Shown piece after piece: positions 1 through 64,000 of a stretch of DNA of 64,000 nucleotides; positions within the stretch are counted from its first letter, which is position 1; every line of letters begins with the position of its first letter. Location of the stretch: positions 478,201 through 542,200 of the forward strand of contig JBBHKE010002853.1 of NCBI GenBank assembly GCA_037447655.1. Reading direction: 5' to 3'. The translations under genes and the position numbers were made by a program. Source of the stretch: Zygnema cylindricum. Lineage: Eukaryota; Streptophyta; Zygnematophyceae; Zygnematales; Zygnemataceae. Below the pieces are notes generated by a model. It was given only the letters and a program-made list of their open reading frames with translations. It was not told the origin of the DNA and did not search any database.

Positions 1-910
1 CAGCTTGGTGCAATCAGCTATGAAGTGTCCGGACTTTTTGCAGAAATGACAAAGACCGTTTGGAGGCCTAGGTTCTCCAGATTGGTCTCCTTTAAAGTTG
101 TTTTACAGCTTTTTCGGATCCTTCCTCCACCGGTCGGTTCCGGCAGCAAACGCTTTAACGCTCTTTCCTCCTCTACGAATCTCAATAGTGTTCTCCTGCA
201 CGAGTATCATTCGGACCAGTGTGTTCCACTTCCAAGAGCTCTCATCTATTTCTTGCACTGGGTACACTATGTTTTTTCATACTCCTCCGGCAACTTTATG
301 ATGAGGGTGTTAACTTTAATCTTCATTGTGCCTATCAATCCGACACTTTCCATCTCCATATACAGTCAAGAGAGATCATTACATTAGTCTAACATCTTCC
401 CTCGTTTATAAGTATAACCCCCCAGCCTTTGCTCAGGCAGCAGGAGCTCTTGAATGGTACCAGCTCAATAGATCTCCACTAAAATCATCCACAACTCTTC
501 CGATTTGAAGATGTGAACATGAGAGGTAGCAAAAGCTTGAATGAGGTGCCTCAAAATGAAATGTCTGGCATTCATGTTGGTATACTCCCACTTCTTAATG
601 TCGTTTTCCTCGGTCTTCACGGCCACCACTTCGGGTGTCGTGCCAATAGGAGTAAGAGGTGTCTCTTTTTCTTTCCCTTTTTCGGACACACTGCTGTCCC
701 CATTGTCTGTCTCCTCCATTGGAGCAGATGTTGCAGCTAAAAACCTCACTCCACCAAACCCTGGTAGGGTTCTCTAAGATAGACGTTTCACTTGTCCACT
801 AACAATACCCTAGTATCGCTTTTAACACAATGCCCCCTGTCATCATGGCTTCCCAGTAAATGAACCCAGATCCGTTGAAGATGGGCACCCTAAAGGGTGG
901 GCCCATAACC
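1..910 (-). pseudogene. Ty1/copia gag fragment with PBS (5' end of a minus-strand element)
   Basis: Reading right to left, this is the leader and gag of a copia element whose 5' LTR lies at 911-1857. The PBS GGTTATGGGCCCA (complement of 898-910) directly follows the LTR. It is read as part of the gag frame (QVMGPPFRVP), because the frame opens inside the LTR at MGDTKLQ. A gag body similar to the element at 30.5-34.6 kb follows (DSSVSEKGKEKETPLTP at about 690-640). The remains of a CCHC knuckle (CHFCKKSGHFIADC) lie near 15-60. Stops and frameshifts, including one after ILGYC near 800, make it non-functional. The rest of the element lies left of the window. Confidence 0.85.
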
Positions 911-1857
911 TGCAATTTTGTGTCCCCCATTGGACTGTAAAATTCAGGAGCCTCTAAATAGCTTTTGACTAACCCACTTTTAGCTAGGACTGCTGTTACC
1001 CAAGCAGGCAGATAGACAATTGACTGCAGCCCTGTGCAGTGTGGACTCCCGTAAGTCCACAGCAAGGAGAATCACTAAAAACGCCCAACCAGGCGATTAA
1101 TTATGGAGTGGCAAAGATGCTAATATTTATACAAGCTTGTTGAGAGAGAGGCGGCTACCTCCTCAATCCTCTATGTCCTAAACCCCTCTCACAACCCCTA
1201 TCTACAGATGTATAAACCAATCAGAAGAGTGTAGAGTACAGAAAGGTACTAGGGTTGATGTACTTTCTGTACGGCCTGTGTACGACAAAGCCGTGGAGTG
1301 GACGTCTGTCTCCTCCGGACTTGTCCTCATGTTCTTTGGGATTCCCGCTTCCGAATGATATCTTGCCACGTGTCGACAAGTCATGTCACGTCCGAAAACC
1401 ACCCAGGCGGCCATTTCGGGATCTCGGCGATGATGAGGGGTCGTCAAATCCAAACAGGCTTTTAATGCTCGCCGTCTGAAATGTCCGGTACATTTGTTTC
1501 GTGCGCACTCAAAACTCAAGTAGTTTCTATGTCCTCAATTTTTTATTGCGTTAATCGAATTAATGATCTAACTAGTGTTTAAATGGCTTTCAAACCTTAT
1601 ACGCCTCGCTCTGCCGTTCGAAGGTTCGAGTCCTGGCGGACTCAACCTTTTTGTTGAGAGTGACTTAGGTCACTCTTTAGTCCTGCCTATGAAGCTGAGG
1701 CAGCCATGGCTCCACCGCCCTCTCTCTCCTTCAATGACTACAACAAGTATGGGAGCTAGAGAGAGAAGGTGGAGGCAGGCTGCCTATGCTTTTCTTTTAG
1801 ATATTTTAATCAATTAAGACCTAGAAAATACCTCCCCTAAATATAGTGATTTCAACA
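911..1857 (-). repeat. Copia 5' LTR (947 bp)
   Basis: On the minus strand the LTR begins TGTTGAAATCACTAT (right end at 1857) and ends CAAAATTGCA (left end at 911), giving TG...CA termini. It is followed at once by the PBS at 898-910. The copia-family gag start codon (ATGGGGGACACAAAATTGCA) is its last 20 bases. The right edge abuts plus-strand copia pol at 1858, so this element was inserted into, or recombined with, another copia copy. Confidence 0.8.
1560..1650 (+). other. tRNA-like box-B module inside the copia LTR, antisense to the element
   Basis: GGTTCGAGTCC at 1623-1633 matches the Pol III internal box B consensus, sits in a short T-arm-like hairpin and is followed by CGGACTCA like a tRNA 3' acceptor half. 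It lies 224-234 bp from the LTR start. The equivalent place in the other copia LTRs carries GGATCAAATCC. Box A is not clear here. Confidence 0.45.
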
Positions 1858-3363
1858 AATACTTGGGAGTTGGTGGATTGTCCACCTAACCGAAAACCAA
1901 TCGGTTGTAAGTGGATGTTCAAATTAAAACTGAACCCAGATAACACCATTGAGCGTTACAAAGCCCGGTTAGTGGCAAAAGGATTTTCATAGAAAGAATG
2001 AATCGACTACGAGGAAACCTTTGCCTCGGTCGTCAGATTTCCCTCCGTCCGCATACTTCTCAGTCTGACAGCAGCAGAAGACATGGAGGTGCACTAGATG
2101 GACATGAAGACATCCTTTTTGCATGGAGAATTGGAAGAGGAGATTTTCATTCGACAACCCGAAGGATTTGTGGAGGAAGGAGAGGAGAGTAAGGTTTGCT
2201 AGCTAATTAAATCTCTTTATGGTTTGAAACAGACGCCTCAACAGTGGAATAACAAGCTTGATGAGTTTCTTGCCAGTCTGGGATATATTCGGATCAGCTA
2301 AGATCACTCAATCTATGTTTTTGAAGATTAGGAAGGTGTTATTTTTATTGCAATTTATGTTGATGGTTTGTTTGTTTTAAGTAAATCAATGGAAAAAATT
2401 AATAAACTGAAAACCGATATTGAGGGGAGATTTGAAATGATGGATATGGGGGAGGCAAGATATATTTTAGGAATTCAAGTAGAAAGAGACCAAGAAAGAA
2501 AGATTATATGATTGACTCAAAAGGAAGCAATAAGGAACATGTTGGAAAAATATCAAATGGATAAGGCTAATAGTTGTACAACTCCAATGGAGTTAAAAAA
2601 ATGAAGTCAATGGAGTGAGGAAGAAGGAGTCATAGTCTTAGACGAGGAATTAAGTCTCGAAGAACAAAATTTCATGCAGACTATTCCTTTCAGGCAAGTA
2701 GTGGGAAGCCTAATCTATTTTATGAATTGAACCTCGTGGAATTTAGCTGCAGCTGTAGGAGTGCTAAGTAGAAGTCTAAATGCTCACACTAAGAAGGATA
2801 GGGAGGCGGCTAAGAGAGTCCTTAGATATTTCATAGGAACTAGGGATCTATGGCTCCATTTGAGTGGGGAGAATACTGAGATCACAACTAGAGTGATGCG
2901 AGTTATGATGATGCTCCGATGAGGAGATGTACTTTTGGATATGTATTATATGTCGATGATGGGGCTTGTAGTTGGAGTAGCAAACAGCAAAAGGTTATTG
3001 CTCAGCCCACTATGGAGGTTGAGTATATGGCCTCTTGCTCTGCTGTAAAAGAATTGATGTGGGTGAAGTCTTTGCTAGGTGAGCTTGGTTACCTTAAGTG
3101 TGGTGTGTAGAAATATTTTTGTGATATCAGGCAGCAATCGCTATTTCTACCAATCCTAAACATCATTTTAAAGCCAAACACATCGACACTAGACTCAGCT
3201 TTGTTAGAGAGAAAGTAGAAAACAAAATAATCAGTTTAGAGTACCGACCAGATAGCGAGATGGTAGCAGATATGATGACCAAACCAGTGCCTTCCCCTGA
3301 GCTAATTTTCTGCAGGGAGAAGTGTGGTGTGAAATTAAAGAGTGACTAAAAAATTAAGGGGAG
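1858..3363 (+). pseudogene. Ty1/copia pol fragment (RT-RNase H), plus strand
   Basis: The reading frame resembles the reverse transcriptase and RNase H of the family at 27-34 kb. It shows NRKPIGC-like residues near 1890, TIERYKARLVAKGF near 1950, a degraded catalytic YVDD (now YVDG) near 2355, MRRCTFGYVLY near 2920 and FRAKH-like residues near 3160. Many in-frame stops are present. It ends in the purine tract AAATTAAGGGGAG (3351-3363), immediately before the 3' LTR. The gag, protease and integrase parts are missing; the minus-strand LTR abuts at 1857. Confidence 0.85.
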
Positions 3364-4432
3364 TGTAGAAATTGATGGTTCTTTTAGTATCTTCTAGGTC
3401 TAAAATATAATGTAGAAAAGAAAAGCCGAGGCAATCTGCCTCTAACTCCTCTCTTCAACTCCCACACTTGTTGCAGTCATTGAAAGTTGGAGAGGAAGCT
3501 ACAGCTATGGCTGCCTATGCTATCCGGAGATTTACGGGTAGTAGATTAGTTGATATACAGGTAGTAGATTAGTTGATTTATTAAAAGAGTACCTATCGGA
3601 AACAGGATTTGATCCGGGAACCTACCTTCCATCAAATTGCCGATAGCTGGTAGCTTTAGCCGTTTAGTCTAAGACTATTGTTAGGACATATAAGGTTTGA
3701 TAAATCTATAAATGTTTCCACGTCCACTAATTCATTTAACAATAACTATTTACTGGATACATAGGTTCAGTTATATAAAATACGGATTAGGGTACGGATA
3801 AGAAACAAGTACCGCGCATTTGTTTCGGTAGCGAAACAAATACCGCACATTTATTTATGACGGCTAAGATTGAAATCTGCATTTAATCGGCAACCGGAAT
3901 GAATGTCGAGATCGCGGAAGAGGATTTCGGCGGTTTGTGGTCATCGCCACATCGGATAACACGTGGCACAATGACATTGGATTTTGGCATCTGTAGGGAT
4001 TACGGAAACAAATCTGGATATGACATGTTGCGACTTTTTGGCCATGTCGTACAATGTCCGTACAGAAAGTACACCGGCACCTTTACCTTTCTGTACGGCA
4101 CACTAATATGATTGGTACCCTACGTCAGTAGATAGATTTTAAGAGTGAGATAGGACTTAGAAAATTTGGTAGATAAGACCCCCTCTCTAAGAGAGCTTCT
4201 GTACAAAAGGTCAACTTTGACCCTCCATAACTTATTTCTCAGGGGAGCAAATTCAAAGATTCTTTTTGCTATCGACTCAGGGGAGTCTTGCCTTTACACG
4301 GGTGAAGGTGGTTAGAGTTTTTGTCTGCCAGGGTGGCAGTTATTCTTGCTGAATTACAAAGGGGTCAAGGTTATCTTAGAGGCTTTTTGCAAGCTGCCCT
4401 TTCTGAGGACCTATGGAGGTCTCAGAGTTGCA
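3364..4432 (+). repeat. Copia 3' LTR (1069 bp)
   Basis: It starts TGTAGAAATTGATGG right after the purine tract and ends GGTCTCAGAGTTGCA at 4432. It carries the same terminal ATGGAGG... start-codon segment as the other LTRs, but no PBS follows, as expected for a 3' LTR. On the opposite strand a box-B-like GGATCAAATCC lies at 3605-3615, 241-251 bp from the LTR start. Confidence 0.8.
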
Positions 4433-5386
4433 ATCTAGAGGTGATGAGGGATCGAAATAAGAAAAGTACTGCCGACGAGCAGTCTTCAAAGAGCTCCAAA
4501 AAAAAGGCCGTGGCGCAATATCCTAACGGGAATGAGGTGTTTCCCCTTCGACGAGAGGACGGGGAAACAGAAGGGGAAAGCGAAAAAAAAAAGAAATACC
4601 AGACTATCTTTTTCCACCACCTATCGACCCGAAAAATCCGGACCTCGCTTTCAGTTTTGAGAAACGTTACTATTGGGATCCTTCGGAGTGGCCGGCAGCG
4701 TGGCGCACTGTAAGGTCTGGAGAACCAATCAACATCCGTGCCAGTGTGCCGTCACACCCGGTATAGAATTTCTTGAGGACGAAAGACCTGGGGAACAACC
4801 ATAAGGGTTATGTGCAGTTGAACCCTTATGCAGTACTGTTCGTAGAGGTGGTCGGGGACCACTATCGGTATAGGGTGAATGTCCCCGGATTACTCCACCA
4901 CTATCACCCATTTCCGCCGGACAACATTATTTCGCGGGCAAAAGTCACACGAGAGGTGCGAGCACTCAAGTTAGCCCGGAAAAATGCTCTGCGGCAAGCC
5001 TGAGCTGCCAGAAAAGTACCTCGGTGGGAACCAACAAACGAAGCGGCAGCAGAGGCCCCACAAATTGCGGTACCAGAAGATCCCTAAAGTCTAGCAGTAG
5101 AGGCATCTGCGCCTAAGACCGCACCTCCACAATCAGAAAAGCCAGCGGCGGCGCCAAAAGCAGAATGGGACCAGCTACAAAAGAGAATCATCAAGAGACG
5201 CTTGGCAGCGGCCGATCGTCACATCGCACTCTTGGAGACCCGATGTAAGCAGCTCCAAAATCAGTTGAATACCTTGCGGGAAGAGTTTGAGGAGTACCGA
5301 GAGGAAACTTATGCAATACTTTGTCAGCTGCAGTCTCCCTGAGTTAGCAACATTCAGCGGGACGCTGAATCCTTAGTGGGAGGCAT
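4433..5386 (+). pseudogene. Decayed ORF with C-terminal coiled coil, possibly retroelement-borne
   Basis: I do not recognise this protein. From about 4602 one frame runs almost to 5341, interrupted by only a few stops (near 4764, 5001, 5084). It starts PDYLFPPPIDPKNP and contains FEKRYYWDPSEWPAAW and YVQLNPYAVLFVEVVGD. An Ala/Pro-rich linker and a charged heptad-like helix (LLETRCKQLQNQLNTLREEF) near the C-terminus follow. About 35 bases after its last stop comes a purine tract (AGTGGGAGGCAT, 5375-5386) and a TGTATCAGGG LTR-like start. It may therefore be the last ORF or the gag of a non-autonomous LTR element. A captured host gene is the alternative. Confidence 0.4.
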
Positions 5387-5735
5387 TGTATCAGGGTTAC
5401 AGAAATAAGTACAGTACAGGCTGGTGCAGTTGCTGTTCAGAGCAGCGCGGCTGCGATGCTAGACTAGCGCAGCATAGCAGCGTAGCAGTATAGCAACGGA
5501 GCGTAGCAACATAGCAAGGCCATAGAATGTGGATAAGACTACAATGTTCTAGAAGATAGTTTGGTTAGATCGTGGTTGACCGAGAAGGTCCACGTGTACA
5601 TAATTAGAACCAAGTTTACTAGCAGCTGATTTGTTTAAATAGTCCATTAGTCTTAGTCAACGGAGACTCTTGAATAGACCTTTACAGTGAGCTTTCAATC
5701 TTGTAATCTCCTTCGATTAATAAAGTTCAATTCTT
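5387..5735 (+). repeat. Possible LTR of a second (non-copia?) retroelement
   Basis: It begins TGTATCAGGGTTACAG directly after a purine tract and contains an imperfect repeat of AGCATAGCA/GTAGCA-type units (5455-5520). It ends near an AATAAA signal (5720). The right boundary is not visible because no second LTR is present. Confidence 0.3.
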
Positions 5736-5739
5736 TCTA

Positions 5740-7140
<1,401 letters not shown>

Positions 7141-7464
7141 GTAATACTGAGCAATTTCACCATTTTTTTATTTTTGAAGTTCGTTTTGGTTTCTAGTTTT
7201 AAGAGAAGCGAGAATGCTTTTCTCCATTTTGGTGTATGACTAGGTTCTATTTGAATTGTGGTCAAGTTTCTCTAACTTAAATAGTAATTAAATTTATCGA
7301 TTTATTGTTTGAAACATGTGAGTAAGCTAATAATTAGGATTTGTCGTGGGAAATTGACGTAATAATTTGATTTCCGCTGATTTATTAACTAATAATTACT
7401 ACATGTCGCATGACATTGACATAATAAAATGATTATATTTGTGGAAACATGTACGATGTATGAG
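7141..7464. other. Gene-free AT-rich spacer
   Basis: No coding signal. A segment from about 7322 (TAAGCTAATAATTAGGATTT) is related to the end of the foldback element at 8875 (TAAGCCAATAATTGGGATCT), so another, older copy of that element end may lie here. Confidence 0.4.
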
Positions 7465-7467
7465 TAA

Positions 7468-8165
7468 AGGTGACGTTCCATCAGACAAAAAGTGGGGTAG
7501 TATACAGAAATCCGCGACTATCCGTACCAAACCGTACAGCTTATTTTGTTTTTATACGCAAAACAACATTACAAAGAATCTTGCCAATGCTTTTCGAAGG
7601 TTTAGGAGGAAATACTGACCGTCGGATGTTCGTCTACGAGGTGTTCGCTTAATTTTTCTCTGTAACTGTGATACAAAAAAAAAAATCGTGACACGCTAGA
7701 CGATTTAGCTACGTGTCATGATGTAAAACCAATGAAAATTGAGGAATTTTGCACATAACACGCGCTTTCAAAAATATAACCGAAAATAAAAATGTAATTT
7801 CGTAACACTCTTTCGTCACGTTATTTTCTGTAACTTTTGTTCGTCACACTATTTGTCTCAAAGGACTTTCCTTACGTTCGAAAACAAAAACCCTAAAAAT
7901 GAGCTAGCGTACAGACTGGCGTCTGCAAAAAGTATAAAAGTTATGTAGTATGATTACTTCGTACGCATATACATGGTACACAAGTGAAGATTTGAAGGTA
8001 AGTTTGTCGGTGCTAAAAATCTGAAAGATATTCAATATAGGATCGTAGCTTGCGTGGCGCCAGTCAATTTAGAACACGTGGTTTACAGACTCTAAGTGAT
8101 GGAACATCGACTCGGTTTGTAGAGTTGGCCGTACGATTACAGAAACGTTTGATGGAACTTCACCT
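7468..8165. mobile_element. Tourist-like MITE, divergent copy (698 bp)
   Basis: The left end AGGTGACGTTCCATCA and the right end TGATGGAACTTCACCT are inverted repeats. The element is flanked by TAA at 7465-7467 and 8166-8168. Internally it is a diverged relative of the neighbouring MITE (compare AAAAAGTGGGGTAGTATACAG near 7487 with AAAATGTGGGGTTTTTTACT near 8188). TAA target duplications and G-rich ends fit PIF/Harbinger-derived MITEs. No transposase is encoded. Confidence 0.65.
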
Positions 8166-8168
8166 TAA

Positions 8169-8873
8169 GGGTGGACTTCCATTAGCGAAAATGTGGGGTT
8201 TTTTACTGACGGCCGTACCGTTTCGTACAGGTTCGTACATTGTTTTTTTTTTCCAACGGGAACAATATTACTGAAAATTGTCCAAGGTTGTAGGCGTAAA
8301 CTAGGACCGTCAGATTCAATTACACTTTTTATATGTGATGCCACGTCACCAACCCTACTGTTTGTTAAGACTGTGCACAGGGAGGACAGTTCTCGAATAC
8401 AGAACGTGTAAAAATAGGCCGCGTGGAAAAAGGAATAAAAATCCACGATGAGCGCGCGCGTAAGTGCGTACACATCGCAAGGGCCATGTGCCTTCCGCCA
8501 GGGTGGTTGCGAATCCGCCGATATTATCTCGTCACGCTCCAACCATCAAAGTTTGCCGCCGCCTTTTTGTCGTTGTGTTTTGAAATTTTGGGTAGTACAT
8601 TTAATGCCCAATGTACGAGTCATGAATTACCTCTGACGGTACCGATTTTTCCTCCGCGGGTACAGATATTACCTCCGCTCGTACAGATATTGCGTTCAGA
8701 CTTTGCATCCTAAGATTCTTTTAATATTTTAAGCATCAAATATTAACCTACGTGTTACCAACCAGAATGAGCCACGCAAATAAAAAGTGGTTTAATGTCG
8801 CGACCTAATGGAAGGCACGCCCTTTAGTATAATTTTCCGTACAATTACTGAGACCCCTAATGGAAGTCCACCC
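8169..8873. mobile_element. Tourist-like MITE copy 1 (705 bp)
   Basis: Terminal inverted repeats GGGTGGACTTCCATTAG and CTAATGGAAGTCCACCC are flanked by TAA at 8166-8168 and 8874-8876. A second, very similar copy lies at 41302-42011. The left TAA is shared with the MITE that ends at 8165, so the two insertions abut exactly. Small ORFs inside are not conserved proteins. Confidence 0.8.
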
Positions 8874-8874
8874 T

Positions 8875-9622
8875 AAGCCAATAATTGGGATCTGTCACGT
8901 GATATTGACATAATAATTTGACATGTTTTTGGAAACACCGTATAAAGTGCATAATTAACACTTTACAATAGATTATGATTTGCGGCCATAATCTTTTAGT
9001 ATGATTCGCGAAATGAATAGTGTTAGTACCGTGTCAGATTTGCGACGCTAATCATGATGTCACGTACTTCCACGATACCAAAAGTACAAATTACAATAAT
9101 GTTAGAAAAAAAAAGTACAAAAATTTCAATATTTTTCGTTTTTTGCTTGATGAACCAATGCTTTATTTTTTTTTGTAGAATCAACTGCTCGAATCCGACC
9201 CCCAAATTTGGCAGCAAATCCGTTCGCAATCGGCGTGAAGCGTCGGTTAGCGGTCGGTCCGCGGTTCGGTTGACGTTTGCGACCACCGTCGAAATCGATC
9301 GCGATAAATTTGAATGGTAAAGGCATTATCGTGCAGGTAAAGCGGTCAAGCAACTGTTAACCGACCGGCCGCCCGGACAAGTCGTTATTTTGCGCGAGGA
9401 ACGGATGCGTCGATTGAGCAGAAAAAAAAAATCGGTTACGGTCGGTTAACCAAAAAACCAAAAAAAATGTATTGTCCCTATAATCCAACATTATTCTACT
9501 TTGTTCTCTTTTGTATCGTGGAAGTACGTGACATCATGATTAGCGTCGCAAATCTGACATGGTAGTAACACTATTCATTTCGCAGATTTTAGGGAACTTG
9601 ACAAATCGCAATTATTGGCTTA
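8875..9622. mobile_element. Foldback element with long terminal inverted repeats
   Basis: The ends TAAGCCAATAATTGGGATCT (8875) and the complement near 9608-9622 (CAATTATTGGCTTA) pair. An inner arm of about 80 bp is nearly perfectly inverted between roughly 9012-9085 and 9515-9590 (for example GATTTGCGACGCTAATCATG against CATGATTAGCGTCGCAAATC). The loop of about 400 bp is enriched in CGGTTA/CGGTTAAC motifs. It encodes no recognisable protein. Confidence 0.65.
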
Positions 9623-10052
9623 TTCATACGTCGTACATTATTGCAAAGAACATTAACGCTAATAACAATGAGCGTTGTAATTTTGTACTTTTCGGTTACG
9701 GCTGGGCACGGTTAGTCGCAAGAAATTGAGTTTCGGTTAGCTTTTATTTTCGTAAACACCGGTCGGTTAACGGTTAACAATTTTGGAGCGTGTCATAACT
9801 CGGTCAGGTGTCGGTTACGCAGATTTTGAGAAAAAAAAAACGGTCGGTTTCGGTTATGTAAAATTTTGACTTTTGGACCACTGGCGTATGTTCAATTACC
9901 GATATATCTTGCTAATATATTGACTATCGGAGTACCGTACTTCTCTTTTTCTCTATTTTTTTGTGCGGTTGAAACTTACGCGGTGGTTCTAAGTTTTACA
10001 GGAAAACGACAGAAAAAAACCCTCAAGCACACAGAGACGCACCCTAAGTCAT
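9623..10052. other. Gene-free; dispersed CGGTTA motifs
   Basis: No coding exons seen. The stretch repeats short CGGTTA/CGGTCGGTT words (9690-9860) like those in the adjacent foldback loop, suggesting related repeat material. Confidence 0.35.
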
Positions 10053-10368
10053 ATCGTAAGTTGTGTTATGGGATTTTCATGTGATCTTCTTAGATCGCTA
10101 CTTTGATCGGCGACCGTCCGATCGTCCAAATTTGACGGTTTAAATAAAAATACCTCAAAACTCACGGAAAATAAAAATTTATCCGAATGTTTTTCAAAAT
10201 TTAGATATGACGTTTAATTCTCTATTGATCGATGTGCAACTCAACCGTGTTACCATTATTTTTCATTTTGCGACCAATACAATATGGGTCTTAAGGCCAT
10301 ATTGTATGTTTTGCGTACAATATGCATATTGTATGGGCCTACTTTCACCTACTTTTGAACTATGCTCT
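10053..10368. repeat. Dispersed repeat, copy 1 (about 316 bp)
   Basis: From GTAAGTTGTGTTATGGGATT to CCTACTTTTGAACTATG this matches 60030-60346 over its length at high identity. It includes GCGACCGTCCGATC and the AT-rich palindromic section CATATTGTATG. No TIRs or target duplications are evident. Class unknown. Confidence 0.7.
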
Positions 10369-10444
10369 GTAGCTGTCCTGAAAGTGTACATTTTCGTACA
10401 ACTTTTTTAGGGGTGTCACCGGTGCACTATGCTATTCTTTAACT

Positions 10445-10602
10445 TTCGAGGCAAAAGAAAAAGGTGAAGCTAAAAGTTGAAGAGAAAAAGGTGAATCTAA
10501 AAGCTGAAAAGAAAAAGGTGAAGCTAAAAGCTGAAAAGTAAAAGGTGAAGCTAAAAGCTGAAAAGAAAAAGGTGAAGCTAAAAGCTGAAAAGAAAAAGGT
10601 AC
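10445..10602. repeat. 28-bp tandem minisatellite (about 5 copies)
   Basis: The unit AAGGTGAAGCTAAAAGCTGA plus AAAGAAAA is repeated with a few substitutions. One plus-strand frame would read Lys/Glu-rich repeats but contains a stop and no start, so it is treated as non-coding. Confidence 0.75.
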
Positions 10603-11071
10603 CAGTAGCAACCCATAATTCTTAATTTATCACCTGCTTCTTGTTTTTGGTCATCCAGTATTAATATGTTATCCACAGTGAGAAGTGTTAATCCAACCCA
10701 CCCCCTCCCCCCCCAGTTCCTGTGAGAGCGGCCCACTCTCCCCCTTCCCGCCTTTTTTTTATTTTTTATACATGTCAAATTTCAGCGATACGACAGGATT
10801 GCCATGTTTTCGCCGGTTAAGCATTCATATATTCTTGAGGAACTACATGTTCAGCGTACAACGAAAGATGGTGTGAGCAGATTGGTTGTCGTATGAGAGT
10901 TGGTACATTTCCTGGCTGTCTTACATAGGAAATTGTCATTGTTTTTCAGATTCGTAGTGCAAAAAGGTATGAAGACACCAAGAGCATAAATTTTTAATGA
11001 ACCTGACTTCATTATAGATAGAACAAAAAAAACAGAACAAATATTGAATAAACAAATTCTGACATTCCTAC
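10603..11071. other. Gene-free stretch
   Basis: Contains a short C-rich run (10700-10720) and AT-rich sequence. Nothing supported as coding. Confidence 0.4.
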
Positions 11072-11255
11072 CTTTGCTTGACAACGCCATAGCTCACCGC
11101 TACCAGCGTTAAATATTTTTCGGGCAGTCAAAGTGTATTTTTTCATCAGAGGTTTCCAATTTCCAACCGTGACGTTACGATCGAAATGTACAACTGTTAC
11201 CTTTCGACTGCTTGCCTTAGGAAAAAAATCCAGCAGTAGATTACGAAGCTTAGCG
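11072..11255 (-). CDS. Putative internal coding exon, unidentified
   Basis: The minus-strand frame is open and has good amino-acid complexity (RKVTVVHFDRNVTVGNW, IFNAGSGELWRCQAK). It ends in a consensus donor (GCAAAG then GTAGGAATG; exon edge 11072). The upstream acceptor is weak, so the right edge is uncertain. I do not recognise the family. It could belong to a minus-strand gene with other exons at 13.3 kb or 15.6 kb, but phases do not prove a connection. Confidence 0.3.
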
Positions 11256-13289
11256 CTTGCATGCCCAATAAACATTCAGATCTGATAACGACGGGCAGTG
11301 TAGTGTACTGTATTGCAGTACCAAGGTCTTTGAACTACTGTACTCCCAAATTCCCCACATTAAGAAACACGACAAAAGTCAACTTCCACATGAAAACGTT
11401 TCACTCTTGCCATAATTGACGAATTGCGAAAATACAAAAGCACCATCCCTCCCAATTTCAGTGTAATGAAATTTGATTACTAGTATAGAGACAAGAAAAT
11501 GTCAGAGCCAGGAAGTAACATGTTTATAAAAATGCCAATGGTAGCCCACGGTTCACTACTTTACATACTATTCGACCTCCCCCTTCCCCTATATCACCAA
11601 AGCACACCGCTATTCCAATGAATGACTGCTCTAAATACTAAATAAACTACTGTAGCTGCCACATCTACCCAAAAAATAAACATTTTTCCCGAGGGACAGA
11701 ATTTCTATGTCCATTTCCCTCTCAACTATTCCATTAAACAAGTTAAAAAAAATGGGTGATATGCACCGTTTTTTATGCAGATAACATAGCAGTACTCTGG
11801 ACAAGAGCTTTCCAGCATCAAAACATATACACCTTTTGTAGTTATCTGTCCTTTAGAGGGAGTTCCTACAATTTTGGACATACAACTCCGTCCCTGTAAT
11901 ATTATATTTTAGCCCCTGGTGCAAGATGGCCCTGGAAGGCTGGTAACGGTACTCTTGATCTTTGTCATCATGAGGATGCTGTTTATGACACCCTGTGATC
12001 CGATTCCACTGACACGGAATCCCTGCGACACAGACAGAGTTTGACCAGCTTAATTACGTTTGTTGTTTTAGTTTGACTTTTATTATTCTATCTTCAAATG
12101 CTTTCGCTTCTTTCTTTCTATTTTTTGTCTTTTTGTTATACATTACGAGATTGTTTTGTAACTATCTCGCTCGGAATTCAAGTCTTTGCGTTTGTGAGTA
12201 TAAACACAGGAAAAATTAACTGAGACAGTTGAATAAAGAATTATTATTGCAATTGCAAAAAAGTTCAGAAACCAGGGACACACCCTAAAGATTCAAAAAA
12301 GTTGAAAAGTAGCTGAAGCTAGAAAAGGTCAAATCTTAAAAGTCAGACAAGTTCATCTTGAATAAGAAAAAACTGGGAAAATGTTGACACTACAGGTACT
12401 TTAAATCTTGAGAAAAATCATTAACAAGCTACACATTCCAAATACGTCAGTCAAGAACATGATTATTACTGAATAGCTTGGAAGTTGAAGAGGGCGAATG
12501 TCGCAAAAGGGAAATGGTATGGCCCACGGGCTGGTGCTGAGTTAATTTGAACAGTTCCAGTCTCCATTGCATCTTATATCATGATGGCTTTGATCAGATC
12601 CTTGGTGAAAACGCAATCCTACAGAATCAGAGGATCATTCGAAAAAAAATAGAAATTATTGCAGTCCAAGTATTGATGCCAACTATTGATCACAAAAATC
12701 AAGATGGGTTACCCATCTATTTCAGACAGTCTTGCATTGCAAACACAAAACTTTCTGATGGATCCCAAATTAATCATCATCCTGAAAAGGATGCGATAAT
12801 GAAAGAAATTTCTTAGGATGCTCCAGACATATACTGAGACTAACGCCAAAATGTAAATTTCACTTCCCACTGCAGTCAATCTGTAAGAACTAAACAGTAC
12901 ACAATCGAAAACAATATGCTTCGAGTCAATCATGTACGCAAGGAACGAATGAAAAATAGCAAGTTCCACAGCAATTATGTATACAACAAAGGCCTTTCTG
13001 GACACTCAGTCCAAATGATTTCATTCAACTAAAAACTGTGGTTTGAACACACGTGTCTTACAGAAAGGCAGGAGGATCAACTGCACGTGAAGGATAAAAC
13101 TGGAATGATTTTAAAAAGCAAACACTTCAGTTCATCTCAGCATCTGACCAGAGCATCTGACAATTCATAAAATAACTCAACGTTCAATTACAAGATTATT
13201 TTTATCTCCTTTTCGAAAGAGAAAACAGCCTGGTCTTTCGATACCTCAGATTCTGTGAATACCCTGCTATGATTTGTTTTAATTACGTT
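11256..13289. other. Gene-free stretch of 2 kb
   Basis: Mostly AT-rich, with no exon I would defend. One short plus-strand stretch near 11925-12040 reads a hydrophobic segment (LVTVLLIFVIMRMLFMTP) but lacks clear splice support. Confidence 0.35.
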
Positions 13290-13530
13290 TTCAAAGTATC
13301 GGAGAGAGAGAGGTCGTCTCTTGATGGAGAATGGAAGCACAGAGAGGACATCCCTGCAGAGCGAAGTCATTGGCATCACAGGGCTGAATGCCTTCCTCTG
13401 GAATCGAAATTCGGATGACCGTACAACGGGACCAAAGGGCTCCTCCCCATGCCACATGCATGTCCGGTCGGACATGGTCGATGAGAAGAGCCCATATGAG
13501 ATAACCGTCCCTCTTGTACACCTGCATAAA
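13290..13530 (-). CDS. Putative coding exon, unidentified
   Basis: After a pyrimidine-rich acceptor (TTTTATGCAG, exon edge about 13526) the minus strand reads VYKRDGYLIWALLIDHVRPD and HVAWGGALWSRCTVIRISIP. This region is GC-richer than its surroundings. Two other frames, one on each strand, are also open, so the true frame is not certain. The longer 240-residue minus ORF that spans it starts inside a TRIM LTR and is not a gene. Confidence 0.25.
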
Positions 13531-13834
13531 ATTAGACTACCAATTAGAAGCCAAAATTGATAAAAAGCTTGCCCTTGATACCCACATCTGGCCTTATTCC
13601 GTGAATAATGCATGACGAACCGAGAACTGCAATTGAGCACGGATCCTCGGATGAAGCTAGTTAGAAACGCCTTCTCGTGACGCGGACTATCTTCATCCGC
13701 ATAGCTCCAATTCCGTTTCAAAACAGCAGAGGGTGCAGAATGTTGACATACGTGAAACGTGCGTTCGATATCCGAAATTGTGGTAAAATCCACACTAAAA
13801 CCTGTATAAAAATGGACCCACCAGCGTAACATCC

Positions 13835-13906
13835 GAGCTGGTGGCACAGTGGTAGTGCGTTCGCAGCTTAAGTGAAAGGTCCCAGGTTCAAATCCTGGCC
13901 GGCTCA
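13835..13906 (+). other. tRNA-like cloverleaf in TRIM LTR1
   Basis: All four arms can be drawn. The acceptor is GAGCTGG/CCGGCTC, D-stem GCAC/GTGC with loop AGTGGTA, anticodon stem TTCGC/GTGAA with loop AGCTTAA, and T-arm CCAGG-TTCAAAT-CCTGG. Box A (TGGCACAGTGG) and box B (GGTTCAAATCC) are intact. Position 33 is G rather than the near-universal U and no CCA is encoded, so it is probably not a translating tRNA. The formal anticodon would be CTT. Confidence 0.85.
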
Positions 13907-14090
13907 TCAATCCCTTTAATGGGATCGTCCATTCTATCCCCCGATTCTATGAATCTTAACATGGTATCGGATGACCGGCTACCTCTCGAGGGGGGGTGTT
14001 CACGCACGTGAAACGTGCGTTCGATATCCGGAATTGTGGTAAAATCCACACTAAAACCTATATAAAAATGAACCCACCAGCGTAACATCC

Positions 14091-14162
14091 GAGCTGTTGG
14101 CACAGTGGTAGTGCGTTCACAGCTTAAGTGAAAGGCCCCAGGTTTAAATCCTGGCCAGCTCA
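14091..14162 (+). other. tRNA-like cloverleaf in TRIM LTR2
   Basis: Same fold as in LTR1. Differences include the anticodon stem TTCAC/GTGAA (a G-T pair becomes A-T) and acceptor changes GAGCTGT/CCAGCTC. The T-loop has TTTAAAT, a box B mismatch. Confidence 0.8.
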
Positions 14163-14222
14163 TCAATCCCTTTAATGGGATCGTCCATTCTATCCCCCGA
14201 TTCTAGGAATCTTAACACAGAA

Positions 14223-14905
14223 GTGCTTGACTAAAGGAGTGGATTCCGAGACCAATGCTGCGTCTTGGCCTCCCATGCAAAGCATGCATTCCGTACATGC
14301 GACAGAGATAGATGGACGGAAGACCAAACAAAACAGATTCTAACAGCAAAAGTTGACATGGAACGATCATACACATTAATCGCCACTGATTTTATCAAGA
14401 CAAGTATGTAGCCTCTTAAACATATGAAGTTAATCAATTTTCACCATGCAGGCAACATACTGATATTACTAGGACTGCAATTTTTCACCCTTGTCACCTC
14501 CTTTTTCTTTTTTTTTGTTCTTATTTACAATTACAAGTGACTAATAAGCACAGGAGTCTGGAAAACCTGTCAAGGACCTTTTAAGAGTGAAAGTGCATAT
14601 GTTGCACAAGGTCCATCCACAATTTTTTTTAAGGCGAATGTATCAAATTATAAATAAAAGGTCTGATCGATAAATTTGCAAACTAAACCACAAAGAACTC
14701 ACATACGAAGTTCACAACATCCAAGCTAAGAAACGGTGAGAAAGCAATATCTCTACGCAGCAAAAAGCTTGCCTGGCAGAGGGTTTGCTGAATGTGTCAG
14801 TCGACGACTTTTGTTTTCCGCGAAATGAATCGTAACGGTTGGCGCCAAAAGTAGGAATATGGCAGTTACCACTGCAGTACATGTACAGTACATTATGGGT
14901 TCGTT
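14223..14905. other. Gene-free stretch
   Basis: No coding exon supported. Sequence just left of the next MITE is rich in GTAC words (ACAGTACATGTACAGTACA near 14870). Confidence 0.35.
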
Positions 14906-15464
14906 CAGTACAGTACACCGCCAATCGTTATTAGCGTGTAAGTTTTTTTAGCGTATAAAAATAATTACCGTGGTGTACGCTATTCAAGAATTTGAAAATT
15001 TTGGAAAAAATCATACATTCTAATTGTTTGGTTGTGGTAATTTGGATCTTTGAAAAAAAAATGTTGGTCGCAAACATGCTTATACTAATATTGGTCTCCG
15101 TACAAAATATGACAAATCGTACACAAATCGTACATTCACACGGTCGAAACGCGGCTGTCGGACGAATATGTGCGAGCGGGATTTTTTACGACCTGGTTTT
15201 TTTTCCTTTTTAGAACGCAAATTCTCATGTGTCCGCTGTTACTAAAACTAATTTATTGTAATTTTTAACTTAAAAAGGTACATTTATGTATGTTCTGACA
15301 CTGACCGTACACCACTCTATTTAAGAGACAACGTACTGAAAATAACCCTAAATAGAATAAAGAAAAAAATAGAATGAACTACACTAATGGAGAATATAAA
15401 AAAAAAAAAGCTGGAGGGAATTAGCGTACACAACGCTAATAACGATTGGCGGTGTACTGTACTG
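14906..15464. mobile_element. MITE with CAGTACAGTACACCGCC ends (559 bp)
   Basis: The left end CAGTACAGTACACCGCCAAT and right end ATTGGCGGTGTACTGTACTG are inverted repeats. They continue inward through CGTTATTAGCG. The interior is AT-rich and non-coding. It is a member of a family whose ends (TACACCG..AATCG..ATTAG) recur at 17460-17966, 46554-46763, 55720-55946 and, as a single end, near 50272. Confidence 0.75.
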
Positions 15465-16290
15465 TATTATCTTATGTAGTATCTTTTGATGGACATCCGT
15501 TCTTTACCAGCAGAAGAATCGCATTAAGAACGAACGGTATGTCCAAAACTTCACCAATTGAATATCCTCGATAATGCGCACTAAATACACCGTACGGTAA
15601 TATTCGCATACCTGGCAAATATTGTACATCATGATTGGATCTCTACCAGGATGCGTACGAATAGAAAAAATATCCGGCGACACTTCCTGAGCCAAAAGAG
15701 TACTTCGTTAACCACTTTGCATTAAATTATTAAGTTCTTTTTTTTCACGTCCGCCCTACATGCCATCTTGCTAATTTTGTCTTCGGCACCTTTTTTTCAA
15801 GACCTTTCAAGGTTTCGTAGGCATTTTTGGCTATTCCCAGGGATTTTAAGGTTTCTTAGGGAATAAGGTTTTTTTTAACTTTTTAGGGTTTTGAAGCCTT
15901 TTAGCTGTACGGCTCCTTTTTTTGTCGTTTCTAGTTTTTTTTGGTGGGAATGGCTTTTTAGGGTACCAACCATCAAAATTACAGGCGGTTGGAAACCTTT
16001 CATACAATTAGGGTTAATCAGGAAATCGCCGTATCGCCGATACAAGATCCAACTGCCATATTGACAAAAGATCGAGACCCCCTCAATATGGAAATTTGAA
16101 AATCATCGATTCCGGTTCAATACACATCACTAAGTCCACATTAATATCTATAAACATATATATTTTAATAATAATATAATAGAACATATATAGAACATGA
16201 CATAATACATATATATTTTCCAAAATTAAACGAAAAAAAAAATAGCAAAAAAGCGTGACAAGATATCACAATCAAAAAGTGAAATCTTAC
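15465..16290. other. Mostly gene-free; one possible 75-bp exon at 15612-15686 (minus)
   Basis: A minus-strand phase-0 stretch (IFSIRTHPGRDPIMMYNICQ) sits between a pyrimidine-tract acceptor (TTTTGGCTCAG) and a donor (CAG then GTATGCG). It is too short to identify and could be chance. The rest, with many T/A runs, shows nothing. Confidence 0.25.
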
Positions 16291-16397
16291 CTTCTCTCAT
16301 TAGGGTTGGGAACCAATTTTCGAAGAAGAGACACCATAACTATGGTGGATGTGAGGTTGTCCAGAATGGAGCTCAGAACGAAGGTGATACCGCCCAC
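16291..16397 (-). CDS. Exon of a NhaD-type Na+/H+ antiporter
   Basis: The 107-bp exon encodes VGGITFVLSSILDNLTSTIV followed by MVSLLRKLVPNPNERR. This is the signature membrane segment of NhaD antiporters (plant NHD1-like, usually chloroplast envelope). There the LDNLT(S/T)TIVMVSLLRKL block precedes the AANAGGAW(S/T)PIGD segment. Splice sites are good: acceptor TATTTTCAG, donor GAGAAG then GTAAGA, starting in phase 0 and ending in phase 2. I found no neighbouring NhaD exon on either side, so the gene has very long introns, is interrupted by the gap at 16409-16418, or is a relic. The exon itself has no stop. Confidence 0.8.
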
Positions 16398-16408
16398 CTG
16401 AAAATAAN

Positions 16409-16418
16409 NNNNNNNNNC
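16409..16418. other. Assembly gap (10 N)
   Basis: Ten N characters 11 bp upstream of the NhaD exon's acceptor. The true size is unknown. Confidence 0.99.
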
Positions 16419-17459
16419 AATTTTATAAATAATTGTGATTCCCATACAGGGGTACATGAACATCGAATCACTTAAATGAAACAAAAAATCGCGCGTAGGC
16501 GGCCTGGGCCAAAAGTTCACAGGGATACACATTTTTGCATTAGTGTTGAATGCAAACACTGTTAACATATGCAGCTGTTATGGACACTGCTAACAGTTGC
16601 AGATGTAAACAGTACAGCGTGCCAAAAAAAACCTTGACGAACACTGCAGCATACAGAATGGCACTGTAACATCTGCATGGCAGAAGATCGGACACGTCAA
16701 AGTACCAACTTCTTATACGATGCCATTTCACATCGAGCGGACAGGAAACGCGAAGGCAAAGCGCATATTCTTCAACCATGAAACTGCACAGGCTAGAAGA
16801 CGGTACGTCTACAATGTCACGGTAAGACATACGACGTCACAAGCAGTTCCAAAAAAAACCGTGCGACATGACAAATGTAGACGTTGACAATCGTCACAGG
16901 TATTGTCGACGTATACAATTGTCACAAACGTAAGTTGTGATTACGTTTTTACACATAGGGACACTTGAAAACCGGGTCCGGCGGATGCGCGCTAAAAAAC
17001 AAAGTAAATTCACTAAGCTACAAGTACATGGGGACATACCCTTAGTGTTAATAAATATTTTAACACTTAAAACATCTTTTATCTTTACACACTTGTCCAA
17101 TTTTCACACGCAGACCGCCAATCGGAAGGTGAGAATCCGGGCTTTCAATTGCAACCGTCAGATCGATAATTCGACAAACATGTATTGAAAAAAAGATTTT
17201 TTAAGTGGCAAAAAAACATTAACACTAAAAGCGATACACGGTGTAGAGTGTGTTCTGTACGTTAACTGCTCGTAAAGCGTACATAAAAAATATCAAATAA
17301 CTGCGTTGACATGCGAAAGCGAGTGGCGTTTAAAACCAGAAAGCGCACTTCAGATATTTATTCTTCTTAGTAATGAACACTAGGGAAATTCGGGGAAATT
17401 GCGTGAACTTGTTCTCACATGTTCAAACGCCGACCATGTGAGTCCTATCCGCCTGTACG
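16419..17459. other. Gene-free; holds an inverted-repeat element shared with 42.0 kb
   Basis: Sequence from about 17035 to 17250 (TTTTAACACTTAAAACATC ... TTTTTTAAGTGGC, ATTAACACTAAAAGCGAT) is related to 42015-42190. Its halves are partly inverted, a small foldback or MITE. No coding exon seen. Confidence 0.5.
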
Positions 17460-17966
17460 GTACACCGTGAATCGTAATTAGAGTAAATTACTCTAATTCG
17501 GTCGCTCGAAATTTTGACTCTCTCACATAAAATAGAGTAAACGATTCTATTTTTTTCATCATTCTATTTAAGGTAAAGTTTAATTAGCGTTTTTAATTCT
17601 GATATAGGTTTGTTTTAAACAGTGTGGAGTACAGACGGTGTCATACCGTGCAAAGTTGTACTTTATTAAGTAAAAAAATACAAATAATGATTTAATACAG
17701 GTCATTATCATGTAATTGCGTTTTAACAAACCACGTAGTGCAAACGTCATAGTGACGATAAATTGTAAGTTTTGCCAAATTCTGTACGAGTACCTTATTT
17801 ACAGTAGAGGATATTAGCGTGCCAAATTAGAGTACTTAAATAAATTATAGTAAACTTCATAGTTGAAAAAGCTCTATCACATAAATTAACGTTAATTACT
17901 CTAATTTTGTTTTTTAGTTTTTGTACTCTAATTTTTTCATTACTCTAATTACGATTCGCGTTGTAC
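17460..17966. mobile_element. MITE with GTACACCGTGAATCG ends (507 bp)
   Basis: Left GTACACCGTGAATCGTAATT and right AATTACGATTCGCGTTGTAC are inverted repeats with a few mismatches, both continuing into AGAGT(A). The interior is AT-rich and non-coding. Confidence 0.7.
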
Positions 17967-19642
17967 TTCCCGAGTCATTCTCCTCCAGTCCTATGTACGA
18001 CACGCGAGATTAAACAATCACATTTTATTCACGATCCACCCTAATTTGCCTTGAGGCCTGATGAGTTGAATAGCTGATGATTTTCAAACTCATAGGACCA
18101 AGAAAATACTTCAAACTATTATAGTTTATGTTTTGACTTGAGTGGACGCGGAGATTCCACGCAATCCTCATATCTACCGCAATCAATGCTTGGGGCAGTT
18201 TTTTTGAAAAATACAAATCAATGAATTAAATGAGCTTGAAAGCTCAAATCAGTAAATTAAATGAATGAGCAATTTCGCTGAAAAGCGGCCTTCACGTCTT
18301 AAACCATACTTTTCAATGAAATTCCACAAACACAGTTAACATATGTCCACATGACAACGACACTCCTATTCTGTATCACCGAAAGGCACCAACGTACGAT
18401 GAGAATCGTTTGAGTCGTCAATTTGCAATGCGTGACGCGACCGAAGCTTGGCGTGCAGGGGATTGTGACTGCAAGCCTATATTTTACTGGTATACCTAGG
18501 AATCAGTTAATCACAATTAATAGAGAGACTACGAGGACGGGAAAAGCTTTGAACGGTGAGATTTGTCTGTCTAATAGTTAGTGCGTCAAGCCTACCTACA
18601 ACTCCTTGTTTTTCCATGCTATAACTTAATCTCCTATTGAGTTTGTTACGAAATTTTCATACAAATCTCTACACAATTCAGGCTGTCGATTAGGTAAACT
18701 AGATTTTCATTGTTTTAAGAAACGAAACAATATGACATATGATCAAAGGTGACGATTTTGGGAGTAAAATAAAATTTAAAAGATAATAAATCTCAAATAA
18801 ATCATTGTGTGAGACGTAGGAATGTCAAAGCTGCATTTCAAACTTTTCTGAGATTGTTGCCCAACTGTTTTTCCTTCTTTGGACGTACTTACAAAACAGT
18901 TTTTTACTGCAAAAAAAATAACCTCTTCCTCTCCCTCACCCTCCCCCTCCCCCTCCTCATTCCCAAGTATTGTCTGTGCGTTTGCTAAAAAGGTTGACAA
19001 GAAAGTACAAAAAAATGGGCTCCTCTTCTACATGGATCGATTTTACCCATATCACCTCAAAACATCAAACTCTTTTTATTTTTATGCTTTACTTCTCTCT
19101 TAGCGACTTGTCACCGGTTTCTGAAAGAGATAAGAATCAACCGAGAAATACCCTGACGCTGAAAGAAATTGAGCCACCTGAAAAGAAAGATTTGGTTTGC
19201 TACTGACATTAATCACCAATACTTGTGTTTTATCATTACGACATTTTTCCTTTTTGTATTTGTGTTTAAGTATGTGTTTTTTTTTGTTTTTCCTTTGAGT
19301 TTCTCAAAGTAGATGCAACGGCTATCATACATACCTTAGGACATCAGATTTTACTTCATTTTTTTTCCGTTGTTGTCTCGTTTTTGGGATTTCTACTAGA
19401 GTGCCCAAAATGCCTCTTTCTCGTGCGATGTTCAAGTTTTGACTCAATTTTCTCCTCCGAAAGTAGGAATTTTGGCAGAGCCCTACAAACCCACTAAATT
19501 TGGTGAGGTCTTAATGGAAATTAAGCTGTGAATTTGCTTATGTTTTGTATCTAGAGGGAGGAGAGGAGAAGTAGAGGTGGAGTACCGGACAGAGTTGAGG
19601 ACTTAAGGTTCACTAACATTTTTCATTTTCATATTTTGGCAG
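17967..19642. other. Gene-free or undetermined stretch
   Basis: Contains a short CT-rich run (18925-18960). A plus-strand open piece near 19103-19204 (SERDKNQPRNTLTLKEIEPP, then a stop) follows a TCTCTCTTAG acceptor-like site and could be a terminal exon. Support is weak. Confidence 0.25.
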
Positions 19643-19793
19643 TTTTATCATACACTTGTGAAGGTGAAAATGCAAAAAATGTTAACCTTTCGTTGTTTTC
19701 CGAAAGATCTGAGAATGAAACAGCCACCGGTGGTAACTTTTCTTTCACATACAAAATTCCCGGTCAGGGTCAGATGAAAGCTTTGGCCTGCCC
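19643..19793 (+). CDS. Possible exon of a secreted-type protein
   Basis: After an acceptor (ATATTTTGGCAG) the plus strand reads SYTCEGENAKNVNLSLFSE and NETATGGNFSFTYKIPGQGQ, ending near CCC then GTAGGA. N-glycosylation-like NLS, NET and NFS sites and Cys residues suggest an extracellular domain. The frame meets TAG if the exon runs on to the alternative donor at 19842. Not recognised. It might pair with the Cys-rich exon at 24759-25009, with TRIM copies in the intron. Confidence 0.25.
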
Positions 19794-20337
19794 GTAGGAA
19801 TTTGCTAGCCAGGATGGCTGCAAATATCCAAATAGTACACAGGTTAGTTAAAAAAAAAACTTATGCATAGAAATTTGCACATTTTCCATAATAATAAAGA
19901 TTGACCAGAAACATAGATAAGAGCTGATTTGAAATATATTTCTCCTCATATAAGGAGATTTTCTTCAACAACTCTTTTATGGTCGGTGAAATCTAAAAGT
20001 ACTATTCAACTTTGAACTTTGAAGATCTTTAATTTGCTAACTTTCTTTTGAACACTTTTTCTGGTCCAGCTTTCACTTTGTATGTAATGCGGGTAATTTT
20101 AAAAGCTTAAAATGCTCAAATATTGAAAAGAAAGAGATGTTTAATCTTGAAAAACTACTTGTCGAAGTAGTTAAAAAACAAAAAGAAAAACCTGCCATGT
20201 AGCATGAAATAGAGTGGATGCAGGAGTTCATGTTTCCAATGGCGGTGACTTACGTTCGGCGGGATATTCAGAACATGTCGAGCAAAGAGAGAGGACAATA
20301 TTTTGTCGCCATCAAAACACTTAAAAACTGTTGCACC
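19794..20337. other. Gene-free stretch
   Basis: AT-rich sequence without supported features up to the TRIM array. Confidence 0.35.
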
Positions 20338-21177
20338 TGTTGACATACGTGAAACGTGCGCTCGATATCCAAAATTGTGGTAAATATCCACACTAAAACC
20401 TATATAAAATTTGACCCACCAACGTAACATCTAAGCTTGTGGCACATTGGTAGCGTGTTTGCAGCTTAAGTGAAAGGTCCCAGGTTCAAATCCTGGCCGG
20501 CTCATCAATCCTTTTATTGGGAGCGTCCATTCTATCCCCCGATTCTATGAATCTTAACATGGTATCAGAGCCAAGGGGATCAGGTTTACATGGACAATTA
20601 TGACCGGCTACCTCTCGAGAGGGGGTTAATCGGAGACAGGGGGATTAGGTTTACATAGACAATTATGACCGGCTACCTCTCGAGGGGGGGTGTTGACGTA
20701 CGTGAAACGTGCGCTCAATATCGAGAATTGTGGTAAATATCCACACTAAAACCTATAAAAAATTGGACCCACAAGCTTAACATCTGAGCTGGTGGCATAG
20801 TGGTAGTACGTTCGCAACTTAAGTGAAAGGTCCCAGGTTCAAATCCTGGCCAATTCATCAATCCTTTTATTGGGATCATCCATTTTATCCTCCGATTCTA
20901 GGAATCTTAACATGGTATCGGAGCCAGAGGGATCAGGTTTACATGGACAATTACGACCGGGCTACTGATGGAAGACGTACGCGAACGGATATAATTGTGG
21001 TAAATATCCACACTAAAACCTATAAAAAATTGAACCTACCAGCGTAACATCTGAGCTGGTGGCACAGTGGTAGTGCTTCGCAGCTTAAGTGAAAGGTCCC
21101 AGGTTCAAATCCTGGCCGGCCCATCTATCCATTTATTGGGATCGTCATTCTATCTCCCGATTCTAAAAATTTTAACA
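20338..21177 (+). mobile_element. TRIM tandem array: LTR-internal-LTR-internal-LTR
   Basis: LTR 20338-20559 (222 bp) is followed by PBS TGGTATCAGAGCCA (20560-20573). This is a better match to the initiator-Met 3' end than in the 13.7-kb copy. The 131-bp internal region holds a duplicated block of about 60 bp (ATGACCGGCTACCTCTCGAG twice). A purine tract precedes LTR 20691-20912. A second PBS (20913) and a shortened internal part lead into a third LTR whose first part is rearranged and which ends TTTTAACA at 21177, again with PBS. tRNA-like cores lie at 20433-20504, 20786-20857 and 21053-21123. Unequal recombination between elements explains the array. Confidence 0.85.
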
Positions 21178-21226
21178 TGGTATCGGAGCAAGCTGCAGTA
21201 GGTTGTTTCCTGCAAGACCAAGAGAT

Positions 21227-21379
21227 AAGCCCATTTCCCAAGAAAAAACACGAGTCAGTAAGATTCCTAGAATCGACAAGCCCATTTCCCAAGAAAAAAC
21301 ACGAGCCAGTAAGATTCCTAGAATCGACACGCCCATTTCCTAAGAAAAAACACGAGCCAGTAAGATTCCTAGAATCGCG
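21227..21379. repeat. 51-bp tandem repeat, three copies
   Basis: Units start at 21227, 21278 and 21329 (CCCATTTCC then AAGAAAAAACACGAG). Each ends TAAGATTCCTAGAATCG, the reverse complement of the TRIM LTR tail. The repeat is 17 codons long and is open in frames on both strands, but no gene is indicated. Confidence 0.85.
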
Positions 21380-21488
21380 GGATAGAATGGACGATCCCAA
21401 TAAAGGGATTGATGAGCCGGCCAAGAATTGATTTAGTGTGGATATTTACCACAATTTCGGATATTAAGCGCACGTTTCACGTACGTCA
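21361..21488 (-). mobile_element. Inverted, internally deleted TRIM LTR
   Basis: Reading minus, it starts TGACGTACGTGAAACGTGC (from 21488) and ends at the LTR tail near 21361. The segment between the TATA-like part and the CCGGCTCATCAATCC part is lost, so the tRNA-like core is mostly missing. It faces the array at 20338-21177. Confidence 0.75.
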
Positions 21489-22985
21489 TCACCGCTGAAG
21501 AAGGGCGAAAGCAATTCGGTCCAGGGTGGGTCGATACTGTTACCGTACACTTTTCTCCTATGTTTGTGTTTGGTTTAATGCTGCGCTATTCTAGTATTCT
21601 CATGAATCAGGGCTCATTTGCCAAAAATTGATGTTATGGTTTATGTTTCAAATGCTTGTTTCCGAATTCGTGTTGTTTGACGAAATTGAGGATAATCTTC
21701 CATCCATTTGTTACATTTTTTATTTTCGTTCACTCAACGTTAGTTTTATTAAGTAAAGTCATCTCAAAAGTGTTAAACCATCCAAGGTTTACCCTCCCAG
21801 CTTCATTATGTCCAAGAAATTCTTACCTTTGCCTTGTTTTTATCTCCACAACATTAACAATTTTATCTTTTTCTTTCAAAGATTCAATATCCTATCAAAA
21901 CATGACTTTTGCCTTTTCAAAATCGTGGATATTTTGCCGCTTTCCCTCCCCAGGTTCGCGAGCTACGACGACATTGCAGGCCTCCACATGGCGGCCGTGC
22001 GGGTTCGCGAGTGGCACTGTGACATGGGTCACCTTGGACCCGCCCTCACTACTTTCCATAGCGCCATCGTACGACTTTTCGAAAAATCGATTCAAGTTCG
22101 AATACCATGCAAAAGAACTTCTCATACCGTACAGTATACCGTGTCTAAGCTGTCCTGTACCATACTGTACCATCAAAATATCATAGAAGTTACAACTTAG
22201 TACGTAACATATGAAAGCTATAGGTCAGATGTAATCACCCATTTGCTGAAACCGGCATACAAGCTACACTACCCATCGCTATTAAAGTTAATAACACTAA
22301 CTTGGTCGCGATATCTTCAGGGTGAGAATCATAACATAGAGTGGACGTGAAGGTATGCAGTTGTCATCCCTTCTTTTGGGTCCTAAGATTATTCAATTAG
22401 ACATGGAAAATTTTATCTTCCCCATCAAATATTACTAGTCCAGCCTCTCTAATAGTGTTGGACGGTCTATCTCATGCTGCTAAGTCATTGCACAACAGTG
22501 AACAAACAATGTTGTAAAAGTAACAGTACACCTTTACAATAAATTAAGTATTGTTGATTTGTTCCTAATCTATTCACATCATGATTTGTGGTTGATTTGT
22601 TTGTTTTGTCAAAAAAAATCAAAATAATTGACATGCGGTGGATCCCTCCCTTGCCTCGCCTTATTGGGGTTACCTTTGAGATGGCGGTCTCCTAAGTTCT
22701 GACCAGAGATTCATATGGTCTGACAGCTATTATGGAAACATACGCGGCGATCCAGATCACAACCATCAAGGTGAGGCGAAACCCATCGTCGTATTATTAT
22801 GCACTCACCACTATTCGGGTTTATTTCATAACAACCACAACCATACTATGAATGCACCATTTCTAGAGTTTATTTCGTATTTAAATTCTGACGGCCATGA
22901 TCATATTATAAATAAACCATTAATGAGGTTTATTTTGCATGTAGACTTTATCAACCAATTTAGAATGGATTTTACGAGAATAAAG
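21489..22985. other. No firm gene; one possible exon near 21954-22070 (plus)
   Basis: A GC-richer piece after TTTCCCTCCCCAG reads FASYDDIAGLHMAAVRVREW in the frame that is open upstream. It might be an exon of an unidentified gene. The flanks are AT-rich without further support. Confidence 0.25.
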
Positions 22986-23295
22986 CTACAATAACTTTGT
23001 ACCCAAAATTTTGTTGGCTTTCGAAACATTCATTCCAAGGAAAGCTTTTGATATTTTATTCTCAGATTGTTGAAACATAAAGACCTGGCTTTCTTCAGCT
23101 AGACTTGTTAAACTGATTTTGTTTGACAACACCTGTTTACATGAACAACAATGATAAACGGACAGTTTGCAAATTGGACCGTCGCCTTTGGAGATAAGGC
23201 GACCATAACATGACAAAATACTTGGGGATCTCTTAGACCAAGCAACATTATTAATCCATATGGCTAGTTTTGCTCGTAAGGCCACACTATCACCA
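22986..23295 (-). CDS. Putative terminal exon, unidentified
   Basis: A 100-residue minus-strand open frame of normal complexity (RAKLAIWINNVAWSKRSPS, CKLSVYHCCSCKQ, SQVFMFQQSENKISK) follows a TTTACAG acceptor-like site and ends at a TAG at about 22986. I do not recognise it; it could be a decayed gene. No neighbouring exon identified. Confidence 0.25.
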
Positions 23296-23552
23296 AACCC
23301 TGTAAACAATTGACTCTAGAAACGCACAAAAGCACTGCTTAAGCACTGCTCACAATAGTTAATAAGTGGTCCATGAATTCATCTATAATGGTGAACAAAA
23401 TGTACTTCTTTTTCAATTAGAGATATCTATGTTGTACAAATCATGTGATAGTGTGCAATGCAGTTACACTAGAAGAATTAAGTTGAAATTCGTGTGAGTG
23501 GGAAATAGTATTTCATTTTTAAAACTGCTGTCATATCCTTCACAATGGTGAA

Positions 23553-24168
23553 TTGTTGACGTACGAAAAGTGTACTGCTCGATTACCGGAATTGTGGTAA
23601 TATCCACACTAAAACCTATATAAAATTGGACCCACCAGCGTAACATCTGAGCTGGCGGTACAGTGGGTAGTACATTCACAGCTAAAGACATTCACAGCTA
23701 AAGTGAAAGGTCCCAGGTTCAAATCCTGGCCGGCTCATCAATCCCTTTATTGGGATCGTCCATTGTATCCCCCGATTCTAGGAATCTTAACATGGTATCG
23801 GAGTACGTAAAACGTGCTGATTGATACCCGGAATTGTGGTAAAATCCACACTAAAACCTATATAAAATTGGACCCACCAGCATAACATCTGAGCTGGTGG
23901 TACAGTGGTTAGTACATTTGATTGATACCCGGAATTGTGGTAAAATCCACACTAAAACCTATATAAAATTGGACCCACCAGCATAACATCTGAGCTGGTG
24001 GTACAGTGGTTAGTACATTCACAGCTAAAGTGAAAGGTCCCAGGACTGGCCGGCTCATCAATCCCTTTATTGGGATCGTCCATTCTATCCCCCGATTCTA
24101 GGAATCTGGCTCATCAATCCCTTTATTGGGATCGTCCATTCTATCCCCCGATTCTAGGAATCTTAACA
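23553..24168 (+). mobile_element. Rearranged TRIM copies
   Basis: One LTR (23553-23792, ending CTTAACA then TGGTATCGGAG) carries an 18-bp duplication within the tRNA-like anticodon arm (ATTCACAGCTAAAG repeated). It runs straight into two further partial LTRs, the second truncated in the T-arm (CCCAGG-ACTGG), with the tail block CTCATCAATCCC..GAATCT duplicated before 24168. No matching target duplication was found. These copies use D-stem GTAC/GTAC instead of GCAC/GTGC. Confidence 0.8.
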
Positions 24169-24758
24169 GGGATTGCAGAGGATAAATCAAGGAGAGGAGG
24201 AGGATAACTCAAGTAAGGGACAAGCGGATTCCACCAACCCAAATCCTTATATTACCCGCTACGGTCCAAACACTTCAAATATTGAAGCTCCCACCGTTGA
24301 AAATTGGGTAGAATGTGCAAATTTTTTGAGTTTTAGAGTATTTAGCAGTTGTCTTGATTAAACTTGTGAGTAAATCAGACAATCTGACAATCATATTCTA
24401 ACGAGATTTCAATGTAAGCAGTAAAAAATTCTGAACATCTATGTTGTGGACCAATAAGTTAAAGTGCACACAATGAATTTCAATAATATTATTGCACGTG
24501 GTATTGACAATTTTTATCTGGCCACCACTTGAATGCAATAATAAATAACGAAATAAGTATCTGTATACAGTGATCGATAGATTTTAGCGATTGACAAAAA
24601 AATAGTTGAATAAACTATGCACTGTAACCTGTTACATAGACAGAAGGTTACCATTCCACTTGCCAGAAATTACACTTACAAATTGAAGCGCGTAACAATA
24701 TGCTCGGATATTGGCATAAACATAATTCTAAATATCATATTTGCAAAAACCGATGCAG
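24169..24758. other. Gene-free stretch
   Basis: AT-rich spacer between the TRIM cluster and the Cys-rich exon. No supported feature. Confidence 0.3.
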
Positions 24759-25009
24759 TTATCCATCTAGGTCTCCACATCCTCACTGGTGGGGCAGCAC
24801 AAATGCCGACATTTGATGACGTAAACGATATTATTAATTGTTCGGGTATAAATACAACTGATGATTGTCAAACTTCCTTCTCTCTAGCTCTCTATTATGG
24901 TGGGACTTATCGATATCAAGGTGTAATCGACGGTTGTGTATTATGTGATAGAACTTGTACAAGTCTCGACCAATCAACAGCAGAGTGCGGTTGTCGGTGT
25001 GTTCAATCG
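24759..25009 (+). CDS. Putative exon of a Cys-rich extracellular protein
   Basis: The exon lies between acceptor AAAAACCGATGCAG and an excellent donor (CAATCG then GTAAGT). It reads PTFDDVNDIINCSGINTTDD, ALYYGGTYRYQGVIDGC and DRTCTSLDQSTAECGCRC. Eight cysteines and NCS/NTT sequons suggest a secreted or lumenal domain. I do not recognise the family. The start of the gene is not assigned; the plus-strand open piece at 19643 is one possible upstream exon. Confidence 0.4.
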
Positions 25010-26166
25010 GTAAGTTTTTGGTTCTACTGTTTTTCTCTTACAGATGTATTAAAAACATATAAAATGGTACTTTAACGGTAACTTTTCTAAATGTCACCCA
25101 AGTGTTGCATAGTGAAGTATCTCATGTATCAGGTTAAATGTGTGGGGTTGAGGATGCATTTTCTATATTTCATTTCAAATTTGCAACATATTTCTTGAAG
25201 GGAAGCGATGCTTGGAGTGTATCCGCTTAGTCATTTGGTCCCTTAATGTAAGCTCTTCGTGAGCAAGAGTGCATGCATAATGACAACAAGAAGATAACAT
25301 TCAATACAGAAATCACTATTTTGTACCTTCACTAATCAGAATTATAGTCGTTGAACATCAACAGACACCTTTCCATTGTACTCCAAAAGAAATTTTGTTG
25401 CGCTTTGCCAACAAATATGACTTATACATTTCCCTTGAATTGGAGATGCATTATGAGTTTATAAACTACAGAGTTTGTGCCACAACTCGAGTTAACGGTG
25501 ATTACTCAGGTACTGCTTGAATGTAACTTTTTTTTTGTGCAATCAAATTATGATTCAGCTTCAATTATGTAAATATGTGTGATTTTTGTTGTTTTTTGGT
25601 CTAAAATAGACCGCAGAAGCCACCCAAACTATCATGCAAAAAACTAAGCGAAGCTAAGCCAATGAACAATCATTTGAAATGCATCCTCCATTTAACATAC
25701 ATACATACACAGATGCAATCATTCATCCGCACACAAGCGGAGGAATCATCCGTACACAGACGGAGCAAGCATGCATACACAGATGCATGAATAGCATTTA
25801 GGGTTACATGAAAATCACAAGAAACCCTAAGACAAATGCATAAATAATGCATATCAAACAAACATAAAATAACATGAATAAGTAATAACAAACAAATGCA
25901 TCACATATAAACAAACGTATAATCAGATGATAAATGTATCATTTAAATGCATGACCTAATCGGCAACCCTAAAAGTCTACATCTTCGGTCCCTACTTTTC
26001 ATGCTAAGTATTGATAATTAATTCCTAACAAATCTCATTCCTATATATACACTTGTGAGTTGTCAACGAATCACTAAGTGTCAAAATAACCAACATAAAT
26101 TACGTAACTGTCATTAAGTCCTATTTAACCATAATAACCAATTACTAAGAAAAACTAATCGTAAGC
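25010..26166. other. Gene-free; includes a 100-bp duplicated segment
   Basis: 25583-25684 (TTGGTCTAAAATAGACCGCA ... AATCATTTGAAATGCA) is nearly the same as 36511-36612. The sequence also has imperfect ACATACA/GATGCAT repeats (25690-25800). No exon is supported. Confidence 0.5.
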
Positions 26167-27216
26167 TGAAACTCTGAGACCTCCATAAGTCCTCAGAGTA
26201 GACAGCTTCCAAGAAGCCTCTAGGATAATCCTCACCCCTTTGTGTTCCAGCAAAAATAACTGCCACCCTGGCAGACAAAAACCCTGACCACCTCCACCCC
26301 TGTAAAGAGAAGACTCCCCTGAGTCGGTTGGAAAAAGAATCTCTGAATTTGCTCCCCTGAGCAGTAAGTTATGGAGGGTCAAAGTTGACCTTTTGTACAG
26401 AAGCTCTCTGGGAGAGGGGGTCCTATCTTCTAATTTTTCTAAGTCCTATCTCTCTCACAGACTCTATCTACTGATGTACGGAACCAATCAGAATTGAGTT
26501 CCGTACGCAAAAGTACAGCTGCCGGTGTACTTTATGTACGGACATTGTACGACATGTCCAAAATGTCGACACATGTCAAATCCGGATTCGGTGTCATAAT
26601 CTCCGGAGATTCCACAATCCAACGGAATTTCGCCACGCGTCATCCGATGTGGCGATGGCCACAAACCGCCGAAATCTTCCTCCGCGATCTCGGCGCTAAT
26701 CCTGGCCGTCCGATTAAATTCGGATTTAATCGTGGCCGTAATAAATACATGCGCGGTATTTGTTTCATTTATGAAACAAAATGCGCGGTACTGATTTATG
26801 TCCGTACCGTAAGTCGTACATTACGTATTACTGGATCTATGTATCCCGTAATTCATTACAGTTAAATGGTTTATCGAACGTATACATGTTTAAATAAATA
26901 TCAAACTATATACTGCGTAACACTACCTCTAGACTTAACGGCTAAGGCTACCGGCTATTTTCGACTACCGGCCGGCAGGTACAAGGATCAAATCCTGCCG
27001 CCGGCACATACCTTTTAAATAAATAAATAAACCCTAATATAAAAATTCCCGTAAACCTCAGTATAGCCAAGGTAGCCATGGCTCTAGCTTCCTCTCCGAT
27101 TTCTCAGTGACTGCGACAAGTTTGAGAGTTGGAGAGAGAAGTTAGAGATAGACTGCCTCAACTTCTATATTTCTTCTCAGACCTAGAAAATACTAATAAA
27201 AAACATTAGTTTCTAC
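26167..27216 (-). repeat. Copia element A 3' LTR (1050 bp)
   Basis: On the minus strand it begins TGTAGAAACTAATG at 27216, directly after the purine tract in AAAATAAGGGGAG (27217-27229), and ends AGAGTTTCA at 26167. It contains GTAC-rich promoter-like sequence and an antisense box-B-like GGATCAAATCC at 26985-26995 inside CAAGGATCAAATCCTGCC (221-231 bp from the LTR start). Confidence 0.8.
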
Positions 27217-29462
27217 ACTCCCCTTATTTTCTAGTCAATCTTTAATTTCAGACCACACTTCTCCCTGCAAAAAATTAGCTTAGGGGAAGGCACAGGTTTG
27301 GTCATCATATCTGCTACCATTTCACTATCTGGTCTGAACTCTAAACTGATTATTTTGTTTTCTACTTTCTCTCTTACAAAGCTGAGTCTGATGTCCATGT
27401 GTTTGGCTTTAAAATGGTGTTTAGGATTGGCAGAAATAGCGATTGCTGCCTGATTATCACAAAATATTTTCTGCACACCACTCTTAAGGTGACCAAGCTC
27501 ACCAAGCAAAGACTTGACCCACATCAATTCTTTTACAGCAGAGCAAGAGGCCATATACTCAGCCTCCATGGTGGACTGAGCAATAACCTTTTGCTGTTTG
27601 CTACTCCAACAGCAAGCCCCATCACCCACATATAATACATATCCAGAAGTACATCTCCTCATCGGAGCATCACCATAACTGGCATCACTCCAAGTAGTGA
27701 TGTCACTATTCTCCCCACCCAAATGCAACCATATATCTCTAGTTCCTACCAAATATCTAAGGACTCTCTTAGCTGCCTCCCAATCCTTCTTAGTGGGAGC
27801 ATTTAGACTTCTACTCAGCACTCCTACAGCTGCAGCTAAATCAGACCGGGTACAATTCATAAAATAGATTAGACTTCCCACTACTTGCCTGTAAGGAATA
27901 GTCTGCATGAACTTCTGTTCATCTGGAGATAATTCCTCGTCTAAGACTATGACTCCTTCTTCCTCACTCCCCTCACTTCCCTTCTTCAACTCCATTGGAG
28001 TTGTACAACTATTAGCTTTATCCATTTGAAATTTTTCAAGCATGTTCCCTATTGCTTCTTTTTGAGTCAATCTTATAATTTTCTTTTTTCGGTCTCTCTC
28101 TACTTGAATTCCCAAAATATATCTTGCTTCTCCCATATCCTTCATTTCAAATCTCCCCTTAAGATCGGTTTTCAGTTTGTTAATTTTTTCCATTGATTTA
28201 CTTAATACAAGCAAATCATCAACATAAATTGCAATAAATATCAAACCTTCCTCATCTTCGAAAACATAGATTGAGTGATCTGAGCTGATCCGAATATATC
28301 CCAGACCGTTAAGAAACTCATTAAGCTTCTTATTCCATTGTCGAGGTGCCTGTTTCAAACCATAAAGAGATTTAATCAGCCGGCATACCTTACTCTCCTC
28401 TCCTTCCTCCACAAAACCTTCGGGTTGTCGCATGAAGATCTCCTCTTCCAATTCTCCATGCAAAAAGGTTGTCTTGATGTCCATCTAATGCACTTCCATG
28501 TCTTCCGCCGCTGCTAAACTGAGAAGTATGCGGACGGAGGGAAATCTGACCACCGGGGCAAAGGTTTCCTCGTAGTCAATTCCTTCCTTTTGTGTAAATC
28601 CCTTTGCCACTAATCTGGCCTTGTAGCGTTCGATTGTGTTATCTGGGTTCAGTTTTAATTTGAAAACCCACTTACAACCGATTGGTTTTCGGTTCGGTGG
28701 ATAGTCCACCAGCTCCCAAGTATCAGCTGCCATGATTGAAGCCATCTCCTCATTGATGGCTGTCTTCCACCGATTTCTTTCTGGACAAGTCATCGCCTCT
28801 CCATAAGTTTGAGGTTCATCTTGATGAGATAGTTTAGTTACCTTGTTATTAACCTGTTTTTCTTGCAGTCTTTTGCTACTTCTCCTCCCCCCCTCAAAAT
28901 CTGAGGCCAGAATAGATGGTTTTCGTGGATTCTTTCGATTAAACTCGGCTTCTCCCCTATCCCTTGATTCCGAATCAATTTCCACCACGTCTTCCGCTTC
29001 GAGTAGAGTTGTCACTGGAGTTTCCACAGCCGAGTCCTTTTCGGTCTGATTTGTTCCTGCAAGAATGTCATCTTCTCTAAAACCTGGATAGTTAGGAAGC
29101 TCAAAGTCATCGGAATTTTCTGACTCAAATCTGATTTTTACTGACTTCGTATATTTGAAGGGATCCACAGACTTTCCTTCATCCATAACTACTAGATGCT
29201 TTACTAAGATTATATCTTCCCTTTTTAGATCATAAACTCTATATCCTTTTACATCTTCATCATATCCTAATAAGTATCCGGGTTTTCCTTTAGGATCTAG
29301 CTTCCAATTGGACCGATCAGTATCTAGGCTGAACACTTGACTGCCGAAAACCTTTAAGTGAGATATGTCTGGTTTCCGGCCTGTCCATCTTTCATAAGGT
29401 GTTTGATCTCTTATAGCTGAAGTAAGAACTCTATTCTTGAGGTAATTAGCACAGTTCATTGC
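27217..29462 (-). pseudogene. Copia element A: integrase end, RT and RNase H
   Basis: One minus-strand frame runs from the integrase C-terminus (AMNCANYLKNRVLTSA, TPYERWTGRKPDISH) into RT (MDIKTTFLHGELEEEIFMRQ, catalytic YVDDLLVLS). It continues into RNase H (WSDASYGDAPMRRCTSGYVL, MEAEYMAS) and ends CREKCGLKLKID at 27231. It is broken by a single CAG-to-TAG change at 28485 (MEVH-stop-MDIK). The 5' half is absent because element B's 3' LTR begins at 29463 inside integrase codons. Its own 3' LTR is 26167-27216. About 740 codons survive. Confidence 0.9.
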
Positions 29463-30499
29463 TGCAATTCTGTGTCCTCCATTGGACTACAGAATACAGG
29501 AAGCCTCTAGATAGTATTTAACTAACCCACTTTAAGCCACAACCACTTCTGCCTCAGAAGGCAAACTGATAATTTGACTGCACCCCTGTGTAGCCTGGAC
29601 TCCCCTGAGTCCGTAGCAAAAAGAATCACTGAAAACGGCCAACCAGGCGATAAGTTATGAGGCAGCAAAAATGCCAATTTGTACAGACTCTCAAAGGGAG
29701 AGATGACTATCTACCTAAATTTTCTAAGTCCTGATTCTCTCTAATAACTCCTATCTACTGAAGTACGGACCAATCAGATTACTGTATCGTACACAAAAGT
29801 ACTACTGCCGATGTACCTTTTGTACGGCCTATGTACGACAAGGCTATTAAGTGGACGCGTGTCCGCTTTTCACTCGTCCGTACATTCCTCGGAATTCCTA
29901 TGACCGAATGTCATCTCTCCACGTGGCTCCAGGTCATGCCACGTCACAAAACGCCAAAATGACCACTCCGGGATTTCGGCGATGATGTGCGCCGTTGGAT
30001 TTTGTGCCAAACGCAATCTTAGCCGTAATAAATGCTTGCGTGACATTTGTTCCGATGTCGATATAAAATGCGTAGTATCCGTTTCGAATTAGCGTCGTAC
30101 GATGTACTTTATATAACTGAATCTATGTACGCCGTAAACAGTTCTAGTTAAATGAATTTTAGTCACGCAAACAAAATATATATCTATCACATACCATCGT
30201 ACTTAGCATTGGTCCTAGTCTATTAGGATAAAGCTGACCGCTACCGGTCAACTTGACGAACCGCAGGTACCGGGATCAAACCTCTGGTCCGTCAAGTATA
30301 TTTTTAGTAACCTACTAAAAATAGCTGTCTGTTGAACTAAGGCAGCCATGGATCAACCTCTCTCTCTTACCTTCAGTGACTACAACAAGTATGGGAGTTA
30401 GAGAGCGGAGGTGGAGGCAGGCTGCCCGTCTTTTTCTTTCCTTTTTATAAAGACATATTTAAACCTAGAAAATACTCTAGAAATCTATAAATTTCAACA
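29463..30499 (-). repeat. Copia element B 3' LTR (1037 bp)
   Basis: On the minus strand it begins TGTTGAAATTTATAG at 30499, right after the purine tract AAAATAAGGGGAG (30500-30512), and ends ACAGAATTGCA at 29463. The left flank ATTGC (29458-29462) would be the target duplication. An antisense box-B-like GGATCAAACC is at 30273-30282. It is followed by GGTCCGTCAA, which pairs with TTGACGAACC just upstream. Confidence 0.85.
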
Positions 30500-30512
30500 C
30501 TCCCCTTATTTT

Positions 30513-33500
30513 CTAGTCTAATTTTAACTTTTCTTTCAACCCGCATTTTTCCCGACAATATTTTAGTTTAGGAGAGGGCACAGGTTTGGTCATCATGTCA
30601 GCCACCATTTCTTCATCAAGTCTATAAACAAGATTTAAAATTTTATTTTCAACTTTTTCTCTTACGAAGCTCAATCTTATGTCCATATGTTTTGCTTTGA
30701 AATGGTGTTTTGGATTGGCTGCAATTGCAATTGCAGCTTGGTTATCGCAAAATATTTCATGCACTCCCTCTTTCATAAATCCCAGTTCTTGTAACAATGA
30801 TTTCACCCACATTAGTTCTTTTACAGCAGAACAAGACGCCATATACTCAGCCTCCATAGTAGACTGAGCAACCACTTTTTGTTGCTTACTGCTCCAACAG
30901 CAAGCACCTTCCCCCACATACAAAACATATCCAGAAGTGCATCGTCTCATAGGTGCATCCCCATAACTGGCATCACTCCAAGTAGTGATGTCAGTGTGCT
31001 CCCCTCCCAAATGCAACCATAACTCTCTAGTTCCCACCAGATATCTCATGACTCTCTTGGCTGCCTCCCAATCCCTCTTCCTAGGATCATTAAGACTCCT
31101 ACTGAGTACACCAACTGCCGCCGCTATGTCCGGCCTGGTACAATTCATAAAATAGATTAAGCTTCCTACGACCTGTCTATAAGGGATAGACTTCATGAAC
31201 TCTCTCTCCTCTGGAATCATCTGATCGTCTAAGATCATCACTCCTCCTTCTACACTCCCATCACTTACTTTTTTCAAGTCCATGGGAGTGGTACAACTGT
31301 TAGCATTTTCCATCTGGAATTTCTCAAGCATATTACCTATTGCTTCTTTCTGAGTAAGTCTGATAATCTTCTTCCCCCTATCTCTCTCCATTTGGATCCC
31401 CAAAATATATTTTGCCTCCCCTAAATCCTTCATATCAAATCTGCCCCTAAGATCTTTCTTTAGCCTATTGATATTCTCCAAAGACTAACTTAACACAAGC
31501 AGATCATCCACATAAATTGCAATAAAAATGACACCATTCTCATCTTCAAACATATAGATAGAATGGTCAGAGCTGATCCGGATGTATCCCAGATCGGTGA
31601 GAAACTCATCTAGTTTCTTATTCCACTGTCGCGGAGCCTGTTTTAGTCCATATAAGGATTTTATGAGCCTGCACACTTTGCTCTCTTCTCCTTCTTCCAC
31701 AAACCCCTCGGGTTGCCTCATAAAAATTTCATCCTCTAACTCACCATTAAGAAAAGCAGTCTTAATGTCCATCTGGTGAATTTCCATGTCTTCCGCTGCT
31801 GCCAGACTAAGGAGAATCCTTACCGATGGGAACCGAACAACTGGAGCAAAGGTCTCCTCATAGTCAATCCCCTCTTTTTGGGTGAACCCCTTTGCTACCA
31901 ATCGAGCCTTATACCTCTCAATTGTATTATCTGGGTTCAGTTTTAGTTTAAATACCCATTTACATCCAATAGGTTTTCTGTCTGGAGGGCAATCCGCTAG
32001 TTCCCAAGTATTTGCTTCCATGATAGAAGCCATCTCATCATTTATGGCTCTAATCCATCTTTCTTTCTCTGGACTATTCACTGCCTCTAAGTAAGACTGA
32101 GGCTCATCTGGGTGAGATAGCTTAGTTACCTTATGAGCAGCTTGTTTTTCCTGTATCCTTTTGCTGCTCCTCCTTCCTCCCTCAAACTCCGAAGCTGGAA
32201 TGGATGGAAGTCTTGGATTTCTTCTTATTGTCTCATCGGCTCCCCTGTCCATGGAAACCAGTTCTTGTCCCGCTTCTTCTATCTCCTCGAAGTCCATGGG
32301 AGTATGCGAGGTTTCTGGTGAGTCTCCTGTATCTTTGATCTCCCCTGAACCTGTAATCATGGTGTCACCTATGTCCCTTTCGGGGACGACCGAGTTCTCC
32401 TCACTTTCGGACTCAAATCTGATTCTTATCTTCTTTGTATATTTGAAGGGGTCAAATGACTTTCCTTCATCCATGACAACTAAGTGTTTGACCAGAATGA
32501 TATCTTTCTTTGCTAAGTCATAGACTCTATATCCCTTAACATCCTCATCATATCCCACAAAGTATCCTGGTTTTCCCTTAGCATCTAGTTTCCAGTTTTT
32601 CCTATCCGTGTCAAGACTGTAAACTTGGCTACCAAATACTTTAAGGTGTGAGATATCTGGTTTTCTTCCAACCCATCTCTCATATGGTGTCACTCCCTTT
32701 ACAGCTGAGGTAAGGACTCTATTTTTAATGTAGTTGGCACAATTCATTGCCTCTGCCCAAAATCTCTTTCCTATTTTCTTGTCTGCCAACATACTGCATG
32801 CACTATCTCCTAGTGTTCTATTCAACCTCTCAGCTACCCCATTTTGTTCCGGGTTATATGGTACGGTTTTCTGGTGTTGCACTCCCTCATCTCTCAGATA
32901 TTCCTCAAACTGGTTAGAGGTATATTCCCCCCCATTATCACTCCTTATCCTCTTAATAGGGGTTTCATGCAATTTCTCACTCCATGCTTTATATTCTTTG
33001 AAGCAAGTGGATGCTTCAGACTTATTTTTCAGAAAGTAGACTCTAGAGTATCTAGACCAATCATCAGTTATTGTCATCATGAATCTCTTTCCTCCAACCG
33101 AAGGTACTTTTGCAGGTCCCCAAATATCTGTGTGGACCAAATCTAACACTTTCTCACCTCTATATGTGGCGGCTTTGGGAAAGGGAAGTCTGTGAGCCTT
33201 ACCTTGAGCACAACCACTACAATCATCCATCATTTCATTATCCCCAAACTCAATGCCATCTACTACCCCAAGCTTTTTCATTTCCCTTAACCTATCAAAG
33301 TGCACATGCCCCAACCGCTTATGCCAAATCATCACCTTAGGAACACCAACATAGTAAGCATTCTTCTTTTCATTACTCAAGTTAAGCCTAAACATTCCTT
33401 GGCTACCCTTATCTGCTGTGAAGTAAACTTCATTCCCATACTTAGCTGTAAAGACTCCCTTTCTGGTGAAGGTATCAAACTCTTTGTCATCTAACACAGA

Positions 33501-34650
33501 CGTAGAGACAAGATTTTTACTCAGCTGAGGAATGTAAAGTACATCTGAGAATGTAAGTATAGAGGTCTTACCCTCTACTAAGACTTTTAGATCTACTGAT
33601 CCCACTAGATCTGTAGTAACCACTCTCCCATCCCCATACTCTATCTCTACAGTAGGAATCTTTCGTAGCTTAGTGAAGAGTTCTTTATCACGACACATAT
33701 GCATGGATGCACCTGAGTCGATGATCCATCCTTCCTGTGGAGCTTCCTGAATTGCTCCAAGGGCACACTTCTGCCTCCGAGGGATCTCCTTCTCCTTCAG
33801 ACTCTCGTCAAGAAGAAGCTCCCCATCATCCTCAGATGACTCATCCTCGGTTTCTCCTGAAACTTTTGTAACCACAAGTGCCTTTTTCTTCCCTCCGGAA
33901 GAACCCCCTCCACGGTTTTCTTGGAGCCTCAGCTCCGACAACTTGACACAATCTGCAATAAAGTGTCCCGGCTTTTTGCAAAAATGACAAAGACCCTTTG
34001 GGGGCCTCTGTCCCCCAGAATTATCTCTTTCCCCTCTATAAGGTTTCTTCGGATCCTTCCCCCATCGGTCCCCTCCTGCTGCTAGAGCTTGAATGCTCTT
34101 TCCTCCTCTCCTAATCTCCATTGTGTTTTCCTGCACAAGTATCATCCTGACTACTGTGTTCCATTTCCATGAACTATCAGGCATTCCCTGTACTCGGTAC
34201 ACTATGTTTTCGAACTCATCTGGTAATTTCATGATAAGGGTGTTCACTTTCATTTTCATTGTACCTGTCCACCCAGCACTTTCCATTTCCATATACAAAC
34301 AAGAAAGATCATTACAGTAATCTAACATCTTTCCTCCTTTGTAAGTGTAACTCAATAGTTTTTGCTCAGCCAACTGGAGCTCCTGAATAGTTCCAGCTCT
34401 ATAAATCTCCACCAAACTTTCCCACAATTCCTTGGCCTTGTAAATGTGAAGATGAGGAGTGGCCAAACCTTGAGTGAGGTGCCTCAAAATGAAGTTCTTG
34501 GCAGCCATGTTTACATCCTCCCACATTTGAGTATCGTTCTCCACGGTCTTCAAGGTCGCCGTTCCCGATACTGTGGCAATAGGAGTGAGGGGTGTCTCCT
34601 TCCCTTTCTCCTTTTCGGACACACTGCTGTCCCCATCATCTGCCTCCTCC
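30513..34650 (-). pseudogene. Copia element B gag-pol polyprotein, one stop from open
   Basis: A single minus-strand frame of about 1,370 codons (34622 to 30513) contains the domains in Ty1/copia order. Gag has a CCHC knuckle (CHFCKKPGHFIADC, near 33970). Protease reads IDSGASMHMC (near 33720), then GAG-pre-integrase (MIWHKRLGHVHFDRL). The integrase core includes DIWGPAKVPSVGGKRF and RSDNGGEYTS; RT has YVDDLLVLS; RNase H has WSDASYGDAP and QSTMEAEYMAS. The sole interruption is TAG at 31485-31487, where sister copies have a Lys codon. The 5' end is lost: homology stops near 34650 within the gag leader and no 5' LTR follows. It is the best-preserved element here and inserted into element A. Confidence 0.93.
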
Positions 34651-34878
34651 GCGCGATCCGCCGTACATTTTCAAATGATTGTTCGCGCCACTCACACGTC
34701 ACTTTAATTTTGCTCGTACACTAACTCCCCCGAATCGCAAATCTATTCAAAACTCCACAGTACATTATGTAAAATATATACGCACGAAACGTCGCGTGCG
34801 CACCAAATTTCATGTACGCACGAAACTAAATCTTCAAAAACAACACTTTTCAGCGTACCGCAAATTCAGCGTGCAGGC
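34651..34878. other. Unassigned junction sequence
   Basis: Links the truncated 5' end of copia B to the plus-strand copia piece. GTAC-containing AT-rich sequence with nothing recognisable. Confidence 0.3.
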
Positions 34879-36514
34879 GTGAGCGTATTTGCGTATGGCG
34901 ACTCCACAATAAAAACTGTACAATCAGATGGTGTACAAATAGGCGAAGGAGAAGTCACCGATTTTATGCATAGTCGTTTAATATGGCGTCGACCGAAAGC
35001 ACACCCAAATTCCGTTGGTATTATTTCGCAAATATCCGAGTTGAAAGGCAATTTAACCTTGTGGCACCACTGTATGTGCCACACATCCGAGGGGAGTTTA
35101 CGACGCATGATTAAAAATGGAAGTGTAACGGGATTGGACTTCGCGTCGGGAGAGAAAATTAACGGGTGCGAGGGATGTATCAAGGGAAGACAAATTCGAA
35201 AGCCACATCCGGCTAAGGATCCAATGCATCATTCTAAGCATTTGCTTGATCTTGTGCATATTGATTTATGTGGGGACGTAAAACCGGAGACAATTGGAGG
35301 AAACAAATATATTATGGAGGTGGTGGATGACTTTTCTCGCTTCACGTGGGTAATATTACTTAAACACAAATCGGAAGCATTTTTACGCTTTCAAGAATGG
35401 CATGTAATGGCCGAGAGGCAATGTGAAATAAAATTAAAATCCATACGATCGGATAATGGAGGGGAATTTCTTGCTTTTGATCCTTATTGCAAAGAGTGGG
35501 GAATTTCTCACCAATATACCGCATCTTACTCACCGGAATCTAATGGCATTGCCAAGAGGAAAAATCGTACGCTTCAAGAAATGGAACGATCCATGGTACA
35601 CGGATCCGGGAGGAGTATTCATTTATGGGGCGATGCAATTTTAACAGCGAATTATATTTGCAATCGGAGGATTACATCGATTTCTGGTGATAAAACTCCG
35701 TATTAGTTGTATGGGCGAAAGCCTACCCTACACCATATTCGGATTTGGGGATGCCGTGCGTCGATTTATATTCAATCGCAAAAGAGAAAAGGTAAGTTTG
35801 CATCGAGAGGAAGAGGGGGAAGAGGACACGAAAGGGCCGGGAGATCTCCTTCCCAATCCGGATATTCAGATCTGACCAAAATTGCCTGTTTCCAATGCGG
35901 CAAACTTGGTCATATGGCGGCTTCTTGCTCAGATAAGGAGCGCCAATGTCACTTCTGCCGGAAATGGGGTCATATAAGCCCCCTATGTTACTCGAAGGCT
36001 GAAAATGGAGGTGGCTGTGGAAGAGGAGATCGCGGCGGTAAAGGCGGCGGTGGAAGAGGAGATCGCCGCGGTAGAGGCTACGGCGGCGGCCGATACATTG
36101 GGCGCGGTGGCAGTCTTCTTGGCGGCCGCGGTGGCCGCAGAGGTCGCCATGGGAGAGGAGGAGGACATTTTATGGGCGACGATCAATTTGAAGGAGGAGG
36201 CGAAGGCGCGCAAATATTTTCCGCCCTTAACCTTTCGCTTGATATTTTTGTAGGTGTTACGCGATAAGAAAATGAGTGGATAATCGATTATGGTGCGTGA
36301 CACCACGTATGTACTAATGCGTCGCTATTTGATTATTTTTGCGAACTCACTGTACCAAAAGAAATCATTGTCGCAAGTGGACAAGTAATTTCAATAAGTA
36401 AAGTAGGTACTGTACGTTTGGACTTACCTATTTTGGATGCAAGTGGCATGGAAAAAGTGACGCAAACCCAACTAACAAATGTTTTGTACCTACCTGAAGG
36501 TTCAGTGAACCTTT
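34879..36514 (+). pseudogene. Circularly permuted copia fragment (IN then gag-PR)
   Basis: The piece starts in the region downstream of protease (SVFAYGDSTIKTVQSDG). It continues through GAG-pre-integrase (LWHHCMCHTSEGSLRRM) and integrase (DLVHIDLCGDV, RSDNGGEF, SPESNGIAKRKNRT) to GRKPTLHHIRIWGCRAS. It then passes without a frame change into a gag tail with Arg/Gly repeats and two CCHC knuckles (CFQCGKLGHMAASC, CHFCRKWGHISPLC). A protease start (WIIDYGA, normally DSGA) follows, ending at LPEGSVNLF near 36514. Stops at 35704 and in the protease kill it. The end of the second part would join the start of the first in a normal element, hence a permuted order. Confidence 0.8.
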
Positions 36515-36612
36515 TTGTTGTTCTTTGGTCTAAAATAGACCGCAGAAGCCACCCAAACTATCATGCAAAAAGCTAAGCAAAAATAGGTCGACGAACAATC
36601 ATTTGAAATGCA
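36511..36612. repeat. 100-bp segment shared with 25583-25684
   Basis: TTGGTCTAAAATAGACCGCA and AAACTATCATGCAAAAA occur in both places with few differences. In both the segment lies near copia LTR material. It includes the small palindrome GGTCTAAAATAGACC. Confidence 0.75.
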
Positions 36613-36801
36613 CCTACTAAAAATAGCTGTCTGTTGAACTAAGGCAGCCATGGATCAACCTCTCTCTCTTACCTTCAGTGACTACAACAAGTATGGGAGT
36701 TAGAGAGCGGAGGTGGAGGCAGAGCTGCCCGTCTTTTTCTTTCCTTTTTATAAAGACATATTTAAACCTAGAAAATACTCTAGAAATCTATAAATTTCAA
36801 C
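36612..36801 (-). repeat. Copia B-type LTR tip (190 bp)
   Basis: Nearly identical to 30313-30499, ending exactly at the LTR terminus TTTCAACA. Its first part is cut off at the shared 100-bp segment. Confidence 0.85.
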
Positions 36802-37585
36802 ACCCTTGAGTCGATAGCAAAAATAATCTCTGAATTTGCTCCCTTGAGAAGTAATTTATGGAGGGTCAAAGTTGACCTTTTGTACAGAGGCTCTCTTGGA
36901 GAGAGGGTCCTATCTTCTAAATTTTTCTAAATCCTATCTCTCTCTAAAACTCTATCTACACAAGTACGGCACTAATCAAAAAACTGTATCATACAAAAAT
37001 GTACACGTGCCGGTGTGCTTTCTCTACGGCCATTGTACAACATGGCCAACTAACCAACCCATGTCATATCTGGATTCGTTCCTGAAATCTCCCAAGATGC
37101 CGTAATCCAATGTTGTTGTGCCACGTGTTAATCGAAGTGGCGGTGACCAAAAACCGCCAAAATCCTATTCCGCGATCTCGGCGTCTTTTTCAGCCGTCCA
37201 ATCAAACCAATTTTTAATCATATCCGTCATAAATTGTTGCGCGATATTTGTTTCACAGTCGAAACAAAATGCTCGATATCCATTACGCATTCGTACTATA
37301 CTCCGAACTTTTACAAACCTGTATCCATGCGCGTTGTCTATAGTTACAGTTAAATGAAATTGTTCACCCGTAACAGTTTAAATATTTGTCAAACCCTATA
37401 TGTCTTAGCACCGATCCTAGACTATAGGATAAAGCTACCGGCTACTTAGAACTGAAGGACGGCATGTACCAGGATCAAATCCTAGATCCGTCAGGTATAT
37501 TTCGGTAAATCCACCAAAATATACCATATGTCTCTCTACCTCATATAAGTAGCATAGGCAGTCATGGCTCCAGCTTCCGCTGGTG
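36802..37585 (-). repeat. Truncated copia LTR of the same superfamily
   Basis: Aligns with the middle part of the LTRs at 26.2-27.2 and 51.8-52.8 kb (GGAGGGTCAAAGTTGACC, CCACGTGTTAATCGAAGTGG). It contains antisense GGATCAAATCC at 37472-37482. Both LTR ends are missing. Confidence 0.75.
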
Positions 37586-39923
37586 AATTTTGCATCTGCG
37601 GGACAATATTATGGATGTTATATAAAATGACATATTCTTGTACTTTTTGTTGCTTCTGCTGCTCTGTCATTTTAAATAAGTCTATCGAGTCTAGTTCATC
37701 TTTGACAACGATGTTCTTTGCTAAAATAATTTTTTGCCTCTCAAAATCAAAGACTCTATAACCTTTAGAGTGATCATCATATCCTAACAAAATGCCAAGC
37801 AATCCTTTAAGTTCCATTTTCCATTTATCATTAGTCGTATCCAAAATAAAGCATTTATTTCCAAAGAATTTGAAATGACTGACATCCGGTTTTGTATCCG
37901 TCCAGGTCTTGTAAGAAGTTGTTTCTAGTGATCTTGAATCTATCCTATTTTTGATATATACTCCACGATTTCATGTTTCAACACAAAATTTCGGATCCAC
38001 GTCCATATCCGCAAGCATGGACCTAGAGCTTTCAGTGATAGTTCTATTTAGTCTTTCTGCAACCCCATTTTGTTCTGGAGAGTATGGAACAGTTAGTTTG
38101 TGACTTATACCTTCCTTGAGTCAGAAGTTTTCAAACTCCTTTGACGTATATTCCCCGTCATTGTTTGATCAAAGGTCCAGAATTGGCAAACCGTGTAGTT
38201 TCTCTACCCACGCTTTGTAGTGTTGAAAATGAGTGAAGACTTCACACTTGGCCTTCATGAAGTGGATTTTAGAAAACTTCAAAAAATCATCTATAAACGT
38301 CACCATATATTTGATCCCCACGGCAGATGGTATCTTTGCAGGGCCGAAAAACATCAGAATGAATGAGTTGCAAAAGTTTAGTAGATTTATGTTCAAACTC
38401 TTAAAGAAACGGTAATCTGTGTATTTTTCCTAATGCACAACCATCACACGTTTTAAGTGACTTATTTGACAAAGTGACTCTTTCTATTTTACCAGCATAG
38501 ACCATCTTTTTCATACTATCATAATTCACATGGCCTAATCTTTTATGCCACAGGTCAACTGAGGATAATGCACCGAAATACAAAACATCATTTTCTTTAT
38601 TATTGGGCATATCCATTCGATACATTTTGCTGGCATCTCTATATCCCGTAACTGCAATTTTTTCATTTTTGCTAACAACTTGTCTGCCATGTTTCAGATT
38701 GACCTCAAACCCTTTACTTTCTACCAAAGAAGTTGAAAACAAATTTTTCTTAAAGTTTTGTACATAGAGAATAATATGAAGAGTTCTCTCAACTACCTTG
38801 CCTTCTACATAAACTAGCAAGGAGACATCACATACAGCTTGTGTTTGCACACTCATTCCACATGCATAGTAGATATTTTTCTCCAGTGTTTATTTCAGAT
38901 TATTGAAAACTGCCTTGTTCCAGCACATGTGGGCCGACGCTCCCGTGTCCATTATCCATCCATTGTCTTTCGCGCCCTCCATTGCCGCCGCCATAGCAAA
39001 TAGATCATCATCCTCGTTGTTACAGAGTGAAAGAGACTCTTCCTGATGAGATGAAGATGCCGAGAAGACTGCATTTCCTTGTTGTGATGATCCCGAGAAG
39101 CCTTGATGAAATTGGCTCTGCTGGCATCCCGGCCTGTACAAACCTGTTTCATTAGCTTTCTTAAGCTTAGGACAGAATTTATATCCAAGACCTTTTTCAT
39201 TACAATAAAAACAAGCATTGAAATATTGTCTATTTCCTCTTTGATTAAACTGTCTAAACTGATTCTGATTCTGATTAAACTGATTTCTCTAGTGATTAAA
39301 CTAAACTTTTTTGTCAAATTTTGAGCTAAATGCCTTTACTTGTTTTTCACCATTAAGAATTTCAAAATATGCTTCCTCTTCTAATATCAATTAATAGCTA
39401 CTTGTTTTTATCCATTAAGAATTTCAGAATCTGCTTCCTCTTCAAAATATCAAATTAATAGCTAACTGTAGTGTCCAGCTAGCTTTATCTTTCTGTTTAA
39501 GGCTACCAAACGTTGCTTTCGTAGTAGAAGGAAGACCTCTGCACAAGCATGAGAATCTATTAGTACTCGTTGTTACAATATTTTGCCATTGTGCCACTCG
39601 TGTATTTGTAGTCTCAAATTTGTCCAGCCAAAAATAGTTCTTCCTAAACATTAGCCTTTTCAAAATCATCCTTGAGAGATTTCCAGATATCCATCGCCTT
39701 TTTCATTTTTATCTGTGACATAGCCAATTCTTCTGAGATACAGAATTTCAAAAGCGATCGGGCTTGCGAATTTTTCTTTGACCAAGACAGATCCGTTTCC
39801 GCCAGTGAACCAACCAAAAAATCGAAAAGGTTAACATTTTCTAAGCGTGTCTTCACCATATCCCCCCAATAAGCGTATTTTTCCCTCGAGAAGATAGGAA
39901 TTCTTGATGACAGGCCCATAACC
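37586..39923 (-). pseudogene. Copia element C gag-PR-IN, degraded
   Basis: A second copia family. Gag starts in the LTR and crosses the PBS (VVVEQQVMGLSSRIPIFS near 39930-39890). Gag pieces run at 39.9-39.4 kb. A protease (WIMDTGASAHMC near 38950), pre-integrase (LWHKRLGHVNYDSMKKM), an integrase core fragment and the post-integrase block (LLGYDDHSKGYRVFDFE near 37790) follow. At least four frameshifts or stops occur. RT and RNase H are missing; the left end abuts a truncated LTR of the other family near 37586. The PBS is the complement of 39911-39923 (GGTTATGGGCCTG). Confidence 0.85.
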
Positions 39924-41123
39924 TGTTGTTCTACGACAACTGGAGCAGGTGGAGCAGTAGCAGTAGTAGTAGAAGAAGACATAATTCACCACAGAAGCTT
40001 ATCAAGAATCTTATCAACAGCTTCTTTCTACAGCTCAATAAAGGCGACAAAAAGGTCCAAGCTGCTTCAAACTATACCACAGTATAGTGTATCACAAAGT
40101 CTGACAACTCCCAAAGTTTCAGCACAATTGATCCAACATACACCAAGATATGCAACTCATAAGTTTCCCAAAAACAATCTGTTGATTACACAGTTTGGAA
40201 GTCTGGATACGTAAAATATTCTACGTCCTAAGTTTTATACTCTTCACTCAGTTGTACTACTACATAGTGTTGTAACGGCGATACAAGTGTTCATAAAAGA
40301 TAGGTCCAAAAGAACTAAACTGCCACTAAGGTCTAAGTGCTCCTAATCACGCTAAAACTAATTTATCACTGTAAAATCAATATTATTGAGAATCCTATAC
40401 AGGTGATTTGTTCAAATACTTGTCGCCTGGCTTAGTGACAATTGTCTGGGTACGTCCATCCAGGTATTGCAGAACATCTATCAGCAAGTCACTTAATTAT
40501 TCCCTTATGAATCTCGTCCGTTGACTTGATTCATATCAACCGTAGCAGCGCAGTCCAATTCCTAATCACATTCAAATATCCGCAGCTTCGTAGCAGCTGC
40601 GTTGTCCCATACCAAAAATAGCTGCATCTGCGTTTGTCTTGTTGCGTAGCAACTGCGTTGTCTTGTACCAAAATATCCTCAGTTGCGTTTGTCTTGTTGT
40701 GTCGCAGGCTGCGTTTGTCCGTACGGACCATATCAGAAATTACCGCAGCTGCGCTTGTTCCATCTGCATCGCAACTGCGTTGTTCCAATGCTACTGTCGG
40801 TACCATTCAAAAACATGTACTTTGCTTCAAGTGACGACGCGTGTCCCTATAGATCTATTATTTTCGCCGTCCTATAAACTTGCTGAGACTTAAAGCTTTC
40901 CAAAAACAACAACTTACACGACAAAGTACTACCTCATAACAAAGACCACTACGATCACTATGACACAAAACCGTACAGTGACCGAGACCCTACGTACAAA
41001 CCCTTAAATAGGACAGAACACAAATTACACCGACACACAAAATCCTCACTTAAATAAAGCGTACAATGATTGCTAATCTATCAACCGACGCTAACGACAA
41101 ATCCCACAATGTAAAACCTAACA
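39924..41123 (-). repeat. Copia element C 5' LTR (1200 bp)
   Basis: On the minus strand it begins TGTTAGGTTTTACATTG at 41123 and ends GTAGAACAACA at 39924, directly before the PBS. A purine tract (GAGAGGGGGAT, complement of 41124-41134) sits just outside the LTR start. That is the place expected at the 3' end of an internal region, so this LTR may once have been shared by two elements in tandem. The LTR includes repeated GCAGCTGCG/GTAGCAACTGCG words (40580-40780). Confidence 0.75.
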
Positions 41124-41301
41124 ATCCCCCTCTCAATGTGGGAATTGTCAAACCGCTACCTCAACTCCAAAATAACGTAAGCAAACTAAAACGAAACAAC
41201 AAAAGACAAACTAGACGGGTACGCGGCAAACACGCGACGGACGATTACAAATTTGAATCTAACAGAATCTCTATTAGGGTTAATGTTTTTTTAGCCTCTG
41301 A

Positions 41302-42011
41302 GGGTGGACTTCCATTAGCGAAAAAGTGGTGTTTTTTACTGACGGCCGTACCTTTTCGTTCAGGATTGTACAATTTTTTTTTTCAACGAAAACAACATTA
41401 CAGAAAATTGTCCAAGGTTGTATGCGTAAGTTAGGACCGTCGGATTCAATTACACTTTTTATCCGTGACGCCACTTCACCAACCCTACAGTTTGTTAAGA
41501 CTGTGCAAAGGGAGGACAGTTCTTGAATACAGAACGTGTAAAAATAGGCCGCGTGGAAAAGGGAAAAAAATCCCATGATGAGCGCCCGCGTATGTGCGTA
41601 CACGTCGCAAGGGCCATGTGCCTTCCGCCAGGGTGGCTGCGAATCTGCCGAAATTATCCCGTCACCTTCCCACCATCAAAGTTTGCCGCCGCCTTTTTGT
41701 CGTTGCGTTTTGAAATTTTAGGTAGTACATTAAACGCCCTATGTACGAGTCATTAATTACCTCCGACGGTAGAGATGTTTCCTCCGTAGGTACGTCCGCT
41801 CGTACAGATATTGCATTAAGACTTTACATTCTAAGATTCTTTCAAGATTTTATGCATCTAATATAAAACTACGTGTTACCAACCAGAATGAGCCACGCAA
41901 ATAAAAAGTGGTTTACAGTCGCGACCTAATGGAAGTCGCGACCTAATGGAAGGCACGCCCTTCAGCAAAATTTTCCGTACAATTACTGAGACGCCTAATG
42001 GAAGTCCACCC
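41302..42011. mobile_element. Tourist-like MITE copy 2 (710 bp)
   Basis: Same ends as 8169-8873 (GGGTGGACTTCCATTAGCG, CCTAATGGAAGTCCACCC) and highly similar inside. The flanks are TGA and TTA, so the target duplication is degraded. A short duplication (GTCGCGACCTAATGGAAG twice near 41918-41955) distinguishes it. Confidence 0.8.
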
Positions 42012-43797
42012 TTAAAAGTTAAAACATTTTTTCTCCGTACACGTGTCCGATTGTGGATCTGACGGTTGCGATTGAAAGGTAAGATTCTCAGCTTCCGATT
42101 GGCGGTCTCCAATGTGAGAATCGGACAAGCGTGTACGGAGAAAAGATGTTTTAAGTGGCGAAAAATGTATTAACACTAAAAGCGATTCACGGTGTAGCAG
42201 CTCGCGCCATGTGGGAAGCGCCACGGTTCCGTACGTTACGGCGCTTACGACGCGTACGGCTACTGTAGTAGCGATAAGTTGTGCTAACATTACTGTAGCG
42301 GTTGAGGGTCTGAGCTCGACTTTTGGATTTGTAAATCCACTTGTCTTGCCATTTAATACCACGCTCTCTTACCCACACTAGAAGTATTATTGTAGAAGGT
42401 ACGAGTTGTAAGTCTCACACTTGATTGCCTCGCGATGCCATTTTTACATAGCAGTTTGTTTGTAAATCTTACATTTTGCAACTCTTTTCTCTATGGCTCA
42501 GGCGAAGTTCTTGGGCAAAACAATAATTTTTTTGATTTACAGTTTTAGATGGAATGCTAATTCATTTTCAATATTAGTGGAACAACAAATCAAGTCATCG
42601 CCATTTTTGCGATACATTATCTTGCCCCTCGGGAAGCCGAAACAGCTTTACGAAACGGAGATAGAATAGAAAAAAAAACTTCCGTTCACACACAGAAAAC
42701 CACAGCAAGGCTCATTATACTGAGGAGTTCACTCTGACTTTAAGAGTTACCATACAGCTTTGCAAGTACCCGTGCGTGCAATTACCCAAAAAACCGTGCG
42801 ATCAATCACGAAATATGAGTAAAACCCTAGAAGTTTGAGAGTTTTAAGCAGAAACAGTCAGCGAATCACACTGTCCAAACACTTCGTCCGCAGTGTTAAG
42901 AAGAGAAAATAAATTGCTATAAACTGCCAAATAGTAAATAATCCAGGAAGTCAAATCGTGATTATGGAACAAAAATTATAAATATCACAATCAGCTATTA
43001 TACTATGCCACGTGGTTGTTCAATGACATAAAACGTTTGCGTTTCTTTGCAATTCTAAAAGTATAGATGAAATCCACAATTACCAGTAGTTCGTCAAGTA
43101 CACCGCCCAATTCTTGAAGCTCAACACCAGGCAGTCAAAGGCTTCTTTTAACTCTTATGATCGACCGTTGTATTTCTGTTTCCTGGGCAAGCAATCAAAA
43201 GGTACAGATTTACCCTCTCATCATGATGTCACTATTGAAAATTGGAAAACTGTGTGATGAGAAAAAGTAAGCGCAAAGACATTTTTACTGCAAATCATAA
43301 AGATTAAAGAGATTGTGGATTAATTTGATTTAATTGCTAAGAACAGCTTTGATTGAAATGCTAATTGGATATAAACTCGGTTATAAGTCACCAAGATATT
43401 ACTTGGTTATTTGTACCGGAGAGCTCTAAAAAACTCTACGACTGTGAAACAAATTAACTCGTCTAATCAAAAATTCTACTCGGAAAGTTTCAAGTCCTAA
43501 ATTTTTTAAACAAAAATGAGCTAAGAATTAACTGCCTTATTAAAAACTGCTCATGTTTTAAGTACAGGAAATGGGAAGTAATGTTAGCCGATCAAATATA
43601 AAAGGAAATAAACCATAATAATTTCTACACCTATTATTTTCAACTAGATCTGAAGTTACCAAATCATGACCTCGTCGACGCAAAATACATCGTCCACCAT
43701 GTCTCCCTTTACGAGGAAGTTGACTTATTTTCTCCCTCGTAACATTTTGGTTTACATTTATCCCTACTTAAATCCCTTTTCCCTCCCTTTTTTCCTC
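42012..43797. other. Gene-free; contains a repeat shared with 17.0-17.25 kb
   Basis: 42015-42190 forms an imperfect hairpin (ACATTTTTTCTCCGTACACG against CGTGTACGGAGAAAAGATGT). It is related to 17035-17250, including ATTAACACTAAAAGCGAT. No exon is supported in the remainder. Confidence 0.5.
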
Positions 43798-43935
43798 ACC
43801 TACCTATCCCTCCCATACTCGTATCCATCTCCCGTATTTGCATCCCTCTTCGTATCTCTCTCCCATATTCGTATCCCTCCCCCATATTCGTGTCCCTCCC
43901 CCATATTCGTGTCCCTTTCCCATATTCGTTTGCGT
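43798..43935. repeat. Minisatellite (about 20-bp unit)
   Basis: Imperfect copies of CCCATATTCGTATCCCTCC. It abuts the stop codon of the RCC1-like gene at 43939, so on the minus strand it would form the start of its 3' UTR. Confidence 0.8.
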
Positions 43936-43938
43936 CAT

Positions 43939-46900
43939 TTATGGTGCCTGTTTTTCTTCCAAAGGCTTTGGATCTTCATCTTCTCCTTCAATCGGAATAC
44001 AAACAACTAAACCATGAAGGGTTCCCGCGACAACTTTTAAAGCTTTACAATTTTCTAAAGAAGAAACTTGTCTCGGAATTATATCTGACCTCCCTGCTGG
44101 TCGCCCCAATTGCTTATAATTATTGTGGCCCCTGTTACCATAAAAGACGAAAATAATCACATGAATCCCACTATATTCCAGTTAGACATTTACACCTTTG
44201 ACAGTTGAAAACGCCATAATCTACGAATCCGTATTGAAACGGAGACGTGGTATGGAGAGTTGGGATCAACCACGATTCATGGTCAACAATGGATAATTTG
44301 TTTTTTGTAATTAAAATTTCTGACGTTTCCGTACCCCATTAATCGTTTTGATGATAATATACCCAAGTAATTAGGTGCCAACATGTAATCCCCGATGCCC
44401 GATGTGGGATGATTAACCAACAAGTTTTATCAACCAATTAGGGACATCTCCTTATTTCTGTTCAATAGCATGTATCTTATTTCTAAAGCTTTGACAGACA
44501 GTACACTGTACAACGACATTTCAATTCACACGTAACGTTTTTAGTACCGGTACAGAGTTCGTGGCTAATAGAGTTATCAGCATTAATCCTCTGATGCAGT
44601 GACCCAAAATAATAAATAGTGTTAACAACAGTGTGTTAATCATGTGTGAATAGTGTTAACATTTAACACTAATACCATTTTTTAACACTGATAACAGTGT
44701 TAAAAAGTGTTAACTAAGGATGGGCAGAAAGTTGCCACGTTACTCTCAGGATACTATCAATAGTTTTTTCACACAGATAGTGATGAACATTGTACCAGAG
44801 AGCATTATTAGTAACTTTGTACATGTGAATTTTCCCAGACAAAAAACCGTAAATAACTCGCATTACTCATGGTATCCTTGGTAAAAAAAATACACTCAAA
44901 TCTCCAATGACCGTTAAAGTTTTTCAAAACATGTGGCCATTAAAAGGGAGGGAGAGGGGGAGGGGAGGGGGGGAGGGAGGGAGGGAGGGAGGGAGGGAGG
45001 GAGGGAGGGAGGGAGGGAGGGAGGGAGGGGGTAGGGAGGGAGGGAGGGAGGGAGGGAGGGAGGGAGGAAGGAAGGTAGGAAGAAAGAAAAGAAAGAAAAG
45101 AAAAAGAAAAAGCATTGTATTAAGTACAAACTTACCATGTAAAAACTTGCCCTTCCTCCGTCCGAACAATCAAAAAATCTTCCCCGGCTGCAATCTCTCG
45201 CACTAATTTCCCTCTCAACAAACTTCCTTCGAGCAGCCCTTCCAAAACTTCCCGTACTTCAAAACCTCTCGAGGGATCCGCTTTCCTTCCAAGCACGGCT
45301 CCAGGCACGCCCCAGGAAAAGACAAAACCGTCGCTCGTCACGGCAAAGGAAGCTTCCTTGGAAGCTGCAATAGAAACTACTCTCCTGTCCTGGAGGCCCC
45401 ACCGGACGACATCTGGCTCTGTGGGACGGTCCGTTATTTCGCGCCCCAATTTAGGGTTTGCTTCAAAAATGTCCCACTTTAAGCCTGTGGAAGTGAAGCC
45501 GGTACTGCAGGAGGAAGGAAACAGAGGAGGGAAACAGAGGAAGGAACGAGAGGAGGGAAAGAGAGGAGGGAAGAAGAGGAGGGAAGAAGAGGAGGGAAAG
45601 AGAGGAGGGAAAAAAAGGAGGAACAGAGGAGGGAAACGGAGGAGGGAAACGGAGGAGGGAAACGGAGGAGGGAAACGGAGGAGGGAAACGGAGGGAAACG
45701 GAGGAGGGAAACGGAGGAGGGAAACGGAGGAGGGAAACGGAGGAGGGAAACGGAGGAGGGAAACGGAGGAGGGAAACGGAGGAGGGAAACGGAGGAGGGA
45801 AACAGAGGAGGGAAACAGGAGGGAAAAAGAGGAGGGAAACAGAGGAGGGAAAAAGAGGAGGGAAAAAGAGGAGGAAAAGAGAGGAGGGAAAGAGAGGAAG
45901 GAAAACAGAGGAGGGAAGAGAGGAAGGAAAACAGAGGAGGGAAACAGAGGAGGGAAAAAGAGGGAAAGAGAGGAGGGAAAAGAGAGGAGGGGAAAGAGAG
46001 GAGGGAAAAGAGAGGAGGGGAAAGAGAGGAGGGGAAAAGAGAGGAGGGGAAAGAGAGGAGGGAAAAGAGAGGAGGGGAAAGAGAGGAGGGAATCAGAGGA
46101 GGGAAAACAGAGGAGGGAAACAGAGGGAAAACAGATGAGGGAAAACAGATGAGGGAAAACAGAGGAGGGAAACAGGGAGGAGAAGAGAAAAAGGAAATGG
46201 TGAAGGTGAAGGTGGAGGTGAAGGTGAAGGTGGAGGGGACGGCGAGGGGGAAGGGGAAGGGGAAGGGGATGGGGAAGGGGAAGGGGAAAGGGGAAGGGGA
46301 AGAGAAAGGGGAAGGGGAACGGGGAAGGGGATGGGGAAGGGGAAGGTGAGGAGGAAGAAAAGAGGAGGGGAAGAGCAGAAAAAGGAGATGGTGAAGGTGG
46401 AGGTGAAGGTGAAGGGGAAAGGAAAGGAAAGGCGGGAGGAGAGGAGAGGAGAGGGGAGGAGGATAGAACGGAGAAGGAAAAAAGACGCATTAAAGGAAAG
46501 AACATTGAAGGGAGAGAGAAGAGACACTAAAAGACAACCTGTCGTCAAAAACGACTTCACTACACCCAGAATCACTATTAGTGTGAGGAATATTTGTGAG
46601 TTATTAATTCTAATTTAGATCCGAGGGACCGCGAGGGGTTCCAACCACTTACCAAATGAGTCTTAAGTAAAAAAAATAATAAGCATCATTAACGCTATTT
46701 TATGTTCAAGGGAAAAAATAAACACATCAACGCTCCTTTGTGTTATTCACGGTGTAGTGAAGTTTCTAATGCATTTCTGCGCTTCTTTTGTGGTTGGTAC
46801 CCCATTTTGTACCTCATTTTATACCCCATTTTGTACCCATTTTGTACCCCATTTTGTACCCCATTTTGTACCCATTTGGTAACCCATTTTGCAACCTATA

Positions 46901-49554
46901 TTGTACACCATATTGCACTCCATTTGAACCAAATTTGTACCCGATTTGCACCAAAATTCTACCCCATTGTACCCCCATTTTTCCACACACCTTGCCGCAT
47001 AAACTTGCCCTTCGCTCGTGAGAGCGAGCCAATGCTCCGGACCACAGGCCACCTCTAGTACCATCTCTCTCTCCAAAGGCCCTATTGGTCGAGGGAGAGA
47101 GGCTTGTACTACTGCCTTTGTGACAACCTCCTGTTTGTCCTCCTCCTCATTACTTCTCCAGGGAGCTTCTCCTTGAAACCAGTTGAGTCCCCATGTGAAC
47201 AGTTTCCCGTCGTTCGTAACGGCTATCGTGTAGTACGACCCGGCACTGACGGCCACGATTTGTCTTTTCTCCAATCCGGATTTGACACGTGTCGGAGTAC
47301 GGCAAAAAATCTGAAAAAAGGAAATGGGAGAAGGTGAGAAGTTAAGAAAAACTTCCATCGATTTGTCTTCACTATTAAGAAAATACGGTCTCTCCCTTCT
47401 CTCCTCCCTCCCTCATCCCTCCCTCCCTACCTGGCTCTCTCCTCTCTCCCTCCCTCCCTGGCTACCTCGCTCTCTCCCTCCCTCTCACCCTCCCTCCCTT
47501 GCCCCTTCCCTCCTTCCTCCCCCTTTTGTACTATATTTTTTAAGCGGTACACAACAATATAAATTGGGCTTCGACTGCAATTTTGAAGTACACAAAAAAA
47601 TGACTTATATAAACTCTAATTGGACCACAAAAGTGTACAAATAACAATTTCAAGTTTGTGTTTTTTACTTCCGAGACAGTTTAGCAATGTGGAAATGAAT
47701 AATTTTGTTTTGTTTCTTTACTGACAGAACTCCGTTGTATAGTGTAACGAAAGGGTATATCCAGTGTCGATATATCCACATTTCTAAGTGGATAAATGTG
47801 ATGCTTGTTAATCTCTTTCCAGGAACAAATAGCCTTGAAAAAATAATAAGAGCTTAGACTTGTTGTGTCGGTTCATATTGCAATAAAAACAAAACAAAAA
47901 ATAAAAACAAAAAAAAGCAAAAAGGTATTTTATCCAGTTTTTGTGTATCGTCAGTTTCAAAAACTGAAAGCCAAAATCTTGCTAATAGATGTTGTCTCAA
48001 TTCGATACATAAACGAAGAAAAAAAAAAAAAAAAAGTGTTCCAAAACCCTTTTCAGTTTTTCGTTTGAAAATTTTGACATCAAAATGTTTGGGAATTAGG
48101 ACATTTAGTTAGGTAAATTGAAAACATTTGATACCCCCAATAAAAGATTTACTTTGTATTTTACAAAAAAAATGTTTGTTTCTTCACTTGAACCCATGTT
48201 ATACCCATCCAAAACTCAATTTTCCAGTTTTTCCAAAACCATCCTTGGCTGAATAAAAGTGTTTCATTCAAAAATAGGGCTTCCCACCACTGAAAATGAG
48301 GCATAATATTTCTTGTATTCCACTCTACTCCACACAAAAGAGGCATTTTTGGCTACCTGAGGTCCACACTAAATTGAGTACGACAACAATAAACGGTGTA
48401 GGACTAAGAAATGATTGTAATAAATGGGTATACCTTGCCAGGTGTCACCCTCCCAAGCTGCCCTCGATTGTTAAGGCCCCATGTATACACTGCTCCGTCG
48501 CTAGTAACGGCAACGGAATGAAATTTCCCTGCCGCCACATCCACCACTTTCTTCCCCGCGAGCCCTCCCTTCACTGACAACGGACGGTCAAACGGACCAT
48601 CACGTCCCAATTGTCCCGATGATTGCCGTTTTGCGTCCCATTCCCGGCCCACGGAGTACAAGGAAGCATCGGCAGAAATTATCAGAGAGTGACCATTGGC
48701 TGCCGCAGTCAACGCTCCGAGCCGGTCAAAGACTCCGCCGACACGTCGTGCCGAAATGCCAGCTGTCAGGTTTTCCTCCGGTTCTGTGCGGTACGGTCCG
48801 ACGCGGTAGGCGAGCTCCCGAGAGCTCCAGAAGTACAAGTGGCCAGCTGGCGAACCAGAAGAAGGCTTAAAACTTGGACGGGAAAGGATATCTCTCTCCT
48901 CTAGAGTCAAATGAGAGGAAGCTAAATAGACGGTATCGCTGATCTGTTTCTGGAAGCCTGAGAGAAGGAGAAGGGAGAAGGAGGGAGAGGAGGAGGAGGA
49001 GGGCGAAGATTGAAAACATAACTCATCACACAACTAGGGTTTTGAAAAAAGTCATCACTGTCAAAAGTTTTAGGGTTTGTGGGAATGAAGAGAATCAGGG
49101 CACACTTTGTTTATGAACCGATTGCAGCACCCGCTCATTTTTTTTTACATTTTTTTTCCTTTTTTTTAGTGAAAAATGAGAATTCTGTTTTAAAAATCCT
49201 GGCTGGTAGGATAGAAAATTGTAGACATAGTCTTGGAACCAAATGTAGAGTGATATTTTTTTCCAATGCTTCCCCTTTCCTTCCATATCCTGTTTCCTTT
49301 CCACCCTCTCTCCTCCCACCCTCTCTCTTACCTCCTCCCCCTCCGTAGTGCCCCCTTGTTGTACGAGATCCAGAAACCCTAACCCTAAAACGCTAAAACC
49401 TTCCGAGTATACCACCCTACCCTTTACCTTTGAAAATCGGCGATACTGAAACTCGCCACACGGATAGCATCAGCGCGACCGTCACGATCGCAGAGGTCGT
49501 TAGAACGGATTTGTCGCACACGCCTTTGGCACGGGCTTTCACATCTTTGGCCAT
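43939..49554 (-). CDS. Membrane-anchored RCC1-repeat protein, five exons, complete
   Basis: Exons (minus strand): 49428-49554, 48434-48957, 46991-47310, 45136-45504, 43939-44131. All junctions are GT-AG and in phase, giving 510 residues. After a basic start (MAKDVKARAKGVCDK) residues 18-36 form one hydrophobic anchor. RCC1-type blades follow: FHSVAVTSDGAVYTWGLNNR (about 187-206), YYTIAVTNDGKLFTWG (243-258), HWLALTSEGQVYAA (310-323), SFAVTSDGFVFSWG (376-389) and FLIVRTEEGQVFTWG-HNNYKQLGR (about 434 on, across the last junction). RCC1 propellers act as exchange-factor or scaffold modules. An anchor plus a propeller recalls mitochondrial RCC1-like proteins such as yeast Fmp25, but location and partner are inference. 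Introns are 470, 1123, 1486 and 1004 bp. Confidence 0.9.
44944..45075. repeat. (GGGA)n microsatellite in intron 4 of the RCC1-like gene
   Basis: About 130 bp of GGGA repeats on the plus strand, so (TCCC)n in the transcript, some 60 bp downstream of the exon 4 donor. A GA-rich tail follows to 45113. Confidence 0.95.
45520..46490. repeat. Purine minisatellite filling intron 3 of the RCC1-like gene
   Basis: Almost 1 kb of GGAGGGAAACGGA-type and AGAGGAGGGAAA-type units, then GGGGAAGGGGAAGG units. Purines occupy one strand, so the pre-mRNA has a huge polypyrimidine run ending at the acceptor of exon 4 (CCTCCTGCAG, exon edge 45504). The long open frames on both strands here are artefacts of the repeat. 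Confidence 0.95.
46554..46763. mobile_element. Short MITE in intron 3 (210 bp)
   Basis: The ends ACTTCACTACACC and GGTGTAGTGAAGT are perfect inverted repeats, followed inward by (C)AGAATCACTATTAG and TTATTCAC. A member of the TACACC-end family. Confidence 0.75.
46798..46985. repeat. 13-bp minisatellite next to the exon 3 donor
   Basis: Degenerate copies of CATTTTGTACCCC across about 190 bp. It starts right after the donor of exon 3 (edge 46991), so almost all of intron 3 is repeat. Confidence 0.85.
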
Positions 49555-51479
49555 ATCTTCACACGTGCGGGATTGCAGGAGGAAGAGAGTTGACAATGAA
49601 AGGAAAACAGCAGTAGAGGGCCTCCACCTGCTTTTAAAGTTTGAGATTTTTTAAATTTTGGAACACGGAAGTTTTCGCACGGATGCAAGCGTTTCGATAC
49701 AGTACTGTACTATTCGTATTTTAGTTTTACAACTGATTGGAGTCAGCCTGTAAAAGGATTTAGAAGAATTCCACGCTTCACATGCAGGATTGTAAATCTT
49801 GTATCCGATTCGCTGACCGACAAATCTATTTTTTTGCAAAGAATCGCAGTAGGATATTCTGCCGACGGTGGATTATTATTTATTGATTAAGGACGTGTCT
49901 TCTGCAGTCAGAAGGGTGTGGTATGCACTATGCAACTATGCATGTCTCTACCAACGACTTTTTGGAAGTTTCGGGTTTCCTACTAAAGTACAGTACATGG
50001 ATGGAACTGTGAGGTGATGTCATGACGAATGAGACATGCGATACGGTAATGACACGGATACGACAAGAGGCTTTGACATTCCGAGGAAAGGTCTTGCTGC
50101 TTTGTCGTTTTATACAAAGCTTTCACACGAACATATTGCAGTATATGCTGCGCCGTCGGGACTGGAAAAGTTAACCGTCCCGCCGGAAGTTCAGCGTTTC
50201 TCGTTTAGGTTGTCGTAATAGTTGACAGCAGTACGACGCCGTAGTAACATATGTTCCGACGGGAATTTCCCAGTACACCGGGAATCGTTATTAGTGTCAA
50301 AGTTTAAATAGTGTTGAAGAAAATATACCGTCATTGACGGTAATTAGGATTTTGATAATTAAAAAAAAAAGGTTTATATTAATTTCGGCGTTTACGCTAA
50401 TTTGGGAACGGCAAAAATGGAATATTCTCCGTACGATTATATACATTAATATATATATAAATCCGTATAGACTAATTTAAGGCGGTTATGTGTCAACGGT
50501 ATACCGCGAAACGAAAAGTTTGATTTCAGCTTTTTTCTATTTAGCATCCACATAATGGCTATTACGCCACGCAGTTTCTTCGTGTAAGTTGGACGTATGT
50601 CCGCTGTTCCGTTCGTCCATGTCTTATGTATTCTAATAACGTCACTTTTGGGTAGTTTTATTAAAGTTAAGTATGCTAACATTTGTCTTAATTGTAATAA
50701 GTGTGTTCCCTCGTTTGTCTTTCAGACGTCTGACCTGTATTAACGTCAACATTGTCATGCATTAGAGTAAACGTTGACACCTAAATGAACCAAAAAGTAC
50801 ATACTTACCAACCAAATGATCAATCACGTAACGTGATTGGTCGCCCAAAATTACACGTGTCCAATTTTTTATCCACACAAACATTATGAGATTTTAACGA
50901 TGCAAAAAACCACTGCTCTCTTCCCCGCTACATTTCCAAGAAAGACCCGTACATTCAGTGAGTTGCCATGTTTTACCACGCATCTTTCATGAAAAACGTC
51001 CATTGTCAACCTCGTTCATACTCCCACGCTGAAAATTGACGAAATTTTTAAAACTTTCCCGCCGTGTCATTTTTATAATCGAAGTATTTGAGTGTCAAAC
51101 AAAATATTTGATTTAAAATTTTGAATGTTCAAACTTTGGCCAAGGTTTTCCCTCCTTTTTTCACAAGATCTTCCCTTCCCTTCCTATATATACTCGTCGT
51201 TAACTCCAACAATGACACTCTTTTCCCTCCTTTTGCATCTACCTTTGTTGTTGCATCTTTTTTTCGTTGCTTCACATTTATCTCTTCCCAATAGCCATGA
51301 TTATTTTGTGAAAATATGTGGCCCATTACCACCTTTTTTGTGGCAAAAACCAGAGCTCCCGCTGAAATTTTCCAACCTCCGGTTGAGGAGGAGATGTAGT
51401 GGGGCGAGAGAGGGGGAGATGGAGAGGCAGGTGAAGGGATGGGATCATAAAACGACGACACACTCATTGAAGGCGGTGC
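49555..51479. other. Upstream region of the RCC1-like gene; no further gene
   Basis: The likely promoter and 5' UTR of the RCC1-like gene lies at 49555-49700. A single MITE end (AGTACACCGGGAATCG, TTATTAGTGT) is at 50271-50297, with a small hairpin CCGTCATTGACGG near 50328. Otherwise AT-rich without supported exons. Confidence 0.4.
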
Positions 51480-51712
51480 GGCTGATTTCGGCTCACCCCC
51501 AAACTCACCTCTGGACTCACCGCCGGACTCACCGTGTGTGGACCACGATATCAACCCGGTGGTGTGGCGCAAACTCCAACACGTGTCGATAAAGGTTGCA
51601 CGCCTTCGTGTAATCAACTGGATTATTGCGGATTGTAATACAAACGAAAAGGATCGCCTTATCCAAAGGACCTTCAACAAGTTTCAAAACACTTTACAGG
51701 GGATTATAATAC
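51480..51712 (+). CDS. Putative exon, unidentified
   Basis: The plus-strand frame ADFGSPPNSPLDSPPDSPC then VWRKLQHVSIKVARLRVINW and DRLIQRTFNKFQNTLQ ends in a strong donor (ATACAA then GTAAGA at 51712). The frame is closed upstream by TAA near 51450, so an acceptor or start between must be used; which one is unclear. A signal-peptide-like stretch (MTLFSLLLHLPLLLHLFFVA, about 51211) is in another frame. Not recognised. Confidence 0.3.
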
Positions 51713-51831
51713 AAGTAAGAAGTACAACCTTTTATTCTTACCTTATATGAGTTTTTATGGTTGTTTACATTGCGTGTCTCCGCATGTTTTTCGCTAATAA
51801 TGTGACATTTTTTTTACCTCGACCTTTATGT

Positions 51832-52783
51832 TGAAACTATGAGACCTCCATTGGCCCTCAGAGTAGGCAGCTCACTCGAAGCCCCTAGGATGACCCTGAC
51901 CCTTTTGAGTTTCCTCAAAGATTATTGCCACCCTGACAGCTAAACACTCTAACCAACTTCACCCATATGAAAAAAAGACTCCCTTGAGTCGATAGCAAAA
52001 AAAATCTCTCCCTCTTTGAATCTTATACTACTAGAGTATGACACCAATCAGATTAGTGTGTCATACATAAAAGTACAGGTGCCGATGTAATTTTGTGTAC
52101 GGCCATCGTACGGGATGGCCAAAATGTCAACGCCTGCCATATCCGGATTCACTTCGTATTCTCGGGAGATGCTGCAAGCCTATGTGATTTTGCCACGAGT
52201 CAATTGATGTGGCGATGACTGAAAACCGCCATAGCGCCCATTCCGCGATCTCGGCATCTATTCCGGCCGTTCGATCAAGATCGACTTTTAAGTCTAGCCA
52301 TAAAAAATAGACGCCCGGTATTTGTTTCGTCGTCGAAACAAATGCGTGGTATTAGTTTCGTGGAGTACTGTACACCGTACGTTTTACAAAAACTGTATAT
52401 ACGTCAAAAATGTTTCACGTCGTTAAATGAAATCGTATACGTATACATTCATAAATATTTATGAAACCCTATATATCTTAGCATTGATCGTAGACTAATA
52501 GGATAAAGCTACCGGCTAGTGCTTGACTTGATAGACGGCACGTACCAGGATCAAATCCTGGGTCCGTCAAATTCCTTTTGGTAAACCTACCAAAGTACTA
52601 CTTACCTTCTTTTGGACAGCATGGGCAACCATGGCTGTAGCTTCCTCTCCAACCTTAAGTGACTGCAACAAGTGTGGGAGTTGGAGAGAGGAGTTAGAGG
52701 CAGAATGCCTCTGCTTTTTTTTTCCTCTTTTTCTTCATATTTGTTAAACCTAGAAAATACAAATAAAACATTTAGTTTCTACA
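51832..52783 (-). repeat. Copia 3' LTR (952 bp)
   Basis: On the minus strand it begins TGTAGAAACTAAATG at 52783, next to the purine tract AAAATAAGGGGAG, and ends CATAGTTTCA at 51832. Antisense GGATCAAATCC at 52548-52558 sits in a perfect T-arm-like hairpin (CCAGG-ATCAAAT-CCTGG) followed by GTCCGTCAA. Confidence 0.8.
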
Positions 52784-53571
52784 CTCCCCTTATTTTCTAG
52801 TCAATCTATAATTTCAGACCACACTTCTCCCTGTAAAAAAATTAGCTTTTGGGAAGGCACTGGTTTGGTCATCATATCTGCTACCACCTCGCTATCTGGT
52901 CTGTACTCTAAACTGATTTTTTTATTTTCTACTTTCTCTCTAACAAAACTGAGTCTAATGTCCATGTGTTTAGCTCTAAAATGATGTTTAAGATTGGCAG
53001 AAATAGCAATTGCTGCTTGATTATCACAAAAAACAAAATGCACACCACTCTTAAGGTGACCAAGCTCACCAAGCAAAGACTTGACCCACATCAATTCTTT
53101 TACAGCAGAGCAAGAGGCCATATACTCAGCCTCCATGGTACAATAAGCAATAACCTTTTGTTGTTTGCTACTCCAACAGCAAGCCCCATCACCCACATAT
53201 AATACATATCCAAAAGTACATCTCCTCATCAGAGCATCACCATAACTGGCATCACTCCAAGTAGTGATGTCAGTATTCTCCCCACCGAAATGCAACCATA
53301 GATCCTTACTTCCTTTCAAATATCTAAGGACTCACTTAGCTGCCTCCTAATCCCTCTTAGTGGGAGCATTAAGACTTCTATTCAGCACTCCTACAGCAAC
53401 AACTAAGTTTGGCCGGGTACAATTCATATAATACATTAGACTTCCCACTACTTGCTTGTAAGGAATACTCAACATGAACTTCTATTCTTCAGGAGATAAT
53501 TCCTCGTCTAAGACTATGACTCCTCTTTCCTCACTCCCCTCACTTCCCTTCTTTAACTCCATTGGAGTTGT
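52784..53571 (-). pseudogene. Copia RNase H fragment
   Basis: The C-terminal part of the same family as elements A and B: WSDASYGDALMRRCTFGYVL, MEAEYMASCSAVKELMW and FRAKHMDIRLSFVREKVE. It has a stop near 53323 and is truncated at 53571 (TPMELKKG end). It belongs to the LTR at 51832-52783. Confidence 0.85.
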
Positions 53572-55015
53572 TGGTCGAAATCCCTTCCACGGCCCCTGTA
53601 CGGAAAAAAGCGCACGGAAAAATGTCAGGCTCAGGCTGGAAACGTGTAGTGGGTTTTTTTCTGGTACTCCGCGCACAAAATATGTAAAAAACTTGCGACT
53701 AGTGCGACAGCATCTGCCTATTCGCTCACCTCATGTAACTATATTTAAAATCACCTCGCGAGGTGATTTTATATAAAGTTTGAAGATGAGCTGAACGGAT
53801 GCGAAATTGGGTTTGAAACGCGCTAGACAACAAACTACATCGCGTTAGACGACAAACTGTAGTACATATAAACTTATAAAGTTTAAAGGTAACGCAACTT
53901 GTACGGTGGTAATTTCAACTTTTTGGTTCACGTTTTTTTCCAAGTTACGGATGAAAACGACAGAAAATAACTGTAACTTCAGCACATGCGAAATTACCCT
54001 TAAATGGTATACGGTACTCAATTATCGTTACCGTACAGGAACCGGTAATACGGCTGAATGTCATACCGTACACCGTTATACAGGTTCTCTCTATACGAGA
54101 CGCATTATGATTTGCCGAATTCTCGTACGATACGGTACTGTGCTGTACGATATTCGGCACCCGAAGCAGGACAAATTCAAAAGCTGAAGAGAAGCAGAAG
54201 CCTATGTCGCAACAGCCACTCTACGCCCTTCCAATCAGAACTGTATGCGTTGCAGGACTTCATCTCTCCTTTCACCTTGTTCCTAGTGGCTTCCATTCCA
54301 TGGCTTTGTTGCTGACATAAACTCGTGCGCCACTATGGTCGGCTGGGGCCTCGTCATTCTGAAGTGGCAGGAGAAGCCAGCGGAGCCCAGCAGGGCACGG
54401 ACGGACGATACAGCGTCTGTACGGTCAGAAGCCAACAGTTTCCCTGTCACGTCACGCTCTAAAGCTCCTGCTCGGCCGCCCCCGCCTTCAGATCCGCTGC
54501 CACCCTCCCGCCCTCCCATTGGCTCCGTACGGCCATCTAAGACAGGAGTAGATAAGAAACGTGCGGAAGGATGGTTTTACCATTGCGCCTTTCTTTTTAA
54601 ATAAAGCGTATAAAGACAAAAAATTATGGAAAGTTTACAAGAGTAGACGAGATCCAAAGGCTATCTTCTGGTAGCGGTGATTTTGTGAGAAGAAGAAAAA
54701 AAAAGTTTGTACAATTTGTGAAAACTAGCGCGGGAAAGCTCGTTAGTTCAAATGATTTTGTAGGAAACCTATATGAAATTAAAATATTTTGATAACACTG
54801 TAGAGAAAATATTTTTTGGAACCCTCTGTCTCCAGTTTCTTACATAAGTTATTTGTTTTGGCCAGTCTTTTGGACTGGATATGACCTTACAACTTCTAGC
54901 TTCCGTATTTGTATCCCTTTCTTGCCTTATCCATTAGGATTTTAGTTCTGAATCTTGTGATATGATTTTAACCGCCAATATTATATTGTGAAATGGGTCC
55001 AAACTTCCTATTTCC
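53572..55015. other. Spacer and upstream region of the PAXX-like gene
   Basis: A perfect 26-bp palindrome (TAAAATCACCTCG and its complement) is at 53746-53771. A GC-richer block at 54330-54540 reads Pro/Ser-rich frames on both strands and may be promoter or 5' exon sequence. I could not assign a start there. Confidence 0.35.
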
Positions 55016-58000
55016 ATGGCTGGTACTCTTTCCAATTTCAAAACAGTGGTAGGAAAAGCAAAATCAGAGAATGCAGGAAAACTGGACGACTCTTCAAATT
55101 CTTGTTCAGTGGAAGAGCTCATTTTTTCTTTGAAGGTGACCAAGGACTCTATGGCTGGTGTTGTAAGCGACTTCCGATCGAGTTCATGGATCGGAACTTT
55201 TTCGGAGTCAGCATTGCAAGAAAAGGTGACATAATCATTTTTCAAGATTTAGGTGTAAATCTGACAGGTTGTCTTGCTGGACAGAGGTCTTTGGTTGCTC
55301 CTTACCTTTTCCGGTCATTGTCTTTTCTGAATTTTGTCTTTTCCCGTTTTTGTCTGTCTCCATTGCAGTCGTTTTTATACAAGTAAATTAGAGTTTATTC
55401 CTTGGATGCCAATTTTGTTCTTTGTAAGTGCGCTGAAATTATTCAATTATACAAGTTCTTTGTCATCTTTTGCATCATTTTTTTGGGGTTCGGATGCCTG
55501 TCTTCAATTGTTGCAGAAGGAAAGAATTGGCGTTACGGGCAGTTTCAAGGATTTTCTAGAGTGGATGCATTGTGCCTTTTCATCTGACCTTGTGAAGTTC
55601 CGTTCGAGTCGTGACCAACCAAACTGCTGCTCCAACGGTGTGTAAATGGAATCCGCTTAACTGACTGTGGTGCCAATTGGCAGTGGGGAAACAGATTTGC
55701 TCTTGACATAGAGTTTTGAACTACACTGTGAATTATCTTTAGAGTGAAGAAATGATTAGCTCGGGGTTTATATTAGTGTTATTAATTCGAGTTTAGTTCC
55801 AAACGACGTGGCTGATTCTGAATCGCTCAACGGATTACTGCTAAAAGAAAAACAATTAGTGTTATTGATACTATTTTAGGTTTGAGGGGTACAATTTAGG
55901 GGCACCTTTATAGTGTCATTGACGCTAATAACATACACGGTGTAGTACAGGTAGAACGACAAGCTTTAAATGAGAGCGAGGAATAAATAATGCAGCCAGT
56001 TTAAGCTTTACCAAATGAGTATTTAAAGATAAAGTGGAAGTTGTGAACATGCATAGTAAGAATCAACTTCGTTAGAGTACAGGATATACATATATGGAGA
56101 CCTCTTGGTATCCATTTTTCAAAAATCGTTTTGATCATGCTTGCCTGTTCCTTCTAGAACATTGATGACTGTATATCGCTGTGAAGCAAACTACTTTCAC
56201 TTTTATTCAAAATCTGATCTTTTTCTTACTTTCCAGTCATATCAATTGTTCAGATACAGCAAACAAATCCTTAATTGCCCTCTCTGTCAAGGACATTCAG
56301 GAAACCTAGTGGCTTCTTGTTGAAGCATGACAGAGTCTTGTGTCGATGTCCTGCCCTACCGTCTGTGACAGTGACGCTTAGCTTGTACAATCTGATCTTA
56401 AATTTTAAATTTCCGATATAGCATAGCTGAGTATTTATTCGTTGGTGGTGACAGGCATTCTTATTGGACAGCGGTCCCAACGGGAGCCTCTCATTCGATT
56501 GGAGGTGATGAGAGTGGAAGGAGAGGCAGAAAAATCAGCTGTAGCTGCTCTTGGATTCAATCTTTTTGATCAATGCAAAGAACAGAAAATGGAGCTTTTG
56601 AAAGGTGTTCACTATAACTATTTCTGATATGTTTCCGGATGCCCTTAAGGAAAGCGGTACCAGTATGGATGTGGTTGTGTTGATGTTGGCTCCTTATCTC
56701 TTCTCATGTTCTTAAGTTTTTTCTAGGTAGTTAAGGGTGAGTAAGACCTTTGGTTAAGAATGTTAAGGATGTTAAAAAAATAATCCTTAAGAATGGATTT
56801 TAAATTTTTTGAAGTGTTTTTCAAAAGGATGATAGTTGTTCGAGCCAGCAATGGTTGTTTTATTCTCGTTTACTGAGCTTTTATAAGGATCTTTAGACAG
56901 CAAATGCATCGAAACTTATTTTTTTTGGTAACAAACGTGTTTGTTTCGTCTTTTGCACTATGGTAAAGTCTTTTGAAGCGCAAAAAATTGGCTGTAGTTT
57001 TGTCTGAATGACAGAAACTAAAGGATTTAAGGGTTTTGGCGAGGATATAAAGCACCACTTAGGAGTGGGAGGTTGCATTCATGTTGGATTGCTATAATTC
57101 TTCCATTCCCATACTTTACACCAGTTAGATGATAGGAATCTGACAGGTTTTTGGTTTCGGAGGGATGGGGGAGACAGAAAGGACAGAAGCTGGACAGCTG
57201 GCAAGCTGCTTGACAGCAGAAAGGGTGAGATATTGATCCTTTTAAGGTCCCACTGGTCCCTTTTTTAGTATTGACGATAGGGATGACCCAAAAACATGAC
57301 TCAAGTGAGAAAGTTTTAGAGGGGATAGAGCTGTTGTTGGTCTTATGGGGCGATGAAGACTGCAAGAATGACACTGGAATAAGCTTGTAGGAAACAGGTG
57401 GGGAGCTCTATAAAGACAGTCAAAATATACTTAAAACGGCAAATTACAGGTCAATTTATAACTGACTAATGGCAAAATATAGGTCTTTTTATAGCCGACA
57501 AACGGAAAATTAGAGATCATTCTATAATTTACTAAAGGCAAATTGAAGGCCATATTGTAGCTGACTAACGGCAAAGTATAGGTTATAGTATAACTGACTG
57601 AAGCAAATTATATGTCTTATTATATGATGATGGCTATGGTCTCTATCTGAGGGAGAGTTTCTTCTTGTGATGTTTTTGTCTTTTCTGGAATAAAGCAGTG
57701 ACTGTATAGTTTAATACTTGCAGAGTGAATGCTATTTTATGTGCTCTGTTGTAGCATTTTTTTTTTTTGTTTTTTGCCTACTTCAGTAATTCAGTTTATA
57801 ACTTCATTTTTCTCCATATTTTTTTCTCCTGCTTCTTGTCCAGTTACAGTGTACTGTAGAATGGTTTGCTAGTATCGTCCTGAAATACATTCTTACTATT
57901 TTATTATAATATAATAACTGGGGACTTAATTTTATGATATCTCCTCACCAGGCACGGAGTCATGACTTGGAAGAGCAGTTGCTAGAATTGGAGGACAAGG

Positions 58001-59484
58001 GCCTAGCTGGAAGAAGAAAAAGGAGACAAGTGTCGCCTCCACGAGCTTTGTCGCAACGACCTTTTGAAGGATCACAACTTTTAGACGGAGGATCAATTCC
58101 TTTATCGGCAGACACCCAATCTCTGGGAAGTCAAGCAGGTGAGAAAGTATATTATATCATCATAGGTAGCATATTGTATCGAGATTGTATGTTATGTTGT
58201 ATGTAGTATGGCTGTCCTCCCTTGTTTTCATATTTCTTTCGGTTTCACTTGCATCAACTCGATAAGTTCAGAAATGGGAGCTAGTGAATTATTTCAGGAA
58301 AATCTGGAAAGGGAGAGAGAGAGAGGAGGTGTGGCCTTATTCTGAAATGAAGCTGGTCAAAGACAAACTTTTTAGTAAGAAGATTACAGGATTTAGAGAA
58401 CCATCTCTTAAGTTTAATTTATAAAGTCAGGGACAAAGTCATGACAGAAAGGGTTTTTGCTGATTATGGATAGCATCAAGATATGCTTTTCTGTGTTCTC
58501 ATTCTAGTCCTTTCCGGTTTTTATTGATCTGTAGGCTATAGCTCCCCCATTTTTAAACTTCTTTTTAAAATTCTCGTTTTCATTCGTTCCTCTGTCTCCC
58601 TATCTCAATAGAAACAATTCTTGAGCTTGGACCTTCCAGTCAGCCTGCTGGTGGGATCGCTGAGACGGTGGGAGAAGCTCAAAAAAAGAAAGGACAAAAT
58701 CAGGGTGGATTTTCAAGAAGGTCTGAACATGTTCCTCGCCTTCTCCCTCTCCCTCTTCCTTCTCCTCTCCCTCTGTCTCTCTCGCTTCTCCGCCTCTGCT
58801 AATGGACTATGTCATAAACAGTAAGCAGTCGCAACACTAAGCAGTAATAACTGTAAACAGTAACAACAGTAAATAGTAACTACAGTAAACAGTGCAACAG
58901 TAAAAATGGGCAACACCAATGGGATGACCCAATATTTTGGTCTGTTTTGGTCAGTTCAGAGTAATGTATTGTACCGCCTTTTTTTGTGGTCTCATATATA
59001 ATCCTCATCCGAATACGGATTGTATCAACAATTTAGAAGTTACTTGTCCTCAGTATCCAATTTTTAGATTTTATTTGTCATATTGTAACACCTTTGCAGT
59101 CTGCTGCTATGTTATTTTATTTTTTACAGCTGCGATACAAAGATAGCTTTTTGCACGAGTTGCGATTGGTATTTCATCTTTTTTTTGCTTGTTCCCTTAG
59201 TTTTTCCCGTCCTCATAATCGATGTTTTCTTTTTGTCATATGTCTCAGAGTTCGAACGCGAAAATGATCGGGACTGCTATATGTTGTCAACCCATACTAA
59301 ATGTGTATTATAGAGGATAATGCGTGTATAGTATGGGGTCACTGCATATAGTGTTTCCAATTTTTTTCTCACAGTTGGACTACAGTTTGAGTTATGTGAT
59401 TGATTTTTTTTGTTGGCTGTACCATGCAGGGTACGACGACCCAAAGCTAAAGGAACTACGATTGGAGAAGAGGATGCAACATAG
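55016..59484 (+). CDS. PAXX-like (XRCC4-superfamily) protein, six exons
   Basis: Exons: 55016-55225, 55517-55637, 56455-56604, 57952-58138, 58612-58720, 59430-59484 (stop TAG). All pairs have GT-AG sites and fitting phases except exon 3 to exon 4, where phase 1 meets phase 0, so a small exon there is probably missed. The head ends SWIGTFSESALQEK and FKDFLEWMHCAFSS, like XRCC4/XLF-type heads. A helical segment (FNLFDQCKEQKMELLK, HDLEEQLLELEDKGL) is followed by a low-complexity tail and a basic C-terminus (GGFSRRVRRPKAKG, then EEDAT). This layout matches PAXX, an NHEJ factor that binds Ku through a C-terminal GF-KKP-type motif. Identification rests on layout and tail, not on strong sequence identity; an unrelated gene remains possible. 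Confidence 0.5.
55720..55946. mobile_element. MITE in intron 2 of the PAXX-like gene (227 bp)
   Basis: Ends ACTACACTGTG and CACGGTGTAGT are inverted repeats with one mismatch. The interior (TTATTAATTCGAGTTTAG) resembles the MITE at 46554-46763. Confidence 0.7.
57420..57640. repeat. About 40-bp tandem repeat in intron 3 of the PAXX-like gene
   Basis: Five imperfect units, each with ACTGACTAA(T/C)GGCAAA-like and ATAGGTC-like words. Intronic minisatellite. Confidence 0.65.
58820..58905. repeat. ACAGTAA-rich imperfect tandem repeat
   Basis: Repeats such as GTAAACAGTAACAACAGTAA within intron 5 of the PAXX-like gene. Confidence 0.7.
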
Positions 59485-59945
59485 CAAGTGTTCTTTGCTC
59501 AACGGAATAAAATGTAAAGAGAGACACGTACATCTAATGAAGGAGAACCTTGGGTGAAGATGACATGTCGATTGTAATTTCTAGTTGCGGTCGTTTGCGC
59601 TGGTTCTAAATGTAAAGAGGGATTCCAATTTTAAGTTCCTTTTTCTTTTCTATTGAGTGTATAGCTGGTTTTTTACTTTGTGGTTTTTTTTACGGCATAT
59701 ATGTTTTTTTGTTATGGTTAAACTATTTAGTGTGTCACGTTATCTCATAGAAAATTCTTTGGTCAATCTACTACTTTTGTAAGTTTTTTAAGTTTTGATT
59801 TTAAATTTAAATACGGTGTGAAGATTTATGTCTGGCGCGTCTACTTTTCCTTTGTAAAGCACATCTGCAGCACATTGAGTTGTATCATAGTTCAAAAGTA
59901 GGCGTTTCTATTGTAGGCCTTCTGTAGGCGCCTTTATTGTAAGTT

Positions 59946-60346
59946 GCGTTACGGGCTTTTCATGTGATCTTCTTAAATCGCTACTTGATCAGCGACCGTC
60001 CGATCATCCAAATCTGACGATAGTCCTATGGTAAGCTGTGTTATGGGTTTTTCATGTGATCTTCTTACATCGCTACTTTTATCAGCGACTGTCCGATCAT
60101 CCGAATCCGATGGTTTAAATAAAAAATACCTCAAAACTCACAGAAAAACAATTTTTTGTCCGAATGTTTTTCAAAATTTAGACATGACGTTTAATTCTCT
60201 ATCGGACGATGTGCAACTCAACCCTGTTACTATTTTTTTTCATTTTGCGACCAATACAATATGGGACTTAAGGTCATATTGTATGTTTTGCGTACAATAG
60301 GCATATTGTATGGGCGTACTTTCATCTACTTTTGAGCTATGAGTTG
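59946..60346. repeat. Dispersed repeat, copy 2, with partial upstream duplicate
   Basis: 60030-60346 matches 10053-10368. A further partial copy (GTTGCGTTACGGGCTTTTCA to about 60017) precedes it in tandem. It lies about 0.5 kb downstream of the PAXX-like gene. Confidence 0.7.
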
Positions 60347-60429
60347 TATGTGGTAAACCTTCTTGAAAATTTCTGATACAGACTAGTTTTCAGCATTTTT
60401 TGTGATTACGAGTCCACGATCAGTTCAAC

Positions 60430-60580
60430 TGTGTACATTGTGCTGAAATGAAACTCTATTTTTAAGATTGGGTTTCTTAAGTCACTCTCTTCGATTTTAT
60501 TTGTTGTGTACATTGTGCTGAAGTGGAACTCTATTTTAAAGATTGGGTTTCTTAAGTCACTCTCTTCGATTTTATTTGTT
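60430..60580. repeat. 75-bp direct tandem duplication
   Basis: Copies start at 60430 and 60505 (TGTGTACATTGTGCTGAA ... CTTCGATTTTATTTGT) and differ at a few bases. Confidence 0.85.
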
Positions 60581-61596
60581 CTGTTCCTTGCGTTCATCTA
60601 ATTGAAAGTTGTTTGATGACGATTTCTTTTTCTAAGAACGGTCAGGTGTATTATGGTTGTCATTCCCAGTTCTTGAGGTTTGGTCAGTTCCTTTATTTGT
60701 TGGCTTTGTTCTTCTGTGTGTTTTCAGTAATCATGCATCATCTCCACTTTGATATCATTTGTCAAATGTAAATAGTCTTACCACGACAGGTGAACAGCAA
60801 TCTTTTTTACTTCTGTGACATTAACGGTTATCCCGGTCAAAGATTGGAGTTTCTACATGTGATAAATCAGCAAGCTTTGGTTGTACTTTGTGTCTTCAAA
60901 ACAGAGAATCCCCAGCATTATTTCTGACCTGTAAGCGTGGCTTAAATCCTGCTGAACAAATATGCTTCATCATTACAATAAGGTGGCGTTCACACAAATT
61001 AATAGTTATGTGCTCTGGCAAGTCGAATGGCCATCATTGCATAAGCAATTGCCTATTATAGCTTTATTATTGGGAGTTTTGGCAGATACAACATAAAAGG
61101 CCCAGCAAAGAAATAGCATATAAATCTGTTCTAATGAGAGTAGTTACTAGTGGTTCGGCTGAATTGATTTTATGCCTTATGTCATCTTTGAAGCTCTCTG
61201 CTTCAGCAAATTTAATACTTACAAATGTATAATTGATGTGAAAAAAGATACCGACTTCACATGTGACACTAAAACACGCATTCACACCAAATCACCTCAA
61301 CAAACTTCATGGACAGGCAACGAATACTTTTCACCAAACATGACAGAACTTCCAAGGCTCCCTTGAATGCATAAGATGGCTTGACATCCAGGTACAATTT
61401 TTCCCATTTAACAACCCAAATCACCAGCAAATTACCATCACAAACACCACCACCGGAAAGCCATTAGAACAACTCGTCACACACACGAGAAGCAAGCCTG
61501 CCCATAAACCACGGCCCAAAACCATGCAAGTGAGCCTTGCCTTTACATTATTCCATTCCCTATGATCATACAACATCAAAACCGCGCATGTCCTCA
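60581..61596. other. Gene-free; probable 3' flank of the TAP46-like gene
   Basis: No exon is supported. The part next to 61597 would be the 3' UTR of the minus-strand TAP46-like gene. Confidence 0.35.
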
Positions 61597-61775
61597 TCAT
61601 CCACATGGTGTAAGCTTGCTATTGCCCTGCCCTCGAGGATGCTCGTCCTTCCAATCATCCCATGCTCGAGCCTTGTATTCAGAAGCCTCATCTTCTCCTT
61701 CTTCTTGATCCCCTTCGTAGCTCCCATTGGCCGCATTTGCTACAGTAGCCTCCAAAACGAGCTCCTCATCCCGGT
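61597..61775 (-). CDS. Terminal exon of a TAP46/alpha4 (TAP42 family) PP2A regulator
   Basis: The exon follows an acceptor CTCTACAG (edge 61775) and reads RDEELVLEATVANAANGSYE, an acidic stretch (GDQEEGEDEASEY), then KARAWDDWKDEHPRGQGNSK and LTPCG with a TGA stop. The ARAWDDWKD-NPRG-GN block is the conserved C-terminus of alpha4/TAP42 proteins, which bind free PP2A-type catalytic subunits and act in TOR signalling. The KLTPCG ending is typical of plant TAP46. Upstream exons should lie to the right, but none was recognised before 64000. The gene may continue beyond the window or this exon may be a relic. The acceptor lies in MITE-like sequence. Confidence 0.8.
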
Positions 61776-61824
61776 CTGTAGAGTTTGCCGTACAATTACA
61801 GAAACGTATGATGGAACTTCACCC
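61776..61824. mobile_element. Terminal fragment of a Tourist-like MITE at a splice acceptor
   Basis: TGTAGAGTTTGCCGTACAAT then TACAGAAACGTATGATGG to ACTTCACCC matches the right end of the MITE at 7468-8165 (about 8118-8165) with few differences. Its left edge coincides with the exon boundary at 61775/61776. The rest of the MITE is absent. Confidence 0.6.
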
Positions 61825-63165
61825 AAAGTTAAAATCGAACATGTGCTCTCACCGTGAAGCTCACGTAAAGACAAATAATAGTCGCGGGCGACCCGGTGCT
61901 TTGCCCTTTGGTTGCCAAGGGCCTTTCGGTTTTGTACAGTACGATGTATAATGCGATAGTACTGTACTGATTATGTACGAACATTTTACGTGACGCCATC
62001 TTACTGTATGGATTTTGTGACCACGGCAACGTGGCATGGTGTCGTTTTCATAAATTTGTACAATCGTGTACTTTCATGTACAGTTTTGTTTTTGCTGACG
62101 TAGGTGCTTACACCTAACGAAAATGACCCCATTATCATTTTATTTTTTAAGCCTTGTATTAGTAAATCGATGCCCGTTACACGGCCATGGACCGTGTCCT
62201 GTTTATCGTGCCCGTTTATCATGGCGCAAGTGTGCCGTACGGGTCGTATATATGGTTTGGGTTGCTTGACGATAGGTTGCCGGCGGACCGTTCGGTGGAC
62301 AACCGTTCAAAAAGGGCTACTTCTAAACGGGTCTTTTGACGAACCGTTCCTACTTCGGAAGTTACCCGGTCGGTGCCCGCTACACGTGCATGGACCGTGT
62401 CTTGTCTTATAGTCGTTGTCGTTTCCGTACAATCATAGTCTTTTCCGTGGTGCGGTTTCGAAACGATGCATCCTGGCAGTTGGCGGTTGGCGGTTGGCGG
62501 TTGTGCGGCAGAGGTCGCAAAAGCCAAAATTTTAGATACCCTAATCCAACAATATTATTTTTTTCATAATCTGAACACCCGAATTCCGACCGCGTTATGT
62601 CACGCTCCTAACTTGTTACCCGGTACGCAGCACGCGTTTACGAAAAAAAAAAGTTTGACACTGCAAAAGTACAAAAATCATGTCTACATCAAAAAAAGAT
62701 TCTCCATGCTCAAAAAGTCTGAGCACCCTTGCTCGTGGAATTCCGACACGTGTCTTATATGAATTCGTCTCACTGAAACAAGCTCGTACCGATTGACTGC
62801 ATCACAACATACCGCTTCCAATTCGCATGCTATTAAGATATTGCGAAGTAAGCCGCACGCAATTTGTACGGCTACTTTGTCTTTGGAATGACCAGTAATC
62901 GATCTACGTTGTCCATTTCGCCTGCGCACTGCCGTACATGAAGGATGCCCATCTTGGATAATCAGCCATGCCTACTGAAGGGAATCTGCTGGTGAATAAG
63001 TGCTTTGACTTCTCTCGCATGGTGAATAAGTGCTTTGACTTCTCTCGCATGCAGAGCTATGGCATAGCTTTTATTAGAGGTGGATTGGTGGAAGCCATGA
63101 AATTGTACACAAGATCAATGCATTGGAGAGAGGAATTGATTTGTATTTGGGATGAATTCATTGAG
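61825..63165. other. Gene-free; short repeats
   Basis: Includes GGCGGTT repeats (62475-62505), a pair of related blocks with CATGGACCGTGTC (62184-62200 and 62389-62402), and a 30-bp direct duplication (GGTGAATAAGTGCTTTGACT) at 62990-63049. No TAP46 exon found. Confidence 0.4.
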
Positions 63166-63625
63166 TGAGAAAATTCACTTATATACAAAATACACAGTGC
63201 TAATTATTGTGGAGTCTAAGCGCTCTTTGGTGCGCTTTAACAAAATGGATCCTAATCAAGATTCTTCGTTACTAGATTATAACGTAAGTTAGATTGTAAC
63301 AGATTGACTTTAGGGCGGCAATGTACAAAAGTAATTAAGACCTAAAGGAACGACGTAGACTCAAACGACAAAGAGTACGAAGCAACAAATAAAGCACAAA
63401 AGAGAATTAATACAAACAATGAACATACGTAGGACAAAAAGAGACCGTCGCCCAAAATACTTGTACGTAGGGCGGCAAGACCGGACCGACACATGAAATG
63501 AACCGATACAAAATAAGACAAAGACTTGACCGACGCATGTAATGATTTGTACGGTCGAGACCAAGACCGGACCAACATTTGTAATGACGCGTACGGGCTG
63601 AACCGACGCGAAATGTCTTTTAACA
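63166..63625 (-). repeat. Copia element D 3' LTR (left boundary uncertain)
   Basis: On the minus strand it begins TGTTAAAAGACATTTCGCG at 63625, directly after the purine tract GAGGGGGGG. A TATATAAG box on that strand at about 63180 implies the LTR continues left of it, perhaps past 63000, so the given left edge is a minimum. Confidence 0.6.
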
Positions 63626-64000
63626 CCCCCCCTCAAGCGAAAACTAGGAATTAGATTGAGATGAAAACAAAAGGAAATTTAGCTAGGAGGAGAAGGAAGA
63701 CGAAGTCCAGAGGAGAGGTGATGCTGCTCAAAGTGAGTGCGATGAAGAGCCTTGGTGAGATAATCGGCCAGCTGGTCGGCGGATTTGACATAAAGAAAGT
63801 GGAGAGTGCCATCTTCGACCCGCTCCGAGAGTAATGAGACTGAATGTCGATGTGCTTCAACCGCTTGTGGTGAACAGGATTGCGGATCAAAGCAAGGCTC
63901 CTTAGGAATCGAAAAAAAATAGGAGTAGGGACTGAACGGGGACATCCAAGATTGGAAAGTATAATTCTGAAGCCAAACATCTTCTTTGGCGGCGTGACAA
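63626..64000 (-). pseudogene. Copia element D RNase H C-terminus
   Basis: A third copia family. The minus strand reads NPVHHKRLKHIDI, then in a shifted frame VEDGTLHFLYVKSADQLADY and LTKALHRTHFEQHHLSSGL before the stop. This matches the RNase H tail and the usual end -DxLTK- of plant copia Pol. A frameshift lies near 63835. The element continues beyond the right edge. Confidence 0.85.

Follow-up and report, generated by a model that had tools for sequence, protein, structure and literature searches.

A Helenus-type TRIM of Zygnema cylindricum with a tRNA-like unit inside its LTRs

In our study, a stretch of 64,000 nucleotides of Zygnema cylindricum DNA (contig JBBHKE010002853.1; hereafter the window, to which all positions refer) was found to contain a TRIM in which a tRNA-like unit is a constituent of the LTR, and this structure was supported at three loci. 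The element is, in our judgement, probably a Helenus-type TRIM whose LTR-resident, tRNA-derived part provides a Pol III promoter and which is mobilised in trans by a Copia element. The unit would act as a promoter and not as a tRNA. Helenus (TRIMp3) is the class that was named by Kojima in 2024 for tRNA-derived sequence in the LTRs of TRIMs (PMC10886601). The author of the preliminary description of this DNA knew of no TRIM family whose LTR contains an entire tRNA-like unit; novelty on this ground has to be given up, since Helenus precedes it (Kojima, 2024).

The best preserved copy, element A, is an LTR element of 477 bp at positions 13741–14217 of the plus strand. It contained two LTRs of 221 bp, located by BLAST at 13741–13961 (5′ LTR, also by LTR alignment) and 13997–14217 (3′ LTR), on either side of an interior of 35 bp (13962–13996). 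The LTRs started with TGTT, ended with AACA and showed 94.6% identity when aligned with each other; nine of the 12 mismatches between them were transitions. Comparison of the flanks showed a perfect 5-bp TSD, CAGAA, at 13736–13740 and 14218–14222, which was absent from the preliminary description. Flanked in this way, element A evidently integrated as a whole, each of its LTRs already containing the tRNA-like part. In the motif scan, the interior contained the start of a primer site (PBS) at its 5′ end and a G-rich purine tract (PPT) at its 3′ end. The TGGTATC of the primer site was kept, and the match to the initiator motif TGGTATCAGAGC, which we take to be the complement of the 3′ end of a plant-type initiator tRNA, was restricted to 9 of 12 letters. 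The middle stretch that is present in the interior of array B was missing from element A. A TATA-like box of putative promoter function was present in the 5′ LTR at 13805–13812, about 30 nt 5′ of the tRNA-like unit. A mechanically called ORF of the minus strand (13188–13910) overlaps the 5′ LTR.

The tRNA-like unit is 72 nt long and was present once inside each LTR of element A, at 13835–13906 (boxes A and B at 13842 and 13885, respectively) and at 14091–14162. When the whole window was searched with the Rfam tRNA model RF00005 (gathering threshold 29 bits), five matches were found, all of them in the LTRs reported here, with scores of 56.3, 48.2, 42.2, 41.3 and 30.5 bits. The first two belong to the 5′ and 3′ LTRs of element A, and with E values for the window of 1.9e-9 and 3.1e-7, respectively, they are far beyond chance. 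The preliminary account of this locus, with LTRs of 221 bp, TGTT and AACA ends, tRNA-like units and a purine tract, was confirmed.

Two further regions, 20338–21491 and 23554–24168, were found to be rearranged arrays of the LTR of element A (arrays B and C). In array B, two LTRs, each followed by an interior, lead into a truncated LTR with another primer site behind it, and beyond this lies an inverted LTR fragment. Two of its LTRs were full copies of 222 bp, at 20338–20559 (unit 20433–20504; 30.5 bits) and 20691–20912 (unit 20786–20857; 42.2 bits), and the third, at 20993–21177, was devoid of the first 35 bp (unit 21053–21123; 41.3 bits); all these copies, found by BLAST, lie on the plus strand. 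Primer sites were present 3′ of all three LTRs. The first interior (20560–20690) contained a tandem duplication, and a purine tract preceded the second LTR; the second interior (20913–20992) contained a primer site and ran into the truncated LTR, which was followed by a primer site from 21178. The primer site at 20560 matched all 12 letters of TGGTATCAGAGC. No more than about 32 codons could be read before a stop in the interiors of array B. The inverted fragment (21361–21491, minus strand) contained LTR positions 1–59 and 148–218 only, as delimited by BLAST, and most of the tRNA-like unit was missing from it.

Array C was more damaged than array B. Its first LTR (23554–23792) was 239 bp long and contained a short duplicated stretch in the anticodon arm; its primer site, from 23793, abuts a truncated second LTR (23804–23909) that ends inside the tRNA-like unit. 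The third copy (23924–24107) had lost box B by deletion of the T loop, and a repeated LTR 3′ end, starting at about 24108 and reaching 24168, was recognised by inspection of the sequence and was not in the BLAST list; all four pieces lie on the plus strand. The PBS sequence was present in the array with no purine tract in place, and no RF00005 match was found there at E ≤ 0.5. This locus agrees with the preliminary description only in part. No TSD was found at the two boundaries tried for array B, nor at the two tried for array C.

Altogether ten LTR-derived pieces were recognised. Seven of them span the place of the unit and were aligned, namely the 5′ and 3′ LTRs of element A (A5 and A3), the three LTRs of array B (B1, B2 and B3) and the first and third copies of array C (C1 and C3). 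The three pieces outside the alignment are that at 23804–23909, that at about 24108–24168, which contains the LTR 3′ end only, and the inverted fragment. The unit was present in all seven spanning copies, at three loci. The preliminary description had proposed a covariance-model check on the LTR, and five of the seven copies passed it above the Rfam threshold. The two that failed, one with the anticodon-arm duplication and one with the T-loop deletion, are both in array C and lacked an intact cloverleaf. In a search with generic patterns, the two boxes were found at the distance typical of tRNAs on the plus strand at 13842, 20793 and 21060, and no further pair at that spacing was found anywhere in the window on either strand; the exact patterns of both boxes were satisfied by three of the seven copies only. 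The GGTTC of box B was conserved in five copies, being substituted by GGTTT in A3 and deleted in C3.

The aligned copies agreed in their layout, in which the TATA box is followed by the tRNA-like unit, a pair of small hairpins and the LTR end. When the unit was folded alone, a cloverleaf was predicted for A5 and A3 and for none of B1, B2 and B3; none was predicted for C1 and C3 with the leader held single-stranded. With the leader included, the canonical cloverleaf was the lowest-energy fold in none of the seven copies, and in C1 the predicted fold retained the acceptor stem with the other arms rearranged. A point in favour of the fold is a D-stem pair at LTR positions 105 and 117, which was C-G in element A and T-A in C1 and C3; this double change, found in two related copies, was probably one shared event.

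According to the preferred reading, of a Helenus-type TRIM with a Pol III promoter, the tRNA-like unit would recruit Pol III factors. Transcription of the 5′ LTR would start shortly before the unit and read through into the 3′ LTR, which would give an RNA with terminal repeats. The initiator-Met tRNA would then prime reverse transcription at the PBS, and the enzymes of an autonomous element, probably of Copia type, would finish the insertion in trans. The scheme of start and end follows that of Cassandra, whose transcripts, in Kojima's summary, extend from the 5S segment of one LTR, the 5′ one, to the 5S segment of the other (PMC10886601). That Pol III transcribes the element from inside its LTR is plausible, and Kojima drew a like inference for Helenus. 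Priming by the tRNA fold itself is not favoured, because the PBS fits the 3′ end of the initiator tRNA and because of what Kojima described for Helenus. There the tRNA-like part is reported not to be complementary to the PBS (PMC10886601).

A simple Pol III story is opposed by the lack of any stretch of at least four consecutive T in element A and array C. T4 runs were present in array B at 20512, 20865, 20883 and 21170, and the first two of them, which lie 8 nt 3′ of the tRNA-like part, might equally terminate a transcript while it is still within the 5′ LTR. The TATA box about 30 nt 5′ of the unit counts against the Pol III step as well, since it could position Pol II. Use of this box by Pol II is the serious rival: the element would again be a Helenus-type TRIM, but transcribed by Pol II from the LTR, and the tRNA-like part would be a relic or a structured R region at the RNA 5′ end. 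We regard this as unlikely, while giving it far more weight than the remaining alternatives. It is favoured by the presence of the TATA-like box at the same distance in the aligned copies, by the lack of T runs in element A and array C, and by the conservation of the unit, which was no better than that of its surroundings.

The pairwise difference between copies was 0.107 in the unit (157/1464), 0.089 in the LTR 5′ of the TATA box (86/962), 0.121 in the stretch from the TATA box to the unit (81/672) and 0.081 in the LTR 3′ of the unit (91/1119). Within the unit it was 0.111 for box A (28/252) and 0.058 for box B (11/189), which was the sole lower part. Extra conservation of the unit over the remaining LTR was thus not found in the column statistics of the seven copies, which, being decayed, provide a weak test. 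Against transcription by Pol II, boxes A and B at tRNA spacing survive under the strict pattern in three of the seven decayed copies, and five of the seven pass the tRNA model. Moreover, plant tRNA genes often possess TATA-like boxes at a comparable upstream place, so that the TATA box is compatible with Pol III too.

The leader arm just 5′ of the unit can pair with the 5′ acceptor strand of the unit. All eight pairs were present in A5, B3 and C3, seven of eight in A3, B2 and C1, and six of eight in B1. For A5, B2 and C3, the best predicted fold included the leader hairpin; A3, B1, B3 and C1 folded differently, and at no pair was a change on both sides found among the seven related copies. There is a slight chance that a hybrid promoter, made up of the TATA box and the two tRNA boxes A and B, is joined in the LTR to an RNA switch, in which the leader would mask the cloverleaf. 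In that case, the leader would shield the genomic RNA from tRNA-processing enzymes, and a tRNA promoter could be used without cleavage. With seven related copies, the leader arm is a lead only.

The three loci lie within 10.5 kb of each other, and local duplication is evident in arrays B and C; such a picture would also fit a tRNA-derived SINE that had entered a single LTR of a single recent element and was then multiplied by local duplication alone. We consider this improbable, as element A, flanked by a 5-bp TSD of its own, bears the unit in each LTR and hence integrated with it, and as all seven spanning copies, at three separate loci, carry the unit.

In real tRNAs, a T is invariant directly before the anticodon (the T33 rule). 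In the aligned copies, the base at this position was G in six and A in one, and the unit is therefore, as judged by its sequence, tRNA-derived and no working tRNA gene. Genuine tRNA-Lys genes adjoining repeats are hardly credible in spite of four ARAGORN calls of tRNA-Lys (ctt) and a best Rfam tRNA score of 56.3 bits, as the T was found in none of the seven copies, the apparent anticodon was CTT in element A and array B versus CTA in array C, and the units are embedded in LTRs with an identical flank context. The four ARAGORN calls in this region are parts of LTRs, which is a warning for annotation.

The element showed most of the structural features of Helenus that were compared, and box A agreed in part. 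Like Helenus as described by Kojima (PMC10886601), it is shorter than 1000 bp and without proteins for mobilisation (477 bp in element A; short reading frames in the interiors of array B), it possesses tRNA-derived sequence in both LTRs (56.3 and 48.2 bits in element A), and it contains a PBS and a PPT in a short interior, most clearly in interior 1 of array B. The TSD of Helenus is 4 bp in animals and 5 bp in fungi and plants (PMC10886601), and the CAGAA of element A agrees with the latter. The conserved motifs of Helenus are given there as TRGCY and YGG for box A and GGTTC for box B; element A contained TGGC and TGG in box A, but A instead of Y at the last position of TRGCY. Kojima inferred the Pol III promotion of Helenus without validation and considered that few of its tRNA-like units could be functional tRNAs (PMC10886601).

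Kojima's table contains one plant species, with a single family, Helenus-1_SMo (PMC10886601). In that family the LTR is 120 bp and the interior 85 bp, whereas element A has 221-bp LTRs around an interior of 35 bp; judged by size, the element is not Helenus-1_SMo. It is apparently an undescribed Helenus family, set apart by size from Helenus-1_SMo, the one Repbase family compared. Among the matches listed in the open-licence literature, as seen in titles and the starts of abstracts, there was no other paper on tRNA-bearing TRIMs. Exact patterns of the LTR had no match in viral or prokaryote genome contigs, and distant blastn of the LTR had none in plasmids or phages, results of little weight because these collections are not meant for eukaryotes. 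The element would add a family to Helenus, in a genome with a primer site that is presumably of plant-type initiator identity. Should the family prove large, it would be a test case for how a tRNA promoter yields retrotransposable RNA without an obvious terminator.

In Cassandra, too, the LTR of a TRIM contains a Pol III promoter that stems from a small RNA, and tandem arrays of Cassandra are, to judge from the title, the subject of PMC7215508; the LTR part of Cassandra is 5S rRNA-derived, whereas all five Rfam matches of the window were tRNA and none was 5S. Tandem arrays of Helenus are mentioned for one family, LTR-11_DR, by Kojima (PMC10886601). Ajax of nemerteans, described in the same source, shares the TRIM structure, a small-RNA-derived LTR part and a 5-bp TSD, but its LTR part is 5S-derived and partial (PMC10886601). 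Box A and box B are also found in the tRNA-like part of tRNA-derived SINEs; unlike the present element, which has LTRs, a purine tract and a 5-bp TSD, these SINEs are devoid of LTRs, PBS and PPT and use LINE machinery.

In Kojima's account, the mobilisation of Helenus is ascribed to Copia or Gypsy elements with which it shares the PBS or interior, and a TSD of 5 bp agrees with Copia and with the Helenus of plants and fungi (PMC10886601). From the 5-bp TSD of element A and Kojima's account of fungal Helenus, we infer that a Copia element may mobilise the TRIM. Copia-type domains were present in five of the ten ORFs of the window that were scanned. With up to two mismatches, the initiator primer-site motif was found at four sites in the window, all in arrays B and C; the Copia regions of the window contained no initiator-type primer site, and none of them shares the PBS of the TRIM. 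The two translated Copia gag regions of the window showed no match to the TRIM interior. Behind the PBS, the translation of interior 1 in array B gives MDNYDRLPLE, which may be the start of a Copia gag. A loose form of the peptide was present in the first 80 residues of three of 134 proteins, in one of them (P0130) near the N-terminus, which was not convincing. The best relative of a Copia polyprotein part in the window, among the best 120 of 6634 matches, was 63% identical. The window also contained an RCC1-like ORF, with 14 database matches.

The first interior of array B, the rearranged run of TRIM LTRs, gave the peptide DNYDRLPLE twice in translation (window 20560–20690), downstream of the initiator-tRNA type primer-binding site, and one of the two was preceded by Met. 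This reading is possibly a remnant of the start of a Copia gag. Between LTR 3 of the array and the inverted LTR fragment, a tandem repeat of about three copies was present (21220–21380), with a unit of roughly 50 bp, and each copy ended in sequence resembling the reversed 3' end of the LTR.

An isolated stretch resembling the 3' half of a tRNA was found at nucleotides 1620–1655, where box B was followed by an acceptor-like strand, and a T5 run was present a short way past it. The stretch may be a relic of a SINE or a tRNA. Right after it and its T5 run came a repeat (1690–1831) common to the Copia LTR-like repeats.

At 30310–36803, a minus-strand Copia region lay between a pair of direct repeats, each about 192 bp long and 99.5% identical to the other, and also contained plus-strand Copia pieces; this is apparently a recent nested insertion. 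Pieces of an RCC1-repeat protein were found within three minus-strand ORFs (45132–49033), set apart by long stretches rich in simple sequence.
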